Source: Hypericibacter terrae (lineage in GTDB: Bacteria; Pseudomonadota; Alphaproteobacteria; Dongiales; Dongiaceae). From it: a stretch of DNA of 64,000 nucleotides. Both the position numbers and the translations under genes were made by a program. Positions 1-64,000 of this stretch are shown here, piece after piece; position 1 is the stretch's first letter; each line of letters starts with the position of its first letter. The stretch lies in contig NZ_CP042906.1 of the NCBI RefSeq assembly GCF_008728855.1, forward strand, positions 3,408,001 through 3,472,000, in the 5' to 3' direction. Under the pieces are notes generated by a model. That model was not told the DNA's origin and made no database searches. It worked only from the letters and a program-made list of their open reading frames with translations.

Positions 1-1
1 G

Positions 2-1630
2 GCGCTGGGCATCGATGTCCGCCGCGAGAATCGGACCATTCAGGCATTGAACCTCGACGCCGATCGGGCCCAGGCGGCTTTGCTTGCGCTTGTGGATGCC
101 GAAACGGGATTCCGCGGCTTCGCCCTCACCGGAGACGAGGCCTATCTGCAACCCTACTTTCAGGGTCTCGAGCGATTGAGCCTGATCGAGAGCGCGTCGC
201 CGCTCTTGTTCGACTCCAAGCTCAAGGCCACGGGCTCGATCCTGCGACTTGCGGACATGATCCAGCATCGGATCCTCCAATTCAGCTGGGGGATCGAGAA
301 TGTCCGACGCAACGGTCCCCTGATCGGAGACCGCCTCCAGGTCGTGATTCGCGGCGAGGAGCAGATGGACTCGATCCGCGAGCTGATCGGCGAGATTCGC
401 GCCCAGCGCCAGGGCGACGCCAATGAACTGTCCCGCAAGCGAGATCTGCGCAATATCCTTGCCTTCGGACTGGTGACCGCGGCCGGTGTCATGGCGATCT
501 CCCTCAGCATCACGCAGTTCTTCGCCTTCCGGCTGCAAATTCGCCGGCGCGCGGCTTCCGAATCAATGTTGCAATTGCGCGGTCGAGAGACGGAGCTGGC
601 CGCCGACATGGTCAATGCCCTGCAGGCCGCGGCCACCCGCGAAGAAACCCTGACGATCATCGCCGACTATTCGTCGCAAATCATGCCCGGCCCGACGGGC
701 GCACTTTATACTTACGACAATAGCCTCGACCAACTGGTCTTATCGGCGGCGTGGGGTGGTGCAGCGCTTCAATCCGGGCTGATTCCGGCCTTCGCCCCGG
801 ACGAATGCTGGGCACTCCGGCGCGGCGAGGCCTATATGGCGGATTCAGGCCGTGTGAGCCTGAACTGTCACCATGTTCAAGGCTCGCCCCACCAGTATTT
901 GTGCTTGCCCATCACGGCCCAGGGCGTCGTCTATGGCGTTCTGCATTTCGCATCCTCGGCCGCGACGCCCGAGCTCGCCTTCTCGGCGACCCTGGATACG
1001 GCGCGCGGCTTGGCCAATCGCCTGTCGCTGGCATTGGCGAATTTGGATCTGCGCGAGAAGCTGCGGTCCCTCTCGATCCGCGATCCGCTGACCGGACTCT
1101 TCAATCGGCGGGTCCTGGACGAGATTCTGGACCGCGAAGTGGCGCGGGCCGACCGTGTGCGCTCGAAGCTGGGCGTGGCGATGATCGACATCGACCATTT
1201 CAAGACCTTCAACGACCAGTTCGGTCACAAGGCCGGTGACGTCGTTCTCAAGGCCGTCTGCGACCAGATCGTGAAGCTGCTGCGACGCACCGACCTGGCC
1301 TGCCGCTATGGCGGCGAGGAGATCGTCCTGCTGCTGCCGGAGGTCGACCTGGAAAGCGGCATGCAGGTTTGCGAAAAACTGCGAAGCGCCGTTTCTGAAA
1401 TTGCCTTGGGAGATTTAGTGACCGGTGCGGTCAATGTCACCATCTCGGTGGGCTTCAGTCTCTATCCCGATCTCTGCAGCGATAGGAGCGATCTGCTAGC
1501 CAGCGCGGACCGTGCCCTCTATTGGTCGAAGCACAATGGACGCAATCAAGTCACTTGCTGGGCTGCCGCCAGACCCAATCCGAGTCTGCCACCGGCCGCG
1601 CCCGTCCCCCGGATCACGACCGCGGCCTAG
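2..1630 (+). CDS. CHASE3-GAF-GGDEF diguanylate cyclase, 5' end outside the window
   Basis: The reading frame stays open to the left edge, so the true start lies outside the window; a TTG at 47 is only an internal codon. The order seen is an extracytoplasmic CHASE3-like helical segment (GFRGFALTGDE), one transmembrane helix (about residues 140-162 counted from the TTG), a GAF-like domain (about 195-335) and a C-terminal GGDEF domain. The GGDEF core reads RYGGEEIVLLLPE, so the catalytic loop is GGEE, and an RxxD (RRTD) lies five residues before it, which matches the product-inhibition I-site. This predicts an active, feedback-inhibited synthase of cyclic di-GMP. The signal sensed is unknown. 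Its stop overlaps the stop of the convergent mttB-like gene. Confidence 0.9.
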   Translation, partial: ALGIDVRRENRTIQALNLDADRAQAALLALVDAETGFRGFALTGDEAYLQPYFQGLERLSLIESASPLLFDSKLKATGSILRLADMIQHRILQFSWGIENVRRNGPLIGDRLQVVIRGEEQMDSIRELIGEIRAQRQGDANELSRKRDLRNILAFGLVTAAGVMAISLSITQFFAFRLQIRRRAASESMLQLRGRETELAADMVNALQAAATREETLTIIADYSSQIMPGPTGALYTYDNSLDQLVLSAAWGGAALQSGLIPAFAPDECWALRRGEAYMADSGRVSLNCHHVQGSPHQYLCLPITAQGVVYGVLHFASSAATPELAFSATLDTARGLANRLSLALANLDLREKLRSLSIRDPLTGLFNRRVLDEILDREVARADRVRSKLGVAMIDIDHFKTFNDQFGHKAGDVVLKAVCDQIVKLLRRTDLACRYGGEEIVLLLPEVDLESGMQVCEKLRSAVSEIALGDLVTGAVNVTISVGFSLYPDLCSDRSDLLASADRALYWSKHNGRNQVTCWAAARPNPSLPPAAPVPRITTAA

Positions 1631-3153
1631 GTCGGAACGCCACCCTCCTCCTTGCGCTTGGCGACGAAGGCTTCGAGCGCTTCCGTGATCGCCGGGTCGA
1701 GCGGCGGCGGCTGGAATTCCGCCAGCGCCTGCTTCCAGATCGCGTTGGCCCGCTGCTCGGCCGTCTGCGCACCCGCGAGACGCCAGCTCTCGTAGTTGCG
1801 CCAGTCGGAGAGGATCGGCGAATAGAACGCGGTCTCGTAGCGCGCCATCGTATGGGCCGTGCCGAAGAAATGACCGCCCGGGCCGACATCGGTCATGGCC
1901 TCGAGGCCCAGCGTGTCGTCGGTGACCTCGAGCGGCTGCAGGAATTCGCCCATCATCTGCAGCATCTCCACGTCGAGGATGAACTTCTCGAACGAGGCGA
2001 CCAGTCCGCCCTCCATCCATCCGGCGCCATGGAGCATCATATTGACGCCGCCCATCACGGCACCCCAGATCGACATCTCGGACTCGTAGGCGGCTTGCGC
2101 GTCCACGGCATTGGCGGCGCAGGCGTTCGAGGAGCGATAGGGGAATCCGTAGCGGCGCGCGAGCTGGCCGCCGGCCATCGCGGCGCGGGCATATTCCGGC
2201 GTGCCGAAGGCCGGCGCGCCGGACTTCATATCGACGTTCGAGGTGAAGCCGCCATACATGCAAGGCACGCCCGGCGCCACCAGCTGGATCATCGTGATCC
2301 CGGCCAGAGCCTCGGCATTCTGCTGCGCCAAGGCACCGGCGATGGTCACGGGCGCCATGGCGCCCGACAGGGTGAAAGGCGTGAGCACCACCGGCTGGCC
2401 GTGGCGCGCCATCTCCATCAGGCCCTGGAGCATCGGCCCGTCGAGGCGCAGCGGCGAATTCGAGTTCACGATCGAAAACAGGCTGGGCTCGCGCTTGAGT
2501 TGTTCCTTGCCGATGCCGCGCGCGATGCAGATCATCTCGACCGCATCGGAGATGCGATGCTTGCCCAGGGAATAGGGATGCCAGAGCTTGTCGGTGAGCG
2601 TGATCGCCGCCAGATGCGCATCGAGATGGCGGGTCGCCGGCGGACGATCGGCGGGTTCGACCGGATAGCCGCCGGTGAACTGCACGATGTTGTAGGTCTG
2701 CACCAGCTTCAGCAGCTCGCAATAGTCCTGGAAATTCCCGGGCCGGCGGCCGCGATCCATGTCGCTGACATTGGGCGCGCTGGCGACCGAGCCGAAATTC
2801 ACATGGTTGCCGCCGAAGGTCAGGTTGTGCTCCGGATTGCGCGCGTGAAGCATCACCTCGCGCGGCACCTTGGCGATCGATTCCAGCACCAGCCCGCGGT
2901 CGAACCGCACGCGCTGCGAGCCGGATTCGATCTTGGCGCCGGCCGCCTTCAGGATCGAGAGCGCCTCCGCATCGAGGAACTCGATGCCGATCTCCTCGAG
3001 GATCTTGAGCGACGCCTCGTGGATCTTCTCGAGCTGCTCGGGACGCAGGACCTCGATCGGCTTGTAGACATTCCGGTAGTGGCGCCAGGGTAGTTGCTTG
3101 AGGCCGCCCACCACGCGACGTTCGCGGCGGCGTCCTTGCTGGTCACGCGACAT
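1627..3153 (-). CDS. MttB/MtgB-family methyltransferase (non-pyrrolysine), copy 1
   Basis: 508 aa, full length for the trimethylamine methyltransferase MttB superfamily (COG5598). The family signature regions are visible: an N-terminal LRPEQLEKIHEASLKILEEIGIEF stretch, central FTLSGAMAPVTIAGALAQQNAE and a C-terminal DVGPGGHFFGTAHTMARYE. There is no in-frame amber codon, so it is not a pyrrolysine enzyme. Characterised non-pyrrolysine members demethylate quaternary amines such as glycine betaine, passing methyl to a corrinoid protein. No corrinoid protein or corrinoid:THF methyltransferase gene is seen in the window, so the acceptor is unknown. It is divergent from the HAL-family gene at 3334, 180 bp away, suggesting shared control. 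Substrate cannot be read from sequence. Confidence 0.85.
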   Translation of the reverse strand: MSRDQQGRRRERRVVGGLKQLPWRHYRNVYKPIEVLRPEQLEKIHEASLKILEEIGIEFLDAEALSILKAAGAKIESGSQRVRFDRGLVLESIAKVPREVMLHARNPEHNLTFGGNHVNFGSVASAPNVSDMDRGRRPGNFQDYCELLKLVQTYNIVQFTGGYPVEPADRPPATRHLDAHLAAITLTDKLWHPYSLGKHRISDAVEMICIARGIGKEQLKREPSLFSIVNSNSPLRLDGPMLQGLMEMARHGQPVVLTPFTLSGAMAPVTIAGALAQQNAEALAGITMIQLVAPGVPCMYGGFTSNVDMKSGAPAFGTPEYARAAMAGGQLARRYGFPYRSSNACAANAVDAQAAYESEMSIWGAVMGGVNMMLHGAGWMEGGLVASFEKFILDVEMLQMMGEFLQPLEVTDDTLGLEAMTDVGPGGHFFGTAHTMARYETAFYSPILSDWRNYESWRLAGAQTAEQRANAIWKQALAEFQPPPLDPAITEALEAFVAKRKEEGGVPT

Positions 3154-3333
3154 GCTGTCTCCCGATCGAACCGCTCCCGCCGACGGGCGGGAATGCCCCG
3201 GTCATGGCGCGGGTGGGAAGCTAGGGGTCCCGCCCCGACGCCGTCAAGGCCGCCCCGCCCGAGTTTCGCGTGAATTCCCGGGCCGCTGCGACCCCATGGA
3301 CGCAAACACCCGTTTCGCGTTAGGCAGACCGGC

Positions 3334-4872
3334 ATGAAAACCCTGTCCTCCGCATCCAGCCCGCTTCCCATCGGCGACGCGCCCCTCGATATCGCGACGG
3401 TGCGCGAGGTCGCCCTGCATGACGTCCGGGTCGGGCTTGCGCCCGCGGCCGAACGACGAATGGCGATATCCCGGGCCGTGGTCGACCGCCACCTGACCGA
3501 GGGCCGGCCGGTCTATGGCCTGACGCGCGGCCTGGGGCCGCAGGCGACCAAGACGGTACCGGCGGAGGCCCTGGCCGAGTTCTCCCGGCTGACGGTGCTC
3601 GGCCGTGCCCAGTCCGTCGGGCCCCGCTTCTCGCGCGCCGCCACGCGGGCAACGCTGCTGATCCGCGCCACCAGCATGGCCGCCGGCGGTGCCGGCGTCA
3701 GGCCGGACCTGGCGGGGTTCCTGCTCGAGCTCCTCAACCGCAAGGTCCATCCCGTCATTCCCTCGATCGGTTCGATCGGCGCCTCGGATTTGTGCCAGCT
3801 GGCTCATATGGGACTGGTGGTCATCGGCGAGGGCGAGGCCGAATTCGAGGGCAAGGTGATGCCCGGGGCCGAGGCACTCAAGCGTGCCGGGCTGACGCCG
3901 GTGTCATTGGCGCCCAAGGAAGGGCTGGCCCTCTGCAGCGCCAATTCGGCGACGGCCGCGCGCGGTGCCCTGGCTCTCGCCTGGGCCCGCGACCTGGCGC
4001 TGCTCGGCGATCTCGCCGCCGCTTTGACGATGGAGGGCTTCCGCGCCAATCTCTCGCCCCTTGATCCGCGCGTTTCCGCCGCCCGTCCGCAGCCTGGCCA
4101 ACCCGAATCCGCAGCAAGGTTCCTGCGTCTCCTCGCCGGCAGCGCGCTCCTGCAACCCGGGGCCGCGCGCCGGATCCAGGACCCGCTCTCCTTCCGCTGC
4201 GTCAGCCAGGTCCATGGTTCCTTCGCGATCGCATTGGATCATGCCGAACAGGCCCTGCTGCCCGAGCTCAACGGCGCTGGCGACAATCCGCTGGTGCTGC
4301 CCGACAGCGACACGATCCTGTCGAATGGCAATTTCCACACCCCGGCCCTGGCGCTGGCCTTCGATAGCGCCGCGATCGGGCTGGCGCAGACCGCCAATCT
4401 CGCCGTCAACCGCATCGGGCGGATGATGTCGAAGCGCCTGACCGATCTGCCGGACGTCCTGACGCGCGAGCCGCCGCCCTCGGTGGGGCTGGGGCCGCTC
4501 ACCAAGACGACCGAGGCGCTCGCCGCCGAGATCCGCTTCGCCGCCAATCCCGTTGCCGCCGATCAGCGCCAGAGCGCCGAAGGCATCGAGGACGACACCA
4601 CCAACGCGCCGCTGGCCGTGGCGAAGTTCGAGACCGCGCTCGAACGCTATGCGCTCCTCATCGCCTGCGAGCTGATCGTTGGCGCCCAGGCAGTCGATCT
4701 TGCCCAGCCGCCGGCCCTGGGCGCCGGCCCTCGGATCGCATATGAGGCAGTGCGGGCGCTGGTGTCGCCGCTGGCGCAGGACCGCCCCTATGGCGCCGCC
4801 ATCGAGAGCCTGTGCGACCGCCTGCTGCATTCAGAGGAATTCGCCCGGAAAGTCACCGCCAGCATCGGCTGA
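3334..4872 (+). CDS. HAL/PAL-superfamily lyase lacking the MIO triad (ergothionase-like candidate)
   Basis: 512 aa, the usual length for histidine/aromatic amino acid lyases, with family landmarks YGLTRGLG (Tyr61), GSIGASDLCQLAHM (147-159), QDPLSFRC (Arg288), GNFHTPALALAFD and a C-terminal helical bundle. The canonical Ala-Ser-Gly that cyclises to the MIO cofactor reads Ala150-Ser151-Asp152, the glycine being absent. The position of the HAL selectivity histidine (SHA) reads GRA (Arg91), and the NGTQ region reads SANS. It is thus unlikely to be a normal HutH. Ergothionase is a known MIO-independent member that releases trimethylamine from ergothioneine; hut genes and MttB genes nearby suit a betaine lyase. 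Alternatives are an aromatic betaine lyase or a non-catalytic homolog. The ATG follows a weak AGGCA ribosome site. Confidence 0.72.
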   Translation: MKTLSSASSPLPIGDAPLDIATVREVALHDVRVGLAPAAERRMAISRAVVDRHLTEGRPVYGLTRGLGPQATKTVPAEALAEFSRLTVLGRAQSVGPRFSRAATRATLLIRATSMAAGGAGVRPDLAGFLLELLNRKVHPVIPSIGSIGASDLCQLAHMGLVVIGEGEAEFEGKVMPGAEALKRAGLTPVSLAPKEGLALCSANSATAARGALALAWARDLALLGDLAAALTMEGFRANLSPLDPRVSAARPQPGQPESAARFLRLLAGSALLQPGAARRIQDPLSFRCVSQVHGSFAIALDHAEQALLPELNGAGDNPLVLPDSDTILSNGNFHTPALALAFDSAAIGLAQTANLAVNRIGRMMSKRLTDLPDVLTREPPPSVGLGPLTKTTEALAAEIRFAANPVAADQRQSAEGIEDDTTNAPLAVAKFETALERYALLIACELIVGAQAVDLAQPPALGAGPRIAYEAVRALVSPLAQDRPYGAAIESLCDRLLHSEEFARKVTASIG

Positions 4873-4896
4873 CGCGCGCGCAGGCGTGCATCGGGG

Positions 4897-5853
4897 TCAG
4901 GCCGGCGACTTCCCGGCGCGACGGGCGCCATCGGTTTTCTTCATCTGCGCCGCCTCGGCCAGGATCCAGTCGCGGAACGCCGTCACCAGGGGCGGCTCCG
5001 CCGCGCTGTCGGGACGGATCAGGAAATAGGCGAATTGCGCCGGCCCCTTGAGGGACAGATCGAAGGGCCGCACCAGCCGCCCGCTCGCCAGATCGTCCGC
5101 GGCCAGCGTCGAATCGCCGAGGACGACGCCCTGCCCGTCGATCGCGGCCTGCAGCGCCAGATCGGTCTGCGTGAAATGGATCCCGCGCGCGGCGCCCGCC
5201 TCCTTCGCCACGCCGGCCGCCAGCAGCCACATGTTCCAGTTCGGCCAGGTATCGTCCTGCGCGTTCCAGTCGACATGAATGAGCGTGTGGTGGCGCAGGT
5301 CCTTCGGCTGGCGAAGCGGATGGGCGCCCTTGAGGAGCTTCGGGCTGCAGACGGGGAAGATCACGTCGTCGAACAACCGGTCCGCCAGCAGGTCCGGATA
5401 GTCGCCTCTGCCGAACCGGATGCCGATATCGACATCCTCGCGCGCGAAATCGATCAGACGTTGCGAGACCTCGATCCGAACATCGGCCTCCGGATATTGC
5501 AGCAGAAAACGGTCGAGCCGCGGCACCAGCCATTTGGCCGCGAAGGAAGGCGAACTCGTGACCATCAATCTCGGCCGGCCGGCCGCCTCGCGCAGCCGCG
5601 CCACCGCCCGCCCCACCCGGTCGATCGCCTCCGCCGCGGCGTGACGCAGGATCTCCCCGGCGGGTGTCAGCCGGACCACGCGGCTGGTCCGCGCGAAAAG
5701 TTTCACGCCCAGCTGATCCTCGAGCTCGCGCACGAGATGGCTCACTGCGGCCGGCGTCACGCCGAGTTCGGCCGCAGCCTTGGTGAAGCTCGAATGGCGC
5801 GCCGCCGCCTCGAAACCGCGCAACCCGCCCAGTCCGGGAATGAAGGCCACCAT
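4897..5853 (-). CDS. LysR-family transcriptional regulator, GcvA-like
   Basis: 318 aa, typical LysR length. A winged helix-turn-helix occupies residues 8-66 (FEAAARHSSFTKAAAELGVT, then PAAVSHLVRELEDQLG), followed by an effector-binding domain (about 92-300). The GLRGFEAAARHSSFTKAAAEL start and FARTSRVVRLTPAG resemble GcvA and similar regulators. It is convergent with the HAL-family gene (24 bp apart) and divergent from the DUF1127 gene. The intergenic region upstream carries TTATC/GATAA-type repeats that could be its operator. The inducer is unknown; a role in amino acid or amine use is plausible by position only. Confidence 0.9.
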   Translation of the reverse strand: MVAFIPGLGGLRGFEAAARHSSFTKAAAELGVTPAAVSHLVRELEDQLGVKLFARTSRVVRLTPAGEILRHAAAEAIDRVGRAVARLREAAGRPRLMVTSSPSFAAKWLVPRLDRFLLQYPEADVRIEVSQRLIDFAREDVDIGIRFGRGDYPDLLADRLFDDVIFPVCSPKLLKGAHPLRQPKDLRHHTLIHVDWNAQDDTWPNWNMWLLAAGVAKEAGAARGIHFTQTDLALQAAIDGQGVVLGDSTLAADDLASGRLVRPFDLSLKGPAQFAYFLIRPDSAAEPPLVTAFRDWILAEAAQMKKTDGARRAGKSPA

Positions 5854-5857
5854 GGTG

Positions 5858-5955
5858 TTATCTTCAAATAAAACTCACTGATAAGTCAAGGCGAAGTCGT
5901 TTGAGATCGCGGCTTTGAAGCCCTATCTCCTTTACCCAAGGATAAAATCCGATAA
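5858..5955. promoter_or_regulatory. divergent LysR / DUF1127 regulatory region with GATAA repeats
   Basis: An AT-richer stretch between two divergent genes. TTATC at 5858-5862 pairs with GATAA at 5880-5884. Further GATAA copies start at 5941 and 5951. GGATAAAATCC at 5940-5950 is a perfect short palindrome (GGAT, AAA, ATCC). These are plausible operator or promoter elements, but no binding protein can be assigned. Confidence 0.35.
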
Positions 5956-5976
5956 ACAGATTTGAAGGATATCGCC

Positions 5977-6291
5977 ATGTCGAACCGGCTCCAGCGCCGC
6001 ACCGCTCCACGTGCCTTCCTGCCCGAGATTGGGCGCCAGGAACCTCCGCAAAACGGCCTCTCCCCTGCCCGCGCGGTGTGGCAGCATGTGATCGCCGCCC
6101 TGGCGCGGTGGCTCGACGGGCAGCGCGAACGGCGCGGCAGCGTCGTCCGGCTGCGGCATCTGAATGACTGGATGCTGCGCGATATCGGCATCGATCGCGA
6201 CGACATCGAGGCCAGCGTCGATCGCGGCCTATGGGAGCTGAAGCTTCAGCAGGCCCAGCGCACAGGCCGCGAAATCCATTGCGGCCTGTGA
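5977..6291 (+). CDS. DUF1127 (YjiS-like) small protein
   Basis: 104 aa from the ATG at 5977, chosen because GAAGGAT lies seven bases upstream; a TTG at 5962 would add five residues. The C-terminal half holds the DUF1127 signature: LRHLNDWMLRDIGIDRDDIEASV (first part LRHLNDWMLRDIGI). In alphaproteobacteria, short Arg-rich DUF1127 proteins have been linked to RNA turnover and to phosphate or carbon regulation. This one has a long N-terminal extension without recognisable domain. It is divergent from the LysR gene and may be its target. Confidence 0.8.
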   Translation: MSNRLQRRTAPRAFLPEIGRQEPPQNGLSPARAVWQHVIAALARWLDGQRERRGSVVRLRHLNDWMLRDIGIDRDDIEASVDRGLWELKLQQAQRTGREIHCGL

Positions 6292-6329
6292 GGGTCGAAG
6301 CGTCTTCGCCCGAGACCTCGAGGGCAGGC

Positions 6330-7250
6330 TCAGTTGACCGGCAGCGCCTCGAGCGTGAAGCCCTTGGGCAGCGTCGCATGCGCGAAGTCGAGCTTGTCGG
6401 CCACGACCGGAATTTCGACCTTGTAGTCGGGGGTGAACACGATCGAGAAGACCGCGTCGGTGATCTTGGCCGGATCCTTCTTTCCGTCCGCCGACCACAA
6501 GGTGAACTGCGCCTCCGCGTCGCCGCCGCCGGCCTTGTGGAAGCCCACGACCGGCTCGCTCATGATGTCGTTGAGGAGATCGTCGTAGGATTTACCGGCC
6601 GGGCCCTTGAGCACCGCCCGCTGCAGCATGTGGGTGCGGTCGGCATAGGTGACGATGGCGATCGCATCCGGGAATTTGAGGAAGCTTGTGTCGCGGTCGG
6701 CAGCCCATGAGGGCAGGACGCCGGCCTCCCGCATGATGCCCTCGGAATTCGGCACCTCGAGCGTCGCCGGCTCGCCGCTCACCGCGAGCAGCAGCTTCCC
6801 GCTCTCCAGGCTGAAGAAGGTCGAGCGGTCGAGTGCGCCGCAGCAGCCATATTCGATGATCCGATAGAAGGCATCGTTGCCGGCGAGGCCCGCGGGCGCG
6901 CCGGAATCCCCGGTGAGGTTGAAGCTCGGACCTGGCTTGCGCGAACCGTCGGCGCCGATCTTCCAGGTCGAGACGGCGACGCTGGATTTCACCGGCCCTT
7001 CGGAATCGTCGCGCTCGACCGAGGCCATCTCCTCCTTGAGCAGCATATGCACGAAATCGGCGCTCCCTTCCGGCCAATACTGCACGACCGTGAAGCGCCG
7101 GTTGGTGGTGTCGACCTCGAAGACACCGTCCTTGACGATGATCTTGACCTCGGAGGTGGCGCTGTCGCTGACGGGGCCTTGGGCCAGGGCCGGCAGGCTG
7201 AAGCATAGCAATCCGGCAAGGCTGGCGGTGAGAAGCAGGCGGGCCGACAT
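6330..7250 (-). CDS. secreted protein of unknown function
   Basis: 306 aa from the ATG at 7250, which follows an AGAGGA ribosome site; an upstream start at 7295 would place residues before the signal peptide. MSARLLLTASLAGLLCFSLPALAQ is a signal peptide with an ALAQ cleavage site (hydrophobic core about residues 4-18). The mature part is rich in beta strands and contains a YGCCGALDRSTFF segment with paired cysteines. No family is recognised. It lies 75 bp downstream of hutF on the same strand, so co-transcription is possible, but its content does not suggest a histidine role. Confidence 0.75.
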   Translation of the reverse strand: MSARLLLTASLAGLLCFSLPALAQGPVSDSATSEVKIIVKDGVFEVDTTNRRFTVVQYWPEGSADFVHMLLKEEMASVERDDSEGPVKSSVAVSTWKIGADGSRKPGPSFNLTGDSGAPAGLAGNDAFYRIIEYGCCGALDRSTFFSLESGKLLLAVSGEPATLEVPNSEGIMREAGVLPSWAADRDTSFLKFPDAIAIVTYADRTHMLQRAVLKGPAGKSYDDLLNDIMSEPVVGFHKAGGGDAEAQFTLWSADGKKDPAKITDAVFSIVFTPDYKVEIPVVADKLDFAHATLPKGFTLEALPVN

Positions 7251-7325
7251 GGAGATCCTCTTTGGGTTCCTGGTTTCAGGGGAGCCGGTTTTCACGATTG
7301 AGATTTTTGGGGTGGGGCCGCTTCG

Positions 7326-8729
7326 TCACGCCGCCAGGGTCGCGACCGCGCCGCGGAATCGCGCGGCAACCGCCTCTTCGGCGAAATGTCGGCCCGCTTC
7401 CACCACCCAGCGCCCGCCGATCATGACGTCGCGGACGGGGTTGGCATTGCCGGCGAAGACCAGCGCATCGATCAGCGTGTCGTCCTGGCGGCCATAGAGC
7501 AGCGGATGCTCGGCATCGAGCACGAGAAAATCGGCGCGATGGCCGGGCGCCAGCTTGCCGATCGGCCGCGCCAGCGCACGCGCGCCGCCTTCGAGGGCCG
7601 CGCGATAGAGATCGGCGCCGACCGAGCCGGTGCGCCCGGTCATACGATTGCGCCGACGCTCGAGGAGACGCTGGCCATATTCGAGCCAGCGCAGCTCCTC
7701 GACGGGGCTGACCGAGATATGGCTGTCGGAACCGACGCCGAAGGCGCCGCCCAGGCGCTGATAGGCGATCGCCGGAAAGAAGCCGTCGCCGAGATTGGCC
7801 TCGGTGGTCGGACAGAGCCCGGCGACCGCGCCGGAAATCGCGAGCGCCCGCGTCTCCGCTTCCGTCATGTGGGTCGCATGCACCAGACACCAGCGCGGGC
7901 CCACCGGCAGATGGCCCATCAGCCAGTCGACCGGCCGGCGCCCGGACCAAGCGATGCAGTCATCGACCTCGAGCGTCTGCTCGGCGATATGGATATGGAT
8001 CGGCGCCTCGGCGTCGAGCGCATCCAGGCCGGCGACGGCACCGGTCAGCATCTCGGGCGTCACGGCGCGCAGGCTGTGCGGCGCGATCCCGATGCGGACC
8101 TGCGGGTTGCCGCGATGGCGGCGCATCAATTCCTGGATCAGGGCCAGATAGGCGTCGAGCGAATGGAGGAAGCGGCGCTGCCCGGGCTTGGCCGGCTGGC
8201 CGCCGAAACCGCCCTGGGCATAGAGCACGGGCAGATGGGTGATGCCGATGCCGACATGGGCCGCGGCCGCCAGCACCCGCTCCGACATCTCGGCGGGATC
8301 GGCATAGGGCCGCCCCTCCGGGTCGTGATGCAGGTAATGGAACTCGCCGACGGTGGTGTAGCCCGCCTTGATCATCTCGACATAGAGCTGACCGGCGATG
8401 GCCTCGACCTGGCCGGGCGACAGCTTCTCCACGAAGCCATACATCACGCTGCGCCAGGTCCAGAAGCTGTCCTCGCCGGCAGCGCCGCCCTGGCCCGCGC
8501 GTTCGGTCAGCCCCGCCATGGCGCGCTGGAAGGCGTGCGAATGGAGATTGGGCATGCCCGGCAGGACCGGACCCGCCGCGCGCACGGCGTGACGGGCAGC
8601 GGGCTGAGCCCCTGCATCGGGCGTCACCGCCGCGAGGCTGCCATCGACCGCGATCTCGAACAGGACGTCCTTCGCCCAGCCGTCCGGCAGGAGCGCTCTT
8701 TCGGCGAGGAGGCGATGGACGATGCTCAT
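7326..8729 (-). CDS. hutF: formimidoylglutamate deiminase HutF
   Basis: 467 aa from the ATG at 8729 (MSIVHRLLAERALLPDGW), close to the usual 450-460 aa. It is an amidohydrolase-superfamily protein with the metal-binding GMPNLHSHAFQRAMAGL motif, a central HIHIAEQ, and C-terminal GVGSDSHISVSPVEELRWLE. HutF converts N-formimino-L-glutamate to N-formyl-L-glutamate plus ammonia in the cytosol. Together with HutG (17111-17920), HutI (14962-16230) and HutU (19102-20778) it completes the route from urocanate to glutamate and formate. The hut genes here are scattered rather than in one operon. Confidence 0.93.
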   Translation of the reverse strand: MSIVHRLLAERALLPDGWAKDVLFEIAVDGSLAAVTPDAGAQPAARHAVRAAGPVLPGMPNLHSHAFQRAMAGLTERAGQGGAAGEDSFWTWRSVMYGFVEKLSPGQVEAIAGQLYVEMIKAGYTTVGEFHYLHHDPEGRPYADPAEMSERVLAAAAHVGIGITHLPVLYAQGGFGGQPAKPGQRRFLHSLDAYLALIQELMRRHRGNPQVRIGIAPHSLRAVTPEMLTGAVAGLDALDAEAPIHIHIAEQTLEVDDCIAWSGRRPVDWLMGHLPVGPRWCLVHATHMTEAETRALAISGAVAGLCPTTEANLGDGFFPAIAYQRLGGAFGVGSDSHISVSPVEELRWLEYGQRLLERRRNRMTGRTGSVGADLYRAALEGGARALARPIGKLAPGHRADFLVLDAEHPLLYGRQDDTLIDALVFAGNANPVRDVMIGGRWVVEAGRHFAEEAVAARFRGAVATLAA

Positions 8730-9050
8730 GAAGGGGACAGGATATGCAATGTTGCGCGACCGAGCGTCCTGCCGGGCCAACCTGGCACCGGGGGCGCGGG
8801 AGCGCGGATCCCCATCTTATAGCAAAATTCCGGGAGGGCAGTCACCCGCACCGCCATTCTGGAATCCGGCGGGCTGGGAAAAAGAGCCTGGAGGCCGAAA
8901 AGCGATCTCCAAGGGTCGCATCCCCTGCCGCAGCTCGGTCGCCGGCGACGGGACCTCGGTCCTTTCGAGGCAATGCCCCAGAAGGACCGAGGTCGGCGTC
9001 ATCTCATCAAGGAATGCCGAGCGATCGGAGCTGCAGCAGCGAGAATGCGA
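8730..9050. other. gene-free stretch between HU gene and hutF, with a 12-bp inverted repeat
   Basis: No convincing gene in these 321 bases. GACCTCGGTCCT at 8952-8963 is repeated in perfect inverted form (AGGACCGAGGTC) at 8983-8994, with a 19-base loop. It lies just downstream of the HU gene on the minus strand and could form a terminator-like hairpin, but no T-run follows. Open frames across this region have no coding character. Confidence 0.6.
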
Positions 9051-9347
9051 TCAAATCGCTTCCTTGAGATCCTTGGCAACGCGGAAGGCGACCTTCTTCG
9101 ACGCCTTGATCTTGATGGCTTCGCCGGTCGCCGGGTTGCGGCCCATGCGGGCGGCGCGCTTGCGGACCTGGAGGATGCCGAGGCCCGTGATGCGGACCTT
9201 GTTGCCCTTCTTGAGATTCTTGACGATCAGACCGACGAAATCGTCGAACACGCCAGCGACGGCCTTCTTCGGCATGTCATGCTGGGCGGCGAGCTCCGCG
9301 ATGATCTTCGACAACGGGACGGTGGTTACTGCAGCTTTCTCAGCCAT
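9051..9347 (-). CDS. HU-family DNA-binding protein
   Basis: 98 aa, standard HU/IHF length. The family pattern is clear: an N-terminal helical pair, then GLIVKNLKKGNKVRITGLGI and the DNA-binding arm RAARMGRNPATGEAIKIKASKKVAF. It is a nucleoid-associated architectural protein. The N-terminus (MAEKAAVTTVPLSKIIAELA) is the longer form common in alphaproteobacteria that carry several HU paralogs. The ATG follows CAGGGGAT, a good ribosome site. It is monocistronic. Confidence 0.95.
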   Translation of the reverse strand: MAEKAAVTTVPLSKIIAELAAQHDMPKKAVAGVFDDFVGLIVKNLKKGNKVRITGLGILQVRKRAARMGRNPATGEAIKIKASKKVAFRVAKDLKEAI

Positions 9348-9679
9348 GGGTATCCCCTGTTGTTATGGACTGTCCGTCGCCTTCGTCCGCCGCACGGATG
9401 TGCGAAAGTTCAATGGCGACGGCCATAGGGCCAACTCAGTATGGGTTGGCGTACACGCCCCATAACATGTCTCGTGCCGATTCGGAACATGCGCACATCA
9501 AAATAATGCCGTCACCACGCAGTTTTTTCAGTTACACCGCCGCCACAACGCGAGTCTCGCACCCGGCGGTCGAACGACTCGCGATTTCAGCGTGCCGGCA
9601 TTTGTTTCAATTGTGGCGGGACTCGGGCAGACGCGAATCGGAAACTGCCTGTGGAAAAGTCGGCCCAGGGTCGGCTTTC

Positions 9680-9708
9680 TTGACAATAGTTTCATTTGAA
9701 ACTAATTT
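9680..9708 (+). promoter_or_regulatory. sigma70-type promoter of the hmgA operon
   Basis: TTGACA at 9680-9685, a 17-base spacer and TAATTT at 9703-9708 form a near-consensus promoter about 40 bases before the hmgA ATG. It is unusually AT-rich for this genome. The rest of the 400-base gap to the HU gene holds the HU leader on the other strand and no visible gene. Confidence 0.7.
9688..9703. promoter_or_regulatory. operator-like palindrome inside the hmgA promoter
   Basis: AGTTTCA, TT, TGAAACT is a perfect 7+7 inverted repeat that fills the spacer between the -35 and -10 boxes. A protein bound here would block RNA polymerase, so repression is expected. GTTTC/GAAAC half-sites also occur at 27477-27492 in front of the MFS gene. 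The cognate regulator is not obvious. Confidence 0.6.
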
Positions 9709-9749
9709 AATTGGACTGTTCCGAGCTTGAAACGTCCGGGAGATGTCGC

Positions 9750-10910
9750 ATGCGCAAGTTCATCGCCTTGCCCCGCATCGAAGGCCGCGCCTCGCGCCAG
9801 GCCCATTGCGACCTGCCCGAGGGCACCTTCGAGCGCGAGCTGGGCAAGGAAGGCTTCTTCGGCCCGGCGACGATGATGTATCACGCGCATCCGCCCACCG
9901 GGTGGCTCGGTTGGGAAGGCCCGCTGCGGCCGCGCGCCTTCGATCTCGACAAGATCCCCAGCGGCATGTCCTCGCCCTGGAAGGCCGCGCCGATCCTCTC
10001 CAATGCCTCGGTGAAGCTCCGCTATTGGCGCTGCGACCGGTCGATGGATCATCTGGTCCGCAATGCCGATGGCGACGAGCTCCTGTTCCTGCATCGCGGC
10101 AGCGCCGAGCTCTATTGCGACTATGGCCATCTGTCGCTGGCGGCGGGCGACTATCTGATGCTGCCGCGCTCGACCATGTGGCGGATCGAGGTCTCCTCGC
10201 CCGTCGACCTCCTGATGATCGAATGCAGCAACGGCTCCTATACCCTGCCCGAAAAGGGTCTGGTCGGGCAGCATGCGATCTTCGATCCCGCCATGCTCGA
10301 CGTGCCGGCGATCGACGATGCCTTCCTGGCGCAACAGGGCGAGCACAAGACCCGCGTCGTCATCAAGCGCCAGGACCGGCTCTCGACCGTCACCTACCCG
10401 TTCAACCCGCTGGATGCGGTGGGCTGGCATGGCGACCTGGTGCCGGTGCGCATCAACATCAGGCATATCCGCCCGATCATGTCGCACCGTCAGCATCTGC
10501 CGCCCTCGGCCCACACGACCTTCCTCGGCGACCGCTTCGTCGTCTGCAGCTTCGTGCCGCGGCCCTTCGAGACCGACCCCGGCGCGATCAAGGTGCCGTT
10601 CTTCCACAACAATGACGACTATGACGAGGTGATCTTCTATCACGCCGGGGATTTCTTCAGCCGCGACAACATCAAGCCGGGCATGGTGACCTGGCATCCC
10701 TGCGGCTTCACCCATGGGCCTCATCCCAAGGCATTGACGCGGATGTACGAGCAGACCAAGCCCGGCACGGACGAATATGCCGTCATGATCGACGCTCGCG
10801 ATCCGCTGGAGATGGGCGAGGCTGCCGCCGCCACGGAGCTGGAGGCCTATGCCCAGTCCTGGCAGTCGCCGGGCCCGGTCACGGCGCCCTCCCGACAGGC
10901 CGGATCCTGA
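9750..10910 (+). CDS. hmgA: homogentisate 1,2-dioxygenase family protein
   Basis: 386 aa from the ATG at 9750, preceded by GGGAG; a TTG at 9711 would start inside the promoter. It is a cupin-fold protein with GDYLMLPRSTMWRIE and the C-terminal metal-site region FHNNDDYDEVIFYHAGDFFSR and WHPCGFTHGPHP, as in homogentisate dioxygenases that open the ring to maleylacetoacetate using Fe(II). It is followed after 13 bases by a fumarylacetoacetase-family gene, supporting the assignment to tyrosine/homogentisate catabolism. No 4-hydroxyphenylpyruvate dioxygenase or maleylacetoacetate isomerase is seen nearby. Slightly shorter than the 430-440 aa of well-known HmgA proteins. Confidence 0.85.
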   Translation: MRKFIALPRIEGRASRQAHCDLPEGTFERELGKEGFFGPATMMYHAHPPTGWLGWEGPLRPRAFDLDKIPSGMSSPWKAAPILSNASVKLRYWRCDRSMDHLVRNADGDELLFLHRGSAELYCDYGHLSLAAGDYLMLPRSTMWRIEVSSPVDLLMIECSNGSYTLPEKGLVGQHAIFDPAMLDVPAIDDAFLAQQGEHKTRVVIKRQDRLSTVTYPFNPLDAVGWHGDLVPVRINIRHIRPIMSHRQHLPPSAHTTFLGDRFVVCSFVPRPFETDPGAIKVPFFHNNDDYDEVIFYHAGDFFSRDNIKPGMVTWHPCGFTHGPHPKALTRMYEQTKPGTDEYAVMIDARDPLEMGEAAAATELEAYAQSWQSPGPVTAPSRQAGS

Positions 10911-10923
10911 GGCGCCCGCGGTC

Positions 10924-11940
10924 ATGAAACTGGCGACGCTCAAGACCGGCGGCCGCGACGGCCGGCTCGTTCTGGTCAGCCGCGATCTCAAGCGAGCGGT
11001 GTTCATGGATGGCGTTCCGACGCTTCAGGCGGCCCTGGACAATTGGGCCGCGATCGCCCCGCGCCTTCAGACGCAGCACCGGGCGCTCGAATCCGGCGAT
11101 GTGAGCGGCAGCTTCGCCTTCGATCCCGAACATTGCGCGTCGCCTCTGCCGCGCGCCTATCAATGGGCCGACGGCTCGGCCTATGTGAACCATGTGGCCC
11201 TGGTGCGCCGCGCCCGCGGGGCCGAGATGCCGCAGAGCTTCTGGACCGATCCCCTGATCTATCAGGGCGGCTCGGACGAATTCCTAGGCCCGCGCGATCC
11301 GATCCCGGCGGCCGATGACGACTGGGGCGTCGATTTCGAGGCCGAGGTCGCGGTCGTCCTCGACGATGTGGCGATGGGCACGCCGGCCGCGCAGGCCCGC
11401 GAGCGCATCCGCCTGGTGATGCTGGTCAACGATGTCTCGCTGCGCAACCTGATCCCGGGCGAACTGGCCAAGGGCTTCGGCTTTTTCCAGTCCAAGCCGG
11501 CCTCCGCCTTTTCGCCGGTCGCCGTCACGCCCGACGAGCTGGGCCCGGACTGGGACGGCGCCCGGCTCAGCCGGCCGCTGCTGGTGCAGCTCAACGGCGC
11601 GCCCTTTGGCAGGGCCGAGGCCGGCATCGACATGACCTTCGACTTTCCGACCCTGATCGCGCACGCGGCCAAGACACGAAACCTGCGTGCCGGCAGCATC
11701 CTGGGATCGGGCACCGTCTCGAACCGCGGGCCCGACGGCGGGCCGGGGCGTCCGATCGCCCAGGGCGGCGTCGGCTATTCCTGCATCGCCGAGCTGCGCA
11801 TGGTCGAGACGATCCTCGAGGGTCAGGCGCGCACGCCGTTCCTGCGCGCCGGCGACCGCGTGACGATCGAGATGCAGGATCGGGCGGGGCGCTCGATCTT
11901 CGGCGCGATCGACCAGACCGTGTCGCCCCGCCCGCGCTGA
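10924..11940 (+). CDS. fumarylacetoacetate hydrolase (FAH) family protein
   Basis: 338 aa from the ATG at 10924. The FAH metal site is visible as DFEAEVAVVLDD and the downstream VMLVNDVSLRN, with FFQSKPASAFSPVAVTPDEL and GSGTVSNRG also conserved. The N-terminal region (LATLKTGGRDGRLVLVSRDL) matches the bacterial fumarylacetoacetases found beside hmgA. It would hydrolyse fumarylacetoacetate to fumarate and acetoacetate. Co-transcribed with hmgA from the promoter at 9680. Family membership is certain; the exact substrate rests on context. Confidence 0.88.
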   Translation: MKLATLKTGGRDGRLVLVSRDLKRAVFMDGVPTLQAALDNWAAIAPRLQTQHRALESGDVSGSFAFDPEHCASPLPRAYQWADGSAYVNHVALVRRARGAEMPQSFWTDPLIYQGGSDEFLGPRDPIPAADDDWGVDFEAEVAVVLDDVAMGTPAAQARERIRLVMLVNDVSLRNLIPGELAKGFGFFQSKPASAFSPVAVTPDELGPDWDGARLSRPLLVQLNGAPFGRAEAGIDMTFDFPTLIAHAAKTRNLRAGSILGSGTVSNRGPDGGPGRPIAQGGVGYSCIAELRMVETILEGQARTPFLRAGDRVTIEMQDRAGRSIFGAIDQTVSPRPR

Positions 11941-12027
11941 AGCGGGCTTCGCCCCTACACGCTGGGCTTCCATCCTGGTAGGGTCTCTGCGCCGGCGCCA
12001 GGGACCTCCGCCGGCGGGAACGACTTC

Positions 12028-13389
12028 ATGCCCAAGAAGCCGATGAGTCAGCGGGCGAGAACGCTGCGCTTCGCCGCGGAGTTCGCCGAGCAGGAGACAT
12101 GGCCGCGCGAAAGGCTGCTGGCCCTCCAGCGCCATCGCCTGCGCCGGATGATCGCATTGGCCGTGACGCAGTCGCCCTATTACCGCGACGTGATCGGGGC
12201 GTTCGGCGACGGCCCGAGACGGTTGCGGGATTTTCCGATCCTGAACAAATCCACCCTGATGGCCGAGTTCGACCGGATCCTGACCGATCCGCAGCTGAAC
12301 CGGGCCCTTGTCGAGCAGCATCTCGCCGAACGAGGCCCGACCGTGGAACTGCTCGGCAAGTATCACGTCTTTCCGACTGGCGGCTCGACCGGCGCGCGCG
12401 CCGTGATGGTCTATGACCGCGTCACCCGGCTCCTGGGCATCGCCAATACGCTGCATTGGCTGCGCGGCATGGGCGTCGGCGAGGACACGAAGGTCGCCGG
12501 CATCGGCGCGGCGACCGTCAATCATGTCTCGAACCATGTGTTCCGGGAGCTCCGCAAGGGGCGCCCGGACGCGCCGCCCCTCGATGTCACGATGCCGGTG
12601 GCGCAGCTGGTCGAGGCGCTCAACGTCTACCAGCCAGAAGTCCTGATCGCCTATCCCTCGCTGCTGCGCGAGCTGGCGCTCGAGCAACTGGCCGGGCGCC
12701 TCGCGATCGCACCGCGCCGCTGCAGCTCGGTCTCGGAAACCCTCTCGCCCGAAGTCCGCCGCCTCGCCTTCGAGGCCTGGGAAGCCCCCGTAATCGACAG
12801 CTATGCCACGACCGAAACCGGCATGATCGGCAGCGAGTGCGACGAGACCGACGGCATCCATATCATGGAGGACCTGATGATCGTCGAGATCGTCGGGGAG
12901 GGCTATCGGCCCGTCCCCATCGGCACGGTCGGCGAACGGATGCTCGTGACGACCCTGTTCAATCCCGTTCTGCCCCTCATCCGCTACGAAATCTCCGATC
13001 GCGTGGCGCTGGCCACCAAGCCCTGCCCCTGCGGCCGGCCCCATTGGCGCCTGGCGTCGATCCAGGGGCGGCGCGAGGAGATGCTGGATCTGCCGGCGAA
13101 GGATGGCGGTCTCGGCCATTATCCGGCGGTGCGTTTCCGCGATCCGCTCCTGCTCAATCCGGGTCTGCGCCAATATCAGATCGAGGCACGGCCTCAGGGA
13201 TTGCATGTCAGGGTGGTGCTGGGACCCGAGGCCGCCGACCCCCCTCGAACGCTGGAGTCGCTGCGCCGCGCGATCGAGGACGAGCTCGACAAGGTCGGCG
13301 CCGTGCCGGTCATGACGATCGAAGCGGTCGACCGGATCGAGCGCATCGCGAGCTCGGGCAAGGCCCGGCTCGTGACGCGGCCGCGGTGA
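12028..13389 (+). CDS. PaaK/CapK-like adenylate-forming ligase, copy 1
   Basis: 453 aa, with YHVFPTGGSTGARAVMVYDR (the GSTG nucleotide-binding loop), DSYATTETGMIG, a CPCGRPHW cysteine pair and a C-terminal GRREEMLDLPA. This is the layout of phenylacetate-CoA-ligase-like enzymes that activate carboxylates through acyl-AMP. It lies 87 bp after the FAH-family gene on the same strand. Its near twin starts 39 bp downstream. The substrate is unknown; an aryl or short-chain acid is likely from family. Confidence 0.8.
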   Translation: MPKKPMSQRARTLRFAAEFAEQETWPRERLLALQRHRLRRMIALAVTQSPYYRDVIGAFGDGPRRLRDFPILNKSTLMAEFDRILTDPQLNRALVEQHLAERGPTVELLGKYHVFPTGGSTGARAVMVYDRVTRLLGIANTLHWLRGMGVGEDTKVAGIGAATVNHVSNHVFRELRKGRPDAPPLDVTMPVAQLVEALNVYQPEVLIAYPSLLRELALEQLAGRLAIAPRRCSSVSETLSPEVRRLAFEAWEAPVIDSYATTETGMIGSECDETDGIHIMEDLMIVEIVGEGYRPVPIGTVGERMLVTTLFNPVLPLIRYEISDRVALATKPCPCGRPHWRLASIQGRREEMLDLPAKDGGLGHYPAVRFRDPLLLNPGLRQYQIEARPQGLHVRVVLGPEAADPPRTLESLRRAIEDELDKVGAVPVMTIEAVDRIERIASSGKARLVTRPR

Positions 13390-13428
13390 CGTCGTGGATA
13401 GAGACACTCCCTCCCGCCAGGAACGGTC

Positions 13429-14790
13429 ATGCCCAAGACACCCATGAGCCGCCAGCCGAGGACGCTGGAATTCCTTGCGGCTCTCACCGAACGGGAAAAA
13501 TGGCCGCGCGACAGGCTGCTCGCCCTGCAGCGGGAGCGCCTGCGGAAGATGATCGCCTATGTGGTGCCGCGCTCGCCTTACTACCGCGCCGTCCTGAAGG
13601 CGACGGGCAACGGACCGAAGCGGCTTCAGGATTTTCCGATTCTGAACAAATCCATCGTGATGGCCGAGTTCGACCGGATCGTGACCGACCCGCAGATCAA
13701 CCGCGCCCTGGTCGAGACTCACCTTGCGGAAAAAGGCCCCACGGTCTCGCTGTTCGGGAAATATCATGTCTTCCCCAGCGGCGGCTCGACCGGGACCCGA
13801 TCGTTGATGATCTATGACCGCAACGCCCGCCTGCTCGGAATCGCGAACACGCTTCGCTGGCTGGGCGGGATGGGCGTGACCGAAAAGACCCGCGTCACCG
13901 GCATCGGCGCCGCGACCACGATTCACGTCTCGAACCAGGTGTTTCGCGAGATCCGGAATGGCCGGCCCGATGCGCCGGCGCTGGACGTCACCATGCCTGT
14001 GCCGCAGTTGGTCAAGGCGCTCAACAATTATCGCCCGGAAGTGCTGATCTCCTACCCCTCGATCCTGCGCGAGCTCGCGCTCGAGCAGCTGGCCGGCAGG
14101 CTATCGATCGCGCCCCGTTGCTGCAGCTCGGTCTCGGAGACCCTGTCGCCCGAGGTCCGCCGCCTCGCCTTCGACGCCTGGCAGGCTCCCATCATCGACA
14201 GCTATGCCACGACCGAGACCGGCATGATCGGGAGCGAGTGCGCCGAGGCGAACGGCATGCATCTGCTGGAGGAATTGATGATCTTCGAGGTCGTCGACGA
14301 AGATTATCGGCCCGTGCCCCTGGGCACCGTCGGCGAGCGCGTCTTGGTGACACCGCTCTTCAATCCGGTGCTGCCCCTGATTCGCTACGAGATCACGGAC
14401 CGCGTGGCGCTCGCGGCGGAACCCTGCCGTTGCGGGCGGCCCCATTGGCGCCTGGCGACGATCCAGGGACGGCGCGAAGAAATGCTCGACCTGCCCGCGA
14501 AAGCCGGAGGGCTCATACGTATCGCGTCGGTCCGTTTCCGCGACCCGCTCCTCCTCAATCCGGGCTTGCGGCAGTTTCAGATCGAGGCGCGGCCGCAAGG
14601 GCTCCATGTCCGGGTGCTGCTGGGGCCGGAAGCCGGCGACCCGACAGCGGCGCTTCAGTCGCTGCGCCGGGCGATCGAGGCCGAGCTCGACAAGGTCGGC
14701 GCGGTGCCGATCATGACGATCGAGGCGGTCGACTCCCTCGAACGCATCGCGAGCTCGGGCAAGGCGCGGCTCGTGGTTCGGCCGACGTGA
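13429..14790 (+). CDS. PaaK/CapK-like adenylate-forming ligase, copy 2 (tandem paralog)
   Basis: 453 aa, the same length as the preceding gene and alignable with it from end to end without visible gaps (MPKTPMSRQPRTLEFLAAL against MPKKPMSQRARTLRFAAEF). The GSTG loop (PSGGSTGTRSLMIYDR), DSYATTETGMIG and CRCGRPHW motifs are kept, so both copies look catalytically intact. AGGAA precedes the ATG. It arose by tandem duplication; the two may form a heteromer or differ in substrate. Confidence 0.8.
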   Translation: MPKTPMSRQPRTLEFLAALTEREKWPRDRLLALQRERLRKMIAYVVPRSPYYRAVLKATGNGPKRLQDFPILNKSIVMAEFDRIVTDPQINRALVETHLAEKGPTVSLFGKYHVFPSGGSTGTRSLMIYDRNARLLGIANTLRWLGGMGVTEKTRVTGIGAATTIHVSNQVFREIRNGRPDAPALDVTMPVPQLVKALNNYRPEVLISYPSILRELALEQLAGRLSIAPRCCSSVSETLSPEVRRLAFDAWQAPIIDSYATTETGMIGSECAEANGMHLLEELMIFEVVDEDYRPVPLGTVGERVLVTPLFNPVLPLIRYEITDRVALAAEPCRCGRPHWRLATIQGRREEMLDLPAKAGGLIRIASVRFRDPLLLNPGLRQFQIEARPQGLHVRVLLGPEAGDPTAALQSLRRAIEAELDKVGAVPIMTIEAVDSLERIASSGKARLVVRPT

Positions 14791-14891
14791 TCGACCCCAT
14801 GACGTTCGAACCCATCGAAGCGCCCTACTGAGCCGCCGGCCCATCGCCAAAGGCGTCACAAAAATTGCGCCCGCCCCCGCCTGCACGGCCC

Positions 14892-14897
14892 TATAAT
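14892..14897 (+). promoter_or_regulatory. TATAAT box ahead of hutI
   Basis: A perfect TATAAT stands in the 171-base gap between the second PaaK-like gene and hutI, about 65 bases before the ATG. No good -35 box lies at 16-18 bases, the nearest being TTGCGC at 14865. It suggests hutI has its own promoter. Confidence 0.35.
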
Positions 14898-14961
14898 CCA
14901 GGGATACGGCCGGCGCCCAGACCACGCCGCCAGGATCGGGAGAGCGAGGAGAGGAGCGGCC

Positions 14962-16230
14962 ATGTGGGACTCCCTGTGGATCAATGGGCGTCTGGCGACG
15001 ATGCGCGAGGGCGCGGTGCCCTACGGCACGATCGAGCCCGGCGCCATCGCGGTCGAAGGCAGCCGGATCGCCTGGGTCGGGCCCGTGGGCGAATTGCCCC
15101 GCCGGACCGCGCGCAATATTCACGATCTCGACGGGCGCTGGGTCACGCCGGGCCTGGTCGATTGCCACACCCATCTGGTCTATGGCGGCGACCGGGCGCA
15201 GGAGTTCGAGCGGCGCCTCAACGGCGCCACCTATGAGGAGATCGCCAAGGCCGGCGGCGGCATCCGCTCGACCGTGACCGCGACCCGCGCGGCGACCGAA
15301 GCCTCCCTCCTCGCCAGCGCCACCGAGCGGCTGAAGCCGCTGCTGGCCGAGGGCCTGACCACGATCGAGATCAAGTCGGGTTACGGGCTCGAGCGCGACG
15401 CCGAGATCAAGCAGCTCAAGGTCGCGCGCGCGCTGGGCGAACGTCATCCGGTCACGGTGCGCACCACCTTCCTCGCGGCTCATGCCCTGCCGCCCGAATA
15501 TGAGGGCCGCCCCGACGAATATATCGACGCGGTCGCGAGCAAGATGCTCCCGGCGGCCCATGCGGCCGGGCTGGTCGATGCGGTCGATGCCTTCTGCGAG
15601 CGCATCGGCTTCACCGCGGCCCAGACCGAGAAGCTGTTCCGGGCCGCCACCTCCTTCGGGCTGCCGGTCAAGATCCATGCCGAGCAGCTCTCCGACCAGA
15701 AGGGCGCCGTCCTCGGCACCCGCTATGGGGCGCTTTCGGCCGATCATCTCGAATATCTGGGCGAGGACGGCGTGCAGGCGATGGCCAATACCGGCACGGT
15801 CGCGGTGCTGCTGCCGGGCGCCTTCTATTTCCTGCGCGAGACCAAGCTGCCGCCGATCGAAGCCCTGCGCAAAGCCGGCGTGCCGATCGCGCTCGCGACC
15901 GACAGCAATCCCGGCAGCTCGCCGGTCACCTCGCTGCTGCTGATGCTGAACATGGGCGCCACCCTGTTCCGCCTGACGCCGGAAGAGACGCTCGCCGGCA
16001 TCACGCGCAATGCCGCCAAGGCGCTGGGGCTGGGCGGCAGCATCGGCACGCTCCAGGCCGGCAAGCGCGCCGATTTCGCGGTCTGGAACATCGACCGCCC
16101 CGCCGAGCTCACCTACCGTATCGGCTTCAATCCGCTCTACCAGCGCGTCTGGCAGGGCAAGCCGGATGCCAAGGTTGCGGGCGAGCCGCGGCTCCAGCCG
16201 GAGCCGGTCGCGGCGGCCAACGCCGGCTAG
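14962..16230 (+). CDS. hutI: imidazolonepropionase HutI
   Basis: 422 aa, the expected size. Metal-binding [20 protein letters not shown], then [26 protein letters not shown] and [11 protein letters not shown] are diagnostic for HutI in the amidohydrolase superfamily. It hydrolyses 4-imidazolone-5-propanoate to N-formimino-L-glutamate, the step between HutU and HutF. The ATG is preceded by a strong purine-rich GAGGAGAGGAG region. It ends one base before the convergent thioredoxin-like gene ends. Confidence 0.95.
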
Positions 16231-16231
16231 A

Positions 16232-16789
16232 TCAGGATCGCCGCCATTTGATCGAGCAGCCGATCGGCGGCACCTGATCTTCAGGGCCCTTGCCGGTCCG
16301 CGCGATCAGGCGCATCGCTTCCAGCAGTTCGCGCCGGGCGCCCGCCACGGGCGTGCTGCCGCGCATCTCCTGCACCCGGCCGCGATAACGCAGCGCCAAG
16401 CCGGCGTCGAAGCCGAAGATGTCGGGCGTGCAGACCGCGCCATAGCTGCGCGCGACGCCTTGCGTGCGGTCGATCACATAGGGGAAGCCCAGGCGATGCT
16501 CCTGCGCGAACTCTTTCATCCGGTCGAAATTGTCGACCTGATAGGTGTCGGTGTCGTTGGGCATGATGGCGATGGTCTTCACGCCCTCCGCCGCCAGCGC
16601 CTTGCAATCCTCGACCAGGCCGCCGATCACCCCTTTGACATAGGGGCAATGGTTGCAGATGAACATGACGAGCGTGCCCTTCTCGCCTCTGACATCGGCG
16701 AGCGTGTAGCGGCGTCCGTCCACGCCCTCGAGATCGAAATCGGCCGCGCGCCAGCCGAGTTCATGGGATGTGCCGGTGGCTGTCGCCAT
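16232..16789 (-). CDS. thioredoxin-family (AhpC/TSA-like) protein
   Basis: 185 aa from the ATG at 16789, preceded by AGGAGC. A thioredoxin fold with FICNHCPYVKGV (CNHC active-site motif) early in the domain, then AIMPNDTDTYQVDNFDRM and GAVCTPDIFGFD with a third cysteine in the cis-Pro region. This matches the abundant cytosolic redoxin family with a CxHCP motif, whose physiological partner is not well defined. No signal peptide is seen. It is convergent with hutI. Confidence 0.85.
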   Translation of the reverse strand: MATATGTSHELGWRAADFDLEGVDGRRYTLADVRGEKGTLVMFICNHCPYVKGVIGGLVEDCKALAAEGVKTIAIMPNDTDTYQVDNFDRMKEFAQEHRLGFPYVIDRTQGVARSYGAVCTPDIFGFDAGLALRYRGRVQEMRGSTPVAGARRELLEAMRLIARTGKGPEDQVPPIGCSIKWRRS

Positions 16790-16855
16790 GGGGTGCTCCT
16801 TGGATTGCAAAGCCAGAGGATGAAAGTCGGATGCGATCTGGTGAGAGCGCGTCTT

Positions 16856-17096
16856 CCCCCTCCCTAGCCCTCCCCCACAAGCGATGGAAAGAACAGGTTC
16901 TCGCTGTCCCCTCCCCCTTCAAGGGGCAGGACTGTCCGGGGAACGGACTCAAGGGATTCAAACGACTCATTTTTATTGTTCTAAGTCTCGCACGCCCACG
17001 GATCACGTCTAATCCATATGCGCCAACACTTTGATACGATTCATGAAAACTTTCCCCGGACACTCCTGCCTTCAAGGGGGAGGGTCAGGGAGGGGG
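16856..17096. repeat. G/C-rich repeat element with near-terminal inverted repeats
   Basis: The ends are CCCCCTCCCTAGCCCTCCCC (16856-16875) and, inverted, GGGGAGGGTCAGGGAGGGGG (17077-17096), matching at 18 of 20 positions. Inside, a second inverted pair of about 35 bases (near 16910-16945 and 17050-17085, both containing TTCCCCGGACA-type and CTTCAAGGGG sequence on one strand) flanks an AT-rich centre. Similar sequence occurs at 46795-46900. It fills the gap between the redoxin gene start and the hutG end and encodes nothing visible. Confidence 0.7.
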
Positions 17097-17110
17097 CACA
17101 CGCGATATTC

Positions 17111-17920
17111 CTACCACTTCAACCCCTTCGCCTCGCGGCCCCAGTCGAGCATGGTCTCGAGGATGCGGCGCAGATGGGGGCGGATGCCCTTGGCGCGGTC
17201 CTCGCGGAAGCCGAAGGGCGGGTCTTCGTCCATATAGGTGATCTGCGACAGCTCGAGCTGCACCGCGGCGACGCCCTCGGCGGGCTTGCCGTAGTGGCGC
17301 GTGATATAGCCGCCCTTGAAGCGGCCATTGAGGACGCTGCTATAGCCGTCGGCCTCGCCGGCCGCTTCGATGAGGCGGGCGGCCAGCTCGGAAGGGGCGC
17401 TCTTGCCGTCCGCCGTGCCGAGATTGATGTCCGGCAGCCTTCCGGCGAAGAAGCGCGAGACCTCGGAGCGGATCGAATGGGCGTCGAACAGAAGCGCCGT
17501 GCCGAACCGCGACCTGATTTCGGCCAGCATCTGCGCCAATCGCGCGTGATAGGGCCGCCAATAGGTCTCGACCCGCTGCTTCGCCTCATCAGCACCGGGC
17601 GCCTCGCCCGGCCGCCACAGCGGCTCGTCGTCGAAGCTCGTGGTCGGGCAGAGTTCGGTGTTGCTGGCGCCCGGATAGAGCACCGTGCCGTCGGGCGGGC
17701 GGTTGAGGTCGATCACATAGCGCGAATGGGTCGCCATCAGGAGATTGGCGCCGAGCGAGGCCGCGAAGTCATAGAGCCGGTCCACATGCCAGTCCGTGTC
17801 GGGAACGGACCGCGCCGCATCGGTCATGCGCCGGGCCAGCGCATCGGGCAGATGGGTCCCGACATGGGGCATGCTGATCAGGAGCGGCGCCGGCCCGGGC
17901 TGGAATCGGAAAGGCTCCAT
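17111..17920 (-). CDS. hutG: N-formylglutamate amidohydrolase HutG
   Basis: 269 aa from the ATG at 17920 (MEPFRFQPGPAPLLISMPHVGTH), the usual HutG size; the frame is open for about 190 codons further upstream but that part has no family similarity. Conserved features are SMPHVGTHLP, the DLNRPPDG loop, LLFDAHSIRSEVSRFFAGRLPDINLG and VQLELSQITYMDE. HutG hydrolyses N-formyl-L-glutamate to L-glutamate and formate and is the last step after HutF. It is divergent from the gene at 18099. Confidence 0.93.
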   Translation of the reverse strand: MEPFRFQPGPAPLLISMPHVGTHLPDALARRMTDAARSVPDTDWHVDRLYDFAASLGANLLMATHSRYVIDLNRPPDGTVLYPGASNTELCPTTSFDDEPLWRPGEAPGADEAKQRVETYWRPYHARLAQMLAEIRSRFGTALLFDAHSIRSEVSRFFAGRLPDINLGTADGKSAPSELAARLIEAAGEADGYSSVLNGRFKGGYITRHYGKPAEGVAAVQLELSQITYMDEDPPFGFREDRAKGIRPHLRRILETMLDWGREAKGLKW

Positions 17921-18098
17921 GGCAATCTGAATTCCCTGAAAGGTTCGGTGGGTCGCGCGAAGGACCGACTCTGCCCGTCGCCGCCGCTCTTGTGAAGTGC
18001 CGTGGGCGCGGTTCATTAACCTTACGATCCCGCTGCCCCCTGCCCGATTGGCAGTCCGCATGGCATCTGCGATCATGAGCCAGCAAGAGGCCCCTGAC

Positions 18099-19013
18099 AT
18101 GGCAGACGAAAGCAACCCCCAGCGGCCTCCCGGCGCGCCAGCGGGCAAATCCGGCGGCGGTATCGGCCGCGAGCTCACCGAGGAAGAGAAAGCCTGGGTG
18201 CGCAGCCTGTCGCCCGAACAGAAGGCGCGCATCCGCGCCATGAGCGGGGCCGAGAAGAAGAAGCTTTTGGCGGCGGCGATGATCGCCCGGCAGAAGGCCG
18301 CCGGCCAGGCGCCGGCGCCCAGCGGTCCGCCGGGTCTGGTTCCGACGACCCCTCCCGGTGCGCGGCCCCGACCGCAGGGGCCGAACCCCGGCGGTGGTGG
18401 CGGAGGCCAGGGACAGGGCAAAGGCCGGCCCGACCCGAACCGACCGCGGCAGCAGGCGCTTCCCAGCGGTTTCCAGGATCCGTTCGCGCCGATCACGCGC
18501 ATGCCGAAATTCGGCCAACTCGCGCGCCATCAGAAGGTCATCATCGCCGTCTGCGTCACCGCCGTGATCGCCATCGCCGGCATTCTCTTCGGCACCAACT
18601 GGGTCCATATCCCGGGGCGCGATCTGGGCGCGATGATCCGCCACAACACGGATTTCCTGGGGGAGAACATCAGCCTCCCCGCCAAGCCGATCGCCACCAC
18701 CTGGCAGATGCTGCCGCATGACGAGGCGGGCGCCACCGTCAGGGACGCCACGCAATGGCGCATCACCGCCGTCATGGAATTTTCCTACGAGGACATGGCG
18801 AAGCTGGTGGCTGCCGCCAAAGACAAGGCGCCCAGTCCCGCTGACGAGATCGAGGCCGAGCATTGGTTCCCGCCCGATGTGAAGGCGGCCATGAAGGCCC
18901 GTGCGCCCCGCTATATCGATCCCTCGCCCTTCTTCGGCGAGCGCTACAAACAAGGCTCGGCCCTCATCGTCACCGGCACTAATACGATCGTGATCCGCCT
19001 GACCAGCGATTGA
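18099..19013 (+). CDS. membrane-anchored protein with Pro/Gly-rich cytoplasmic region, unknown function
   Basis: 304 aa from the ATG at 18099, chosen because AAGAGG lies eight bases before it; ATGs at 18060 and 18075 lack a ribosome site. A hydrophilic N-terminal part (LTEEEKAWVRSLSPEQKARI) is followed by a long Pro/Gly/Gln-rich linker including a run of glycines, a single transmembrane helix (VIIAVCVTAVIAIAGILFG) and about 140 extracytoplasmic residues. No family is recognised. It sits between hutG and hutU, but nothing links it to histidine use. Confidence 0.7.
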   Translation: MADESNPQRPPGAPAGKSGGGIGRELTEEEKAWVRSLSPEQKARIRAMSGAEKKKLLAAAMIARQKAAGQAPAPSGPPGLVPTTPPGARPRPQGPNPGGGGGGQGQGKGRPDPNRPRQQALPSGFQDPFAPITRMPKFGQLARHQKVIIAVCVTAVIAIAGILFGTNWVHIPGRDLGAMIRHNTDFLGENISLPAKPIATTWQMLPHDEAGATVRDATQWRITAVMEFSYEDMAKLVAAAKDKAPSPADEIEAEHWFPPDVKAAMKARAPRYIDPSPFFGERYKQGSALIVTGTNTIVIRLTSD

Positions 19014-19101
19014 CGGTCAGGGGTCTCGACAAGGCCGGCCGGCCGACCTAATCACCGCCACTTGATGGGCCTGGTGGGTCCATCTCAGCCAGGAAGCCGA
19101 C

Positions 19102-20778
19102 ATGCCCGCATCCTCCCGCCTCGACAATGAACGCCAGATCAAGAGCCCGCACGGCACCACGCTCAGCGCCAAGAGCTGGCTGACCGAGGCGCCCTTACGC
19201 ATGCTGATGAACAATCTCGACGCCGCGGTCGCCGAGAAGCCGCAGGAACTGGTGGTCTATGGCGGCATCGGCCGCGCCGCACGCGATTGGGAATGCTACG
19301 ACCGGATCGTGGCCAGCCTGCGCAGCCTCGAGGCGGACGAGACCCTGCTGGTCCAGTCGGGCAAGCCGGTCGGTATCTTCCGCACCCATGCCGACGCGCC
19401 CCGCGTCCTCATTGCCAACTCCAATATCGTGCCGCATTGGGCGACCTGGGAGAAATTCCACGAGCTCGATCGCAAGGGCCTGATGATGTACGGCCAGATG
19501 ACGGCCGGGTCCTGGATCTATATCGGCAGCCAGGGCATCGTGCAGGGCACCTACGAGACCTTCGTCGAGGTCGGACGCCGGCATTTCGGCGGCCATCTCA
19601 AGGGCAAATGGATCCTGACCGGCGGGCTCGGCGGCATGGGCGGCGCGCAGCCGCTGGCTGCCACCATGGCGGGCGCCTCGATGCTGGCGGTCGAATGCCA
19701 ACCCAGCCGCATCGAGCGCCGTCTCGAAACGCGCTATCTCGACCGGCGTGCCGACAATCTCGACCAGGCGCTGGGCATGATCAAGGAGGCGACAGTGCAG
19801 GGCCAGGCGGTTTCGATCGGTCTCCTCGGCAATGCCGCCGAGATCTTCCCCGAACTGGTGCGCCGCGGCATCCGTCCCGACATCGTCACGGACCAGACCT
19901 CGGCGCATGATCCTCTCAACGGCTATCTGCCGGCCGGCTGGTCGCTCGACAAGGCCGAGCGGCTGCGCGAGAGCGATCCGGACGCCGTGGTCCAGGCCGC
20001 CAAGCAATCGATGGCGGTGCAGGTCAAGGCCATGCTCGATTTCCATCGCATGGGCATTCCCACGCTCGACTACGGCAATAACATCCGGCAGATGGCGCTC
20101 GAGATGGGCGTGGCCGACGCGTTCGATTTCCCGGGCTTCGTGCCGGCCTATATCCGTCCCCTCTTCTGCCGCGGCATCGGCCCGTTCCGCTGGGCCGCCC
20201 TCTCCGGCGATCCGGAGGACATCTACAAGACCGATGCGCGGGTGAAGCAGCTCATTCCCGACAATCCGCATCTCCATAACTGGCTCGACATGGCCAAGGA
20301 ACGCATCCAGTTCCAGGGCCTGCCCGCGCGCATCTGCTGGGTGGGGCTGGGCGAGCGCGCCAGGCTCGGCCTCGCCTTCAACGAGATGGTGGCGAAAGGC
20401 GAGCTCAAGGCGCCGGTCGTGATCGGCCGCGACCATCTGGACTCCGGCTCGGTCGCGAGCCCTAACCGCGAGACCGAGGCGATGCAGGACGGCTCGGACG
20501 CCATCAGCGACTGGCCGCTCCTCAACGCGCTGCTCAACACCGCGTCCGGCGCCACCTGGGTCTCGCTCCATCATGGCGGCGGTGTGGGCATCGGCTATTC
20601 GCAGCATGCCGGCATGGTGATCGTCGCCGACGGCACCAAGGACGCCGCGCGCCGGCTCGAGCGGGTCCTGACCAACGACCCCGCGACCGGCGTCATGCGC
20701 CATGCCGATGCCGGCTACCAGATCGCGATCGATTGCGCCAAGGAGAAGGGCCTGAAGCTGCCGATGCTCGGCAAATAG
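19102..20778 (+). CDS. hutU: urocanate hydratase HutU
   Basis: 558 aa, exactly the family size. NAD-binding [20 protein letters not shown], the [15 protein letters not shown] segment containing the catalytic-region cysteine, [20 protein letters not shown] and [17 protein letters not shown] are all intact. It hydrates urocanate to imidazolone propionate. Start is supported by AGGAAG nine bases before the ATG. Downstream genes follow at 32, 44 and -4 bases on the same strand, so hutU probably leads an operon with the EthD and dimethylformamidase-like genes. Confidence 0.96.
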
Positions 20779-20810
20779 GCGGCGCGGCCCGCAGGCGAGG
20801 GAGAACGCGG

Positions 20811-21134
20811 ATGCTCAAGCTTGTCGTGGTCTGCCATCGGCGCGAAGGATGGTCGCGCGAACGCTTCCGCCAATATTTCCGCGAGGTGCACGGCCCCCTC
20901 GCCGTAGCGATCCCGCATGTCGCCCGCTATGTGCAGAACTTCGTCGAGCCGGACGTGGTCGAGGGCGATCCGCCCTGGGACGCGGTGATCGAGTTCTGGT
21001 TCGCCGACCGTGCCGCCTACGATGCCGCCTGGGCCTCGCCCGAGGGCCAGCGTGCCGCGGGCGACAATCCGAATTGCATGGACATGAATCGCACCGCCTG
21101 GGGCCTGGTGGACGAGGTCGTTGTTCGTCCCTGA
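20811..21134 (+). CDS. EthD-family dimeric alpha/beta barrel protein
   Basis: 107 aa from the ATG at 20811, with GGGAG upstream. MLKLVVVCHRREGWSRERFRQYF and the EVHGPLAVAIPHVARYVQNF segment are typical of EthD-domain proteins, which form dimeric ferredoxin-like barrels and act as small oxygenases, isomerases or accessory proteins. It sits between hutU and the dimethylformamidase-like subunits, 32 bp after hutU. A specific reaction cannot be named. Confidence 0.8.
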   Translation: MLKLVVVCHRREGWSRERFRQYFREVHGPLAVAIPHVARYVQNFVEPDVVEGDPPWDAVIEFWFADRAAYDAAWASPEGQRAAGDNPNCMDMNRTAWGLVDEVVVRP

Positions 21135-21178
21135 TGCCGGGGTTTTCGGCGGCTGGCTTGGAACGGAGGAGACAGAGT

Positions 21179-21493
21179 TTGTATTCGCTGAGTCCCGAGG
21201 ATGCCAAGATCCTGCCCGAATTCCTGCGCCAGGAGCGCAAGGATTTTTCCCTGGAGCTGCGGCGCGCCCTGAACCGGCTGCGTCTCGTTCCGCTCGCCGA
21301 CCGCGAAGTCATCGTCGCCATCGATTCGAAACACTGGCGGCTCGCCCGCCTCGGCAGGAATCGCGGAGATCCCGTCCGGTTCATCGATGAACGCGTGTTC
21401 ACCGATCACAAGCGCGCCGAGTGGGAAGTCCTCAAGATGCGCTGGCAGCGTCTCACCGGCACCCCCCTCCCCAATTCGGCTGAAGCAGAATGA
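21179..21493 (+). CDS. small subunit candidate of dimethylformamidase-like enzyme
   Basis: 104 aa starting at TTG 21179, chosen because a perfect GGAGGA lies eight bases upstream (21165-21170). The protein (MYSLSPEDAKILPEFLRQERK at its start) is short, basic and helical with no known catalytic motif. Its stop overlaps the large-subunit start as ATGA. Known N,N-dimethylformamidases have a small subunit of about 130 aa encoded just before the large one, so position and size support the same role, though this one is shorter. Sequence similarity was not tested. Confidence 0.65.
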   Translation: MYSLSPEDAKILPEFLRQERKDFSLELRRALNRLRLVPLADREVIVAIDSKHWRLARLGRNRGDPVRFIDERVFTDHKRAEWEVLKMRWQRLTGTPLPNSAEAE

Positions 21494-23784
21494 AGATCAT
21501 CGGTTATCCGGCGGAACTCATTTACCGCCCCGGCGACAAGGCCCGCTTCATGGTCTCGACCGACGGGATCGCCGCCTTCGACGCGGTGCTCGTTCGGATC
21601 GTCTGCGGCGATCCCCGGGAGACCGGTCCGGGCTTCAAGGAAGCTCCCATCGCGGCCTGCCGCAAGACTTCCATTACCGGCAGGAAGCAGGGCACCGAGA
21701 TCGGCTCCTTCATGACCGTCGCGCCAGGCGCCGCGATGGACAACCGGGCGGTCGGCTTCGTGTTCAACGTCTTCGCCACGACCCCCACCAAACAGGGCCA
21801 GACGCTCTTTGCGCGTTGGGACGAGCGCAGAAAGCTCGGGTTCAAGATCGGCATCGATGGGCGGTCGAGGTTGCGGATGGAACTCGGCGATGGAGCCGGG
21901 GCGACCGCCAGCCTGGCGCTCCCACAAGCGCTGCAAGCGCGATGCTGGACCACCGTTGGGATCGGCCTTTCCGTCGATACCGGCCGGATGACGCTGATGA
22001 TGAGGACTGTCGATCCCCATGGCTTCGGGACCGCCATGGTGGAAGCGACGGGCGATGGCCTGCCGCTGGAGGGAAAGCTGGCAGGGCTGCCGCTCAGCTT
22101 CGCCGCCCGCCGGAACGGGCGGGATGCCGCGCCGAGGATGACAGGGTTCTTCAACGGACGTCTCGAATCCCCGGTCATGCTGGCTCGGATTCCCACCGTG
22201 GCGGATATCGAGGCCTATCGGGCGGGCGGGCCTGAAAAGGTTCACCAACCGGCCACCTTCTGGGATTTCGCCCATGACTTCACCGCCTCGCGGATCGCAG
22301 ACCGGATCGGCGGCCTCGATGCCGAGTTGGTGAATCTTCCCTCCCGCGGCGTCACGGGCGCGCAATGGGACGGCACCGTCCAGAAGTTCCTGGAGAAGCC
22401 GGCGCATTACCGCGCCGTTCACTTCCACGACGACGATCTGGAGGACTGCGCCTGGGACGAGAGCTTTGCGTTCGACCTCCCGGACGACCTGGCCAGCGGC
22501 ATCTATGCGGCGAAGCTCACGGCCGGCGACGCGGAGCATCATGTCGTGTTTCTGGTGGAGGAGCGCAGCGGTGAGAACCGTGCCGATATCGCCTTCCTGG
22601 CCTCCTCCGTCACTTACGTCGCCTATTCGAACGAGCATTACGACTTCGACGATCCCAATATGGAAATGAAGAACGGGGCGGTCGCGACCTACGACGCCTC
22701 GGACCTCTACCTGAACGAACATCGGGAGCTCGGCCTCTCGACTTATGACCGCCATTGCGACGGTTACGGCGTGTTCTATTCGAGCGCCCGCCGGCCCCTG
22801 TTCAGCATGCATGTCAAGAACAAGGTCTGGGCTCTGGCCGCGGACACCCATGTGACCGACTGGCTGGAGGCGCGCCGCCTGCCCTTCGACCTGATCACGG
22901 ATCACGCGGTGCATGCGGAGGGGCTGTCGCGGCTCGCCCGCTACAAGGTGGTGATCACGGGCACCCATCCCGAATACTGGACCACGGCGATGTGGGACGC
23001 GATGACCCGCTATCTCGCGGCCGGCGGCCGGCTGATCTATCTCGGCGGCAACGGCTTCTATTGGCGCACGGCCCTTCACCCGCAAAAACCCTGGCTCGTG
23101 GAGCTGCGCCGCGCGGAAACCGGCGCCCGGTACTGGGACAGCGAGGCGGGCGAGGCCTATATGAGCTTCACCGGAGAATTCGGCGGCTTGTGGCGCCGCT
23201 CGGCGACGGCGCCGCAAAAGCTTGTCGGCGTCGGCACGGTCGCCACCGGCTTCGACTACTCCTCCCACTACCGCCGGCGGCCCGAAAGCGACGATCCTCG
23301 CGCCCGCTTCATCTTCGAAGGCGTCGAGGAGGAGATCCTCGGCGATTTCGGCAGCATTGGCGGCGGTGCCGCGGGATCGGAGATCGACCGGGCCGATCCC
23401 TGGCTGGGCACGCCCGCGCACAGCCTGATCGTCGCCCGCTCCGAGGGTCACACGCGGCAATACAATGTGGTTCCCGAGGAAACGCCCTTCCACCACCCCA
23501 CCATCAATGGGCAGGAGGCGGAGAAGTGCTATGCGGACCTGGTGTTCTTCGAGACGCCGAAGGGTGGCGCCGTGTTCTCGACGGGCTCGATCAGCTGGGC
23601 GGCGTCCCTCGCCCATAACGGCTATGCCAACAACATTTCCCGGATCACCGAGAACGTCGTCCGCCGCTTCGCGCAAGCCACGCCATTCCCCGAGCCGCCC
23701 GACGGCGGCGGCAGCGCGGAGATGCGCCGCACGCGGATCGACCAGGGTCAGGAAGCCTATGACGGAATCGACCGTCTCGATTGA
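21490..23784 (+). CDS. N,N-dimethylformamidase-like large subunit
   Basis: 764 aa, almost the length of the known large subunit (762 aa). MKIIGYPAELIYRPGDKARFMVS begins the protein; residues about 75-235 look like a LamG/concanavalin-type jelly roll; the C-terminal half holds VTYVAYSNEHYDFDD (about 375-388), GTHPEYWTTAMWDAMTRYLAAGGRL and YLGGNGFYWRTAL, as in the DMFA2 C-terminal family. Characterised enzymes hydrolyse dimethylformamide to dimethylamine and formate with a mononuclear iron held by two Tyr and one carboxylate; the ligands here need an alignment. In an operon with hutU, so the true substrate may be a different amide. Confidence 0.8.
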   Translation: MKIIGYPAELIYRPGDKARFMVSTDGIAAFDAVLVRIVCGDPRETGPGFKEAPIAACRKTSITGRKQGTEIGSFMTVAPGAAMDNRAVGFVFNVFATTPTKQGQTLFARWDERRKLGFKIGIDGRSRLRMELGDGAGATASLALPQALQARCWTTVGIGLSVDTGRMTLMMRTVDPHGFGTAMVEATGDGLPLEGKLAGLPLSFAARRNGRDAAPRMTGFFNGRLESPVMLARIPTVADIEAYRAGGPEKVHQPATFWDFAHDFTASRIADRIGGLDAELVNLPSRGVTGAQWDGTVQKFLEKPAHYRAVHFHDDDLEDCAWDESFAFDLPDDLASGIYAAKLTAGDAEHHVVFLVEERSGENRADIAFLASSVTYVAYSNEHYDFDDPNMEMKNGAVATYDASDLYLNEHRELGLSTYDRHCDGYGVFYSSARRPLFSMHVKNKVWALAADTHVTDWLEARRLPFDLITDHAVHAEGLSRLARYKVVITGTHPEYWTTAMWDAMTRYLAAGGRLIYLGGNGFYWRTALHPQKPWLVELRRAETGARYWDSEAGEAYMSFTGEFGGLWRRSATAPQKLVGVGTVATGFDYSSHYRRRPESDDPRARFIFEGVEEEILGDFGSIGGGAAGSEIDRADPWLGTPAHSLIVARSEGHTRQYNVVPEETPFHHPTINGQEAEKCYADLVFFETPKGGAVFSTGSISWAASLAHNGYANNISRITENVVRRFAQATPFPEPPDGGGSAEMRRTRIDQGQEAYDGIDRLD

Positions 23785-23799
23785 CCGTCCACCGAGGCG

Positions 23800-25464
23800 C
23801 TAGGCCGCGCCTTCGGCCTCGCGCTGCGGCCCGACATCCATGCGCGGGATGAAGGAGTCCGCATCGGCCGCGCGCCATTCGTCGGCGTAAGGCGTCATAT
23901 CCGGAGCCGAAACCAGCACGCCGGGCTCGAGAAAGTTATAGATTCGGTCGAGGGTGCGGACCTCGATCGGGTTGAGCCGGTGCCAGATATGGCGCGGCAT
24001 CAGGTCCTGCGGATGATCGAGGCCGGCGGCCGCGACCAGCTCCGCCAGCGCCTCCACCGTGTTGTGCTGGAATCCCGCCACGCGTCGCGCCTTGAGCGCC
24101 ACGTCAAGGCCGCGCTGCAGGATCGGATCGTTGGTGGTGACGCCGGTGGGGCAGCGGTTGGTGTGGCAGCGCATCGACTGCACGCAGCCCAGCGAGAACA
24201 TGAAGGCGCGCGCCGCGTTGCACCAGTCGGCACCCATGGCGAGATTGACCGCCATCGAGAAACCGCTGACGACCTTGCCGCTGGCGGCCAATCGGATCTC
24301 GTTGCGCAGGCCGGCGCCCACCAGCGCGTTGCGCATCAGGATCAAGCCTTCGCGCAAGGGCGTGCCGAGATGGTCCGAAAGCTCGGCCGGTGCCGCGCCC
24401 GTCCCGCCTTCCTTGCCGTCCACCACGATGAAGTCGGGCTTGATGCCGGTCTTCAGCATCGCCTTGATCAGCGCGAACACCTCGGTCGGATGGCCGATGC
24501 AGAGCTTGAAGCCGATCGGCTTGCCGCCGGACAGCTCGCGCAGCTGGGCGATGAATTCCATCATCCCGGCCGGCGTCGAGAAGGCCGAGTGGCGGCTGGG
24601 CGAAACGCAATCGATCCCCATGGCGACGCCGCGCGCATTGGAGATCTCGGCCGAGACCTTGGCGCCGGGCAGGATGCCGCCATGGCCGGGCTTGGCGCCC
24701 TGGCTGAGCTTGATCTCGATCATCCGGACCTGGTCGTTCTGCGCCTGCTCGGCGAAACGCTCCGGGCTGAAGCTGCCGTTCGGATTGCGCGCGCCGAAAT
24801 AGCCGGTGCCCAGCTCATAGACGATGTCGCCGCCATGAATCCGGTGATAGCGGCTGATGCCGCCCTCGCCGGTATCGTGATAGAAGCCGCCGAGCTTGGC
24901 GCCCCAATTGAGCGCCTCGATGGCGTTGGGTCCGAGCGACCCGAAACTCATGGCGGAGATGTTGAGGATTGCGGCCTCATAGGGTTTCTTGCAGTCGTGG
25001 CCGCCGACCTTGATGTGGAACGGCTCCTTCACCACCGGCTTCGGCGCGATCGAATGGGTCATCCATTCGAAGGCGCTCGAATAGGCGTCGAGCTCGGTGC
25101 CGAAGGGCTGGCGGTCCTCCTGGCCTTTCGCACGCGCATAGATCAGCGCGCGATCGTCATGGCTGTAGGGCGTCCCTGAATGATCGTCCTCGACGATGTA
25201 TTGGCGCAGGTAGGGCCTCAGCGCCTCGAACAGCCAGCGGAAATGGGCCAGCAGCGGGTAGTTGCGCATGAGCGAATGGGAAGGCTGCACAAGGTCCCAG
25301 CTCCCCATCGCCAGCAGCGGCAGCAGGACCAGCAGCGGCCAGAACCATTCGGCGGACTCTGTCAGCCCCAGCGCGATGCTCAGCAATGTGAGCAAGAGGA
25401 CGGCGGCGAACAGGCTGAATCGTTTCGCGGCTGCCTGGAGATCAGCCGTCGTTGTCACGCTCAT
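23800..25464 (-). CDS. FMN-binding glutamate-synthase-domain protein with two N-terminal membrane helices
   Basis: 554 aa. Two hydrophobic helices near residues 15-55 precede a GltB domain-2-like barrel. FMN and substrate regions appear as NISAMSFGSLGPNAIEALNWG, GGKPIGFKLCIGHPTEVF and VDGKEGGTGAAPAELSDHLG. The cysteines CVQSMRCHTNRC keep the C-x5-C-x4-C spacing of the 3Fe-4S cluster of glutamate synthase. There is no amidotransferase domain, so it cannot use glutamine by itself. The electron or amine partner is unknown. It is convergent with the dimethylformamidase-like gene. Confidence 0.85.
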   Translation of the reverse strand: MSVTTTADLQAAAKRFSLFAAVLLLTLLSIALGLTESAEWFWPLLVLLPLLAMGSWDLVQPSHSLMRNYPLLAHFRWLFEALRPYLRQYIVEDDHSGTPYSHDDRALIYARAKGQEDRQPFGTELDAYSSAFEWMTHSIAPKPVVKEPFHIKVGGHDCKKPYEAAILNISAMSFGSLGPNAIEALNWGAKLGGFYHDTGEGGISRYHRIHGGDIVYELGTGYFGARNPNGSFSPERFAEQAQNDQVRMIEIKLSQGAKPGHGGILPGAKVSAEISNARGVAMGIDCVSPSRHSAFSTPAGMMEFIAQLRELSGGKPIGFKLCIGHPTEVFALIKAMLKTGIKPDFIVVDGKEGGTGAAPAELSDHLGTPLREGLILMRNALVGAGLRNEIRLAASGKVVSGFSMAVNLAMGADWCNAARAFMFSLGCVQSMRCHTNRCPTGVTTNDPILQRGLDVALKARRVAGFQHNTVEALAELVAAAGLDHPQDLMPRHIWHRLNPIEVRTLDRIYNFLEPGVLVSAPDMTPYADEWRAADADSFIPRMDVGPQREAEGAA

Positions 25465-25509
25465 TGAGCCATTTCCTTCACTGACGCTGTTGCGGCTTCG
25501 CCAACCGGC

Positions 25510-25899
25510 TCAGGCTTCGCTTTCGCCCGGCGCCAAGCGCCGGTTATAGCCGCGCAGGAAGACCGCGATCACGCAGCCCTGCGGCGCCACGCTCCAATGT
25601 TTGCTGCGGGGTTCGTAGCGCACGAAATCGCCGGGTCGGAAGATCGTCCCGTCGCTGTCATGGAGCTCGCCTTCCATGATCAGGAAGGATTCGCCATGGC
25701 TATGCTCATGCGGCGCCGAGCGGGCGCCGGGCTCGAACCGCAGCAGGAAGAGACCGTCGCCGGTCTTCCTGTCGAAATCGAGCGGCAGCCAGTTGAAGTC
25801 CGGCGTCGGCGCGCCGTAACGATCGTCGGGGACGAAGGGCGCCGTCTTGATGTTGGTGATGCGGCGCAGGGCCGTGAGTCTTCCGGAATCCGCATTCAT
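25510..25899 (-). CDS. cupin-domain protein
   Basis: 129 aa from the ATG at 25899, with AGGAGAGGG upstream. Both cupin motifs are present: PHEHSHGESFLIMEGELHD and GDFVRYEPRSKHWSVAPQGC. This resembles ChrR/quercetinase-like single-domain cupins that bind a metal through His and Glu. Its start is 45 bases upstream of the glutamate-synthase-like gene start region on the same strand, so the two probably form an operon with the cupin first. No reaction can be assigned. Confidence 0.8.
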   Translation of the reverse strand: MNADSGRLTALRRITNIKTAPFVPDDRYGAPTPDFNWLPLDFDRKTGDGLFLLRFEPGARSAPHEHSHGESFLIMEGELHDSDGTIFRPGDFVRYEPRSKHWSVAPQGCVIAVFLRGYNRRLAPGESEA

Positions 25900-26052
25900 G
25901 GGAATGAGCCCTCTCCTGCCCGGCCGGCGGTCGGGCGGCACCGGCACTGGGGGCGCAACGGACTCGGACCGACGGCGATCCCTCATTCCGTGCCCAAGGA
26001 GGACCGGACGTCAAGTTTCCGACGGGAGACGCTCTTTCGGGCGGGCCCGGGC

Positions 26053-27456
26053 TTATCGCGCCAGGCGCCAGGCGGCGCGGAAGCCTGGCAGGGTCAGCGG
26101 CAGGAAGGCGCAGAAGATCCAGAATCCGATCGACCGGAGCCGCGCTTCGGGCGTGACCAGTTCCAGGCCCAGGCCGTTGGCGATGATGGCGGCGAGCGCG
26201 GCACCGATCGCATAGCTCAGCATCTGCGTGGTCGGCAGCGCGCCGGCCGCCCGTTCCCGCTCGGCCTCGATCGCGCCCGACGCCACCCGTCGCGCGATGA
26301 AGGCCCAGCTTACGCCGAAGCCCCCGCCCTGCAATCCGGCCGAAACGGCGATGGCCCAGACCGGCCCCTGCGGCACCGAGAGCGCGAAGCCGAGAAGACC
26401 CAGCGCGATCATGCTGGCGCCGAGCTTGATGCAAAGCGGTTCGCCTTTGGGCCTGACCCAGCCCACCATCATCGCGGTGACGCTCCAGGCGACGGATTCG
26501 ATCGCGATCATGTAGCCCGCCTCGAGCAGGGTGATGTGATGCAGCTGCACCAGCAGCAGCGGCCCATAGACGCTGAAGGAGATGGTCGCGACCGAGAAGC
26601 AGAGCACCATCAGCAGCCCGAACCGCACCGGCGCCGCGGACAGGGATCGCTCGGGCAGCAGCGGCGAATGCTCGCGCCGGTCGAAATAGAAGAACAGCGC
26701 CAGGAAGCCAAGGCCGATCGCGACCGACAGCGCCGCAAGAGCCACGGAATCGACAACGCTCGCGGCTGCGATTCCCAGCACGCCCGGCACCAGCATGAGA
26801 AGCGCGCACCAGGGTGCCCGCAGCTCGAGGCCTTGCGCCGAGGATGCGACATTGCCGAAGAGGAAGGGCGAACAGAGCGCCACCACCAGCGCCTGGGCGC
26901 CGAAGGCCCAGTAGGCGTCGCGCCAGAGCCCGGCCTCGGCGAAGAGCCCACCGACGAGCGGCCCGAACAGCGCCGAGACTCCCCAGACCGCGGAGACCCA
27001 GGCGAAGATGCGGGTCCAGTGCCGCTCCGGAAAGACGCGCGTCACGGCGACATGGAACAGCGCCACCATCACGCCGCCGCCGAGGCCCTGCACCAGGCGG
27101 CCGATGAGGAAGAAACCCATGTCCGGCGCCATCGCGTCGAGCACGCAGCCGAGCGTGAAGAGTGCGCTGGCCGCCGCCGTCGCGCGGCCGATGCCGAAGC
27201 GCAAGGCCATGAGGCCGCCGAGCGACGCCGCCACGATCGAAGCGACCTGATAGAGCGCGAAGGCCCAGCCGGTCCAGGCGATCCCGCCGATATCGGCGAC
27301 GATGGCAGGGATGGTCGTGACCACGATCAACCCGTCCGCCGCATGCAGCCAGATGCCGAAGCAGATCAGCAGGAAAGGCGCCCAGCGCCCCTGGCCGAGA
27401 ATCTCGCGCCAGCCCTCTCCGGCGTAAGGATCGGCGCCCGCGAGCGCAGGATCCAT
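26053..27456 (-). CDS. MFS transporter, DHA2-like (about 14 helices)
   Basis: 467 aa and strongly hydrophobic. The N-terminal FGIWLHAADGLIVVTTIPAIVADIGG and the RFGIGRATAAASALFTLGC loop fit drug/proton antiporter-type MFS proteins. The count of hydrophobic segments suggests 14 helices. ATG follows GGGAGAG. It is divergent from a Cys-rich regulator at 27564 across a region with overlapping promoters and two operator-like repeats, so that regulator probably controls it. Substrate unknown. Confidence 0.87.
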   Translation of the reverse strand: MDPALAGADPYAGEGWREILGQGRWAPFLLICFGIWLHAADGLIVVTTIPAIVADIGGIAWTGWAFALYQVASIVAASLGGLMALRFGIGRATAAASALFTLGCVLDAMAPDMGFFLIGRLVQGLGGGVMVALFHVAVTRVFPERHWTRIFAWVSAVWGVSALFGPLVGGLFAEAGLWRDAYWAFGAQALVVALCSPFLFGNVASSAQGLELRAPWCALLMLVPGVLGIAAASVVDSVALAALSVAIGLGFLALFFYFDRREHSPLLPERSLSAAPVRFGLLMVLCFSVATISFSVYGPLLLVQLHHITLLEAGYMIAIESVAWSVTAMMVGWVRPKGEPLCIKLGASMIALGLLGFALSVPQGPVWAIAVSAGLQGGGFGVSWAFIARRVASGAIEAERERAAGALPTTQMLSYAIGAALAAIIANGLGLELVTPEARLRSIGFWIFCAFLPLTLPGFRAAWRLAR

Positions 27457-27476
27457 GATCTGATCTCTCCCTTTTT

Positions 27477-27540
27477 GAAACCTTTTCGTTTCTAAATGGC
27501 GCCGTCGAATTTGACAACTGGTTTGTTGCCAAACTAATCT
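27477..27540. promoter_or_regulatory. overlapping divergent promoters with two inverted repeats
   Basis: For the plus strand, TTGACA at 27511-27516 and TAATCT at 27535-27540. For the minus strand, TTGTCA (27517-27512), a 17-base spacer and TAGAAA (27494-27489). The two -35 boxes overlap almost fully. GTTTG, TTGC, CAAAC (27521-27534) lies in the plus-strand spacer; GAAAC, CTTTTC, GTTTC (27477-27492) overlaps the minus-strand -10 box. This layout suits joint repression of both genes by the regulator encoded at 27564. Confidence 0.6.
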
Positions 27541-27563
27541 CGAAACCCGAGGATAACAGGGCG

Positions 27564-28268
27564 ATGGCGACCAGCGACGACGAGGTTCTCCGACTGCTGA
27601 AGACCCGCGGGCCGATCTCGACCGCGGCCACCGCCGCTGCCCTGGGCATCACGCCCCAGGGCGCGCGCCAGCGGCTCGAGACATTGCGCGCGGCGGGACT
27701 GATCCAGGCCGGCGAGGCCAGAGGAGCGGTCGGCCGGCCGGGCCTCAACTGGTCCCTGAGCGAGGCCGGTCACGCCGAGTTTCCCGATGGCCATGACCGC
27801 CTCGCGGTCGAGCTGATCGAAACCGTCCGCAGCAAGCTGGGCGCCAGGGCCCTCGACCGCCTGATCGCGGCGCGCGAGGCGGAGCAGCATCGGCGCTATG
27901 AGACGGCTCTCGCGACGGCACAGGATGTGCCTGAAAAATTGCGGCGTCTCGCACAGGAGCGGACCCATGAAGGCTACATGGCCGAGATCCGCGAGGAAGC
28001 CGATGGCAGCCTGCTGCTGCTCGAGCATCATTGCCCGATCTGCGCCGCGGCCACCGCCTGCCAGGGCTTCTGCCGCTCGGAGCTGCAGCTCTTTCGCGCC
28101 GTCCTGGGGCCCGGCGCCAAGGTCGAGCGGGTGCAACATCTGGTCAGCGGTGACGGGCTCGCCGCGGGGGAACGGCGCTGCAGCTACCGGATCGAGATAG
28201 GGGAAGCGGCCAAGCCCGCCCCTTCGCCACAAAGGAAGCCGCGCCGCAACTCGCGTTCGCGTTTATAA
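27564..28268 (+). CDS. winged-HTH regulator with cysteine-rich SufR-like sensor domain
   Basis: 234 aa. An N-terminal winged helix (residues 5-75, TRGPISTAATAAALGITPQG, then RQRLETLRAAGLI) is followed by a helical region and a sensor part with Cys157, Cys160, Cys166, Cys170 and Cys206 (EHHCPICAAATACQGFCRSE and ERRCSYRI). This resembles SufR-type regulators that bind an Fe-S cluster. Nine bases later comes a glutathione peroxidase gene, and the MFS gene is divergent, so a redox or metal-sensing role is likely. The ligand is inferred only. Confidence 0.8.
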   Translation: MATSDDEVLRLLKTRGPISTAATAAALGITPQGARQRLETLRAAGLIQAGEARGAVGRPGLNWSLSEAGHAEFPDGHDRLAVELIETVRSKLGARALDRLIAAREAEQHRRYETALATAQDVPEKLRRLAQERTHEGYMAEIREEADGSLLLLEHHCPICAAATACQGFCRSELQLFRAVLGPGAKVERVQHLVSGDGLAAGERRCSYRIEIGEAAKPAPSPQRKPRRNSRSRL

Positions 28269-28277
28269 TGGAGCGAT

Positions 28278-28859
28278 ATGAAGCCCCGTCATCTCCTCTC
28301 GCTTGCAGGCATGATCATGACCAGCTTTTCCGGCGGCCAAGGCACCACCACTTCCGCGCATCCGACGCCCGTCGATTGGAGCAAGCTCCCGCTCCCCTCG
28401 GTCGAGGGCACGGCCTTCAAGCCGGAGATGTTCCGCGGCAAGGTGGTGCTGCTGGTCAACACCGCGTCCTATTGCGGCTTCACCCCGCAATATCGCGGCC
28501 TCGAGGCGCTCTGGCAGCGCTATCGCGACCGCGGTTTCCTGGTGCTGGGCGTGCCGGCCAACGATTTCGGCGCACAGGAGCCCGACCCCGACAGCCAGAT
28601 CAAGCGCTTCTGCGAGACCACCTACGGGATCGGCTTTCCGATCATGGCCAAGCAGACCGTGATCGGAGAAAGGGCGCACCCGATCTATCGCTGGGCCCTC
28701 GAGCAGACCGGCCCGCAAGGCGCGCCCAAATGGAACTTCCACAAGATCCTGATCGGACGCGACGGCAAGCTGGCGGCCTGGTTCACCAGCACCGTCAAAC
28801 CCTCGGACGCGAAGCTGACCGGCGCGATCGAGCAGGCGCTCGGTGCGCCCTCCGCGTAA
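28278..28859 (+). CDS. glutathione peroxidase family protein
   Basis: 193 aa. Catalytic cysteine in NTASYCGFTPQY, conserved Gln and Asn in GVPANDFGAQEP, and Trp in KWNFHKIL give the complete GPx catalytic tetrad with Cys instead of selenocysteine. The N-terminus (MKPRHLLSLAGMIMTSFSGGQG) is weakly hydrophobic and could be a signal peptide. It reduces peroxides using glutathione or thioredoxin. It is co-transcribed with the Cys-rich regulator upstream, supporting a redox function for the pair. Confidence 0.9.
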   Translation: MKPRHLLSLAGMIMTSFSGGQGTTTSAHPTPVDWSKLPLPSVEGTAFKPEMFRGKVVLLVNTASYCGFTPQYRGLEALWQRYRDRGFLVLGVPANDFGAQEPDPDSQIKRFCETTYGIGFPIMAKQTVIGERAHPIYRWALEQTGPQGAPKWNFHKILIGRDGKLAAWFTSTVKPSDAKLTGAIEQALGAPSA

Positions 28860-29023
28860 GCTGATCCCTGCCCGATGCCGCAATCGGTGTTGCGGCGAAA
28901 AATTGCAGCCGGCTCGCCGGCAACTTGAAAAAATCTCAGCGTTCGCGGTGGCGGTCCGAGGTTAGCCTGGGGTTCGGTTCATGCGGCTGCGAGGCCACGC
29001 CCTCGCCTACCCGGAGACACGGC

Positions 29024-29536
29024 ATGAGACATTTCTCGCTGATGGCCCGTTTCAACCAATGGGTCAACCGCCAGCTCTATGACAAGGTGGCGACGCTCGA
29101 CGACGAAGCCTATCGCGCGGACACCGGAATCTTCTTCCGCACGATCCATCACACGCTCAACCATCTGCTGGTGGTGGACCGCCTCTGGATCGGACGCGTC
29201 ACCGGCAGCGATCGCGGCATCTCCTCGCTCGACCAGATCCTCTTCGAGGATTTCACTTCGCTGCGGGCCGCGCGGGAGGCGGAGGACCGGGGATTGATCG
29301 CGCTGCTGGACGAGATGCCGGACGACAGGATCGAGGCGCTGGTCCGCTTCTCCACGATCAAGCGCGACCGGCATTTCGAGGCGCGGGTCCGTGATCTGCT
29401 GTCGGGCATGTTCAATCATCAGACCCATCATCGCGGCCAGATCTATGCCGTCATGCAGCAGCGCGGCATGGACCTGCCCGACGTCGACCTCCCCTTCTTC
29501 CTGCCCGAAATCGGCGAGGCGCGCGTCATCGCCTGA
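29024..29536 (+). CDS. DinB-family protein
   Basis: 170 aa from the ATG at 29024, with GGAG about eight bases upstream. Start MRHFSLMARFNQWVNRQLYDK is the typical DinB helix; His residues in TIHHTLNHLLVVDRLW and GMFNHQTHHRGQ form the usual metal-binding triad of the four-helix bundle. Family members are metal-dependent thiol transferases or stress-induced proteins of unknown reaction. Downstream is a strong shared terminator. Confidence 0.88.
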   Translation: MRHFSLMARFNQWVNRQLYDKVATLDDEAYRADTGIFFRTIHHTLNHLLVVDRLWIGRVTGSDRGISSLDQILFEDFTSLRAAREAEDRGLIALLDEMPDDRIEALVRFSTIKRDRHFEARVRDLLSGMFNHQTHHRGQIYAVMQQRGMDLPDVDLPFFLPEIGEARVIA

Positions 29537-29551
29537 CATCCGGTCACGAAA

Positions 29552-29580
29552 AAGGGCGCCGGAACGAGTCCGGCGCCCTT
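29552..29580. terminator. bidirectional hairpin terminator
   Basis: AAGGGCGCCGGA, ACGAG, TCCGGCGCCCTT is a perfect 12-bp stem with a 5-base loop between two convergent genes ending at 29536 and 29606. A-rich sequence on the left and TTCTC on the right support termination in both directions. Confidence 0.8.
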
Positions 29581-29605
29581 CTCGAGGAAGCCCTGTGCGG
29601 CGCGC

Positions 29606-30565
29606 TTATTTCGCCGCGAGCTTGACCTTGACCGTGGTGTTCTTGGCGGCCTTCACCTCGAAGGGCTGCTCGGCGGTCGCCTTGCCGTTGGAAACGCGGA
29701 CGACATATTTGCCCTCGCGCAGCAGGAAGGTCGGCGCCGCGCCGGTCTGGCTCGCCACCATGCGGCGGTTCCCATCGCCGTCGGGCTTGGCACGCAGGAT
29801 CTGCCAGCTCGTGCTCTGATCGGTGTTCGGCGCGTTGAAGGTGACCTTCGCGGAATAGAGATTGATCGTGTATTTGTACACGCTGCCCGCCTGGATCGGC
29901 ATCACCAGGTCGGCCGAGGTGCCACCATAGCTGGCGCGCACCACGTAGCTGCCCTCGGGCAGCGAGAATTGCTGGGTCGGCGCCACCACCAGGAACAGAC
30001 GGTCGCTCTCCTGAAGATTCGAGCCCGCGCCCTTGCGCAGGATGTAGAGCTCCCACTGCACCGCGGTCGTGATCGGCGCGCCGCCGGTATAGGGGATCAT
30101 CTTCATGCTGACGGTGCCGGCATTGTAATTGAACACCAGCTTGACCGGTTTGCCCTCCGGGACCTCGATGTCGCGCTGGACGACGATCGCCTTCCAGATG
30201 CCCTCGACGATGTATTTGCCGGGCGGCAGCTTGAAAGTCGCCTCGGGCTTCTTGTCGCGCGCAAGGACCGCCTGCGGCACGCCGCCGCTCGCGACGCGCA
30301 CCACCGTCCATTGGATCGGATCGGTGAGGTTCTTGAAGGCGCCGGTGGCGACAATCCCGGTCAGCTTCAGGGTGCCGGTGGATTGGGCAGGCTTCGGCGT
30401 CTCGACCGGAAGCTCCTTGTAGGAGCTCTGGCCGAGCAGATTTGCGAACTGGCTGTTCTGTGCGACCTGGGTGACGGTCGGGTTGGTGGCGGAAGAGTCT
30501 GCGGATGCAGATCCGGCGAAGACGAGCGCGCAGCTCAACGCGCAAATCGCTAGAACGAGGCGCAA
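29606..30565 (-). CDS. secreted protein with three beta-sandwich repeats
   Basis: 319 aa. Signal peptide MRLVLAICALSCALVFAGSASA, then three repeats each ending in a similar strand pair: FKLPPGKYIVEGIW, FSLPEGSYVVRASY and FLLREGKYVVRVSN. This pattern (Leu-Pro-x-Gly-x-Tyr-x-Val) is typical of carboxypeptidase-regulatory or PEGA-like domains that bind carbohydrate or protein in the periplasm. No catalytic motif is seen. It ends at the shared terminator and appears monocistronic. Confidence 0.78.
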   Translation of the reverse strand: MRLVLAICALSCALVFAGSASADSSATNPTVTQVAQNSQFANLLGQSSYKELPVETPKPAQSTGTLKLTGIVATGAFKNLTDPIQWTVVRVASGGVPQAVLARDKKPEATFKLPPGKYIVEGIWKAIVVQRDIEVPEGKPVKLVFNYNAGTVSMKMIPYTGGAPITTAVQWELYILRKGAGSNLQESDRLFLVVAPTQQFSLPEGSYVVRASYGGTSADLVMPIQAGSVYKYTINLYSAKVTFNAPNTDQSTSWQILRAKPDGDGNRRMVASQTGAAPTFLLREGKYVVRVSNGKATAEQPFEVKAAKNTTVKVKLAAK

Positions 30566-30702
30566 GAGGGTCCCCCTTATCGATCAGGCAGATAACGAGC
30601 GAAAGGCCTATACAACAGCGGCTCGAACCCGCACAAGCGGCAAACCGCCACCACGGAAACGACGGACGATGATGGGCCGGTCAATCCGCGCCGGCGCGGC
30701 AT

Positions 30703-31452
30703 TCAGCCGTGGGCGACGCGGGGCGTTGCAACAATAGACACAGGAGACGGTCCTGAATCGGCCACTCTCTCGCCGATCCAGCGGTCGATGAAGCGCAAGG
30801 TCCAGCGGCCCAGCGCCGCATCATGTTTCTCGATGCTCGCCAGATGCAGATCGCGCGGCTGCGCCCCGGGCCTCGCCTCGTAATCGGAAGTCTCGCCCAG
30901 CCAGCCGCGCGCATCCTCGCCGGTCACTTCGGGGTGGAACTGCAGCCCATAGGCCCGGCCCCGGCGGAACGCCTGATGGGGGAAGCGCGCGCCGCGCGCC
31001 AGCAGCTCGGCGCCCTGCGGCAGCTCGAAGCCTTCCTTGTGCCAGTGATAGACATGGCCGAGACCGGCGAAGAGATCGCCCGACTCCTTGGTCGGCTCGA
31101 TCGGCCAGTAGCCGATCTCGTGCAACCCTTGCGGATGTACATCGACGCGGGCGCCCAGCGCGCGCGCCAGCAACTGGCCGCCGAGGCAGATGCCGAGATA
31201 GCGGCGGTCCTGCTCGACCCAGCGCCGGATCCAGTCGAGCTCATGGCGCATATAGTCGACATTGTCGGCGTCGTTGGCGCTCTGCACGCCGCCCAACACG
31301 ATGGCGGCGGCGTAGTCCTCGACATTTTCCGGCAGGCGATCGCCCTGGGCCGGACAGCGGCATTCGACCTGATAACCGCGGGCGGTCAGATGGGGCGAGA
31401 TCCGCTTCTCGCGCCACTCGCTATGGACCACCATCACAACTCGATTGCTCAT
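30703..31452 (-). CDS. class I glutamine amidotransferase-like protein
   Basis: 249 aa from the ATG at 31452, with GGCGGAGA upstream. The nucleophile elbow GICLGGQLLARALGA and the catalytic His-Glu in QFHPEVTGED are present, as in GuaA-type GATase1 domains; the early HSEWREKRISPHL resembles stand-alone amidotransferases of the YfeJ type. Possible roles are glutamine amide transfer or gamma-glutamyl hydrolysis. No synthase partner gene is adjacent. Confidence 0.87.
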   Translation of the reverse strand: MSNRVVMVVHSEWREKRISPHLTARGYQVECRCPAQGDRLPENVEDYAAAIVLGGVQSANDADNVDYMRHELDWIRRWVEQDRRYLGICLGGQLLARALGARVDVHPQGLHEIGYWPIEPTKESGDLFAGLGHVYHWHKEGFELPQGAELLARGARFPHQAFRRGRAYGLQFHPEVTGEDARGWLGETSDYEARPGAQPRDLHLASIEKHDAALGRWTLRFIDRWIGERVADSGPSPVSIVATPRVAHG

Positions 31453-31556
31453 TCTCCGCCCTTCGTCACCCGATCCGCCGCGGATCCGCAAAGCCGCCCG
31501 CAAGGCCGGGGCCATGCTGGGGTCGGCGCACCCGAGTCGTCAATTGCCGCGCCCGC

Positions 31557-32285
31557 CTAACGGCTTCGATCCGCATGCAGGAAGGCCCGCATATGGAACC
31601 CGGCCTGTGCCGGTTCGGAGCGCCATTCGGCGCCGACCGGACAGGCCCGCCGCGCGCGGCAGCCCGCCTCCAGGCAATCTTGCCCCGCAGGTCCTGCGAT
31701 GTGGTTAAGGCAGGCCGGGACATCGTACCGGACGCCGCCCTCGGCCGGCTCGAACGCCCCGACCGGGCAGGCGGTCAGGCAGGGCTTCTCGGCGCAGACC
31801 TCGCAGGGATGGGTGGCCCGGGCGGGCGGCGCCAGCGAGCGCGGCTCGGCAAACAGGAGCGCCGCGCGATAGGCATGCCAGAGCCCGAATTCGGGATGGA
31901 TCAGCAGGCCGAGGGGCGACGGGAACACCGGCTCGGCCCATTGCGCCCAGCGCTGGAACGGCCAGGCCGGCCGGATTTCAAAGGGATAGAGCGCGGCAGC
32001 CTCGAACTCCGCGGCCACGTCCTCGACCACCCGGCGGGTCCAGCGGTTGAGGGGATGGGGGCTGCCGTCCCGCGCTTCGGGCGCCTGGCTGAAAGCCCGC
32101 CACAGGGCCGGCCCGGCATTCCCGACCAGCATCAGGAGCCGCGCCGGCCGGCCGTCGGGCAATGCCGGCAGCCCGTCCTCCTCCGCCGGCTGGAAGCCGC
32201 CCCGGAGGATCAGGCCGTGGACCGACAACCCTTCAGCTAAGCTCTTGGCCCAATTAGGGCTCTTGGAAATGCGGGGGTCGCTCAT
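31557..32285 (-). CDS. 4Fe-4S ferredoxin-like protein
   Basis: 242 aa. A cluster motif CEVCAEKPCLTACPVGAF (C-x2-C-x4-C-x3-C-P) at about residues 160-177 is followed by a second cysteine group, ACLNHIAGPAGQDCLEAGCRARRACPVG. The N-terminal 150 residues resemble the non-catalytic part of cobalamin-reductase or QueG-like proteins, including LLMLVGNAGPALWRAF. It may transfer electrons in the cytosol. Neighbours are an amidotransferase (same strand) and a divergent HD-domain gene. Confidence 0.78.
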   Translation of the reverse strand: MSDPRISKSPNWAKSLAEGLSVHGLILRGGFQPAEEDGLPALPDGRPARLLMLVGNAGPALWRAFSQAPEARDGSPHPLNRWTRRVVEDVAAEFEAAALYPFEIRPAWPFQRWAQWAEPVFPSPLGLLIHPEFGLWHAYRAALLFAEPRSLAPPARATHPCEVCAEKPCLTACPVGAFEPAEGGVRYDVPACLNHIAGPAGQDCLEAGCRARRACPVGAEWRSEPAQAGFHMRAFLHADRSR

Positions 32286-32360
32286 GATAGGCTATGATGC
32301 CATTTGCCGCCCCGGCCTCCGCAAGTCCCGGATGCCGGCCGCGGCCATGAAGGAGAGGGC

Positions 32361-32927
32361 ATGATGGAAGAGACGGTCGACTTCATCCGGATGGAAAACG
32401 GCACCTTTGAGGAATATCAGCTCCTCGACCGCCGGTTTCAGAAACATTCCCAGCACCTTCCGGACGAATTGCTGTCGCAGCTGAAGCGTCTGGGCGGCGA
32501 CAAGCTCGGCTACAAGATCGACCGCTATGAGCATTCGCTCCAGACCGCCACGCGCGCCTTCCGCGCCGGCGAGGACGAGGAAGTGGTCGTGATTGCCCTC
32601 CTCCACGATATCGGCGACATCATGGCCCCGGAGAACCATTCCGATCTCGCCGCCGCGATCCTCCAGCCCTACATCTCCAAGGACAATCACTGGCTGGTCA
32701 AGCATCACGGCATCTTCCAGGGCTACTACTTCTTCCATCATGTGGGCGGCGACCGCAACGCGCGCGAACAATATCGCGGCCACCCGCTGTTCGAGCGTAC
32801 GGCCGCGTGGTGCCACAACTACGACCAGAACTCGTTCGATCCGGAATACGAGAATATGCCGATCGACGCCTTCGAGCCGATGGTACGGCGCGTGATCGGG
32901 CGCAAGCCGTGGGCGTTCGTGGTTTAA
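32361..32927 (+). CDS. HD-domain protein, PhnZ/TmpB-like diiron oxygenase candidate
   Basis: 188 aa from the first of two adjacent ATGs (32361 and 32364), after AGGAGAGGG. Metal ligands of an HD fold are visible: His58 (YEHSLQTATRA), His82-Asp83 (ALLHDIGD), His93 (ENHSDLAAAI), His115/116 (VKHHGIF) and Asp155 (HNYDQNSFD). EHSLQ followed by an ALLHD segment about 24 residues later matches the mixed-valent diiron oxygenases PhnZ and TmpB. The lid residues before His58 (GYKIDRY) differ from the PhnZ GE motif, as I recall it, so the substrate may not be a phosphonate. Ordinary HD phosphohydrolase remains possible. No operon partner. Confidence 0.68.
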   Translation: MMEETVDFIRMENGTFEEYQLLDRRFQKHSQHLPDELLSQLKRLGGDKLGYKIDRYEHSLQTATRAFRAGEDEEVVVIALLHDIGDIMAPENHSDLAAAILQPYISKDNHWLVKHHGIFQGYYFFHHVGGDRNAREQYRGHPLFERTAAWCHNYDQNSFDPEYENMPIDAFEPMVRRVIGRKPWAFVV

Positions 32928-32976
32928 GGCGACGCCTCGGCGATCATCCGGCGCTCCGACTTCACCTCGCCCTCGA

Positions 32977-33057
32977 TGTCACCCCCGCGAAAGCAGGGGC
33001 CCATCCCGACCGAACGCGCCAAGCTTAGAGTTGGGTCCCCGCTTTCGCGGGGATGAC
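32977..33057. repeat. palindromic intergenic repeat (CCCCGC-TTTC-GCGGGG type)
   Basis: Two oppositely oriented copies of a unit reading TCCCCGCTTTCGCGGGGATGA (right copy near 33036-33056) with the left copy slightly altered (CACCCCCGCGAAAGCAGGGG). Each half can also fold alone. It sits between two convergent genes and could end transcription both ways. Such repeats recur in many alphaproteobacterial genomes. Confidence 0.65.
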
Positions 33058-33121
33058 CATCTGGTTTGACGATCGTTGGCGCGTTTCCATCGTCATGCTG
33101 GCGACGGTCGAGGTGTCTCGT

Positions 33122-33730
33122 CTAATCCTCATTCACTGATGGCTGCGCGCGGAACTCTGCCGCGTTCTCGATCAAGAGCCGCGCCACGTTCAAGGCACGC
33201 GGCCGGTCGACGGGAAATTTCAGAACCTCGTCTTCGATGCGAATCAGATGATCCGCAATCTCCTGCTCTGTCGCTTCGACACGCAAAAGCTCGCGAAGTT
33301 GCGGAACATGTTCGTCATAGAAGCCTTTGCCCGCCGGCAATCTCACGATTCCTACGGGATCCCATGCCGTGCTGAGGATCCGGGATATCCGTCGCGTAAG
33401 CTCGGGATTCTCGAAAACCGCGACGATCCTCTGGCCGGCGGCAACGCTGGTCTCGCGATAATGTTCCACGAAGCGCTCCACCCTTCGCTCGAGCTCGGCT
33501 CTGAAGGCGGGGGCAGCCTCACGAAGAACGCCGAGGTGCAGATCGTCAGAGTCGGAGTTGGCCGCGACGAAGACGGTGAGCGGCTCCTCGATCCGTGGAT
33601 CGTCATTGCCACTCAGAAGAACGACCATCGTGAGACTCGCGCCCCAAATGGTCTCGCTGCCCTCTGCCAGGCGCTCGACATTCTCTACCACCAGATTGCG
33701 GGTTGCCTGATCAAAAGACTTGTACCGCAC
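33122..33730 (-). CDS. hypothetical protein
   Basis: 202 aa from GTG at 33730, with AGAAGG about ten bases upstream. It is soluble with no signal peptide. The segment AWDPVGIVRLPAGKGFYDEHVP followed by EIADHLIRIEDEVL resembles a short family of bacterial proteins with a WDPxGV motif and unknown function. It starts 29 bases after the dimethylglycine-dehydrogenase-type gene ends, on the same strand. G+C is visibly lower than in its neighbours. Confidence 0.65.
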   Translation of the reverse strand: MRYKSFDQATRNLVVENVERLAEGSETIWGASLTMVVLLSGNDDPRIEEPLTVFVAANSDSDDLHLGVLREAAPAFRAELERRVERFVEHYRETSVAAGQRIVAVFENPELTRRISRILSTAWDPVGIVRLPAGKGFYDEHVPQLRELLRVEATEQEIADHLIRIEDEVLKFPVDRPRALNVARLLIENAAEFRAQPSVNED

Positions 33731-33759
33731 CGCAAATCAACCTTCTGAAAGGCCGGCTC

Positions 33760-36180
33760 CTACCCCCGCAGCCGCTCGTTCTTCGGGTCCCAGGCGGGTT
33801 GCGGCACGATTCTCGCCTTGCGGCGCTCGCCCATCATCAGGATCTCGAAGGCCTGGCCGTCCTGGGCCAGCTTGGGATCGACATAGGCGAAGGTCAGCGA
33901 CTTGTCGATCGCATGGCCATAGGCGCCGCCCGTGGTGATGCCGACGACCTTGTCGCCCTGATAGATCGGCTCGTTGCCGTAGCAGTCGGAGTTCCCCGCA
34001 TCGACCGTCATATAGACGAGCTTGATTCGGGCCCCCTGCTGCTTCGAGCGCAGGGTCGCGGCCTTGCCGATGAAGTCCTTGTCGAGATTGGTGAAGCGCT
34101 CCATGTCGCCCTCGATGAGCGTGACCTCGTTGGTCAGCTCCGAGCCCCAGCCGCGATAGGCCTTCTCCATGCGCAGCGAGTTCATCGCATAGGTGCCGAA
34201 GAGCTGGATCCCATGGGCGCCGCCCGCCTTCATCACCGCGTCGAACACGATCGGCAGCGACTTCATCGGCACATGCAGTTCCCAGCCCAGCTCGCCGACA
34301 TAGTTCACGCGCAGAGCCCGCACGCCCTTCACACCCGCGACCTCGATTTCCTTGCCCGTCAGCCAGCGGAACGAAGCGTTGGTGAGGTCGGTCTTGGTGC
34401 AGGCGGCCAGCACGTCGCGCGCCTTTGGCCCCGCCAGTACCAGAACGCCGAAATCGTCGGTGATGTCGGTGATGGTGACGCGCTCGTTCGGCCTCAGGCG
34501 CCAGCTCAGCTGGTCCATGTCGTAGAGCTGGGCGGCTGCGGCCGAGAGCACATAAAAATGATCGGGTGCCAGCCGCGTGACGGTTATCTCGCTCTCGATG
34601 AAGCCGTTCTCGTTGAGAAGATGGCCCAGCATGATGCCGCCATCCTTGGCCGGGATCTTGTTGGCGCAGATCCGCTCCAGGAAGGCAGGGGCGTCGGCAC
34701 CCTTCACGTCGAACTTGGCGAAGGTCGAGAGATCCATCAGCCCGACGCGCTCGCGCACGGCCTTGCATTCCGCCTTGACCGCGTCCCACCAGTTGGAGCG
34801 CTTGAAGGAATAGGTCTCGCCCTTCCCGCTCTTGTCGTACCAGCGCGCGCGCTCCCAGCCGAAGATCTGGCTGAACTGCGCGCCCGCGGCCGCGAGCCTG
34901 TCATAGATCGTCGACTTGCGCAGGCCGCGTCCGACCTGATGCTGCTCGGCCGGCTTGTAGCAGTAATACATGTGATGATAGTCGGCGATGGAGACCTCGG
35001 TGGTGTAGTCCTTGGTCGCCCAGTTGCCGAACCGGCGCGGATCGAACTCACGCATATTGATCTCAGCCTGGCCATGCACCATCCATTGCGCCAGATATTT
35101 GCCGGCGCCGCCGCCCTGGCAGATGCCGATCGAAGCGCCGCAATGCATCCAGTAGTTCTTCGGCCCATGCGCGGGGCCGGAGAGATAGACGCCGTCGGGC
35201 GTGTGGGTGATGGCGCCGGAGATGATGGATTTGAGGCCGGCTTCGCCGAAGAGCGGGAAGCGCTCGGCCGCCTTCTCGAGCCAGGGCGTGAGACGATCGA
35301 GCTCGGGGGCGATCAGCTCGCTCTCGAAATCCCAGGCCGGCGGCTTGCCGTCCCAGCAGACATGCGCCGTGGCGGTCTCGTAGGGACCGACCAGCACGCC
35401 GTTGGTCTCCTCACGCAAGTAAGCGTGCGAATAGGGATCGCGCACCACCGGCAATTCCTTCTCGAGCTGGACCAGCTCCTTGAGCGGCTCGGTGATCATG
35501 TAGTGATGCAGCATGTTGGCGATCGGCACGTTATGGCCGGTCCAGGAGCCGACCACGTCGCAATAAGAACCGGCCGAGTTCACCACATGCTCGCAGGTGA
35601 TGTTGCCCTTGTCGGTGATGACCTGCCATTCGCCGGTCTTGAGCAGCTTGATGTCAGTCACGAGCGTGCGGCGATAGATCTCCGCGCCGAGCTTGCGGGC
35701 CCCCGCCGCCATCGCATTGGTGATGTCGGCCGGCGCCACATGGCCGTCGGTCACGGTCAGGAAGGCGGCCTTGATGCCGTCGGTGTTGAGGAAGGGGTGA
35801 TGTTCCTTGATCTCGTCCGGCCCGATGATATGGGCCTCGTAGTTGGCGAGCTTGGAGAGGCCATAGACCTGCTTCAGCCAGTTCACCTCCTCGTCGGTGG
35901 TGGCGATGCGCAAGCCGCCGCAGCCATGCCAGCTCACCGCCTGCCCCGTCAGCTTCTCGAGCTGGGGGTAGAGCTGGGTGCCATAGACATGCACCTTGGT
36001 CATGTTGAGCGAGCTGTTGAAATGCGGGCATTGGCCCGCCGCATGCCAGGTCGAGCCCGAGGTCAGCTCGCCCTTCTCCACCAGCACGACGTCGGACCAG
36101 CCTTCGAGCGCCAGGTGGTAGAGCAGCCCCACCCCCATCACGCCACCGCCGACGACCACCACTCTCGCATGCGACTTCAT
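33760..36180 (-). CDS. FAD-dependent dimethylglycine/sarcosine dehydrogenase type (DAO + GcvT)
   Basis: 806 aa. N-terminal FAD-binding VVVVGGGVMGVGLLYHL, then GSTWHAAGQ with His46, the position of covalent FAD attachment in dimethylglycine dehydrogenases. Residues about 420-800 are GcvT-like folate-binding and aminomethyltransferase domains (GLMDLSTFAKFDVKG, VLAGPKARDVL, RVNYVGELGWELHVP). It oxidatively demethylates dimethylglycine (or sarcosine) and hands the one-carbon unit to tetrahydrofolate. Bmt at 54202 and SoxBDAG at 37569 supply the steps before and after. It lies 151 bp downstream of the GbdR-like gene on the same strand. Confidence 0.87.
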   Translation of the reverse strand: MKSHARVVVVGGGVMGVGLLYHLALEGWSDVVLVEKGELTSGSTWHAAGQCPHFNSSLNMTKVHVYGTQLYPQLEKLTGQAVSWHGCGGLRIATTDEEVNWLKQVYGLSKLANYEAHIIGPDEIKEHHPFLNTDGIKAAFLTVTDGHVAPADITNAMAAGARKLGAEIYRRTLVTDIKLLKTGEWQVITDKGNITCEHVVNSAGSYCDVVGSWTGHNVPIANMLHHYMITEPLKELVQLEKELPVVRDPYSHAYLREETNGVLVGPYETATAHVCWDGKPPAWDFESELIAPELDRLTPWLEKAAERFPLFGEAGLKSIISGAITHTPDGVYLSGPAHGPKNYWMHCGASIGICQGGGAGKYLAQWMVHGQAEINMREFDPRRFGNWATKDYTTEVSIADYHHMYYCYKPAEQHQVGRGLRKSTIYDRLAAAGAQFSQIFGWERARWYDKSGKGETYSFKRSNWWDAVKAECKAVRERVGLMDLSTFAKFDVKGADAPAFLERICANKIPAKDGGIMLGHLLNENGFIESEITVTRLAPDHFYVLSAAAAQLYDMDQLSWRLRPNERVTITDITDDFGVLVLAGPKARDVLAACTKTDLTNASFRWLTGKEIEVAGVKGVRALRVNYVGELGWELHVPMKSLPIVFDAVMKAGGAHGIQLFGTYAMNSLRMEKAYRGWGSELTNEVTLIEGDMERFTNLDKDFIGKAATLRSKQQGARIKLVYMTVDAGNSDCYGNEPIYQGDKVVGITTGGAYGHAIDKSLTFAYVDPKLAQDGQAFEILMMGERRKARIVPQPAWDPKNERLRG

Positions 36181-36331
36181 CGAAGCTCCTGCTCGTCAAA
36201 TTCATTGCGCGGGGGAATTTAGCGGGCGGGGGCGCCCGATCTCAAGCGCCCTGGCGCCATCTCACCGTCATCCGAACGAGACGCGGCGAAAGGGCCGCAG
36301 CGTCAGCGCCTTCAGACTGGTCTGGAATCGG

Positions 36332-37357
36332 TCAGGCGGCGCCCTTGATCTTGCCCGGGCCCGCGGCCCGCGCGGCGGCCGCGGCGGCAACCGCCGGCCC
36401 GCCCCGCTCGCGCCGCGGCGTGCGGCCGAAGAAGTCGCGGTAGCATTTGGAGAAATGCGAGGCCGAGACGAAGCCGCAGGCCAGCGCCACGTCGATCACC
36501 GACATGTTGGTCTGGAGCAGCAGCAGCCGCGCGCGATTGAGACGCAGCTCGACGTAATAGCGGGCCGGCGAACGGTTCAGATATTTGCGGAAGAGGCGCT
36601 CGAGCTGGCGGTTGGAAAGGCCCGCCGCGTCGGCCAGGTCGTGGCGCTCCAGCGGCTCCTCAAGATGCTCTTCCATCAGCTTGATCACGGAGAGCAGCTT
36701 GGGATGGCGCACGCCGAGGCGGGCCGGCAGCGCCATGCGCTGATGGTCGTGGCGGTCGCGGATGCGCTCATGGATGAACTGGTCGGAGACCGAGGCCGCC
36801 AGCTCGTGGCCATGCTGCTCGGCGATCAAATTCAGCATGAGATCGAGCGAGGCAGTGCCGCCGGAGCAGGTGAAGCGGTTGCGATCGATTTCGAACAGCT
36901 CGCTCGTCACCTCGATCTGCGGGAAATCCTCGGCGAAGCCCGCCATGTTCTCCCAATGGATGGTGCAGCGATAGCCGTCCATGAGCCCGGCGCGGGCGAG
37001 GATATGCGTGCCGGTGCAGAGCGCGCCGATATCGGCCCCCTGCCGCTCGCAGCGGCGCAAGGCCGCGAACAGGCCGCGATCGTTATAGGTGTGGGCGTCG
37101 ATGCCGCTGCAGAGGATCACGGTGTGGAAATTGACCGCCTGATCCGCATTGCCCGAGGGATTGAGCTCGATTCCGTTGCTGGCCGCGACCGGCTTGCCGT
37201 CGGCGGAGAACAGATGCCAGCGATAGAGCTGCTTTCCGCTCGCGCGGTTCGCCAGCCGGAGCGGCTCGACGGCCGCCGTGAAGGCGATCATCGAGAAGTT
37301 GGGCACCAGCAGGAAAGCGATCTGCTGCGGCAGTTCGCGGGGAGGATCACCGAACAT
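36332..37357 (-). CDS. GlxA/GbdR-like AraC-family regulator
   Basis: 341 aa from the ATG at 37357 (MFGDPPRELPQQ); a GTG at 37399 is an alternative. N-terminal DJ-1/PfpI-like domain (residues about 10-190: IAFLLVPNFSMIAFTAAVEPLRLAN, ALCTGTHILARAGLMDG) and a C-terminal AraC helix-turn-helix pair (about 215-315: LADAAGLSNRQLERLFRKYL, CGFVSASHFSKCYRDFFG). This is the architecture of GbdR, which activates glycine betaine, dimethylglycine and sarcosine catabolism in Pseudomonas. It is divergent from soxB and upstream of the dimethylglycine-dehydrogenase gene, which makes that role likely. Confidence 0.88.
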   Translation of the reverse strand: MFGDPPRELPQQIAFLLVPNFSMIAFTAAVEPLRLANRASGKQLYRWHLFSADGKPVAASNGIELNPSGNADQAVNFHTVILCSGIDAHTYNDRGLFAALRRCERQGADIGALCTGTHILARAGLMDGYRCTIHWENMAGFAEDFPQIEVTSELFEIDRNRFTCSGGTASLDLMLNLIAEQHGHELAASVSDQFIHERIRDRHDHQRMALPARLGVRHPKLLSVIKLMEEHLEEPLERHDLADAAGLSNRQLERLFRKYLNRSPARYYVELRLNRARLLLLQTNMSVIDVALACGFVSASHFSKCYRDFFGRTPRRERGGPAVAAAAAARAAGPGKIKGAA

Positions 37358-37568
37358 GGAACGTCCAGAATGGGGGTCGGGCCAGGAAACGGGGCGCACT
37401 CTACGCTATGTCGCGAAATGAATAAATGGTGGCGTAGGGTCGCAAGACCGGAATCGGCGCCGGACCGCCATTTTCGCGGCCCGGGATGCGGCCCCGGGGC
37501 GCTTGCAACCCCTTCCCACCACTGCCATTTTGTCCGCCGCCCAGCCCCTCCCGAGGAGGCCCACGCCC
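37358..37568. promoter_or_regulatory. gbdR-like / soxB divergent control region
   Basis: 211 bases between the divergent regulator and sox operon. It must hold both promoters and probably the operator. An AT-richer patch, TGTCGCGAAATGAATAAATG (37409-37428), is the most promoter-like part. No palindrome strong enough to call an operator was seen. Confidence 0.4.
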
Positions 37569-38828
37569 GTGGCCTTGAGACCCAAATATTCGATTATCGG
37601 CCTGATCCGGAACGCTCTTTCCTACCACCAGGATTGGCAGACGGCCTGGCGCAGCCCGGATCCCAAGCCCGAATACGACGTCATCATCGTCGGCGGCGGC
37701 GGCCATGGCCTCGCCACGGCCTACTACCTCGCCAAGGAACATGGCATCACCAATGTGGCGGTGCTCGAAAAGGGCTGGCTCGGCGGCGGCAATACGGGCC
37801 GCAACACCACGATCGTGCGCTCCAACTATCTCTGGGACGAGAGCGCCCATCTCTACGAGCATTCGCTGAAGCTGTGGGAGGGCCTCTCCCAGGATCTGAA
37901 TTTCAACGTCATGTTCTCGCAGCGCGGGCTGATGAGCCTGGCGCACAACCTGGGCGACCTGCGCGAGATCAACCGGCGCGTCAACGCGATCCGCCTCAAC
38001 GGCATCGATTCCGAGTTCCTCGATGTCGAGCAGTGCAAGGCCTATTGCCCGATCCTCAACACCGATCCCAAGTCGCGCTATCCGGTGCTGGGCGCCTCGC
38101 TGCAGCGCCGCGGCGGCACGGCGCGCCATGACGCGGTCGCCTGGGGCCTTGCCCGCGCGGCTGACGCGCGCGGCGTCGACATCATCCAGAACTGCGAGGT
38201 CACGGGCTTCCGCATCGAGAACGGCCGGGTCAAGGGCGTGGAGACCACGCGCGGCTATATCGGCGCGAAGAAAGTCGGCTGCGTCGTCGCCGGCCATGCC
38301 AGCGTCGTCGCCGCCATGGCGGGCTTCCGCCTGCCGATCGAAAGCCACCCCCTGCAGGCCATGGTGTCCGAGCCGATCAAGCCGATCCTCGACACGGTCG
38401 TGATGTCGAACGCGGTCCATGTCTATGTCAGCCAGTCCGACAAGGGCGAGCTGGTGCTGGGTGCCGGCATCGACGCCTTCAATTCCTATGCCCAGCGCGG
38501 CAGCCCCTTCATCCTCGAGCATCAGATGAACGCGCTCTGCGAGCTCTTCCCCATCTTCAGCCGCCTCAAGATGATGCGGAGCTGGGGCGGCATCGTCGAC
38601 ACCTGCCCGGATGCGAGCCCGATCATCGGCCGCACCCCGGTCGAGGGCATGTATTTCAACTGCGGCTGGGGTACGGGCGGCTTCAAGGCCACGCCGGGCT
38701 CGGGCTGGGTCTTCGCCGACACCATCGCCAACGAACGGCCGCACAAGCTCGCCGAGCCCTTCGCCCTCGAGCGCTTCGTCTCCGGCTATCTGATCGACGA
38801 GCATGGCGCCGCCGGCGTCGCTCACTGA
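37569..38828 (+). CDS. soxB: sarcosine oxidase beta subunit SoxB
   Basis: 419 aa from GTG at 37569, chosen because GAGGAGG lies upstream and because the family begins with the [17 protein letters not shown]-type sequence. FAD-binding [43 protein letters not shown], and [13 protein letters not shown] with His187 at the position of covalent FMN attachment are all present. It is the catalytic flavin subunit of heterotetrameric sarcosine oxidase. First gene of soxBDAG, 13 bases before soxD. Confidence 0.95.
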
Positions 38829-38841
38829 AGGACCAGGCCCG

Positions 38842-39141
38842 ATGCTGCTGATCCCCTGCCCCTATTGCGGCGCCCGCGACGAGACCGAGTTCTCCTACGG
38901 CCATGAGGCGCATATCGCGCGGCCGGAGAATCCCGACGCGCTCAGCGACGCCGAGTTCGCGAACTATCTCTTCATGCGAAAGAATCCGAAGGGCGTGCAT
39001 TACGAACGCTGGATGCATGCGCGCGGCTGCCGGCGCTGGTTCAACGTTGCGCGCCACACCGTGTCGCACCGGATTCTCGCCGTCTACAAGATGGGCGAAC
39101 CGCCGCCGAGCGATCTCGGCGCTGGGAGCGCGCAGCCATGA
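38842..39141 (+). CDS. soxD: sarcosine oxidase delta subunit SoxD
   Basis: 99 aa from the ATG at 38842 (AAGGA upstream). Zinc-binding residues IPCPYCGARDETEFSYG and HARGCRRWFNVARHT follow the SoxD pattern, with C-x2-C, a His-rich middle and a third cysteine. It is a structural Zn subunit of the heterotetramer. Its stop overlaps the soxA start (ATGA). Confidence 0.95.
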   Translation: MLLIPCPYCGARDETEFSYGHEAHIARPENPDALSDAEFANYLFMRKNPKGVHYERWMHARGCRRWFNVARHTVSHRILAVYKMGEPPPSDLGAGSAQP

Positions 39142-42100
39142 GCCGCCAGAGCCACCGCCATCCCGAGCGCGGCCGCATCGATCGCGACCTGCCGTTGCGC
39201 TTCACCTTCAACAACCGCACCTATTACGGCTACAAGGGCGACACGCTGGCCTCGGCGCTCATCGCCAACGGCGTGGCGCTGGTCGGCCGCAGCTTCAAAT
39301 ATCACCGCCCGCGCGGGATCATGACCGCCGGCTCCGAGGAGCCGAACGCGCTGGTGCAGCTGGGCGAAGGAGCCCGCACCGAGCCGAACATCCGCGCGCC
39401 GCAGGTCGAGCTCTTCGACGGGCTGGTCGCGGCGAGCCAGAATTGCTGGCCCTCGATCGACCTCGACATCGGCGAGAGCAACAGCCTGCTCTCGCGCATC
39501 TTCCCGGCCGGCTTCTACTACAAGACCTTCATGTGGCCGAAGAGCGCCTGGATGAAGTACGAGTACTTCATCCGCAAGGCCGCGGGCCTGGGCGTCGGCC
39601 CGAGCGAGCCCGATCCCGATCGCTACGACAAGCAGTTCACCCATTGCGACGTCCTGGTCGTGGGCGGCGGTCCCGCCGGCCTGGCCGCGGCGCTGGCCGC
39701 CGGCCGCAGCGGAGCCCGCGTGATTCTGGCCGACGAGCAATCGGAGTTCGGCGGCCAGTTGCTCTCGAGCCCGTCCGAAGCCATCGACGGCAAGCCCGCT
39801 TCCGAATGGGTCGCGAGTGCCGCAGCCGAGCTGGCGGCGATGCCGGAGGTCAAGCTTCTCACCCGCACCACCGCCTTCGGCTATTACGACTACAACTACG
39901 TCGCCCTGGTCGAGCGCGTGACCGACCATCTCGGGCCGGGTGCCAAAGGCCCGCGCCAGCGCCTCTGGCGCGTCCGTGCCAAGCAGGTCGTGCTGGCGGC
40001 CGGCGCCATCGAACGGCCACTGGTCTTCGCCGACAATGACCGTCCCGGCACCATGCTGGCCTCGGCCGCCCGCTCCTATCTGAACCGCTTCGGCGCGACG
40101 CCGGGGCACAAGACCGTGCTCTTCACCAACAATGACGGCGCCTATCGCACCGCCCTCGATCTGGTCGAGGCGGGTGCCACGGTCGCCGCCATTGTCGATC
40201 TGCGCGCCGACCCCAAGGGCGAGCTGGTCCAGGCCGCGCGCGCCAAGGGCATCGAGTTGCTGGCGGGCCATGCGATCACCGGTACCGCCGGCCATAAGCG
40301 CATCAAGGGCGTCAAGGTCATGGCGCTCAACGCGGCGGGCGATGCCGTCGGGGGCGGTGCGCGCCAGATCGATTGCGACGCGCTGCTGGTGTCCGGCGGC
40401 TGGAACCCGACGGTGCATCTCTATTCGCAGTCGCGCGGCTCGCTCAAATTCGACGAGGCGATCTCCTCCTTCGTGCCGGATCGTCCGCATGAAGCGACGT
40501 TGACGGCCGGCGCCATCAATGCGGCTTTCCGCACCTCCGATTGCCTGGCGCAGGGCTTCGCCGCCGGCGGCCAGGCCGCCAAAGCGGCCGGTTTCGACGA
40601 GAATGCCGGGAGCGCCCCGAGCCTGACCTCGCCCGAGCCGGCGGAGGAACCGCTGCGGCCGATCTGGCTGGTCCCGTCCGACAAGCCGCTGGGCCAAGGC
40701 GGCAAGCATTTCGTCGACCACCAGAACGACGTGACCGCGGCCGACGTGGCGCTCGCCAACCGAGAAGGCTACCGCTCGGTCGAGCATCTCAAGCGCTACA
40801 CGACCATGGGCATGGGCACCGACCAGGGCAAGACCAGCAACGTCAATGCGCTGGCGATCCTGGCCGATCTGCGCGACGCGCAGATCCCCGAGGTCGGCTT
40901 TACCACCTTCCGCGCGCCCTATACGCCGGTCACCATCGGCGCCTTCGTGGGCCATGAGAATGGCGATTTGTTCGACCCGATCCGGCGCACGCCCATGCAT
41001 GGCTGGCACGAGAAGGCCGGCGCGCTGTTCGAGAATGTCGGGCAGTGGAAGCGGCCCTGGTACTACCCGAAGCATGGCGAGACCCTGCATGATGCGGTCA
41101 ATCGCGAGGTCAAGGCGACCCGCACCAGCGTCGGCATCGTCGATGCCTCGACCCTTGGCAAGATCGACATTCAGGGGCCCGATACCGCCAAGCTGCTCAA
41201 CATGATCTACACCAACGCCTGGACCAAGCTCGAGGTCGGGCGCTGCCGCTATGGCCTCATGTGCGGCGAGGACGGCATGGTGTTCGACGACGGCGTCACC
41301 ACGCGGCTTGCCGAAGGCCATTTCCTGATGAGCACCACCACGGGCAATGCGGCGCGCGTGCTGGCCTGGCTCGAGGAGTGGCTGCAGACCGAATGGCCGG
41401 GCATGAAGGTGTTCTGCACCTCCGTCACCGAGCAATGGGCGACCGTCGGCGTCAACGGGCCGATGGCGCGCCGGCTGCTGTCGGAGCTCACCACCGACAT
41501 TCCGCTCGACGACGCGGCCTTCCCCTTCATGTCCTACAAGGAAGGGCATGTCGCCGGCATCCCGGCGCGGGTCATGCGCATCAGCTTCACCGGCGAGCTC
41601 ACCTACGAGGTCAACGTGCCCTCGAGCTACGGCCTGGCCTTGTGGGAAGCGCTGATGGCGGCCGGCGAGAAATACGGCATCACGCCCTACGGCACCGAGG
41701 CGATGCATGTGCTGCGCGCCGAGAAGGGCTTCATCATCGTGGGCCAGGAGACCGACGGCACCCAGACGCCGCAGGATCTCGGCATGGAGTGGGCGATCGC
41801 GAAGTCGAAGCCGGACTTCCTCGGCAAGCGTGCGCACAAGCGTGCCGACACGGCGCGGCCCGATCGCAAGCATCTGGTCGGGCTCCTGACCGAGAATCCG
41901 AGCGAGCTCATCCCCGAGGGCGGCCAGGTCGTGGCCGAGCTCGAGCGCAAGCCGCCAATGGCCATGATCGGCCATGTCACCTCGAGCTATTACAGCCCGA
42001 ATGTCGGCCGCTCGATCGCCATGGCCGTGCTCAAGAACGGCCGCAACCGCATGGGCGACACGGTCTTCATCCCGCTGGTCGATCGCACGATCCGCGCCAA

Positions 42101-42152
42101 GGTGACCGAAGCCCGCTTCTTCGACATCGAAGGGACCCGCCTCAATGGTTGA
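39138..42152 (+). CDS. soxA: sarcosine oxidase alpha subunit SoxA
   Basis: 1004 aa, full length. An N-terminal ferredoxin-like segment (FTFNNRTYYGYKGDTLASALIANG), a FAD/NAD-binding region (DVLVVGGGPAGLAAALAAGRSGA), a second dinucleotide region, and a C-terminal GcvT domain (VGIVDASTLGKIDIQGPDTA, MRISFTGELTYEVNVPSSY). It binds NAD and tetrahydrofolate and traps the formaldehyde equivalent from sarcosine as methylene-THF. It overlaps soxG by eight bases. Confidence 0.95.
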   Translation: MSRQSHRHPERGRIDRDLPLRFTFNNRTYYGYKGDTLASALIANGVALVGRSFKYHRPRGIMTAGSEEPNALVQLGEGARTEPNIRAPQVELFDGLVAASQNCWPSIDLDIGESNSLLSRIFPAGFYYKTFMWPKSAWMKYEYFIRKAAGLGVGPSEPDPDRYDKQFTHCDVLVVGGGPAGLAAALAAGRSGARVILADEQSEFGGQLLSSPSEAIDGKPASEWVASAAAELAAMPEVKLLTRTTAFGYYDYNYVALVERVTDHLGPGAKGPRQRLWRVRAKQVVLAAGAIERPLVFADNDRPGTMLASAARSYLNRFGATPGHKTVLFTNNDGAYRTALDLVEAGATVAAIVDLRADPKGELVQAARAKGIELLAGHAITGTAGHKRIKGVKVMALNAAGDAVGGGARQIDCDALLVSGGWNPTVHLYSQSRGSLKFDEAISSFVPDRPHEATLTAGAINAAFRTSDCLAQGFAAGGQAAKAAGFDENAGSAPSLTSPEPAEEPLRPIWLVPSDKPLGQGGKHFVDHQNDVTAADVALANREGYRSVEHLKRYTTMGMGTDQGKTSNVNALAILADLRDAQIPEVGFTTFRAPYTPVTIGAFVGHENGDLFDPIRRTPMHGWHEKAGALFENVGQWKRPWYYPKHGETLHDAVNREVKATRTSVGIVDASTLGKIDIQGPDTAKLLNMIYTNAWTKLEVGRCRYGLMCGEDGMVFDDGVTTRLAEGHFLMSTTTGNAARVLAWLEEWLQTEWPGMKVFCTSVTEQWATVGVNGPMARRLLSELTTDIPLDDAAFPFMSYKEGHVAGIPARVMRISFTGELTYEVNVPSSYGLALWEALMAAGEKYGITPYGTEAMHVLRAEKGFIIVGQETDGTQTPQDLGMEWAIAKSKPDFLGKRAHKRADTARPDRKHLVGLLTENPSELIPEGGQVVAELERKPPMAMIGHVTSSYYSPNVGRSIAMAVLKNGRNRMGDTVFIPLVDRTIRAKVTEARFFDIEGTRLNG

Positions 42153-42765
42153 GCCCTATCTGCGACGTTCGCCGCTGGCCCATCTGGGCTTGCGCGCCCG
42201 CGCCGCCTCGCAGACCGGCGTTCTGCAAGAGGCCGAAATCGTCCTGGCCGAGCGCCCGCATCGCTGCCAGATCAATCTGCGTGGCAATGTGGTCGACCCG
42301 GCCTTCGCCGACGCCGTGCGCCAGGCGACCGGCCTCGCCTTGCCACAGGCGCCCAACAGCGTCGCCCGCGCCGGCGAACTGCGGGCCCTCTGGCTCGGGC
42401 CCAACGAATGGCTCGTCATCGGACCGGCGGGCCGCGAGGCCGATCTCTCCCGCAGCCTGCGCACCAGTCTCACCGGCCAGCATGCGGCCGTGACCGACGT
42501 CAGCGAGGCGCGGAGCTGCATCCTCGTGGCCGGCCCCAAGGCACGCGAGCTCCTGGCGCGCGGGATCAGCCTCGACCTTCACCCCCGCGTGTTCGGGCCG
42601 GGACGCTGCGCCCAGACCGGTCTTGCCGGCGCCAACATCTTCCTCGAGCAGATCGACGACCGGCCGGGCTACGAGATCTCGGTGCTGAACAGCTTCACCG
42701 ATCATCTCTGGCGCTGGCTGGAACGGGCCGGCGAAGACTACCGGATCGCGGTGGCGTCCGACTGA
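42145..42765 (+). CDS. soxG: sarcosine oxidase gamma subunit SoxG
   Basis: 206 aa. Short GcvT-like fold with LWLGPNEWLVIGPAG, VTDVSEARSCILVAGPKARELLARG and a C-terminal NSFTDHLWRWLERAG, as in SoxG. It completes the heterotetramer. Its stop TGA shares bases with the start of the next small secreted-protein gene (TGATG), so that gene is translationally coupled to the sox operon. Confidence 0.93.
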   Translation: MVEPYLRRSPLAHLGLRARAASQTGVLQEAEIVLAERPHRCQINLRGNVVDPAFADAVRQATGLALPQAPNSVARAGELRALWLGPNEWLVIGPAGREADLSRSLRTSLTGQHAAVTDVSEARSCILVAGPKARELLARGISLDLHPRVFGPGRCAQTGLAGANIFLEQIDDRPGYEISVLNSFTDHLWRWLERAGEDYRIAVASD

Positions 42766-43166
42766 TGTCCCGGCCCAGGCGCCGCTCCCCCTGGCTTGCG
42801 GCGGCGCTGCTGGCGTCCCTGATCGCCGGCAACGGATCACCTGCGCGGGCCGAGGATCCCAAGCCGCTGACCGGCCCCGAGATCGCGACCCTTCTCGTCG
42901 GCAACTCGATCGAGGGGAGCTGGGGCGGCTCTTCCCATTTCCGCAGTTTCTTCGCGCCCGACGGGACCACGCTCTACCAGCCGGAAGGGCAGCCGCCCGA
43001 GCAGGGCCATTGGAAGGTGGTCGGCGACCAATATTGCTCGGTCGCCGACGACGGCGACGCCTGCTTCAATCTCTATCGCGACGGCGACAGCCTGATCTGG
43101 GAAGACCCCAACAGCCACGCGCGATTTCCCTCCAATGTGATCCAGGGCAAGGCGGTGCCGTGGTAA
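42765..43166 (+). CDS. small secreted protein coupled to soxG, paralog of 43598-44011
   Basis: 133 aa. Signal peptide about residues 8-29 (WLAAALLASLIAGNGSPARA). The mature part has GPEIATLLVGNSIEG, FFAPDGTTLYQ, GHWKVVGDQYCSVAD, ACFNLYRDGDSLIWEDP. The same order of motifs recurs in the protein at 43598. Function unknown; two cysteines could form a disulfide. Coupling to soxG is by overlap only, and no role in sarcosine oxidation is evident. Confidence 0.78.
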   Translation: MSRPRRRSPWLAAALLASLIAGNGSPARAEDPKPLTGPEIATLLVGNSIEGSWGGSSHFRSFFAPDGTTLYQPEGQPPEQGHWKVVGDQYCSVADDGDACFNLYRDGDSLIWEDPNSHARFPSNVIQGKAVPW

Positions 43167-43597
43167 TCCCGGAGCGATGATCGGCGAACGTTCTGCAGGC
43201 CAATTTCCAACCCGCGTTTCCGCTTCATCGTCGTCGTGCCGCAATCGGAACGCGCGCGCCCGCGGCTGTGGCATTCCGGTGGCAAAAACCCGCCATGCGC
43301 TGCGCGCCTTCACACTCTCTTCATCTTTGTCTCTGATGATGAATCGCTGCAGATTCATGACGCTTCTTGATCGATCATCCAACGTCCCCGATGACGATCG
43401 AAAAACCCGCATAAAACCTGCAACTCTCCTCCCACAACGCGCGATTGCAGTGGCGGAAAATTTCCGTTGCCACAACTCTGCCACGGGCGCGTCAGCCTTT
43501 CATTTACCACACCCTGAGAAAAAGGAGGGCACCTAGCGTCGTAACGAACCCGACTCGACTGGCATCGAGACGAGTTCCTCAAGGGGGAATAACTTTC
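43167..43597. other. 431-base gap without a supported gene
   Basis: Lower in G+C than the neighbouring genes. It contains the leader and AAGGGGGA ribosome site of the next gene near its right end. An open frame at 43177-43536 has no start signal, no hydrophobic core and unusual composition, so it is not called. No clear promoter or repeat found. Confidence 0.55.
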
Positions 43598-44011
43598 ATG
43601 GTTCGTTCATTTACGTCTCTCGCTCTATTTGCGCTCGCCATCGTCTTCACCCATCCCGCCGCCGCCGAGCGCTTGAAGCTGAGCGGCAGCGAAATCAAGC
43701 AGCTCCTCTCCGACAAGACCGCTTATGGCTACCGCGGCGACACCGCCTACAGCGTCTATTTCGCGCCCGACGGGACCATGGTCGAGCAGGAAAAGGACGG
43801 GAAGCGGCGCATCGGCCATTGGGTCGCCAAGCAGACCGAGCATTGCGTGACCTGGCAGGATGACGGTGCCGAGAGCTGCATGGCGCTCTATCGCGACCGC
43901 GGCCAGATCATCTGGGTCGACCCCACGACCGGCGCCATGAACCTGGCCAAGCTCAAGAGCGGCAAGAATCTCTCGACGGACCTGACTCAGTCCGCGGATC
44001 TCTCGCAGTGA
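43598..44011 (+). CDS. small secreted protein, paralog of 42765-43166
   Basis: 137 aa from the ATG at 43598, after AAGGGGGA. Signal peptide MVRSFTSLALFALAIVFTHP, then AAAERLK. Motifs SGSEIKQLLSDKTAYGYRG, VYFAPDGTMVEQ, GHWVAKQTEHCVTWQ and CMALYRDRGQIIWVDP match the neighbour in order and spacing. The family looks like a small periplasmic beta-barrel-like domain of unknown function. Possible duplication product. Confidence 0.78.
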   Translation: MVRSFTSLALFALAIVFTHPAAAERLKLSGSEIKQLLSDKTAYGYRGDTAYSVYFAPDGTMVEQEKDGKRRIGHWVAKQTEHCVTWQDDGAESCMALYRDRGQIIWVDPTTGAMNLAKLKSGKNLSTDLTQSADLSQ

Positions 44012-44231
44012 CGATTTCCGGTCCGGGCGGCGCCGATTTTCGGGCGCCGGCGGATCGGCGGCTTCAGGGGTTCGATCCCCGAACAAGTTCCGATGGCGTG
44101 ACGACGATCGCCATTCGCCCGGTTGGCCGCGATCCGGCGGGCTGCCCCCGCCCCGGATCATCTCGGCCAGGGCGCGGCCCCAAGTAGGACGCCGCGTCCT
44201 CTTATTGGCAGCGACGTGACGTTATCGCCCG

Positions 44232-46655
44232 CTAGCGCTTGAGCTGCTCGGTTTTGCTGGCGAGGGCATCGATCTCGCCCTCCATCGAGCCGAGATATTT
44301 CTTCTCGGTGGCGAGAATGGCGCGGAACGCCGCGCGCTTGACCGCCGCGATATCGACCGAGGCGACGGCCCGCTCGCTGCGGGCGGCGTCATAGATGATG
44401 TCGATCAGGCGCTCGGCGCCATGCAACCGACCCCAGAGATAGTCGTTCTCGCGGTGCGGCCGGCTGAAGAAGCCGCCGAAATGACCGAAGGCGATGCCTT
44501 CCAGGACCGTCGCTCCCTCGCCTGACAGGCTGAGGGCGTCCTCGGGACTGATGCGGTCGACCCGCACCTCCTCATGCTCCTCGATGTCGCGCCATTCGGC
44601 GATCGGGAAGGTCAGCACGTCCCAGAAGGCGAAGCCGACATAATGGACGATGAGTTCGCGATGAAGCGCCGCCGACCAGTTGCTGCGAACGACGGCGGCC
44701 AGCACGCCGTCGATATAGGCATCGATCGCCGGCAGATCGAGCCCTTCGGCCAAGCGCTGCATGACCTGATCGATCGGGAATGATTTCGGCTCCGCGCCCT
44801 CGACCATGCCGCGCAAAGACTTCGCCACCGGCAGGCCGTCCACATCGCCGCTCGAGTAGCGCCGCAGTTGGTGGAGCGGCTTGTAGAATTGGCTCTTGAG
44901 CCTGTCCAATTGCGCCGAGGTCACGCCGGCGAGGGCGGGCGTGTCGAGCTGGCCGTAGAGTCGGTTGAGGCCGCGGATCAGGAAGGACAAGCGCCGGCGC
45001 CGAAAATCGACGTCATAGGCGCCGAGGAACCGGATCCAGCCCGGCCGCTTCTCGCCCGGTTCGTGCCCGACGGACACCGGGATCGCACCGTCCGGCAACC
45101 TGGCTCCCTCGCGATCGATCCAATGGGCGAGCGCCGGAGGAACCGTCGGGGCCAGCGGCGAGGTCGCGTCGATGCCGCAGGCGAGCTTCACCTGGCGTCC
45201 CAGATTCTCGACCAGCTCGGCCATCTTGAGCCGCGCATAGACCTGATAGGCGTAATGCGCCTCACGTGCGGCGACGCCGTTCGCGGCATCGCGCCATCGC
45301 CGGACCGTGTTCTCGAAATCGGCGGTGATCGGTACCTCATTGGTGACGATCGAGACCAATCGCACGATCTCGGGGCGCGCCGCGTCCAGCACATGGCGCA
45401 TCCGCTTGATGCTCTGGTTGAAGCGGCTCACCCAGGCGAGATCGTCATAGACTGGTTCGTTGCGCGGAATGTCGGAGAGCGCCGCCTTGAGGGTCGCGAT
45501 GAAACCGGGTTTCTCGCCGCCCGGCGGCGGCGGTGGCGGCTCTGGATCGGGATCGATATAGACGATGCGCCGATCGACATTGCGATAGGCCGGTTTGTTG
45601 CGGATCGATTCCACGACCGGCGCGAAGGGTTTGTTGTCGACCACGCTGCCATCGAGGAAGGAGGTGCGGAAGGGCGCCTGGTCGACATTGGCGTAGTCGA
45701 AGAAGTTGGTCGCCAGGAACTGCGCCCGCATCGGCCAATCCACGCCGCGCTCCTTCACGAAGGCGTCGAGATCCTTGAGCTGCATCGGCGGAAAGGCGCC
45801 CGGGAAGGAGGAGGTCGCGCGCGCGGCGAAGGCCAGCGCCGGCAGATTGTCCTCGCCGAAATCCGAGATCTCGGTGCCGTCGTTCCAGCGCGTGTAGTGG
45901 AACCGCAGCAGATGGCTGTGCTCGCGCTCCTGGATGACGGCCGGACTGTTGATCGCGATCGGCCGCGAATAACCGAAGAAGTCGGTCAGGGTGACCGACA
46001 GATCGAGCGCATGGCCGACCGGCAGCAGCGAGCTCTTCGCTCCCGCCAGCTCGGGCCTGCGCATCGTCTTCATTGCGTCGAACAGCAGCCCCAGGAAATG
46101 CTGGCCGTCGAAGGGCGGCTTGAACCAGCGCGAGCGCAGGAAGATCGAGAGCTTGGTTCGGATCTCGCGGTCCTTGCCCAGTGCGAAGCGCGGCATCCGG
46201 TAGGCCACCCACAGGACCGGATGCAGGATGAACTTGCTCCAGGGCCGGGCCAGATGGGACGGCGCCGTCAGCTTGACGACGTCGGCCTCGTCGATCCAGG
46301 CGCTCCGCATATGGTCGATCGCCAGGTCGTGGGCGAGCGCGCGCGCGAGGATGATGCCGTTGATGCCGCCGGCCGAGGCGCCGGCAATGCTGTCGACCAC
46401 CACGCGCAGATCGAGCTTCTCGCCGATCGCCTTGAGCAGCTCGAAATAGACGGCCTCGCTGTCGACCTCGTCGGGGATCTTGCCCTTGAGGTCGTCGAAG
46501 CGGGCCTGGTCGCGCTGGCTCCGGTCCGGGTTGGAATGGTAGAGCCGCGAGGCGCGCGCCAGCTTCAGCACCTCCTTGGTGATGCCGTGCATATAGACGG
46601 CGAGCGAGATGCCGCCATAGCAGACCAGCGCGAGGCGAAGCTCTTTTTCCTTCAA
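44232..46655 (-). CDS. patatin-like phospholipase family protein
   Basis: 807 aa. The patatin signature is at the start: RLALVCYGGISLAVYMHGI (oxyanion GGxS-like glycine loop), nucleophile serine in DSIAGASAGGINGIIL (GASAG) and the catalytic Asp in FLDGSVVDNKPFAPV. Residues beyond about 380 form a long C-terminal extension (DUF3376-like) typical of bacterial proteins of this type. It would act as a lipid acyl hydrolase, probably membrane-associated, without a signal peptide. It is monocistronic. Confidence 0.87.
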   Translation of the reverse strand: MKEKELRLALVCYGGISLAVYMHGITKEVLKLARASRLYHSNPDRSQRDQARFDDLKGKIPDEVDSEAVYFELLKAIGEKLDLRVVVDSIAGASAGGINGIILARALAHDLAIDHMRSAWIDEADVVKLTAPSHLARPWSKFILHPVLWVAYRMPRFALGKDREIRTKLSIFLRSRWFKPPFDGQHFLGLLFDAMKTMRRPELAGAKSSLLPVGHALDLSVTLTDFFGYSRPIAINSPAVIQEREHSHLLRFHYTRWNDGTEISDFGEDNLPALAFAARATSSFPGAFPPMQLKDLDAFVKERGVDWPMRAQFLATNFFDYANVDQAPFRTSFLDGSVVDNKPFAPVVESIRNKPAYRNVDRRIVYIDPDPEPPPPPPGGEKPGFIATLKAALSDIPRNEPVYDDLAWVSRFNQSIKRMRHVLDAARPEIVRLVSIVTNEVPITADFENTVRRWRDAANGVAAREAHYAYQVYARLKMAELVENLGRQVKLACGIDATSPLAPTVPPALAHWIDREGARLPDGAIPVSVGHEPGEKRPGWIRFLGAYDVDFRRRRLSFLIRGLNRLYGQLDTPALAGVTSAQLDRLKSQFYKPLHQLRRYSSGDVDGLPVAKSLRGMVEGAEPKSFPIDQVMQRLAEGLDLPAIDAYIDGVLAAVVRSNWSAALHRELIVHYVGFAFWDVLTFPIAEWRDIEEHEEVRVDRISPEDALSLSGEGATVLEGIAFGHFGGFFSRPHRENDYLWGRLHGAERLIDIIYDAARSERAVASVDIAAVKRAAFRAILATEKKYLGSMEGEIDALASKTEQLKR

Positions 46656-46794
46656 TGGCTCCCCTTGGGGCTCTCCCCGGGGGCCGCCGACAACGCCGAC
46701 TCGGGAGCCCCCTCAGACTCTATTGGAATCCGAGCAGGACCGATCTGGCAACCGGGAAGGGGAGTGGTTTGTGACGGATTGACGTCGACAGCGA

Positions 46795-46900
46795 GCGGCC
46801 CCCTCCCGCTCGCTTCGCTCGCGACCTCCCCCTCAAGGGGGGAGGTGATAACCAATCTATCCCATCCCCCCTTGAGGGGGAGGGTTAGGGAGGGGGCCGC
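46795..46900. repeat. G/C-rich repeat with perfect 13-bp terminal inverted repeats
   Basis: GCGGCCCCCTCCC at 46795-46807 is inverted at 46888-46900 (GGGAGGGGGCCGC). Inside are two more palindromic hairpins around ACCTCCCCC-TCAA-GGGGGGAGGT. It shares the CTTGAGGGGGAGGGTTAGGG motif with the element at 16856-17096. It abuts the stop codon of the second mttB-like gene and may act as its terminator. Confidence 0.7.
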
Positions 46901-48466
46901 TCAGACGTTCGAATCCGGCGAAGCCGCCTTGCGCTTCGCGATGAAGGCCAACAGCGCCTCGTCGGTCGCGGGATCGAGCGGCGGGGCTTCGTATTCTCGC
47001 AGCATGCGCTTCCACAGTTTGTTGGCGCGCTGGGCGGCGTCCTGGGCGCCTTCGGCCTCCCACTGCTCGTAGCTGTTGTTGTCGGCGATCGAGGAGCGAT
47101 AGAAGGCGGTCTCGAAATTGGCCTGGGTATGGGCGCAACCGAGGAAATGCGTGCCGGGGCCGACCTCGCGGATCGCGTCCATCGCCTGGCCGTTCTCGGA
47201 GAGATCGATGTTCTTGGCCAGCACCTGCATCATGCCGAGCTGGTCGGCATCCATGACGAACTTCTCGTAGCCCGACGCGAGGCCGCCCTCGAGCCAGCCG
47301 GCGCCATGGAGCACGAAGTTGGTGCCGCACTGCAGGGTCGGCAGCAGGGTCTGGGCGCTCTCATAGGCCGCCTGGGCATCCGGAACCTTGGAGGCGCAGA
47401 GCGAACCGCCGGTGCGGAAGGGGATCCCCAGCCGGCGCGCGAGCTGGGCCGCGGCGATACTGACCAGGGTCGGCTCGGGCGTGCCGAAGGTCGGCGCCCC
47501 CGACTGCATCGAGATCGAGCTGGCGAACACGCCGAAGATGACGGGCGCGCCCGGATTGTAGAGCTGGCAGGTGGAGGCGCCGGCCAGCACCTCGGCCAGC
47601 ACCTGGGCCAGCGTGCCTGCCGCCGTCACCGGGCTCATGGCACCCGCCAGGATGAAGGGGGTGGTGATGCAGGCCTGGTTGGCGCGGGCATAGACCTTCA
47701 TCGCGCCCAGCATCGTGCCGTCCCACACCATCGGCGAGTTGGCGTTGATGAGCGAGGTGATGACCGTGTTCTTCGCCACGAAATCGGCGCCGAACAGGAT
47801 GCGCGCCAGTTCGACCGTGTCGGCCGCGCGCTCAGGCGCCGTCACCGAGCCCATGAAGGGCTTGTCGGAGAATTTGATGTGGCTGTAGACCATGTCGAGG
47901 TGACGCTTGTTCACCGGCAGGTCCACCGGCTCGCAGACCGTCCCGCCCGAATGATGGATGGCGGGCGACATGTAGGCGAGCTTCACGAAATTGCGGAAAT
48001 CCTCGATCGTGGCATAACGGCGGCCGTCGTCGAGCGAACGGATGAAGGGCGGGCCATAGACCGGCGCGAACACCGTGGCGTCGCCGCCGATCCGCACGTT
48101 GCGGTCGGGATTGCGCGCATACTGGATATATTCGCGCGGCGCCGTCTTCTGGATGATCGTGCGGCAGAGCCCCCGCGGGAAGCGGATGCGCGTGCCTTTC
48201 ACGTCGGCGCCGGCCTGCTGCCACAGCTTGAGGGCCTCGGGCTCGTCGCGGAACTCGATGCCGGTTTCCTGCAGGATCGTGTCGGCGTTGCGCTCGATGA
48301 TCGAGAGCCCCTCCTCGTCCAGCACCGTCACCAGGGGAATCTTGCGGACGATGTAGGGGAGCTGCTCGATCTTGTGCTGGGTGCGCGCCGCGCGCCGGGC
48401 CTCGGCGCCGCCGCGCGACCGCCGTCGTTCACCCGTACCCGCCGTCTGCTCTTCAACGCCCGACAT
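46901..48466 (-). CDS. MttB/MtgB-family methyltransferase (non-pyrrolysine), copy 2
   Basis: 521 aa. Clear MttB superfamily pattern: IERNADTILQETGIEF, LINANSPMVWDGTMLGAMK, FILAGAMSPVTAAGTLAQV and VGPGTHFLGCAHTQANFETAFY. There is no in-frame amber codon. It is clearly diverged from copy 1, so the two probably differ in substrate. A long basic N-terminus (GERRRSRGGAEARRAARTQH) precedes the fold. No corrinoid-protein gene is adjacent. Likely substrate is a quaternary amine, by family and by the betaine genes nearby. Confidence 0.85.
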   Translation of the reverse strand: MSGVEEQTAGTGERRRSRGGAEARRAARTQHKIEQLPYIVRKIPLVTVLDEEGLSIIERNADTILQETGIEFRDEPEALKLWQQAGADVKGTRIRFPRGLCRTIIQKTAPREYIQYARNPDRNVRIGGDATVFAPVYGPPFIRSLDDGRRYATIEDFRNFVKLAYMSPAIHHSGGTVCEPVDLPVNKRHLDMVYSHIKFSDKPFMGSVTAPERAADTVELARILFGADFVAKNTVITSLINANSPMVWDGTMLGAMKVYARANQACITTPFILAGAMSPVTAAGTLAQVLAEVLAGASTCQLYNPGAPVIFGVFASSISMQSGAPTFGTPEPTLVSIAAAQLARRLGIPFRTGGSLCASKVPDAQAAYESAQTLLPTLQCGTNFVLHGAGWLEGGLASGYEKFVMDADQLGMMQVLAKNIDLSENGQAMDAIREVGPGTHFLGCAHTQANFETAFYRSSIADNNSYEQWEAEGAQDAAQRANKLWKRMLREYEAPPLDPATDEALLAFIAKRKAASPDSNV

Positions 48467-48916
48467 GGAGCCGCTCCTTGGTCGAAAGGCGAAAATCCGG
48501 CAGGACCGGTCCCGAGGGAGGGACTCCAGCGCCGGAAAACCGCAAATTACCGGGCTATTTCCGCCTTCGGGGCCCCGGGGGTCTTGCGGGCCAGCGACGA
48601 AGGCTGGCGCAATCGCGCCAGACGGGTCAAAGGCCCTGTTCTGCTTATGGGCGGGTGATGACGGCGGGCCACGCCCTTCTCACCGGGTTATGAACGAGCC
48701 CCGCCCGCGGCGGCGTTGACCCGGCGCGCGGCCGGGTGCCATCCTGATCGCCGGTTGGCTGAAGGCGGCGCGTTTCGAGTCCTATCACCGATCCGACGCG
48801 CTGCCGGTGGTACGGGGCGATCCTTTGCGGGATCCGGGCCCCTTCTATGGGCCCCGCTTCGCCGCCCTGGGATCGCTCTCCTGGCCTGGTCACAGCCACG
48901 AGGGAGGGCCGCCCGC
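48467..48916. other. 450-base gap without a supported gene
   Basis: It separates the second mttB-like gene from a divergent secreted-protein gene and must carry both promoters. An inverted GGGCCCC, TTCTAT, GGGCCCC hairpin can be seen near 48835-48856. An open frame extends upstream from 48917 but has no signal peptide or ribosome site there. Nothing else recognised. Confidence 0.5.
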
Positions 48917-49741
48917 ATGACCGTCGCCGTCCGCCATCGCATCCTGTTCGTCATCGCCCTGATCGCGGTCGCCATGATGACCCTGGCGAACCGCGCCGCC
49001 GCCTCGCCCCAGATCCTGGGCATCGTCGCCAGCAACGGGCAGGCCACGCCGTTGATCTGCGACCATGGCCGCAGCTGCCGCGCCCGCTTCTCCGCCTTCT
49101 GCCTGCAGCAGGACCGGCCGGCACCGTCGCAAGGCACGGCCTACCGGCTGGCCGACGCGCAGTCGCTCATCCTGGTCGTCACCCATCCCGACGGGCATGT
49201 CGAGCGGCGGCCGATCGGCGATGTCGTGCAGTTCCAAAGCCGCTTCGGCTTCACCTCGGTCGATGTCGTGCTGCCGCCCTCGCTGGGAAGCTCGCGCGGC
49301 GTCGCGAGCCTGGCACTCGAGATCGGGCCGGCCGCGACCTTGCTGCCGATCGAGGCCGTGGACGATTCCGATCCGCAGACCGCGGGCGAGATCGCCGTCG
49401 CCACCGGGCCCTTGCGCGCGGCGGCCGCGCGGCTGTTCGACCAGCCCAGCCCCGCCGCCGACGCGGCCCGCCTCACGACGGAAGCCATCAACGCTTTGCC
49501 GCCGGTGCATAGCGAATCCCGCCTCGGCCTCGAGCAACTCTGGGCCGACACCATCGCCACCGGGAAAGCCGCCGGCGCCAGCGACGAGGGCATCGCCCAG
49601 GCCAATGACATGTGGCAGAGCTGCGAGCTCGCGGTGGCCTCGCGGATGCGGCTCTCGATGCGCGAATGCATGGAAATGCGCCATACCGAGCTGATGGCAC
49701 GCACCAACCGCCAATTCTGGGACGAAACCGGCGGGTCGTAG
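48917..49741 (+). CDS. secreted protein, paralog of 49796-50596
   Basis: 274 aa from the ATG at 48917, after AGGGAGG. Signal peptide MTVAVRHRILFVIALIAVAM and following ANRAAAS. Mature features are QILGIVASNGQATPLICD, SFSAFCLQQDRP-like cysteines (ARFSAFCLQQDRPAPSQGTAY), a WQSCELAVASRMRLSMREC segment and a terminal WDETGGS. The second protein repeats this layout. Function unknown; conserved cysteines suggest disulfides in the periplasm. Confidence 0.78.
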   Translation: MTVAVRHRILFVIALIAVAMMTLANRAAASPQILGIVASNGQATPLICDHGRSCRARFSAFCLQQDRPAPSQGTAYRLADAQSLILVVTHPDGHVERRPIGDVVQFQSRFGFTSVDVVLPPSLGSSRGVASLALEIGPAATLLPIEAVDDSDPQTAGEIAVATGPLRAAAARLFDQPSPAADAARLTTEAINALPPVHSESRLGLEQLWADTIATGKAAGASDEGIAQANDMWQSCELAVASRMRLSMRECMEMRHTELMARTNRQFWDETGGS

Positions 49742-49795
49742 GCCCGCGCGACAAGCGGGCCGGCATCGCCTTCACGAAATGAGAGGAAGCCATCC

Positions 49796-50596
49796 ATGAA
49801 CCGCATCATTGCCCTGGCCGGCGCCATGCTGATCACCGGCCTCGCCGCGGGCTCGGCCCACGCCAACCCGCAAGTCCTCGGCATCGTCGCCAGCCTCGAG
49901 CCGCAGCCCATGACCTGCGACGCGGGCGGCTGCCGCGTCGAGCTCACCTCCTTCTGCCTGGAGCAGGAGCGACATAATCCGCTTCCCGGTCAGGTCTATC
50001 TGCCGATGCAGAACGCCGACATCCGCCTCGTCGGCACCCGCGCCGATGGCAGCTCGGTGACCCTGCCCGCGGCCCCCTATCTCAACTTCACCACGGCGCG
50101 CGGTTTCACCGCCCTCCAGGCAAGCATCGACCCGGCGACCTTCGAGAAGCTCGGCCTCACCAGCGCCGCGATCGTAGTGGGACAGCGGGTGTCGCTGATC
50201 CCGCAGGACGAGGCGGCCGATCCGCAACCGCATGTCGCCGAGGAGATCGCGCTCGCAACCGGCCCCAATCGCCTCACCGCGGAACAGTTCTATGACGACC
50301 ACAGCGCCAACTCGGATGCGCTGCGCCTCAGCAACGCCATGATCAATGCGCTGCCGCAGGGTTATCACCGCGAGGACAGCGACGGGCGCATCTGGAACGC
50401 GCCGCAGGTGGTTTCGCTCTCGACCAAGGTCGATCCCGCGGGCCTCGCCGAGACGGCGAAGATGCATGCCGACTGCCAGATGAAGGTCGACGTCACGCAC
50501 CATGTCGACAGCATGCGCGCCTGCATGCAGGAATCGCACGACCTGCTGTCGCTGCGGCAGAACATCGATTTGTGGGAGGCGATCGGCGGGAGCTGA
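49796..50596 (+). CDS. secreted protein, paralog of 48917-49741
   Basis: 266 aa. Signal peptide MNRIIALAGAMLITGLAAGS, ending AHA. Matches its neighbour in QVLGIVASLEPQPMTCD, LTSFCLEQERHNPLPGQVY, an EIALATGPNRL segment, a Cys-containing helix near the end (HADCQMKVDVTHHVDSMRAC) and the closing WEAIGGS. The two lie 54 bp apart in the same direction, so tandem duplication followed by divergence is likely. No function can be named. Confidence 0.78.
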   Translation: MNRIIALAGAMLITGLAAGSAHANPQVLGIVASLEPQPMTCDAGGCRVELTSFCLEQERHNPLPGQVYLPMQNADIRLVGTRADGSSVTLPAAPYLNFTTARGFTALQASIDPATFEKLGLTSAAIVVGQRVSLIPQDEAADPQPHVAEEIALATGPNRLTAEQFYDDHSANSDALRLSNAMINALPQGYHREDSDGRIWNAPQVVSLSTKVDPAGLAETAKMHADCQMKVDVTHHVDSMRACMQESHDLLSLRQNIDLWEAIGGS

Positions 50597-50747
50597 CCGG
50601 CGGCAAACTGACAAGCCTTAGGGTTGCCGCCTGAGTTTTGCGACGATATTCTTCAAGGTTCAGCCGTAAGACAGCATGAGTTGTTCTCCTGGCTGGACGC
50701 CCGCTTGTAACGGGCTTCCGAACTCAGTCATGGAGGACTGCAGAGTC

Positions 50748-51050
50748 ATGCCGGTTCAACGCGACAATCTCAATTGGCTACAGAGCTGGTACGCCATGCA
50801 GTGCAATGGTGTCTGGGAGCACAGTTGGGGGATTAAAATCGACAACATCGATAACCCCGGATGGGCGATCGATATCGACATAAGGGACACGAAGCTCGAA
50901 GGCGAGAGGCTCATCGCCACCGATGTCAATCGATCAGAGGACGATTGGTACCACGTCGTCTGCAACGGCCAAAAGTTCCATGGTGTTGGTGGCGCCCAGA
51001 ACCTTGGTGATATTCTGCAGGCCTTCAAAGAGTTCGTTGAAGGTCATTAG
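50748..51050 (+). CDS. Imm53-family immunity protein
   Basis: 100 aa from the ATG at 50748, chosen because GGAGG lies 11 bases upstream; ATGs at 50676 and 50730 lack such a site. NWLQSWYAMQCNGVWEHSWG, then KIDNIDNPGWAIDIDIRDTKL and DDWYHVVCNG, match the Imm53 pattern (WYxxQCxGxWEHxxGIxI, then DNPGW). Such proteins neutralise polymorphic toxins. No toxin gene is adjacent, so it is an orphan. G+C is clearly lower than in the neighbours, suggesting transfer. Confidence 0.8.
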   Translation: MPVQRDNLNWLQSWYAMQCNGVWEHSWGIKIDNIDNPGWAIDIDIRDTKLEGERLIATDVNRSEDDWYHVVCNGQKFHGVGGAQNLGDILQAFKEFVEGH

Positions 51051-51479
51051 ATGAGCGAGAGCGCGGTGAAGATCCTCGAAGGCGGCTGTCTCTGCGGCGC
51101 GGTGCGGTATCGCGTCGAGGGGGCGCCGATTTGGTCGGCGCATTGCCATTGCAAGGACTGCCGGCATGCGAGCGGGGCGCCGTTCGCGACCTATGCGGGG
51201 TTTGCGCCGGGAAAACTGCGCTGGACCAAGGGCAAACCGAAGACCTTCAACTCCTCGCCCGGCGTCGCCCGCAGCTTCTGCGCCACCTGCGGCTCGCCTC
51301 TCGCCTATGAGGGCGAGCGCTGGCCCGACGAGATTCATATCCATGTCGGCACGCTCGACCGTCCCGAGGCGATCCAGCCCCAGGCCCATGTCTATACGGT
51401 CCACCAGATCCCCTGGCTGAAGCTGGCTGACGGGCTGCCCAGGATTCCGATGCCGTCCAGCGAGGCGCAGAAGACATAG
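51051..51479 (+). CDS. GFA family (Mss4-like) zinc protein
   Basis: 142 aa; its ATG directly follows the stop of the Imm53 gene. Zinc-binding cysteines occur as GGCLCGAVRYRVEG, HCHCKDCRHASGAPF and SFCATCGSPLAY, which is the complete GFA/CENP-V pattern. Some members are called glutathione-dependent formaldehyde-activating enzymes, but most have no proven activity. It may help formaldehyde handling given the demethylases in the window, though this is only inference. Its last 24 bases are tandemly repeated. Confidence 0.9.
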   Translation: MSESAVKILEGGCLCGAVRYRVEGAPIWSAHCHCKDCRHASGAPFATYAGFAPGKLRWTKGKPKTFNSSPGVARSFCATCGSPLAYEGERWPDEIHIHVGTLDRPEAIQPQAHVYTVHQIPWLKLADGLPRIPMPSSEAQKT

Positions 51480-51503
51480 TCCAGCGAGGCGCAGAAGACA
51501 TAG
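51456..51503. repeat. perfect 24-bp tandem duplication across a stop codon
   Basis: The 24 bases that start TCCAGCGAGG and end AAGACATAG occur twice without change (51456-51479 and 51480-51503). The first copy contains the stop codon of the GFA gene. Likely a recent replication slip; the protein is unchanged. Confidence 0.9.
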
Positions 51504-51580
51504 TCCCGCAGCGGCCCGCCCGGCAAACGACGTTCCTGCGGCATGAAGCGCCTGCCCGACGACATCGCGGCCACCATAAA

Positions 51581-52801
51581 TCAGAGCTGCGATTCTGACG
51601 CCAGGCTCGGATCGAGGTCGATCGCCTTCTGGATGTCAGCCCTGGCACGATCGTCCTGCCCCATACGGTGATAGATCCGTCCCCGCTCCAGATAGGCATT
51701 CACATTCTCGGCGTCGAGCTCGATCGCCCGGTTCAAGTCGACCAATCCGCGGCCATGATTTCCGGACAGCGAATAGGCGATGCCGCGATTGATATAGGCT
51801 GGCACCAGCGCAGGGTCGGCGTCGATCGCGCGATCATAGTCGGCGATCGCCGCGTCATATCTTTCGGTCCGCGCATAGAGGTTGCCGCGATTGACATAGG
51901 CGTCCGCGTAGCCCGGATCTAGCCGGAGCGCCTCCTCGTAATCGGCCGGCGCCCGCGCATCGTCGCCCGTACGACCCACGGCAACACCTCGGTTGAAATA
52001 GGTCGATGCATCGCGTTCCCCGAGACGGATGGCCTCGTCCAGATCCGCAATGGCCTTGTAGGAGCGGCCCATGCCCAGGAAGAGGAGGCCCCGGCTGGTG
52101 AAGTTCTTGCCGTCCGTGGGATCCAGCAGGATCGCTTCGTCATAGTCGGCCAGCGCCTTCTGCGCCTTGCCCCAGCCGGCAAAGGCGTCGCCGCGCTTGC
52201 GATAGGCGACCGACAGGTCGGGATAGAGATCGATCGCCCGCGTCAGATCCTCGACCGCCCGATCGTAGCGGCCTTGCTTGGCGAGGGCATCGCCGCGATA
52301 GAGATAGATGTTGCCATAGCCGGGATCGAGCTGCAGGGCACGATCGAAATCGGCCATCGCAAGATCGAACTCGCCCTTGTCCCCATAGGCGAGCCCGCGG
52401 CTGCCATAGGCATGGGCCTGGGTCGGGTCGAGGCGGATCGCCTCGTCGAAGTCGCTCAGAGCTTTATCATAGTCGCCGCCGTCCGCCAGAAGGAGACCGC
52501 GACGCAGATGGATGACGGGATCATCGGGCGCGAGCCCGACCGCGTGGTCGAGATCCGCGAGCGCGCCGGCCCGGTTGCCGGCGTCTGAATAGGCACTTGC
52601 GCGCGCCACCAGGACTTCCGTCAGCGTCGTATTGTCGAGCGCGTCCGCCTGGATGAGGCGCGTGCAGGCCGCAAGCTGCGTCTCCGGCCGGCGCCCGCCC
52701 TCGCGGCAGAGGTCGAGATCGGAAGCATGGACTACCGTCGACAAAGTCATGAAACAGAAGGCCAGCCCGATGATGCGGACCACAGGCGCTGATGACAGCA
52801 T
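51581..52801 (-). CDS. secreted TPR-repeat protein
   Basis: 406 aa from the ATG at 52801, because AAGGAG lies seven bases upstream; an in-frame ATG at 52822 is less well placed. Signal peptide core VVRIIGLAFCFMTLS with HAS cleavage. About ten TPR units follow, with repeats like AIRLDPTQAHAYGSRGLAYGD and ALQLDPGYGNIYLYRGDALA (each near 34 residues). It is a periplasmic scaffold for protein-protein contacts. It is convergent with the GFA gene. Confidence 0.88.
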   Translation of the reverse strand: MLSSAPVVRIIGLAFCFMTLSTVVHASDLDLCREGGRRPETQLAACTRLIQADALDNTTLTEVLVARASAYSDAGNRAGALADLDHAVGLAPDDPVIHLRRGLLLADGGDYDKALSDFDEAIRLDPTQAHAYGSRGLAYGDKGEFDLAMADFDRALQLDPGYGNIYLYRGDALAKQGRYDRAVEDLTRAIDLYPDLSVAYRKRGDAFAGWGKAQKALADYDEAILLDPTDGKNFTSRGLLFLGMGRSYKAIADLDEAIRLGERDASTYFNRGVAVGRTGDDARAPADYEEALRLDPGYADAYVNRGNLYARTERYDAAIADYDRAIDADPALVPAYINRGIAYSLSGNHGRGLVDLNRAIELDAENVNAYLERGRIYHRMGQDDRARADIQKAIDLDPSLASESQL

Positions 52802-52949
52802 CGAAGGTCTCCTTCGCGCCATGGTAGCGCAGGCACCGATCCGCTCACAATTCGAAGCGGCAGGGCGCGATCCTCGACAGCCGGCCTGTGGCCCGCTTCC
52901 GCCACCCATGATAAAATCCCCTTCTTTCTCGGGCGATGGAGCAAGGCCC

Positions 52950-54062
52950 ATGCGAAACCTCGCCTCGATTCCGTTCCTGATGCTGGCGCTGATGTCGGCG
53001 TCCCCGGCCCTTGCCGGCGGCGGCGCCAATCAGAAGACCGATCCCTGCCTGCTGGTGACGCCGGCCGAGATCGGCCAGGCGCTGCAGGACAAGGTCGGCA
53101 ACGGCCAGAACAGCGGCGCCGGCGACTGCAACTATCGCGGCGCCAGCGGCTATGATTCCCAGGTAACGGTCGCCGTCGACGAGAATCCCGGGCGGGCCGA
53201 GTTCTTCGCCAGCCAGGCCTCGCAGAGCAACGCCAAGCGTTTCGACATCGCCGACGGCGCCTATGCCTTCGATTCGCCGGCGGGCTTCACCTCGGTCACT
53301 CTCCTCAAGGGCCAGACCCTGGTGACGATCACGCTCAGCAAGCCCAACCTCGCGCGGCGGGTCGACGCGACCGTGGCACTGGCGAAACAGGCCGCTGCGC
53401 GGCTCGGCACCGAGGCCGCCGCCCATCGCGAGCCGGGCATCGAGGCCCTGGTGGGCGAATGGTACACCGATGCCGGCGATCCCAACCGCGGCACGCGCGA
53501 AGTGCGCCGCTGGATCATCAAGAAGAACGGCGACTGGGTCATGACCATGGCCCCCGAGCATTCGGGCTCCCTCACCGCGCAGGACGGGCAGTGGCAGGTC
53601 GATTCGCCGCAGGAGCATTTCAGCGGCAACTACAAGGCCAACGGCAAGGACGGCCTCGTCACCCAGGGCGATGTCGCGGCCGAATGGGTCCGGGTGCCCG
53701 ACGGTGCCAGGCCCGACGGCGTCGATCCGGTCTTCCTCGGCATCTGGAGCGCGATCCCGCTGGTCGGCATGGCCCATGGCGCCATCGATCCGGCCATGGT
53801 CGGGCTGTGGCGCGCCGAGCCCGACACCGACGGCGGCCATACGATTCTGGTCTGGCGTATCTCGCCCGATGGCGATTCCGTGCTGACGCCGGTCGTGACC
53901 ATCGAGGGCAGCCTCGAGGCCGATGCGGGCGATCTCGAGATCTCGCCGGACCATGGCGACGATTTCAGATCGACCTACAAGTTTCAGGGCCCGGACAGCT
54001 TTGTGACCACCGATGGCGCAGGCAGCTATCGCTGGCAGCGCAAGGGAACCGGGCTCTGGTAG
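52950..54062 (+). CDS. secreted protein of unknown function
   Basis: 370 aa from the ATG at 52950, with GGAGCAAGG upstream. Signal peptide MRNLASIPFLMLALMSASPA, then LAGGGA. Residues about 30-155 (DPCLLVTPAEIGQALQ, CNYRGASGYDSQVTVAVDE) look like a small DUF3558-type domain. The rest contains two similar halves beginning LVGEWYTDAGDPNRG and MVGLWRAEPDTDGG, which may be lipocalin-like repeats. Divergent from the TPR gene. Function not known. Confidence 0.75.
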   Translation: MRNLASIPFLMLALMSASPALAGGGANQKTDPCLLVTPAEIGQALQDKVGNGQNSGAGDCNYRGASGYDSQVTVAVDENPGRAEFFASQASQSNAKRFDIADGAYAFDSPAGFTSVTLLKGQTLVTITLSKPNLARRVDATVALAKQAAARLGTEAAAHREPGIEALVGEWYTDAGDPNRGTREVRRWIIKKNGDWVMTMAPEHSGSLTAQDGQWQVDSPQEHFSGNYKANGKDGLVTQGDVAAEWVRVPDGARPDGVDPVFLGIWSAIPLVGMAHGAIDPAMVGLWRAEPDTDGGHTILVWRISPDGDSVLTPVVTIEGSLEADAGDLEISPDHGDDFRSTYKFQGPDSFVTTDGAGSYRWQRKGTGLW

Positions 54063-54201
54063 GACCGGACCTGCGTCGAAAGGGTTAAGCCCGAGGCCTT
54101 GGAATGCCCCCGCTGATGCCCATTTACAAGGCGTTTCAAGCCGTTGCGCCAAAGCCGTGGCATGCTTGAAGCCTCCCGGATTTCAGCCTAGCTTGGCCCC
54201 C

Positions 54202-55251
54202 ATGTCAGACCTTTTGCAGAGACTCCTCGCAGAGCGCCCTCATCTCTTGGCCGATGGCGCCACGGGCACCAACCTGTTCGACGCCGGCCTCGCCACGGGC
54301 GAGGCGCCGGAGATGTGGAACTTCGAGCATCCCGAGAAGATCGAGGCGCTGCATCAGAGCATGGTCGATGCGGGCGCCGACATCATCCTCACCAACACCT
54401 TCGGCGGCAGCCGCTATCGCCTCAAGCTGCACAAGGCGCAGGACCGCGTCGAGGAGATCAACCGCCGTGCGGTCGAAATCGCGCGCAAGGTGGCGGATCG
54501 CGCCGGCCGGCCCGTGGTGGTCGCGGGCTCGATCGGCCCGACCGGCGAGCTGTTCGAGCCGCTGGGACCGCTGACCCATGCCGAAGGCGTCGCCGCCTTC
54601 GCCGAGCAGGCCCGCGCGCTGGCTGCGGCCGGCGCCGACGTGCTCTGGATCGAAACGATGTCCTCGAAGGACGAGGTGCGCGCCGCGGCCGAAGGGGCCG
54701 CCAGCACCGGCATGCCCTATGTCTGCACCCTCTCCTTCGACACCAACGGCCGCACCATGATGGGGCTGATGCCGGGCGAGCATGCGCAGCTCTGCCACGA
54801 ACTCAATCCGCGGCCGATCGGCTATGGCGCCAATTGCGGCGTGGGTGCCGCGGAGCTGATCGCGGCCGTGGTCAACATGTCCGGCTCGGCCGAGGCCGGC
54901 GATGTCATCGTCGCCAAGGGCAATTGCGGCATCCCCTATTATCACGAGGGCAAGATCCGCTATGACGGCACGCCCGAGCTGATGGCGGAATATGCGCGCA
55001 TGGCGCGCGATGCCGGCGCGCGCATCATCGGCGGCTGCTGCGGCACCTCGCCGACGCATCTCAAGGCGATGCGCGAGGCGCTCGATCATTACGTGCCGGG
55101 GGCGAAGCCGACGCTCGAGGAGATCGTCGGGCGGCTCGGCCAGATCTCGCTCGGCGCCAACCAGCAGGCGAGCGGCATCCAGGCCCCGAGCAACACCCGC
55201 GAAAGCCGCCGCCGCCGCCGCGAGAGCGCGTCGGGCGACGGCGCCTTCTAG
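54202..55251 (+). CDS. bmt: betaine-homocysteine S-methyltransferase
   Basis: 349 aa. Barrel-type homocysteine methyltransferase with LLADGATGTNLFDAGL, DIILTNTFGGSRYRL, GANCGVGAAEL and GGCCGTSPTHLKAMREAL, whose cysteines bind catalytic zinc. The size and the GEAPEMWNFEHPEKI segment fit the Bmt proteins of rhizobia, which transfer a methyl group from glycine betaine to homocysteine, giving dimethylglycine and methionine. Products feed the dehydrogenase at 33760 and SoxBDAG. A C-terminal Arg-rich tail (RESRRRRRESASG) is present. Confidence 0.88.
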   Translation: MSDLLQRLLAERPHLLADGATGTNLFDAGLATGEAPEMWNFEHPEKIEALHQSMVDAGADIILTNTFGGSRYRLKLHKAQDRVEEINRRAVEIARKVADRAGRPVVVAGSIGPTGELFEPLGPLTHAEGVAAFAEQARALAAAGADVLWIETMSSKDEVRAAAEGAASTGMPYVCTLSFDTNGRTMMGLMPGEHAQLCHELNPRPIGYGANCGVGAAELIAAVVNMSGSAEAGDVIVAKGNCGIPYYHEGKIRYDGTPELMAEYARMARDAGARIIGGCCGTSPTHLKAMREALDHYVPGAKPTLEEIVGRLGQISLGANQQASGIQAPSNTRESRRRRRESASGDGAF

Positions 55252-55261
55252 GTATCCGCCG

Positions 55262-55825
55262 TCACCATTTGATTGATTTCAGGAACGCCTCGACCGTGGC
55301 GCGGTCGGGCGCGCCGTCGCGCCAGCAATCATAGCCGACGACATAGGCGCCGGCGCCCGCGCCCCCGCCTTGCGTGTAGGTCGCATGGGTGTATTTGAGG
55401 AAGCCGACGCAGTCGGTCCGCTTCTTCCAGAGCTGGGCCTGAAACCGAACGAGGTCATAATCCTCGAACTCGTCGTCCTCGACGAAGTCGCTCCGGTCCT
55501 CGATTTCCTCGAACTCCTTCAACTGCGATTGGAGCGAGTCCTTGAAGAAATAGCTGGTGCGCCCAGCCTTGCCGGCCTCGATATGCACCACATGGGTGCG
55601 GAGGTCCGCCAGGATCACCTCGAAACTGGCGGTGATCCCATCGGCGCGTTCGCCCTGCTCCGACTGGTGCGCGCGATAGCATTCGGCCCAGTCCGCATCG
55701 GGTTCCATGCGCAGGGTCAGGGTCATGCGCTTGCAGTCGACTTTCTCCAGCGCGGCCGCCGACGCCCCCGACGCCGGCGCCAGGAGCAGCGCCAGGAGAG
55801 CCGCACCAAACAATTTCCGCGTCAT
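55262..55825 (-). CDS. small secreted protein, paralog 4 of a tandem family
   Basis: 187 aa. Signal peptide MTRKLFGAALLALLLAPASG with AAALEKVDC. Family marks are EKVDCKRM near the start, WAECYRAHQSE, LADLRTHVVHIEAGKAGRTSYF, DCVGFLKYTHATYTQGG and a closing YDCWRDGAPDRATVEAFLKS. It is the most diverged of four paralogs (55262-57593), all on the minus strand. Four conserved cysteines suggest two disulfides in the periplasm. Function unknown. Confidence 0.75.
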   Translation of the reverse strand: MTRKLFGAALLALLLAPASGASAAALEKVDCKRMTLTLRMEPDADWAECYRAHQSEQGERADGITASFEVILADLRTHVVHIEAGKAGRTSYFFKDSLQSQLKEFEEIEDRSDFVEDDEFEDYDLVRFQAQLWKKRTDCVGFLKYTHATYTQGGGAGAGAYVVGYDCWRDGAPDRATVEAFLKSIKW

Positions 55826-55899
55826 GTTTCAACTCCTCCCGGTGGTGCCGCCTCTCGCGCGGCTTTGCCGCCATCCGAAAGACATCTTTGCCCTCTATC

Positions 55900-56463
55900 T
55901 CAATCGTCGATCGCGTCCAGCGTGGCTTCGATCTGGGCGCGGTCGGGCGGACCGTCGCGCCAGCAGTCATAGCCCGCCAGATAGCCCTTGGCCCCGATAG
56001 CGCTGCCCGTCTGGCCGATCGCACCGCCCATATATTTCATGAAACCGACACAGCTCATCGGGGTCTCCGAAATCGATGCGCTGAACCGGATGACCTGATA
56101 GCGCCGGAACTCCGGTTCCGTCCCCACGACCGTGAATCCTTCGAGTTCCTTCCAATTCCGCAGCTTGCTGCTCACCGGCATCTTGTCGAAATAGGTGTTC
56201 TTCCCCGCAACGACAGAGGAGAGACGGGCGACATGCGTTCCCATATCTGCCGTCAGTATCTCGAATTCCGCCGTTGCGCCCTCTGCACCGTCGTCGGGAT
56301 CGGACCAATGAATGACCTTGCATTCGATCCGATCGATCTTGTCGTGAGGCGAGAACTGCAGATCGAGCCGGCTGCAATCGACCTTCTCCGCAGCGGCCTG
56401 GGTGGCGGCGCTCGGCAGCAGCACCGACAGGACGAGCAGAACGGCACTTCCGATTTTCCGCAT
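55900..56463 (-). CDS. small secreted protein, paralog 3 of a tandem family
   Basis: 187 aa from the ATG at 56463; a TTG at 56478 is an alternative. Signal peptide MRKIGSAVLLVLSVLLPSAA. Family marks are EKVDCSRLDLQF, IECKVIHWSDPDDG, LTADMGTHVARLSSVVAGKNTYF, SCVGFMKYMGGAIGQTG and the end YDCWRDGPPDRAQIEATLDA. It begins 12 bases after the stop of paralog 2. The pattern suggests successive duplication; function unknown. Confidence 0.75.
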   Translation of the reverse strand: MRKIGSAVLLVLSVLLPSAATQAAAEKVDCSRLDLQFSPHDKIDRIECKVIHWSDPDDGAEGATAEFEILTADMGTHVARLSSVVAGKNTYFDKMPVSSKLRNWKELEGFTVVGTEPEFRRYQVIRFSASISETPMSCVGFMKYMGGAIGQTGSAIGAKGYLAGYDCWRDGPPDRAQIEATLDAIDD

Positions 56464-56474
56464 GAACTTCCCGC

Positions 56475-57026
56475 TCAATCGTCGATCGCGTCCAGGGTAG
56501 CCTCGATCTGGGCACGGTCGGGCGCACCGTTGCGCCAGCAGTCATAGCCCGCCAGGTAGCTGCGCGCGCCGTAGGAGGTACCACCCTGCCCGATCGTGGC
56601 GCCCCCATACTTCAGAAAGCCGACGCAATCGGTCTCTGATTTCCAGAGCGAGGCGCGGAAGCGGACGATCTGGTAGCGGTCGTAGCCGGGCTCGGTCGCG
56701 ACGTCCGTCATGTCTTCGAGCTCGTCATAGGCGCTGAGCTTGCGGCTGACGGGCACCTTGTCGAAATAGGTGTTCCTGCCGGCGACGACCGAGGTGAGAT
56801 GCACGACATGGGTGCCGATATCGGCGATCAGCGCCTCGGCATCGGCGTTGGCCTCTTCCTCGCCCTTGGAATAGTGATGCGCGTAGCATTCCACCCAGAC
56901 GGCCTTGTCGGCCGGCGGGAATTTCAGATCCAGACGGCTGCAATCGACCTTGTCCGCAGCCTGGGCCGCGCCGCTGGCGAAGACCAGGGCGGCCGCCATC
57001 GGAATGAATCCCCGGATCCCCGGCAT
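56475..57026 (-). CDS. small secreted protein, paralog 2 of a tandem family
   Basis: 183 aa. Signal peptide MPGIRGFIPMAAALVFASGAA. Family marks are DKVDCSRLDLKFPPADKAVW, VECYAHHYSKGEEEAN, LIADIGTHVVHLTSVVAGRN, DCVGFLKYGGATIGQGGTSY and the end YDCWRNGAPDRAQIEATLDA. It is nearest in sequence to paralog 1. Only 12 bases separate it from that gene. Function unknown. Confidence 0.78.
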   Translation of the reverse strand: MPGIRGFIPMAAALVFASGAAQAADKVDCSRLDLKFPPADKAVWVECYAHHYSKGEEEANADAEALIADIGTHVVHLTSVVAGRNTYFDKVPVSRKLSAYDELEDMTDVATEPGYDRYQIVRFRASLWKSETDCVGFLKYGGATIGQGGTSYGARSYLAGYDCWRNGAPDRAQIEATLDAIDD

Positions 57027-57038
57027 GACGCCGCCCCC

Positions 57039-57593
57039 TCAATCGTCGATGGCGTCCAAGGTGGCTTCGATCTGGCTCCGGTCCGGCGCGCCATTGCGCC
57101 AGCAATCGTAGCCGGCGAGATAAGTATGCGCGCCGTAGGTCGATCCGCCCTGCGTGATGGAGCCGCCGCCATATTTGACGAAGCCGATGCAGTCCGCCGG
57201 TGCCTTCCAGAGCGTGGCGCGGAAGCGGAGGATCTGGTAGCGCTCGAAGCTCGGCTCGGTCGATCCCGTCACCACATCCTCAAGCTCGTCGTAATCGGAG
57301 ATCTTGCTGCTGACCGGCTCCTTGTGGAGATAGGTATTCCTGCCCGCGACGACCGAGGTGAGGTGGACGACATGCGTGCCGATATCGGCGATCAACGTCT
57401 CCACCTCGGCGTTGGCTTCTTCCGCGCCCTCCGAATAGTGATAGACGTAGCATTCGGACCAATCGGCCTTGTCGGCCGGCGGAAACTCCAGGCTGAGCCG
57501 GCTGCAATCGACCTTCTCCGACGCTGCATGGCCGGCCGAGGAGCCAAGCAGCACCATCGACGCCAGCAAGCCGGCGCACCATCCCCCGCGCAT
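57039..57593 (-). CDS. small secreted protein, paralog 1 of a tandem family
   Basis: 184 aa from the ATG at 57593, with GGGGGAG just upstream. Signal peptide MRGGWCAGLLASMVLLGSSA. Family marks are EKVDCSRLSLEFPPADKADW, SECYVYHYSEGAEEANAE, LIADIGTHVVHLTSVVAGRN, DCIGFVKYGGGSITQGG and the end YDCWRNGAPDRSQIEATLDA. First gene of the probable four-gene operon. No known family is recognised. Confidence 0.78.
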   Translation of the reverse strand: MRGGWCAGLLASMVLLGSSAGHAASEKVDCSRLSLEFPPADKADWSECYVYHYSEGAEEANAEVETLIADIGTHVVHLTSVVAGRNTYLHKEPVSSKISDYDELEDVVTGSTEPSFERYQILRFRATLWKAPADCIGFVKYGGGSITQGGSTYGAHTYLAGYDCWRNGAPDRSQIEATLDAIDD

Positions 57594-57673
57594 CGCTCCC
57601 CCCGCAATATTGTCGCAGGACAAGAATAACCGAGGCCGGCCGATAAGGCGATAGGAATGAATGGATTTGCTCG

Positions 57674-58387
57674 CTAAGCGAGCAACGCGTCCAATTCCGC
57701 AATGGAATCCAGCACGCGGTCGGCGTGATCCGCCAGAACCTCGCGCGGACTGACGCCGGTGAGAACGCCGATCGCCAGACCGGCACCGGCCGCGCGTGCC
57801 ATATGCATGTCATGTGGCGTGTCGCCGACGACCGCGATGTCCCCTGCCGGAATCTCGATCGCCCGGCAAAACGCGTGGACCATGCCGGGGCCGGGCTTGT
57901 GGCCGTGGCCCGAATCGTAACCGCAGGAAAAATCGACGAGCCCCACCAGCTCGAACGTCTCGATCGCGGCGCGCGCCGCGGCGTGGCTGTCCATGGTGGC
58001 GACGCCGATCTTGAGGCCCTTGGCCTTCAGCCGGCCGAACAGCGCCGCCAGATCGGTAACCGGCGTCGGCCGCATCTCCATGCTCTTGGCGAAGTTCGCA
58101 TCGAAGCGGCGGGTGAGCCGCGCCACGGTCCAGTCGCCGCCGGCGACCCGCGCCCAGATCTCGGCGATCTCGGCGTTGGTGCCCGCGGCCAGGGACGAGT
58201 GGGGGTCGAGCCTTTTCGTGGCGGCGTCATAGCCGCTCTCGACCAGGAGCTTCAGCGCCAGCGCCTTGTCGCCACCCGCGACCTCGTTCGCGGTGTCGAG
58301 ATAGAGCGGCATCCAGGTGGCGTTGAAGTCGAACAGCGTGCCGTCCTTGTCGAACAGCACCGCGCGCACCGGCGGGAGAAGGGTCAC
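57674..58387 (-). CDS. HAD-superfamily hydrolase coupled to choV
   Basis: 237 aa from GTG at 58387, which overlaps the choV stop (GTGA). Motif I is VLFDKDGTLFDF, motif II is in GVATMDSHAAA, and motif III/IV is VVGDTPHDMHMARAAG, so it is an active phosphatase-type HAD of the phosphoglycolate-phosphatase class. No signal peptide. Coupling to choXWV makes a phosphorylated choline or related compound a possible substrate, but this is inference from position. Confidence 0.87.
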   Translation of the reverse strand: MTLLPPVRAVLFDKDGTLFDFNATWMPLYLDTANEVAGGDKALALKLLVESGYDAATKRLDPHSSLAAGTNAEIAEIWARVAGGDWTVARLTRRFDANFAKSMEMRPTPVTDLAALFGRLKAKGLKIGVATMDSHAAARAAIETFELVGLVDFSCGYDSGHGHKPGPGMVHAFCRAIEIPAGDIAVVGDTPHDMHMARAAGAGLAIGVLTGVSPREVLADHADRVLDSIAELDALLA

Positions 58388-59643
58388 GTCACTCCCACCA
58401 TGGCGACCGGATCGGAACGGCCGAGATCGGTTTGCTTCAGCATCCCGCGATAGAGCTCCTGCTCGCCCACGACGCCGACCAGCTCGCCCTCGGGGCCCAA
58501 CAACACCAGCGGCCGCAAGGTCACCTGACGCACCATCACGGCGGCGCGCATGGGCGTCCGGGCGTTGCCCGTCACCATCACATCGCCGGCCATCCGGGCC
58601 AAGTCGAGGTCGGTACTGTAGGGCACGAATCTTCCGGGAGCGCCCGCCACCTTGAGCTCGGCCGGACGGCCCGCGACATCGAGTCGGACGACGCAGCGTC
58701 CGGCCCGATCGAGCTGGACGATAGAAGGATCAGACGGGTCGCGCTTGAGCTCGCTCAGCGGCCGCATAAGGGTCCCCCCCTTCAGGACCGTCAGCGGATT
58801 CATCGAAGCCACGAACTGGCGCACATAGTCGTTGACCGGATTGAGGATGATGTCCTCCGGCACGCCGAACTGTACTACCTTTCCGGCCTCCATGATGGCG
58901 ATGCGGCTGCCGATCTTGAGCGCTTCGTCCAGATCGTGGCTCACGAACACGATGGTCTTGCGCAAGCTCCGCTGCAGCTCGATGAGTTCGTCCTGGAGAT
59001 GCTCGCGGATCAGCGGATCGAGAGCAGAGAACGGCTCGTCCATCAGAAGGACGTCGGCCTCGGTCGCGAAGGCACGCGCCAGGCCGACGCGTTGCTGCAT
59101 GCCGCCCGAAAGCTCGTGCGGAAACTTGTCGGCGAACTTGTCGAGCCGAACCAGCTTGATCTTCTCGTCCACGATCCGGTCGCGCTCGGCCTTCTCGAGC
59201 CCCCGAATGTCGAGGCCGAACCCGACATTGTCGCGCACTGTGAGCCAGGGCATCAGCGCAAACTGCTGGAACACCATAGAGATGCGGTTGCGGCGCATCT
59301 GGCGCAGCTTGTTCTCGTCGCAGCTCGTAACGTCGATCTCGCCTTGTCCGTCATGCACCCAGATGTGCCCCCGCGAGACACGGTTGAGACCATTGATGCA
59401 ACGCAGGAGCGACGATTTCCCAGAGCCCGAGAGCCCCATCAGCACCAGAATCTCGCCCTCGTTCACGAAGACAGAGGCGTCGTGCACGGCGACCAGGCTG
59501 CCGGTCCGGTCGAGGATGGCGTCGCGCCCCTCGCCCTGATCCAGCATCGTCAGGGCATCAGGAGCGCGCTCGCCGAAGATCACGTCGACATGCTCGAAGC
59601 GGACGGCGCTGGCGCCGGAGAGAGTCGAATTTTTCTCAGTCAT
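58384..59643 (-). CDS. choV: choline/glycine betaine ABC transporter ATP-binding protein ChoV/ProV
   Basis: 419 aa. Walker A GLSGSGKSSLLRCING, signature LSGGMQQRVGLARAFA, Walker B DVLLMDEPFSALDP and the switch His in VFVSHDLDEALKIG. A C-terminal region (about 285-419) with ARTPMRAAVMVRQVTLRPLVL and GELVGVVGEQELYRGML is CBS-like, as in ProV and ChoV. It energises uptake of choline or betaine. It lies four bases after choW. Confidence 0.92.
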   Translation of the reverse strand: MTEKNSTLSGASAVRFEHVDVIFGERAPDALTMLDQGEGRDAILDRTGSLVAVHDASVFVNEGEILVLMGLSGSGKSSLLRCINGLNRVSRGHIWVHDGQGEIDVTSCDENKLRQMRRNRISMVFQQFALMPWLTVRDNVGFGLDIRGLEKAERDRIVDEKIKLVRLDKFADKFPHELSGGMQQRVGLARAFATEADVLLMDEPFSALDPLIREHLQDELIELQRSLRKTIVFVSHDLDEALKIGSRIAIMEAGKVVQFGVPEDIILNPVNDYVRQFVASMNPLTVLKGGTLMRPLSELKRDPSDPSIVQLDRAGRCVVRLDVAGRPAELKVAGAPGRFVPYSTDLDLARMAGDVMVTGNARTPMRAAVMVRQVTLRPLVLLGPEGELVGVVGEQELYRGMLKQTDLGRSDPVAMVGVT

Positions 59644-59647
59644 GGAT

Positions 59648-60541
59648 TCAGGCCTTCGGAAGTTTGAGCGAACCGCGACGCTGTGGACGCTTCAAGATGC
59701 GGTCGAGCGCGATCGCCAGCACAACGATGCAAAGTCCTGCGACTACACCCCGTGCCACGTCTGCCTGGGCGAGCGCCCGAATCACCGGAACACCGAGCCC
59801 GTCGGCGCCGACGAGGGCGGCGATCACTACCATCGACAGCGACAGCATGATCGTCTGAGTGACGCCAGCCATGATTGTGGGCAGCGCCGCCGGCAGCTTC
59901 ACGCGCGTCAGCAACTGCCAGCGGGTGCAACCGAAACTCTCACCCGCCTCGATCAGCGGTTTCTGCACTTGGCTGATGCCGAGATAGGTCATGCGGATCG
60001 GCGCCGGGGCCACGAAGATCACCGTAGCGATCATCCCCGGCACCATGCCCAACCCGAAGAAGACCAGCGTCGGCACCAGATAAACGAAGGTTGGAATTGT
60101 CTGCATCATGTCGAGAATCGGCGACAAGAACTGGTAGAAGAGCGGCCGGCGCGCGCAGAAAATTCCCATCGGCACGCCGATGGCGAGTGATACGAAGCTC
60201 GAATAGATCACCAGAACCAGGGTCTCGACCGTGTCCGGCCAAAGCTGCTGGTTGAGGATGAAAAGGAGGCCCACCACGACAAAGGCGGTGATCGCCCAGC
60301 TTCGTTGCAGCCAGTGCGCGATCCCCGCGATGATGGCGATCAGGACGACCGCCGGAACCTGCTGCAGCAACTCGGCCGTGCCCTCGATCGGATATTTGAG
60401 GCCGTTGGTGATGCCATCGAAGAGCCACTCGAAATTGCCGGTGAGCCAGTCCACTGCTGCCTTGGCCCAAAGGCCGATAGGGACCGGTGCACTGCCGATC
60501 CACTCGTCGATGCCGGCGATCCATTGCCAGAACTGATCCAT
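59648..60541 (-). CDS. choW: choline/glycine betaine ABC transporter permease ChoW/ProW
   Basis: 297 aa from the ATG at 60541 (MDQFWQWIAGIDEW), with GGGAGACGG upstream; an upstream start at 60616 would overlap the terminator region. Typical ProW-like layout with an N-terminal amphipathic start, six to eight transmembrane helices and the inner-membrane EAGESFGCTRWQLLTRVKLP coupling loop. It partners ChoV and ChoX. Separated from choX by a strong hairpin at 60661-60704. Confidence 0.93.
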   Translation of the reverse strand: MDQFWQWIAGIDEWIGSAPVPIGLWAKAAVDWLTGNFEWLFDGITNGLKYPIEGTAELLQQVPAVVLIAIIAGIAHWLQRSWAITAFVVVGLLFILNQQLWPDTVETLVLVIYSSFVSLAIGVPMGIFCARRPLFYQFLSPILDMMQTIPTFVYLVPTLVFFGLGMVPGMIATVIFVAPAPIRMTYLGISQVQKPLIEAGESFGCTRWQLLTRVKLPAALPTIMAGVTQTIMLSLSMVVIAALVGADGLGVPVIRALAQADVARGVVAGLCIVVLAIALDRILKRPQRRGSLKLPKA

Positions 60542-60660
60542 GAGCCCGTCTCCCAGAGAACACCCGGCCTTTTTCTCGTCCACGGCGGATCGGCCGCAGC
60601 GGCCGGGGTTGGCCATTTGTCGATTTATATCATCTTCGCAAGGCTTGGCGCCTCGTCATG

Positions 60661-60704
60661 AAAAAAGCGGCGGCGTCCGGCCTGTGAAGGCCGAAAGCCG
60701 CCGC
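60661..60704 (-). terminator. intrinsic terminator or attenuator between choX and choW
   Basis: On the minus strand, GCGGCGGC and the matching GCCGCCGC (60704-60697 and 60674-60667) enclose an inner GGCC, TTCACA, GGCC hairpin and are followed by six T residues. It lies 22 bases after the choX stop and before choW, so it would raise choX expression over choWV by partial termination. Confidence 0.85.
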
Positions 60705-60726
60705 TGCCTTTTGCAGGGTGGGAGAC

Positions 60727-61665
60727 TTAGAGCCCCAGGCTCTTCTTCACCGCCGCCAAGCCGTCCTTGCCATCGGCCGTCGTCACGCCGGCGAGCCACT
60801 TGTCGAGCGTACCCGGGTTGGCCTTGAGCCAAGCCGCCGCCGCCGTCTCGCCATCCTTGCCCTTGCCGATCTCATCCATGATCGAGGATTCCATCGGCAG
60901 GTCGAACTCGAGATTGGCGAGCAGCTTACCGACATTCGGACAGTCGGCGCTGTAGCCGGCGCGCGTCAGGGTCTGCACCTGGGCGTCGCCAAAGCCGTCG
61001 GCCTCGAAGCCGCTCAGATATTTGAGTGGCATCTTGCCCATGATCGGATGGGGCGCCCAGCCCAGGAACACGATCCAATCCTTGTTCTTCATGGCCTTCT
61101 CGGCCTGGACCAGCATGCCCTGCTCGGAGGACTCGACCAGCTTCCAGCCCTTCAGGTTGTTCTCCGGCTTGTCGATCTCGGTCTGCACGATCTTGTTGCC
61201 GTCGTTGCCGGGCTCGATCCCGTAGAACTTGTGATCGAACTTGTCGGCATGCGTGCTCAGATCCTTGATGTCCTTGACGCCGGCGTCATAGACATAGTCC
61301 GGCACCACCGGCCCATAACCTGCGCCCGGCAGATTGGTGCGGATCATTTCGATGGTCTTGGCATCGATATAGGGTTTCACGTTCGGCGCGTTCGACGGCA
61401 TCCAATTGTCGAGAAAGATATCGAGATCCTTGTTCTTCAGGCTCTCGAGAATGACCGGCAGCGCCAGGCCTTCCTTGTCGTCATATTTGTAGCCGAGTCC
61501 CTTGAGCACGGTCCGGAACAGCCCGTTCTGGGCGAAATTGTCGGTCCAGCCGACATTGGCCAGACGCACCGTCTTGCAAGCGGCAGGCTCGGCCGCCTGG
61601 GCCTGCCCGGCCAGTGTCAACCCGAGCGCAACCGCGCCCAGCAGCAGAAATTTACGCATCGCCAT
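60727..61665 (-). CDS. choX: choline/glycine betaine substrate-binding protein ChoX
   Basis: 312 aa from the ATG at 61665, nine bases after a perfect AGGAGG. Signal peptide MAMRKFLLLGAVALGLTLAG, then AQAAEP. Aromatic-box segments that hold quaternary ammonium groups are visible in NVGWTDNFAQNG, FLDNWMPSNAP, and FLGWAPHPIMGKM, as in ChoX and ProX. Periplasmic receptor for choline or betaine. First gene of choX, choW, choV and the HAD gene. Confidence 0.92.
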   Translation of the reverse strand: MAMRKFLLLGAVALGLTLAGQAQAAEPAACKTVRLANVGWTDNFAQNGLFRTVLKGLGYKYDDKEGLALPVILESLKNKDLDIFLDNWMPSNAPNVKPYIDAKTIEMIRTNLPGAGYGPVVPDYVYDAGVKDIKDLSTHADKFDHKFYGIEPGNDGNKIVQTEIDKPENNLKGWKLVESSEQGMLVQAEKAMKNKDWIVFLGWAPHPIMGKMPLKYLSGFEADGFGDAQVQTLTRAGYSADCPNVGKLLANLEFDLPMESSIMDEIGKGKDGETAAAAWLKANPGTLDKWLAGVTTADGKDGLAAVKKSLGL

Positions 61666-61979
61666 GGAAGTCCGCCTCCTGTTGCCTGAGATCGCCGATG
61701 CTGTTGGATCGCCATCGGACGGCCCAGTGCTGTTGCCCTCGGAGCCCCTGTCGGAGTCCCCGGGGGGTGGATGAACCCGATCGATCATAACCCTGCAGCC
61801 TGGGCCTTTGGGTTGACCGAACGGTCCATTCCAGGAAGCTAGCAAGCCTCCCGGCCAGCGAAATCCCCTATCCGCGTCATGGATTTGCGTCGGAGCGGCA
61901 GGTTTCGATCAAGCTTGCAGGAGTGTCCCAGCACAATCGCAAGCGAGAGGGTTGGCGGCAACGGGCCGGCGGCCGGCGC
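61666..61979. promoter_or_regulatory. 314-base leader upstream of choX
   Basis: Non-coding between the double permease stop (61980) and the choX start. It must contain the choX promoter. GATCGATCAT at 61780-61789 is a small palindrome near the middle. No consensus promoter or BetI-like operator could be read with confidence. Confidence 0.4.
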
Positions 61980-64000
61980 TCAGAGCGTCACGCCGAGCCG
62001 GCGGGCCTGCTTGGCGCTGAGCGCCTGGAAGACGCGGTCCGACAGCATCGCCATCAGGGCGATCGAGCCGCCGGCGATCACGCCCATGCCGAAATTCGCC
62101 GAGGTCATCGAGCCGAACACCATCTGCCCCAGATCGCGCGTGCCGACCAGGGCTGCGATCACCAGCATGGTGATGCCCAGCATGATGGTCTGGTTGAGGC
62201 CCAGCATGATCTGCGGCAGCGCGATCGGAAGGCGCACCTGCCAGAGGATCTGGCGCTCGGTGCAGCCGATCATATGCGCCGCCTCGATCACATGGCCGGG
62301 CACGCTGCGCAGGCCATGCTCGGTATAGCGGACGGCCGGCACGATCGCATAGGACATGATCGCGAGCAGCGCCGAGAAATCGCCGATCTTGAACAGCATG
62401 ATGATCGGGATGAGATAGACAAACTGCGGCATGGTCTGAAGCGTGTCGTTGATCGGCCGCAGCACCGCGGAGACGCGGTCGTTGGAGGCGGCCCAGATGC
62501 CGAGCGCCGTCCCGATCATGAAGGAGAGCGCGACGCTGCCGATCATCAGATAGATGCTCCACATCGCCGGCAGCCAGGCGCCGCCGAGCAACATGAAGCC
62601 CATCGAGAAGAAGGCGAAGACGCCGAGCCGCCAGCCGCCGGCACCCACGGAGAGCGCGATGACGACCGCCATGAAGGCCGGCCAGGGCGTGCCGCTGGTG
62701 CCGTAGTAATAGAGGCCGCCCATGATCACGACCGGCACCAGCCCGCGCCAGCCCCATTGCCGCCAGGCAAGCGCGCCGATCGCCGCCAGGATCGCGACAA
62801 AGACCGCGGCCACGGTCGGGGACATGTCGAAGCCCCAATAGTTCGCCCGGACCGAATTCACCAGTCCGATGCGCAGCGGCAGCATGTAGAAGAACAGCGC
62901 GGCGTTCTTGATGGCGTCGAGCGCGCCGCCGAGATTGACCACGATCCAGTCGACCATCTCGTTGAGCGGCTTGGCCGGGCGGATGACCCAGCCCTCGGGC
63001 CAGTCGTTGAAGGCCGGGATGACGAGCTGCAGCAGCAGGCTCGCGACCAGGGCGGCCAGCGCGAAGGTGATATAGGGATGGCGGCGCCAGATCGGCCCCT
63101 CAACGGGCAATTTGGTCTCGCCGGCACGCCGGCTGAAGCCATGGCCGATGCGGTCGAGCATCATCGCCAGCAGCGCGATGACGATGCCGGCCAGCAGGCT
63201 CTGCCCGAATTCCGCCTTGCGCAGGGTCGAGATCACTTCCCAGCCGATATCGGCGAAGCCGCCGATGGTGGCCGCGATGATGACCATGCTCAAAGCCGCC
63301 ATGATGCATTGATTGAGGCCCAGCATGATGCCCGGCATGGCGGCCGGCACCTGCACCCACCAGGTGAGCTGGCGGTTGCTGCAGCCGGCCATCTGCCCCG
63401 CCTCGGTGATGTTGGGCGCCACATTGGCGACGCTGATCATCACGTTTCGCACCATCGGCGGAACGGCGAAGATGACGCTCGCCACCAGACCCACCACCGG
63501 CCCATAGCCGAGGAACAGGATGAGCGGGGTCAGGTAGGAGAAGGTCGGGACAGTCTGCATCACGTCGAGAACCGGCTCGAGCACGCGCCGCACCCGCGCC
63601 GAATGGGCGCCCCAGAGGCCGAGGAAGAGGCCGGCCACGGCCGAAAGCGGCACGGCGATGCCGACCAGCGCCAGCGTCACCATGCTCTCGTCCCAATAGC
63701 CGGTGACCACCATGTAGAGCAACGACAGGGCCGTGAACCAGGCGAGCCGACGCCCGCCGGCGGCATGCGCCATGGCGGTCGCGCTGAGCACGACCGCGGG
63801 CCAGGGCAGCCAATGGAGCAGGCCGCGCAGCCACAGCATCGGGAACTCGAGCAGCCAGGAAAGGGCGCGAAAGATGAACTTGAACCAGTCGACGACGGCG
63901 CGCATGCCGTCATTCAGCACGGTGTCGATCGGCGGCACCCACTCCTTAGGATAGGCCACCAGCCAGGGGAACTGGCTGCGGAGCAGGAAGCAGACGAGAC
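61980..64000 (-). CDS. fused double ProW-type permease of a betaine ABC transporter, 5' end outside the window
   Basis: The frame is open to the right window edge and coding continues past it, so the start is missing; a GTG at 63959 is an internal candidate. At least 659 aa hold two ProW-like membrane domains in tandem. Each has the coupling loop: first ITEAGQMAGCSNRQLTWWVQVP, second VIEAAHMIGCTERQILWQVRLP (both with EA, a GC and R-Q-L/I). LEPVLDVMQTVPTFSYLTP and LRPINDTLQTMPQFVYLIP are matching permease motifs. Such fused proteins serve quaternary-amine importers. Its partners lie beyond the edge. Confidence 0.88.
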   Translation of the reverse strand, partial: LVCFLLRSQFPWLVAYPKEWVPPIDTVLNDGMRAVVDWFKFIFRALSWLLEFPMLWLRGLLHWLPWPAVVLSATAMAHAAGGRRLAWFTALSLLYMVVTGYWDESMVTLALVGIAVPLSAVAGLFLGLWGAHSARVRRVLEPVLDVMQTVPTFSYLTPLILFLGYGPVVGLVASVIFAVPPMVRNVMISVANVAPNITEAGQMAGCSNRQLTWWVQVPAAMPGIMLGLNQCIMAALSMVIIAATIGGFADIGWEVISTLRKAEFGQSLLAGIVIALLAMMLDRIGHGFSRRAGETKLPVEGPIWRRHPYITFALAALVASLLLQLVIPAFNDWPEGWVIRPAKPLNEMVDWIVVNLGGALDAIKNAALFFYMLPLRIGLVNSVRANYWGFDMSPTVAAVFVAILAAIGALAWRQWGWRGLVPVVIMGGLYYYGTSGTPWPAFMAVVIALSVGAGGWRLGVFAFFSMGFMLLGGAWLPAMWSIYLMIGSVALSFMIGTALGIWAASNDRVSAVLRPINDTLQTMPQFVYLIPIIMLFKIGDFSALLAIMSYAIVPAVRYTEHGLRSVPGHVIEAAHMIGCTERQILWQVRLPIALPQIMLGLNQTIMLGITMLVIAALVGTRDLGQMVFGSMTSANFGMGVIAGGSIALMAMLSDRVFQALSAKQARRLGVTL

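Follow-up and report, generated by a model that had tools for sequence, protein, structure and literature searches.

An MIO-less lyase near histidine-degradation genes of Hypericibacter terrae: a candidate trimethylamine lyase for an amino-acid betaine

What does a protein of the histidine ammonia-lyase (HAL) family do when it lacks the triad that forms the MIO cofactor and lies close to histidine-degradation genes? The question is raised by a gene at 3334..4872 (+) of the window, by which we mean the whole 64,000-nucleotide stretch of H. terrae DNA analysed here. The open reading frame is intact, its frame and coordinates were confirmed, and PF00221 spans nearly all of its 512 residues in a profile search (446 bits), in agreement with the first-pass annotation of an intact, full-length HAL-family protein. 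Its score against the hutH model TIGR01225 (379 bits) falls under the cut-off of 539. Comparison with the closest orthologue gave a dN/dS of 0.21, indicating purifying selection and therefore constraint on the protein. The gene converges with that of a GcvA-like LysR-type regulator (4897..5853, -; profile match) and diverges from an MttB-family gene across an intergenic region of 180 bp (3154..3333 on the open-reading-frame map), in which no match to a sigma-70-type promoter was found upstream of the lyase. From the open reading frame together with profile, structure, tree and residue comparisons, we read the product as an MIO-less PF00221 lyase and a candidate amino-acid-betaine (hercynine) trimethylamine lyase.

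We compared active-site residues across 153 aligned proteins, including 35 rows from the clade that contains the window protein, 6 ergothionase-group rows and 102 MIO enzymes. The lyase reads Ala150-Ser151-Asp152 in a contracted MIO loop (3781..3789, +) without the glycine; this loop, GSIGA-SDLCQLAHM, is one residue shorter than GSVGASGDLAPLAHM of Pseudomonas putida HAL. The missing residue means that the glycine was deleted and that D152 corresponds to the conserved Asp in GASGD, so the first-pass annotation was right that the triad is absent and mistaken in reading Asp152 as a substitution. All 35 clade rows and all six ergothionases show the same one-residue contraction, which none of the 102 MIO enzymes has. 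At the position of the HAL-selectivity residue His83, the alignment confirmed Arg91 (3604..3606, +); 32 of the 35 clade members have Arg there and the other three (L129, L198 and L200) have His, whereas His is universal among the 108 MIO enzymes and ergothionases in the comparison and is also found in the GSVGY proteins described below. The region equivalent to Asn-Gly-Thr-Gln of HAL reads Ser202-Ala203-Asn204-Ser205 (3937..3948, +), also as first reported, and Ser-Cys-Asn-Ala in ergothionase. Leu285 marks the loss of the HAL catalytic Tyr280, a loss seen in ergothionase too, and is followed by Arg288, the retained equivalent of HAL Arg283 (4186..4197, +); the Tyr280 position holds Leu, Ile or Phe in every clade and ergothionase row and Tyr in 102/102 MIO enzymes. 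Lys391 (4504..4506, +) is found in 32/35 clade members, all six ergothionases and none of the 102 MIO enzymes. Tyr61 (3514..3516, +), which corresponds to Tyr53 in both HAL and ergothionase, occurs in every row with letters at that position (one clade row has none) and Glu419 (4588..4590, +; HAL Glu414) is invariant; together with Arg288, they are kept throughout the alignment. The comparison with ergothionase and HutH that had been proposed at first pass thus places in the lyase the Lys/Glu/Tyr set that separates ergothionase from HAL (Tyr61, Lys391 and Glu419, with Leu285), residues with roles in ergothionase itself.

Structural comparison led to the same enzyme. The top PDB match by sequence was Treponema denticola ergothionase (6s7j/6s7q, E 3.9e-73), which outranked all HAL entries. 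An AlphaFold model (mean pLDDT about 93.1), made with the window protein and 25 relatives as input, also had ergothionase 6s7j as its top fold match (TM 0.92/0.94) and matched HAL nearly as well; because all these enzymes have one common fold, such a ranking is weak evidence by itself and the residues are more telling. Two maximum-likelihood trees, both unrooted, gave three groups: the MIO enzymes with a GSVGY side group, the ergothionases (support 99/95, with a sister relation to the lyase clade possible on these unrooted trees) and the clade of the window protein (35 sampled rows, 96/93). A 100/100 branch has the MIO and GSVGY enzymes on one side and the ergothionases and the lyase clade on the other, so a closer relation to MIO enzymes, which the first-pass annotation had named as evidence against its own reading, was sought in the trees and not found. 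Identity as HutH was ruled out by the absent Ala-Ser-Gly triad, the hutH score below cut-off and this branch.

The lyase resembles P. putida HutH (TIGR01225; 1gkm/1b8f) in its fold, in the equivalents of Tyr53, Arg283 and Glu414 and in about 32% identity, but it lacks the triad, has Arg for His83, Ser for Asn195 and Leu for Tyr280, and carries the additional Lys391. With ergothionase (6s7j/6s7q) it shares the PF00221 fold, the one-residue loop contraction, Lys391, Leu in place of HAL Tyr280, Glu419 and SxN and YGLxRG motifs, although identity is only about 31%, the two form separate clades, and the lyase has Arg where ergothionase has His at the HAL83 position and GNFH where ergothionase has ANFE. 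GSVGY-type HutH-like proteins (L064, L195 and L021) likewise combine PF00221 and an absent triad with a place in hut clusters, but they branch with the MIO enzymes, have lost more of the loop and lack Lys391; their loss appears to be independent. This GSVGY-loop group (L064:8001-9521, L195:13481-15112, L021, L024, L025, L027, L029 and L103), whose members have no MIO triad, branch with HutH and lie in or near hut clusters, looks like a separate loss of the triad; the L064 copy adjoins a canonical HutH. A further divergent PF00221 group (L031:1501-2847 and L032:1501-2874) has a GNSGAGE or GQGGAGE loop and QAPVS[FY]R, and lacks the Glu419 motif.

How might such a protein work? Ammonia is a poor leaving group, and free amino acids therefore need MIO. 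A trimethylammonium group departs readily by itself, so MIO would be dispensable in the lyase fold for a substrate that carries one. By analogy with HAL and ergothionase, Lys391, Glu419 and Tyr61 may serve in proton transfer and in ring or carboxylate binding, with Arg288 as a candidate for the carboxylate. The enzyme would act on an amino-acid betaine, eliminating trimethylamine at the alpha carbon and leaving an alpha,beta-unsaturated acid. Ergothionase, which is reported to lack MIO (PMC13405746), provides a precedent. The first-pass idea of MIO-free, ergothionase-like chemistry gains support from the closest solved structure and from the distinguishing Lys common to both, and we consider it likely that the protein is an MIO-independent betaine lyase of the ergothionase-like reaction class. 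Loss of the triad and of other HAL catalytic residues could instead point to a catalytically dead HutH paralogue with a structural or regulatory role. The clade conserves Tyr61, Arg288, Lys391 and Glu419, however, gene neighbourhoods are kept as well, and the gene is under purifying selection, making a dead paralogue extremely improbable. That selection, together with the recurrence of the same changes in dozens of relatives, also speaks against chance or decay as the origin of the altered residues.

The histidine-degradation genes offer a possible destination for the product. HutU, HutI, HutF and HutG, all reported at first pass, exceed their model cut-offs in the window: HutF (formimidoylglutamate deiminase; 7326..8780, -), HutI (imidazolonepropionase; 14962..16230, +; 473 bits, cut-off 298), HutG (N-formylglutamate deformylase; 348 bits, cut-off 279) and HutU (urocanate hydratase; 19102..20778, +; 987 bits against 375). 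The HutG match covers residues 199-456 of the frame at 17111..18502 (-), and the true start of the gene is near 17915, inside that frame. The interval between HutF and HutI (9711-14790, +) holds HmgA-like and FAH-family genes and a tandem pair of PaaK/F390-synthetase-like genes; all these HmgA-, FAH- and PaaK-like genes score far under the cut-offs of the named families.

The first-pass statement that no canonical HutH is present holds for the window and fails for the genome, which encodes one at G000:C1:5283541-5284977(-) (691 bits, cut-off 539). HutH also exceeded the cut-off in 10 of the 13 clade genomes searched. Because this genome and most of those searched keep HutH, the lyase would be an additional entry into the pathway and not a HutH substitute, contrary to the earlier suggestion that it stands in for a missing enzyme. 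The same findings bear on the possibility of an MIO-free ammonia lyase that replaces HutH, with histidine or another amino acid in free form as its substrate. The PF00221 fold and the nearby hut genes would suit such an enzyme, but with HutH retained, the cofactor-forming triad absent, HAL Tyr280 lost and betaine transporters present in lyase contexts, we regard it as very improbable. The canonical HutH gene of this genome adjoins a corrinoid protein gene; in the genus, canonical HutH is flanked by an agmatinase-like gene and an MtgC/MtbC-type corrinoid protein (L039:4860-12043 and L041:2577-11057), at loci that also encode a conserved protein of 1153-1232 residues.

Since the closest solved structure is an ergothionase, with the loop contraction, Lys, Leu285 and Glu in common, the protein might itself convert ergothioneine to thiourocanate and trimethylamine. 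That reading is improbable on three counts, namely descent, active site and pathway context. The ergothionases group apart, and Arg stands in the lyase where both ergothionase groups have His. The genome has no thiourocanate hydratase: its one HutU-family gene, that of the window, scores 726 bits against the thiourocanate hydratase model NF058530, under the cut-off of 930, which identifies it as a true urocanate hydratase. Moreover, where thiourocanate hydratase does exceed its cut-off, in rhizobial-type clusters, the accompanying MIO-less lyase (L169-L172) is a different protein. It shares the contracted loop, Lys, Glu and Leu for Tyr280, but is only 28-31% identical to the window lyase, retains His at position 91 (HAL83), reads GGSLP in place of GNFH and belongs to another operon, whereas relatives of the window lyase occur in hut and betaine-transport contexts. 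Ergothioneine, one of the substrates first proposed, was set aside on the missing thiourocanate hydratase, Arg91 and the separate clade.

Which betaine, then, might be the substrate? We compared neighbourhoods of 24 lineage representatives with 40 other 20-kb stretches from genomes carrying the clade, a control added because the first control, HutH loci, was trivially rich in hut genes; lineages were hand-picked from the tree, control stretches were placed by hand and some loci were short, so the p-values are indicative. The commonest partner was an ornithine-cyclodeaminase-family (OCD) gene (13/24 lineages versus 0/40 stretches, p=1.9e-7). OsmF/OpuAC-type glycine-betaine SBP genes and permease genes each occurred in 6/24 versus 0/40 (p=0.0018 for both), and linkage to quaternary-amine uptake genes was thus found in 6 of the 24 clade lineages, the window itself having only a distant ChoXWV set. 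Genes of the hut F/I/G/U set lay near the lyase in 4/24 lineages versus 0/40 (p=0.017), or in 6/24 when HutC-type regulators were included (p=0.0018). These hut-linked lineages come from two phyla; most sampled lineages have no hut gene nearby. In the lineage of the window, HutF lies near the lyase in three genomes (within a few genes in the window, G014 and G001), and HutI, HutG and HutU follow within 16 kb in the window.

Several relatives show tighter arrangements. In L043, from an Actinomycetes MAG, HutU, HutI, HutF and the lyase are contiguous, each Hut gene exceeding at least one curated cut-off; the relation of the window protein to L043 is moderately supported in the tree (87/82). L195, from a genome of the same phylum as the window that is not listed under its class, has on one strand HutU (1013 bits), a betaine-uptake-type BCCT transporter, a HutH-like gene of the GSVGY type, HutI (476 bits), HutG, the lyase, an OsmF-like binding protein, OCD, permeases and an ATPase; HutF and a HutC-like regulator lie on the far side of HutU. 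A HutU gene end lies at the contig edge in L159, beside transporter, lyase and OCD genes. On Rhizobium plasmids the lyase stands immediately between a preceding HutC-model regulator (280 bits, cut-off 220) and a following glycine-betaine SBP, in operons (L174:5045-15729 and L177:5048-15728) that comprise CoA-transferase, SDR, MaoC, HutC-type regulator, lyase, glycine-betaine SBP, OCD, permease and ATPase genes. The clade lyases of L198, L200 and L201 have His (PLSHSMG) at position 91 and different neighbours.

The betaine transporters and hut genes of the relatives support the first-pass proposal of an amino-acid betaine substrate linked to histidine catabolism. Because HutU acts on urocanate, a betaine lyase in hut clusters would most simply make urocanate, which points to hercynine (histidine betaine): hercynine would yield urocanate and trimethylamine, urocanate would pass through HutU, HutI, HutF and HutG, and the released trimethylamine could be used or exported. 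Hercynine is the precursor of ergothioneine, made by fungi and actinomycetes. EgtD was not found in the H. terrae genome, which makes hercynine synthesis by that route unlikely in this cell; the ChoXWV-type choline/betaine ABC transporter of the window (58384..63959, -; profile match) is a possible uptake route.

We put hercynine as the substrate at about even chances, for several reasons. Arg91 replaces a His kept by HutH and ergothionases, which is odd for an imidazole substrate; the absence of nearby hut genes in most sampled lineages weakens the reading, and the hut cluster by itself may account for the adjacency of HutF. The CoA-transferase, SDR and MaoC genes of the Rhizobium operons fit poorly with urocanate and suit a non-urocanate enoic acid. 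The role of OCD, the alternation of Arg and His at position 91 and possible differences in betaine between subclades temper the reading further. A lyase of the same chemistry could act on phenylalanine, tyrosine or tryptophan betaine, a methylated hercynine or a non-aromatic betaine. Such a substrate would accord with Arg91, with the Rhizobium operons and with the HmgA-like and FAH-like genes 5-7 kb downstream in the window, but in lineages of two phyla the lyase is repeatedly accompanied by hut genes or by a HutC-type regulator, and the HmgA/FAH-like neighbours, shared with a same-genus relative, were absent from the examined stretches of other genera. We set those neighbours aside as evidence for an aromatic betaine and judge another betaine somewhat unlikely as the substrate.

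The lyase clade is apparently a widespread, ergothionase-related group without earlier description. Our literature search, which left most subscription journals outside its reach so that an earlier description is possible, found neither a hercynine-breakdown enzyme nor this clade described. We tentatively propose, at slightly less than even confidence, a widespread family of hercynine trimethylamine lyases that take in fungal and actinomycete histidine betaine by osmoprotectant-type import and feed it as urocanate into the hut pathway. Clade members carry a HutH annotation in rhizobial plasmid records. If our reading is true, genes that carry the histidine ammonia-lyase label in Rhizobium, along with homologues in Streptomyces, Bosea, Azospirillum and other bacteria, encode trimethylamine-releasing enzymes; their annotation should be corrected, trimethylamine would have a newly recognized microbial source, and the shortened loop, Lys391 and Arg91 would together form a signature separating such enzymes from true HutH. 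The clade also offers a case for studying elimination by the MIO fold without MIO.

The gene facing the lyase encodes an MttB-family cobalamin methyltransferase (1627..3153, -; 508 residues; profile match), divergent and 180 bp away as first described. It has no in-frame stop and is therefore of the non-pyrrolysine type, making a quaternary amine a likelier substrate for it than trimethylamine. A closely related MttB gene lies beside the lyase in four close relatives (G014, G001, G016 and G086; lyases 53-82% identical), with one oxidoreductase gene between the two in G016. The adjacency is conserved only in these four genomes and that of the window, which hold the closest orthologues; across the clade MttB was not enriched (3/24 lineages versus 2/40 other stretches, p=0.35), and the H. 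terrae genome has nine MttB genes. We therefore no longer treat MttB as general support, the weight it had been given at first pass. The protein may instead serve general glycine-betaine and choline genes, in which the window is rich: dimethylglycine/sarcosine-oxidase-like genes, a GbdR-like regulator and the ChoXWV transporter (33760-42152 and 58384-63959) mark a general choline/glycine-betaine region. A second MttB-family gene lies at 46901-48466 (-) in the window, and three related tandem GGDEF-type proteins are encoded upstream of MttB in L040 (L040:5946-11630).

Follow-up and report, generated by a model that had tools for sequence, protein, structure and literature searches.

The oxygenases known to be built on the HD fold are few. 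Their metal ligands follow the order H...HD...H...H...D (PMC8177086), and every HD oxygenase covered in the available parts of PMC8177086 and PMC10574752 cleaves a C-P bond, with the exception of MIOX, a diiron enzyme that cleaves a C-C bond instead. PhnZ (PDB 4n71), the (R)-2-amino-1-hydroxyethylphosphonate oxygenase, and TmpB (PDB 6npa), the (R)-1-hydroxy-2-trimethylaminoethylphosphonate oxygenase, share a YxxE lid as a characteristic feature (PMC8177086). The same review also describes HD proteins of other chemistry, namely the diphosphatase YqeK, in which two extra histidines lie between HD and D and two metals are bound; the hydratase Ddi2, which has the HD fold, is mononuclear, and is devoid of the last Asp; and the phosphohydrolases, of which an Arg preceding the first His is a trait.

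P0001 is encoded in a 64,000-nucleotide stretch of Hypericibacter terrae DNA (contig NZ_CP042906.1, positions 3,408,001 to 3,472,000), the whole of which is termed the window. The original prediction had described it as an HD-domain protein with the ligand pattern of PhnZ/TmpB diiron oxygenases beside betaine catabolism genes, and its ORF is indeed open and translates as stated (Table 1). Sequence comparison and a structural model together make it fairly likely that P0001 is an HD diiron oxygenase of a separate, apparently uncharacterised family, sister to PhnZ/TmpB, whose substrate would be hydroxylated, probably a quaternary amine and probably not a phosphonate; from such comparisons we infer its iron, oxygenase activity, substrate class, reaction, and product. 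A search of the open-access literature, outside which subscription journals mostly fall, returned no paper on the family, and a term search of PMC3691474, which concerns a sarcosine-oxidase island, found no mention of HD or phosphohydrolase.

Table 1. Features of the window referred to in the text (position 1 is the first letter of the window).
Feature	Position	Strand	Basis or remark
P0001, HD-domain protein, proposed diiron oxygenase (predicted)	32361..32927	+	188 aa; ORF, Pfam, NCBIfam, AF2
G50-Y51-K52-I53-D54-R55	32508..32525	+	aligned with end of PhnZ YxxE lid
H58, presumed metal ligand	32532..32534	+	kept in 138/138
H82-D83, presumed ligands	32604..32609	+	kept in 138/138
H93, presumed ligand	32637..32639	+	kept in 138/138; aligns with TmpB His
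H116, presumed ligand	32706..32708	+	138/138; aligns with His of TmpB HVAAK
Q120, position of HVxAK Lys	32718..32720	+	Q in 136/138; alignment
D155, presumed ligand	32823..32825	+	kept in 138/138
FAD oxidoreductase with GcvT domains	33760..36180	-	Pfam DAO, FAO_M, GCV_T, GCV_T_C
GbdR-like AraC regulator	36332..37357	-	422.9 bits, below NCBIfam cut-off 480
soxB, sarcosine oxidase beta	37569..38828	+	730 bits, cut-off 529.45
soxD, sarcosine oxidase delta	38842..39141	+	Pfam SoxD 2.2e-38
soxA, sarcosine oxidase alpha	39195..42152	+	1490.9 bits, cut-off 1164
soxG, sarcosine oxidase gamma	42145..42765	+	Pfam SoxG 2.3e-25
Betaine-homocysteine S-methyltransferase (BHMT), wider setting	54202..55251	+	507.2 bits, cut-off 338
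Choline ABC transporter ATP-binding protein, wider setting	58384..59643	-	517.6 bits, cut-off 483.75

Predicted fold and metal ligands

The Pfam scan assigned P0001 to the HD family (E=3e-08). Among PDB sequences its best matches were PhnZ (7.7e-06, over residues 44-95) and TmpB (1.7e-04), with further rows for cytochrome b5 and glutaredoxin (E 0.29-0.86) being regarded as chance, and a profile search of the same sequences returned only PhnZ and TmpB at E<=0.01. An AlphaFold2 model built from 15 sequences (pLDDT 90.6, pTM 0.85) gave ten Foldseek rows against the PDB at E<=0.001, all of them PhnZ or TmpB, followed by MIOX at 0.067. Superposition with VIA-align 2 ranked PhnZ first (Z 17.6; 3.0 Å over 153 residues), then TmpB (16.8) and MIOX (11.7), bearing in mind that helical proteins may reach a Z of about 13-14 by common arrangement, a level which PhnZ and TmpB exceed and MIOX does not; the remaining listed rows stood at Z <=8.1, with YqeK at 6.5 and SAMHD1 at 5.8. 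Structure prediction and comparison had been proposed as a check on the original prediction, and they place the predicted fold nearest to PhnZ/TmpB, then MIOX, with the HD phosphohydrolases lower. MIOX itself differs from P0001 in sequence, as shown by a Pfam MIOX (PF05153) score of 13.7 bits, below the gathering cut-off of 25, and an identity of 13% over the structural alignment.

Conservation was assessed over 138 family genes from 135 loci gathered for this analysis. The ligand residues named from the sequence, H58, H82-D83, H93, and D155, are invariant, and the earlier choice of “His115 or 116” resolves to H116, position 115 being His in 80/138 members. All six ligands are also retained throughout a second set of 42 genome-locus genes and seven viral-contig genes. 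Further near-invariant positions (n=138) are R135 (131), F159 (134), and D160 (135). As for the six-ligand pattern expected of HD oxygenases, its order is borne out and its spacing is not identical, for D83 and H93 are 10 residues apart against 21 in PhnZ, and H116 and D155 39 apart (38-40 across the family) against 57.

Taken by themselves, the ligands are no proof of an oxygenase, since YqeK has its two extra histidines as well and R55, three residues ahead of the first ligand His and an Arg in 123/138 members, matches the phosphohydrolase Arg. The main rival reading, which is nonetheless unlikely, is a dinuclear YqeK-like HD phosphohydrolase acting on a nucleotide or other phosphoester, its location among betaine genes being incidental or regulatory. 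It would suit the phage-contig members of the family, which lie near replication-like or structural-like genes (by eye), and one plasmid record that annotates a family member as “phosphohydrolase”. Against it stand the far closer fit of the predicted fold to PhnZ/TmpB than to YqeK and the absence of a YqeK model among the NCBIfam matches listed for P0001 at E<=1. R55 is also kept in 18 of 20 hydroxylase-paired relatives, with Ile in both IPNS-paired members. It is the fold comparison, together with the repeated hydroxylase pairing of relatives described below, that leads us to prefer an oxygenase over a hydrolase. A lyase or hydratase of HD type, or a metal site without catalysis, serving amine metabolism, is very improbable; Ddi2 provides a precedent for a hydratase on this fold, although its mononuclear site lacks the last Asp, which is invariant here.

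Departures from PhnZ and TmpB

Despite the likeness in fold, P0001 falls far short of the NCBIfam cut-offs for the described phosphonate enzymes, scoring 38.6 bits on Phn-HD (TIGR03276; cut-off 214.6), 33.0 on TmpB (NF049941; 300), and 20.6 on PhnZ1 (NF052439; 300). It does share with TmpB the C-terminal FxPMVxR motif and a betaine setting in addition to the ligand order. The YxxE lid is lacking: PhnZ Y24 and E27 fall on K48 and Y51 in the alignment, where the family has Y, F, or W at the latter position in 115/138 members and E in four, so that the lid is unlike that of PhnZ, as had been noticed from the sequence, and action on a new substrate is possible.

The motif HVxAK is common to PhnZ, TmpB, and the TmpB-like protein encoded elsewhere in the same genome; in the family its Lys is replaced by Gln (Table 1). 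Residues K108, S126, and R158 of PhnZ contact the phosphonate, and the motif Lys is phosphonate-binding. At the place of R158, no R occurs among the six commonest letters, which account for 132/138 members, and E, H, or A mostly occupies the position three ahead of the final Asp. Compared with PhnZ, the loop leading up to this Asp has lost 18 residues and the LSxAS..QGGP motif that the same three proteins share is absent from the family, although hhalign sets the family's xGxDRN opposite QGGP, so that the family may have a shortened equivalent of that loop. Because these conserved PhnZ/TmpB residues are replaced, the group cleaved from the substrate is probably not a phosphonate.

The genome has a TmpA/TmpB-like pair of its own, on the same contig about 25-26 kb past the end of the window (L082, 9566-11259, minus strand). 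The TmpB-like gene scores 224.6 bits on Phn-HD, above the cut-off, and 190.4 on TmpB, under 300, with its product aligning with TmpB across nearly the full length (3.6e-43); its neighbour reaches 439.1 bits on TmpA (cut-off 400). By eye, the surrounding ORFs include a DMGDH-type oxidase, an aldehyde dehydrogenase, and a PhnA-like phosphonoacetate hydrolase. The cut-offs, the lid, the HVxAK Lys, and the existence of this separate pair rule out a TmpB identity for P0001. Hence, of the original interpretation, the oxygenase ligand order, the predicted fold, the betaine setting, and the non-PhnZ lid all stand, whereas membership of the PhnZ/TmpB family does not.

A diverged phosphonate oxygenase of TmpB type, converting an N-methylated 1-hydroxy-2-aminoethylphosphonate into glycine betaine, dimethylglycine, or sarcosine, is a still less probable alternative than the phosphohydrolase. 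That PhnZ and TmpB are the closest characterised relatives and that the gene lies among betaine genes would both favour it. The replaced residues and shortened loop, together with the better-matching pair in the same genome, argue to the contrary, as does the annotated subset of window genes, among which no phosphonate gene was found.

Betaine setting and hydroxylase partners

The betaine genes reported near the HD gene are recovered (Table 1), comprising the GbdR-like regulator, soxB, soxD, soxA, soxG, the GCV_T-domain FAD oxidase, for which “dimethylglycine-dehydrogenase-like” (DMGDH-like) is a label given here from domain order, the betaine-homocysteine methyltransferase, and the choline ABC ATPase. 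For the window clade, 17 of 52 loci have soxB no further than 8 kb from the HD gene, and 19 have a regulator of GlxA/GbdR type. An MttB-superfamily methyltransferase is also encoded in the window at 1627-3114 (minus strand); it scores 329.5 bits against the pyrrolysine-type model, short of the cut-off of 525, and its blast cluster is represented at most 8 kb away from the HD gene in 10 of the 52 loci. An ORF at 33122-33730 (minus strand), which separates the HD gene from the DMGDH-like gene, encodes a 202-residue protein that matched neither Pfam nor NCBIfam at E<=0.001. No hydroxylase adjoins the window gene: its upstream neighbour, at 31557-32285 on the minus strand, is divergent, lies 75 bp away, and has a Cys-rich ferredoxin-like motif (CEVCAEKPCLTACPVGAF); at E<=0.001 it, too, matched neither Pfam nor NCBIfam.

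Hydroxylases do adjoin the HD genes of relatives. Neighbouring ORFs were searched with HMMs seeded from genes that flank HD genes, a choice that biases the search towards close-by matches, and a gene was taken as immediately upstream when on the same strand and within 200 bp. A hydroxylase occupied this place in 19/77 cases (nine TauD, four PhyH, four Rieske, and two of IPNS type; five overlap the HD gene by 4 bp), compared with 1/61 immediately downstream, 12/650 otherwise within three genes, and 8/903 further away (Fisher 1.5e-16, with the relatedness of loci ignored). With the HMMs fixed, the pairing was repeated in 42 new loci (4/25 vs 0/94). A 2OG-type gene is immediately upstream in 15/138 relatives; 119/138 genes, those of the window clade included, have no hydroxylase there, some of them standing at a contig end or beside a divergent neighbour. 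Pfam confirmed the hydroxylase types on representatives and added a fatty-acid-hydroxylase partner in one locus (L162) outside the count, and on a Phaeobacter plasmid a gene annotated as “sterol desaturase family” comes after the HD gene.

TauD, PhyH, and the IPNS type are separate families of one 2OG fold, to which the Rieske oxygenases are unrelated. On the starred branches of a quick maximum likelihood tree, supported by SH-aLRT only and with an uncertain root owing to a very long outgroup branch, at least three changes are required for TauD, four for PhyH, two for Rieske, and one for IPNS; L166, whose partner is a PhyH gene, and L164, whose partner is a TauD gene, are sisters at 99. Hydroxylase families swapped ahead of one HD clade are what would be expected from a pathway of hydroxylation followed by cleavage. 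All nine counted TauD pairs and all but one of the four PhyH pairs fall in one clade that excludes the window protein. Of the starred sets that surround the latter and exceed six rows, the smallest has 28 rows, and the only pair in it involves the fatty-acid hydroxylase. As the pairs lie mostly in another clade, function would be transferred to the window gene by family and not through its own neighbour.

The paired TauD proteins, 11 out of 11, scored best on the TmpA model, then on the gamma-butyrobetaine and trimethyllysine dioxygenase models, the TmpA scores being 227-353 bits (cut-off 400) except for that of L246, which at 423 is above cut-off. The gamma-butyrobetaine and trimethyllysine dioxygenase families act on trimethylammonium compounds. 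Such partners would suit trimethylammonium substrates, and also phosphonates; TmpA being a phosphonate enzyme, they count in favour of the diverged TmpB-type oxygenase as well, although the HD gene of L246, whose partner is the most TmpA-like, adjoins carnitine genes. Placement behind a TmpA-like TauD hydroxylase is a further likeness of some P0001 relatives to TmpB, from which the window gene departs. A second BBOX-like TauD in the window's genome (G000:C1:5235390-5236454, L262) was considered as a partner and dropped, its surrounding genes being non-amine by eye and without a link.

The wider settings of relatives are varied. On pF045_1, the order is TauD, HD, choline SBP, choline dehydrogenase, and ALDH, and in L143 a PhyH gene precedes the HD gene, with a GbdR-like regulator 55% identical to that of the window. 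In a Kiloniellaceae locus (L033), a relative of the MTHFR-domain protein of L031, a methyl-THF:corrinoid methyltransferase (369.8 bits, cut-off 259), and a 630-aa ORF precede the HD gene, while L242 contributes MTTB and an FMN oxidoreductase. Carnitine-type genes lie near family members in three lineages, the carnitine dehydrogenase being partial in two of them: six loci of one genus (L239-L241, L243-L245) have the order BKACE-type gene, HD, carnitine dehydrogenase (in L240 at 596.6 bits, above the cut-off of 592); in L246 the TauD-HD pair adjoins a BKACE-type gene, part of a carnitine dehydrogenase, and an SBP of choline type; and in L157 the HD gene is accompanied by a BKACE-type gene and by a fragment of a dehydrogenase. 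“BKACE-type” here denotes matches to models of 3-keto-acid cleavage enzymes, all of which scored under cut-off.

In the SAR86 loci and a related MAG, the class II aldolase loci, and the phage contigs, no amine genes were recognised. Seven loci (L037-L041, L043, L044; SAR86 and one Gammaproteobacteria MAG) have the order FAD-linked oxidase, HD, and an 811-aa protein that appears glycoside-hydrolase-like by eye. A class II aldolase/adducin-type gene adjoins the HD gene in L063, L064, L070, L134, L137, L148, L153, L184, L220, L237, and L090; this recurrent, non-hydroxylase partner, identified by HMM and checked with Pfam for L063, belongs to other clades, and is also the neighbour of the HD gene on a Sphingobium plasmid. 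The phage-like contigs L200-L206 (IMG/VR) carry family members with the six ligands kept, that of L200 lying beside ORFs that by eye are recombination nuclease-like and GroES-like; neither P0001 nor three phage-contig relatives matched PHROGs at E<=0.001.

Proposed chemistry and family range

Under the favoured assignment of P0001 as an HD diiron oxygenase, H58, H82, D83, and D155 would hold one iron and D83, H93, and H116 the other, an allocation carried over from PhnZ to P0001. The substrate would already bear a hydroxyl adjacent to the bond that is cleaved, O2 would bind the second iron, and the resulting ferric superoxo would remove the C-H hydrogen, after which the neighbouring C-X bond would be cut oxidatively to leave a carboxylate; these steps are modelled on the MIOX/PhnZ mechanism described in PMC8177086. 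In some relatives, the adjacent 2OG or Rieske hydroxylase may install the hydroxyl, whereas in the window clade, which has no adjacent hydroxylase, the substrate may be already hydroxylated on arrival or made elsewhere. The product, possibly glycine betaine, dimethylglycine, or sarcosine, would pass to the DMGDH-like enzyme and SoxBDAG under the GbdR-like regulator.

A bolder extension, which we put forward with considerable reserve, would see in the family a large group of HD diiron oxygenases that cleave C-C and not C-P bonds as the second half of two-step routes, following a 2OG or Rieske hydroxylase, with carnitine or 3-hydroxy-trimethyllysine as the substrate of the trimethylammonium branch. 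Carnitine, (CH3)3N+-CH2-CH(OH)-CH2-COO-, may be viewed as the carbon analogue of the TmpB substrate, (CH3)3N+-CH2-CH(OH)-PO3, and its cleavage would give glycine betaine and a two-carbon acid, while that of 3-hydroxy-trimethyllysine would give gamma-butyrobetaine. The suggestion arises from the TmpA/BBOX-like TauD partners and from the carnitine-type genes near members in three lineages. It is weakened because the same clusters hold carnitine dehydrogenase and a BKACE-type enzyme, a competing route. A further weakness is that a cluster of this kind occurs elsewhere in the window's genome with no HD gene of the family beside it; its carnitine dehydrogenase scores 528.5 bits (cut-off 414) and adjoins a BKACE-type gene. 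The presence of these two genes likewise leaves unsupported the idea, considered and set aside, that the HD enzyme replaces the carnitine dehydrogenase route.

A family with oxygenase ligands and without the PhnZ/TmpB lid would widen the chemistry of HD oxygenases and, if the assignment is true, would give a role to genes now labelled “HD domain-containing protein” or “phosphohydrolase”. Searching with P0001 gave a match at E<=0.001 in 32 of 61 related genomes, a few solely via TmpB-like proteins, and a profile of 41 members (A1) at E<=1e-25 found the family in 90/289 genomes drawn from the class and 51/299 drawn from the phylum. Named relatives are Caballeronia, SAR86, SAR92, and Rhodovibrionaceae, plus 15 plasmids. 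Marine phnZ counts vary between studies from <1% to ~20% of expected genomes (PMC10574752), and P0001-like look-alikes, for instance those of SAR86, could inflate such counts where these are loose. One marine study required 50% identity to a reference set (PMC9381506), so that look-alikes would affect its counts only if that set were itself contaminated.

In the first set, 141 sequences were passed to the ORF caller, a simple script by which gene starts are approximate. L082, L084, L085, L185, and L196 gave no family gene (that of L085 is annotated but was missed by the caller) and L083 was left out at 49 bits, so that 135 loci remained. The second set yielded family genes in 42 of 44 new loci (none in L235 and L236) and in seven of eight viral contigs (none in L207). 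L064 and L148 are identical, further near-copies occur in the sets, and six second-set loci represent one genus.

Tandem family copies occur in L150 (3375-4749), L155 (2630-4027), and L145, with a gap of 139 bp between the copies in L150 and of 153 bp in L155; formation of a hetero-oligomer by such copies is possible. In both L150 and L155, the first copy is directly downstream of a Rieske oxygenase gene.
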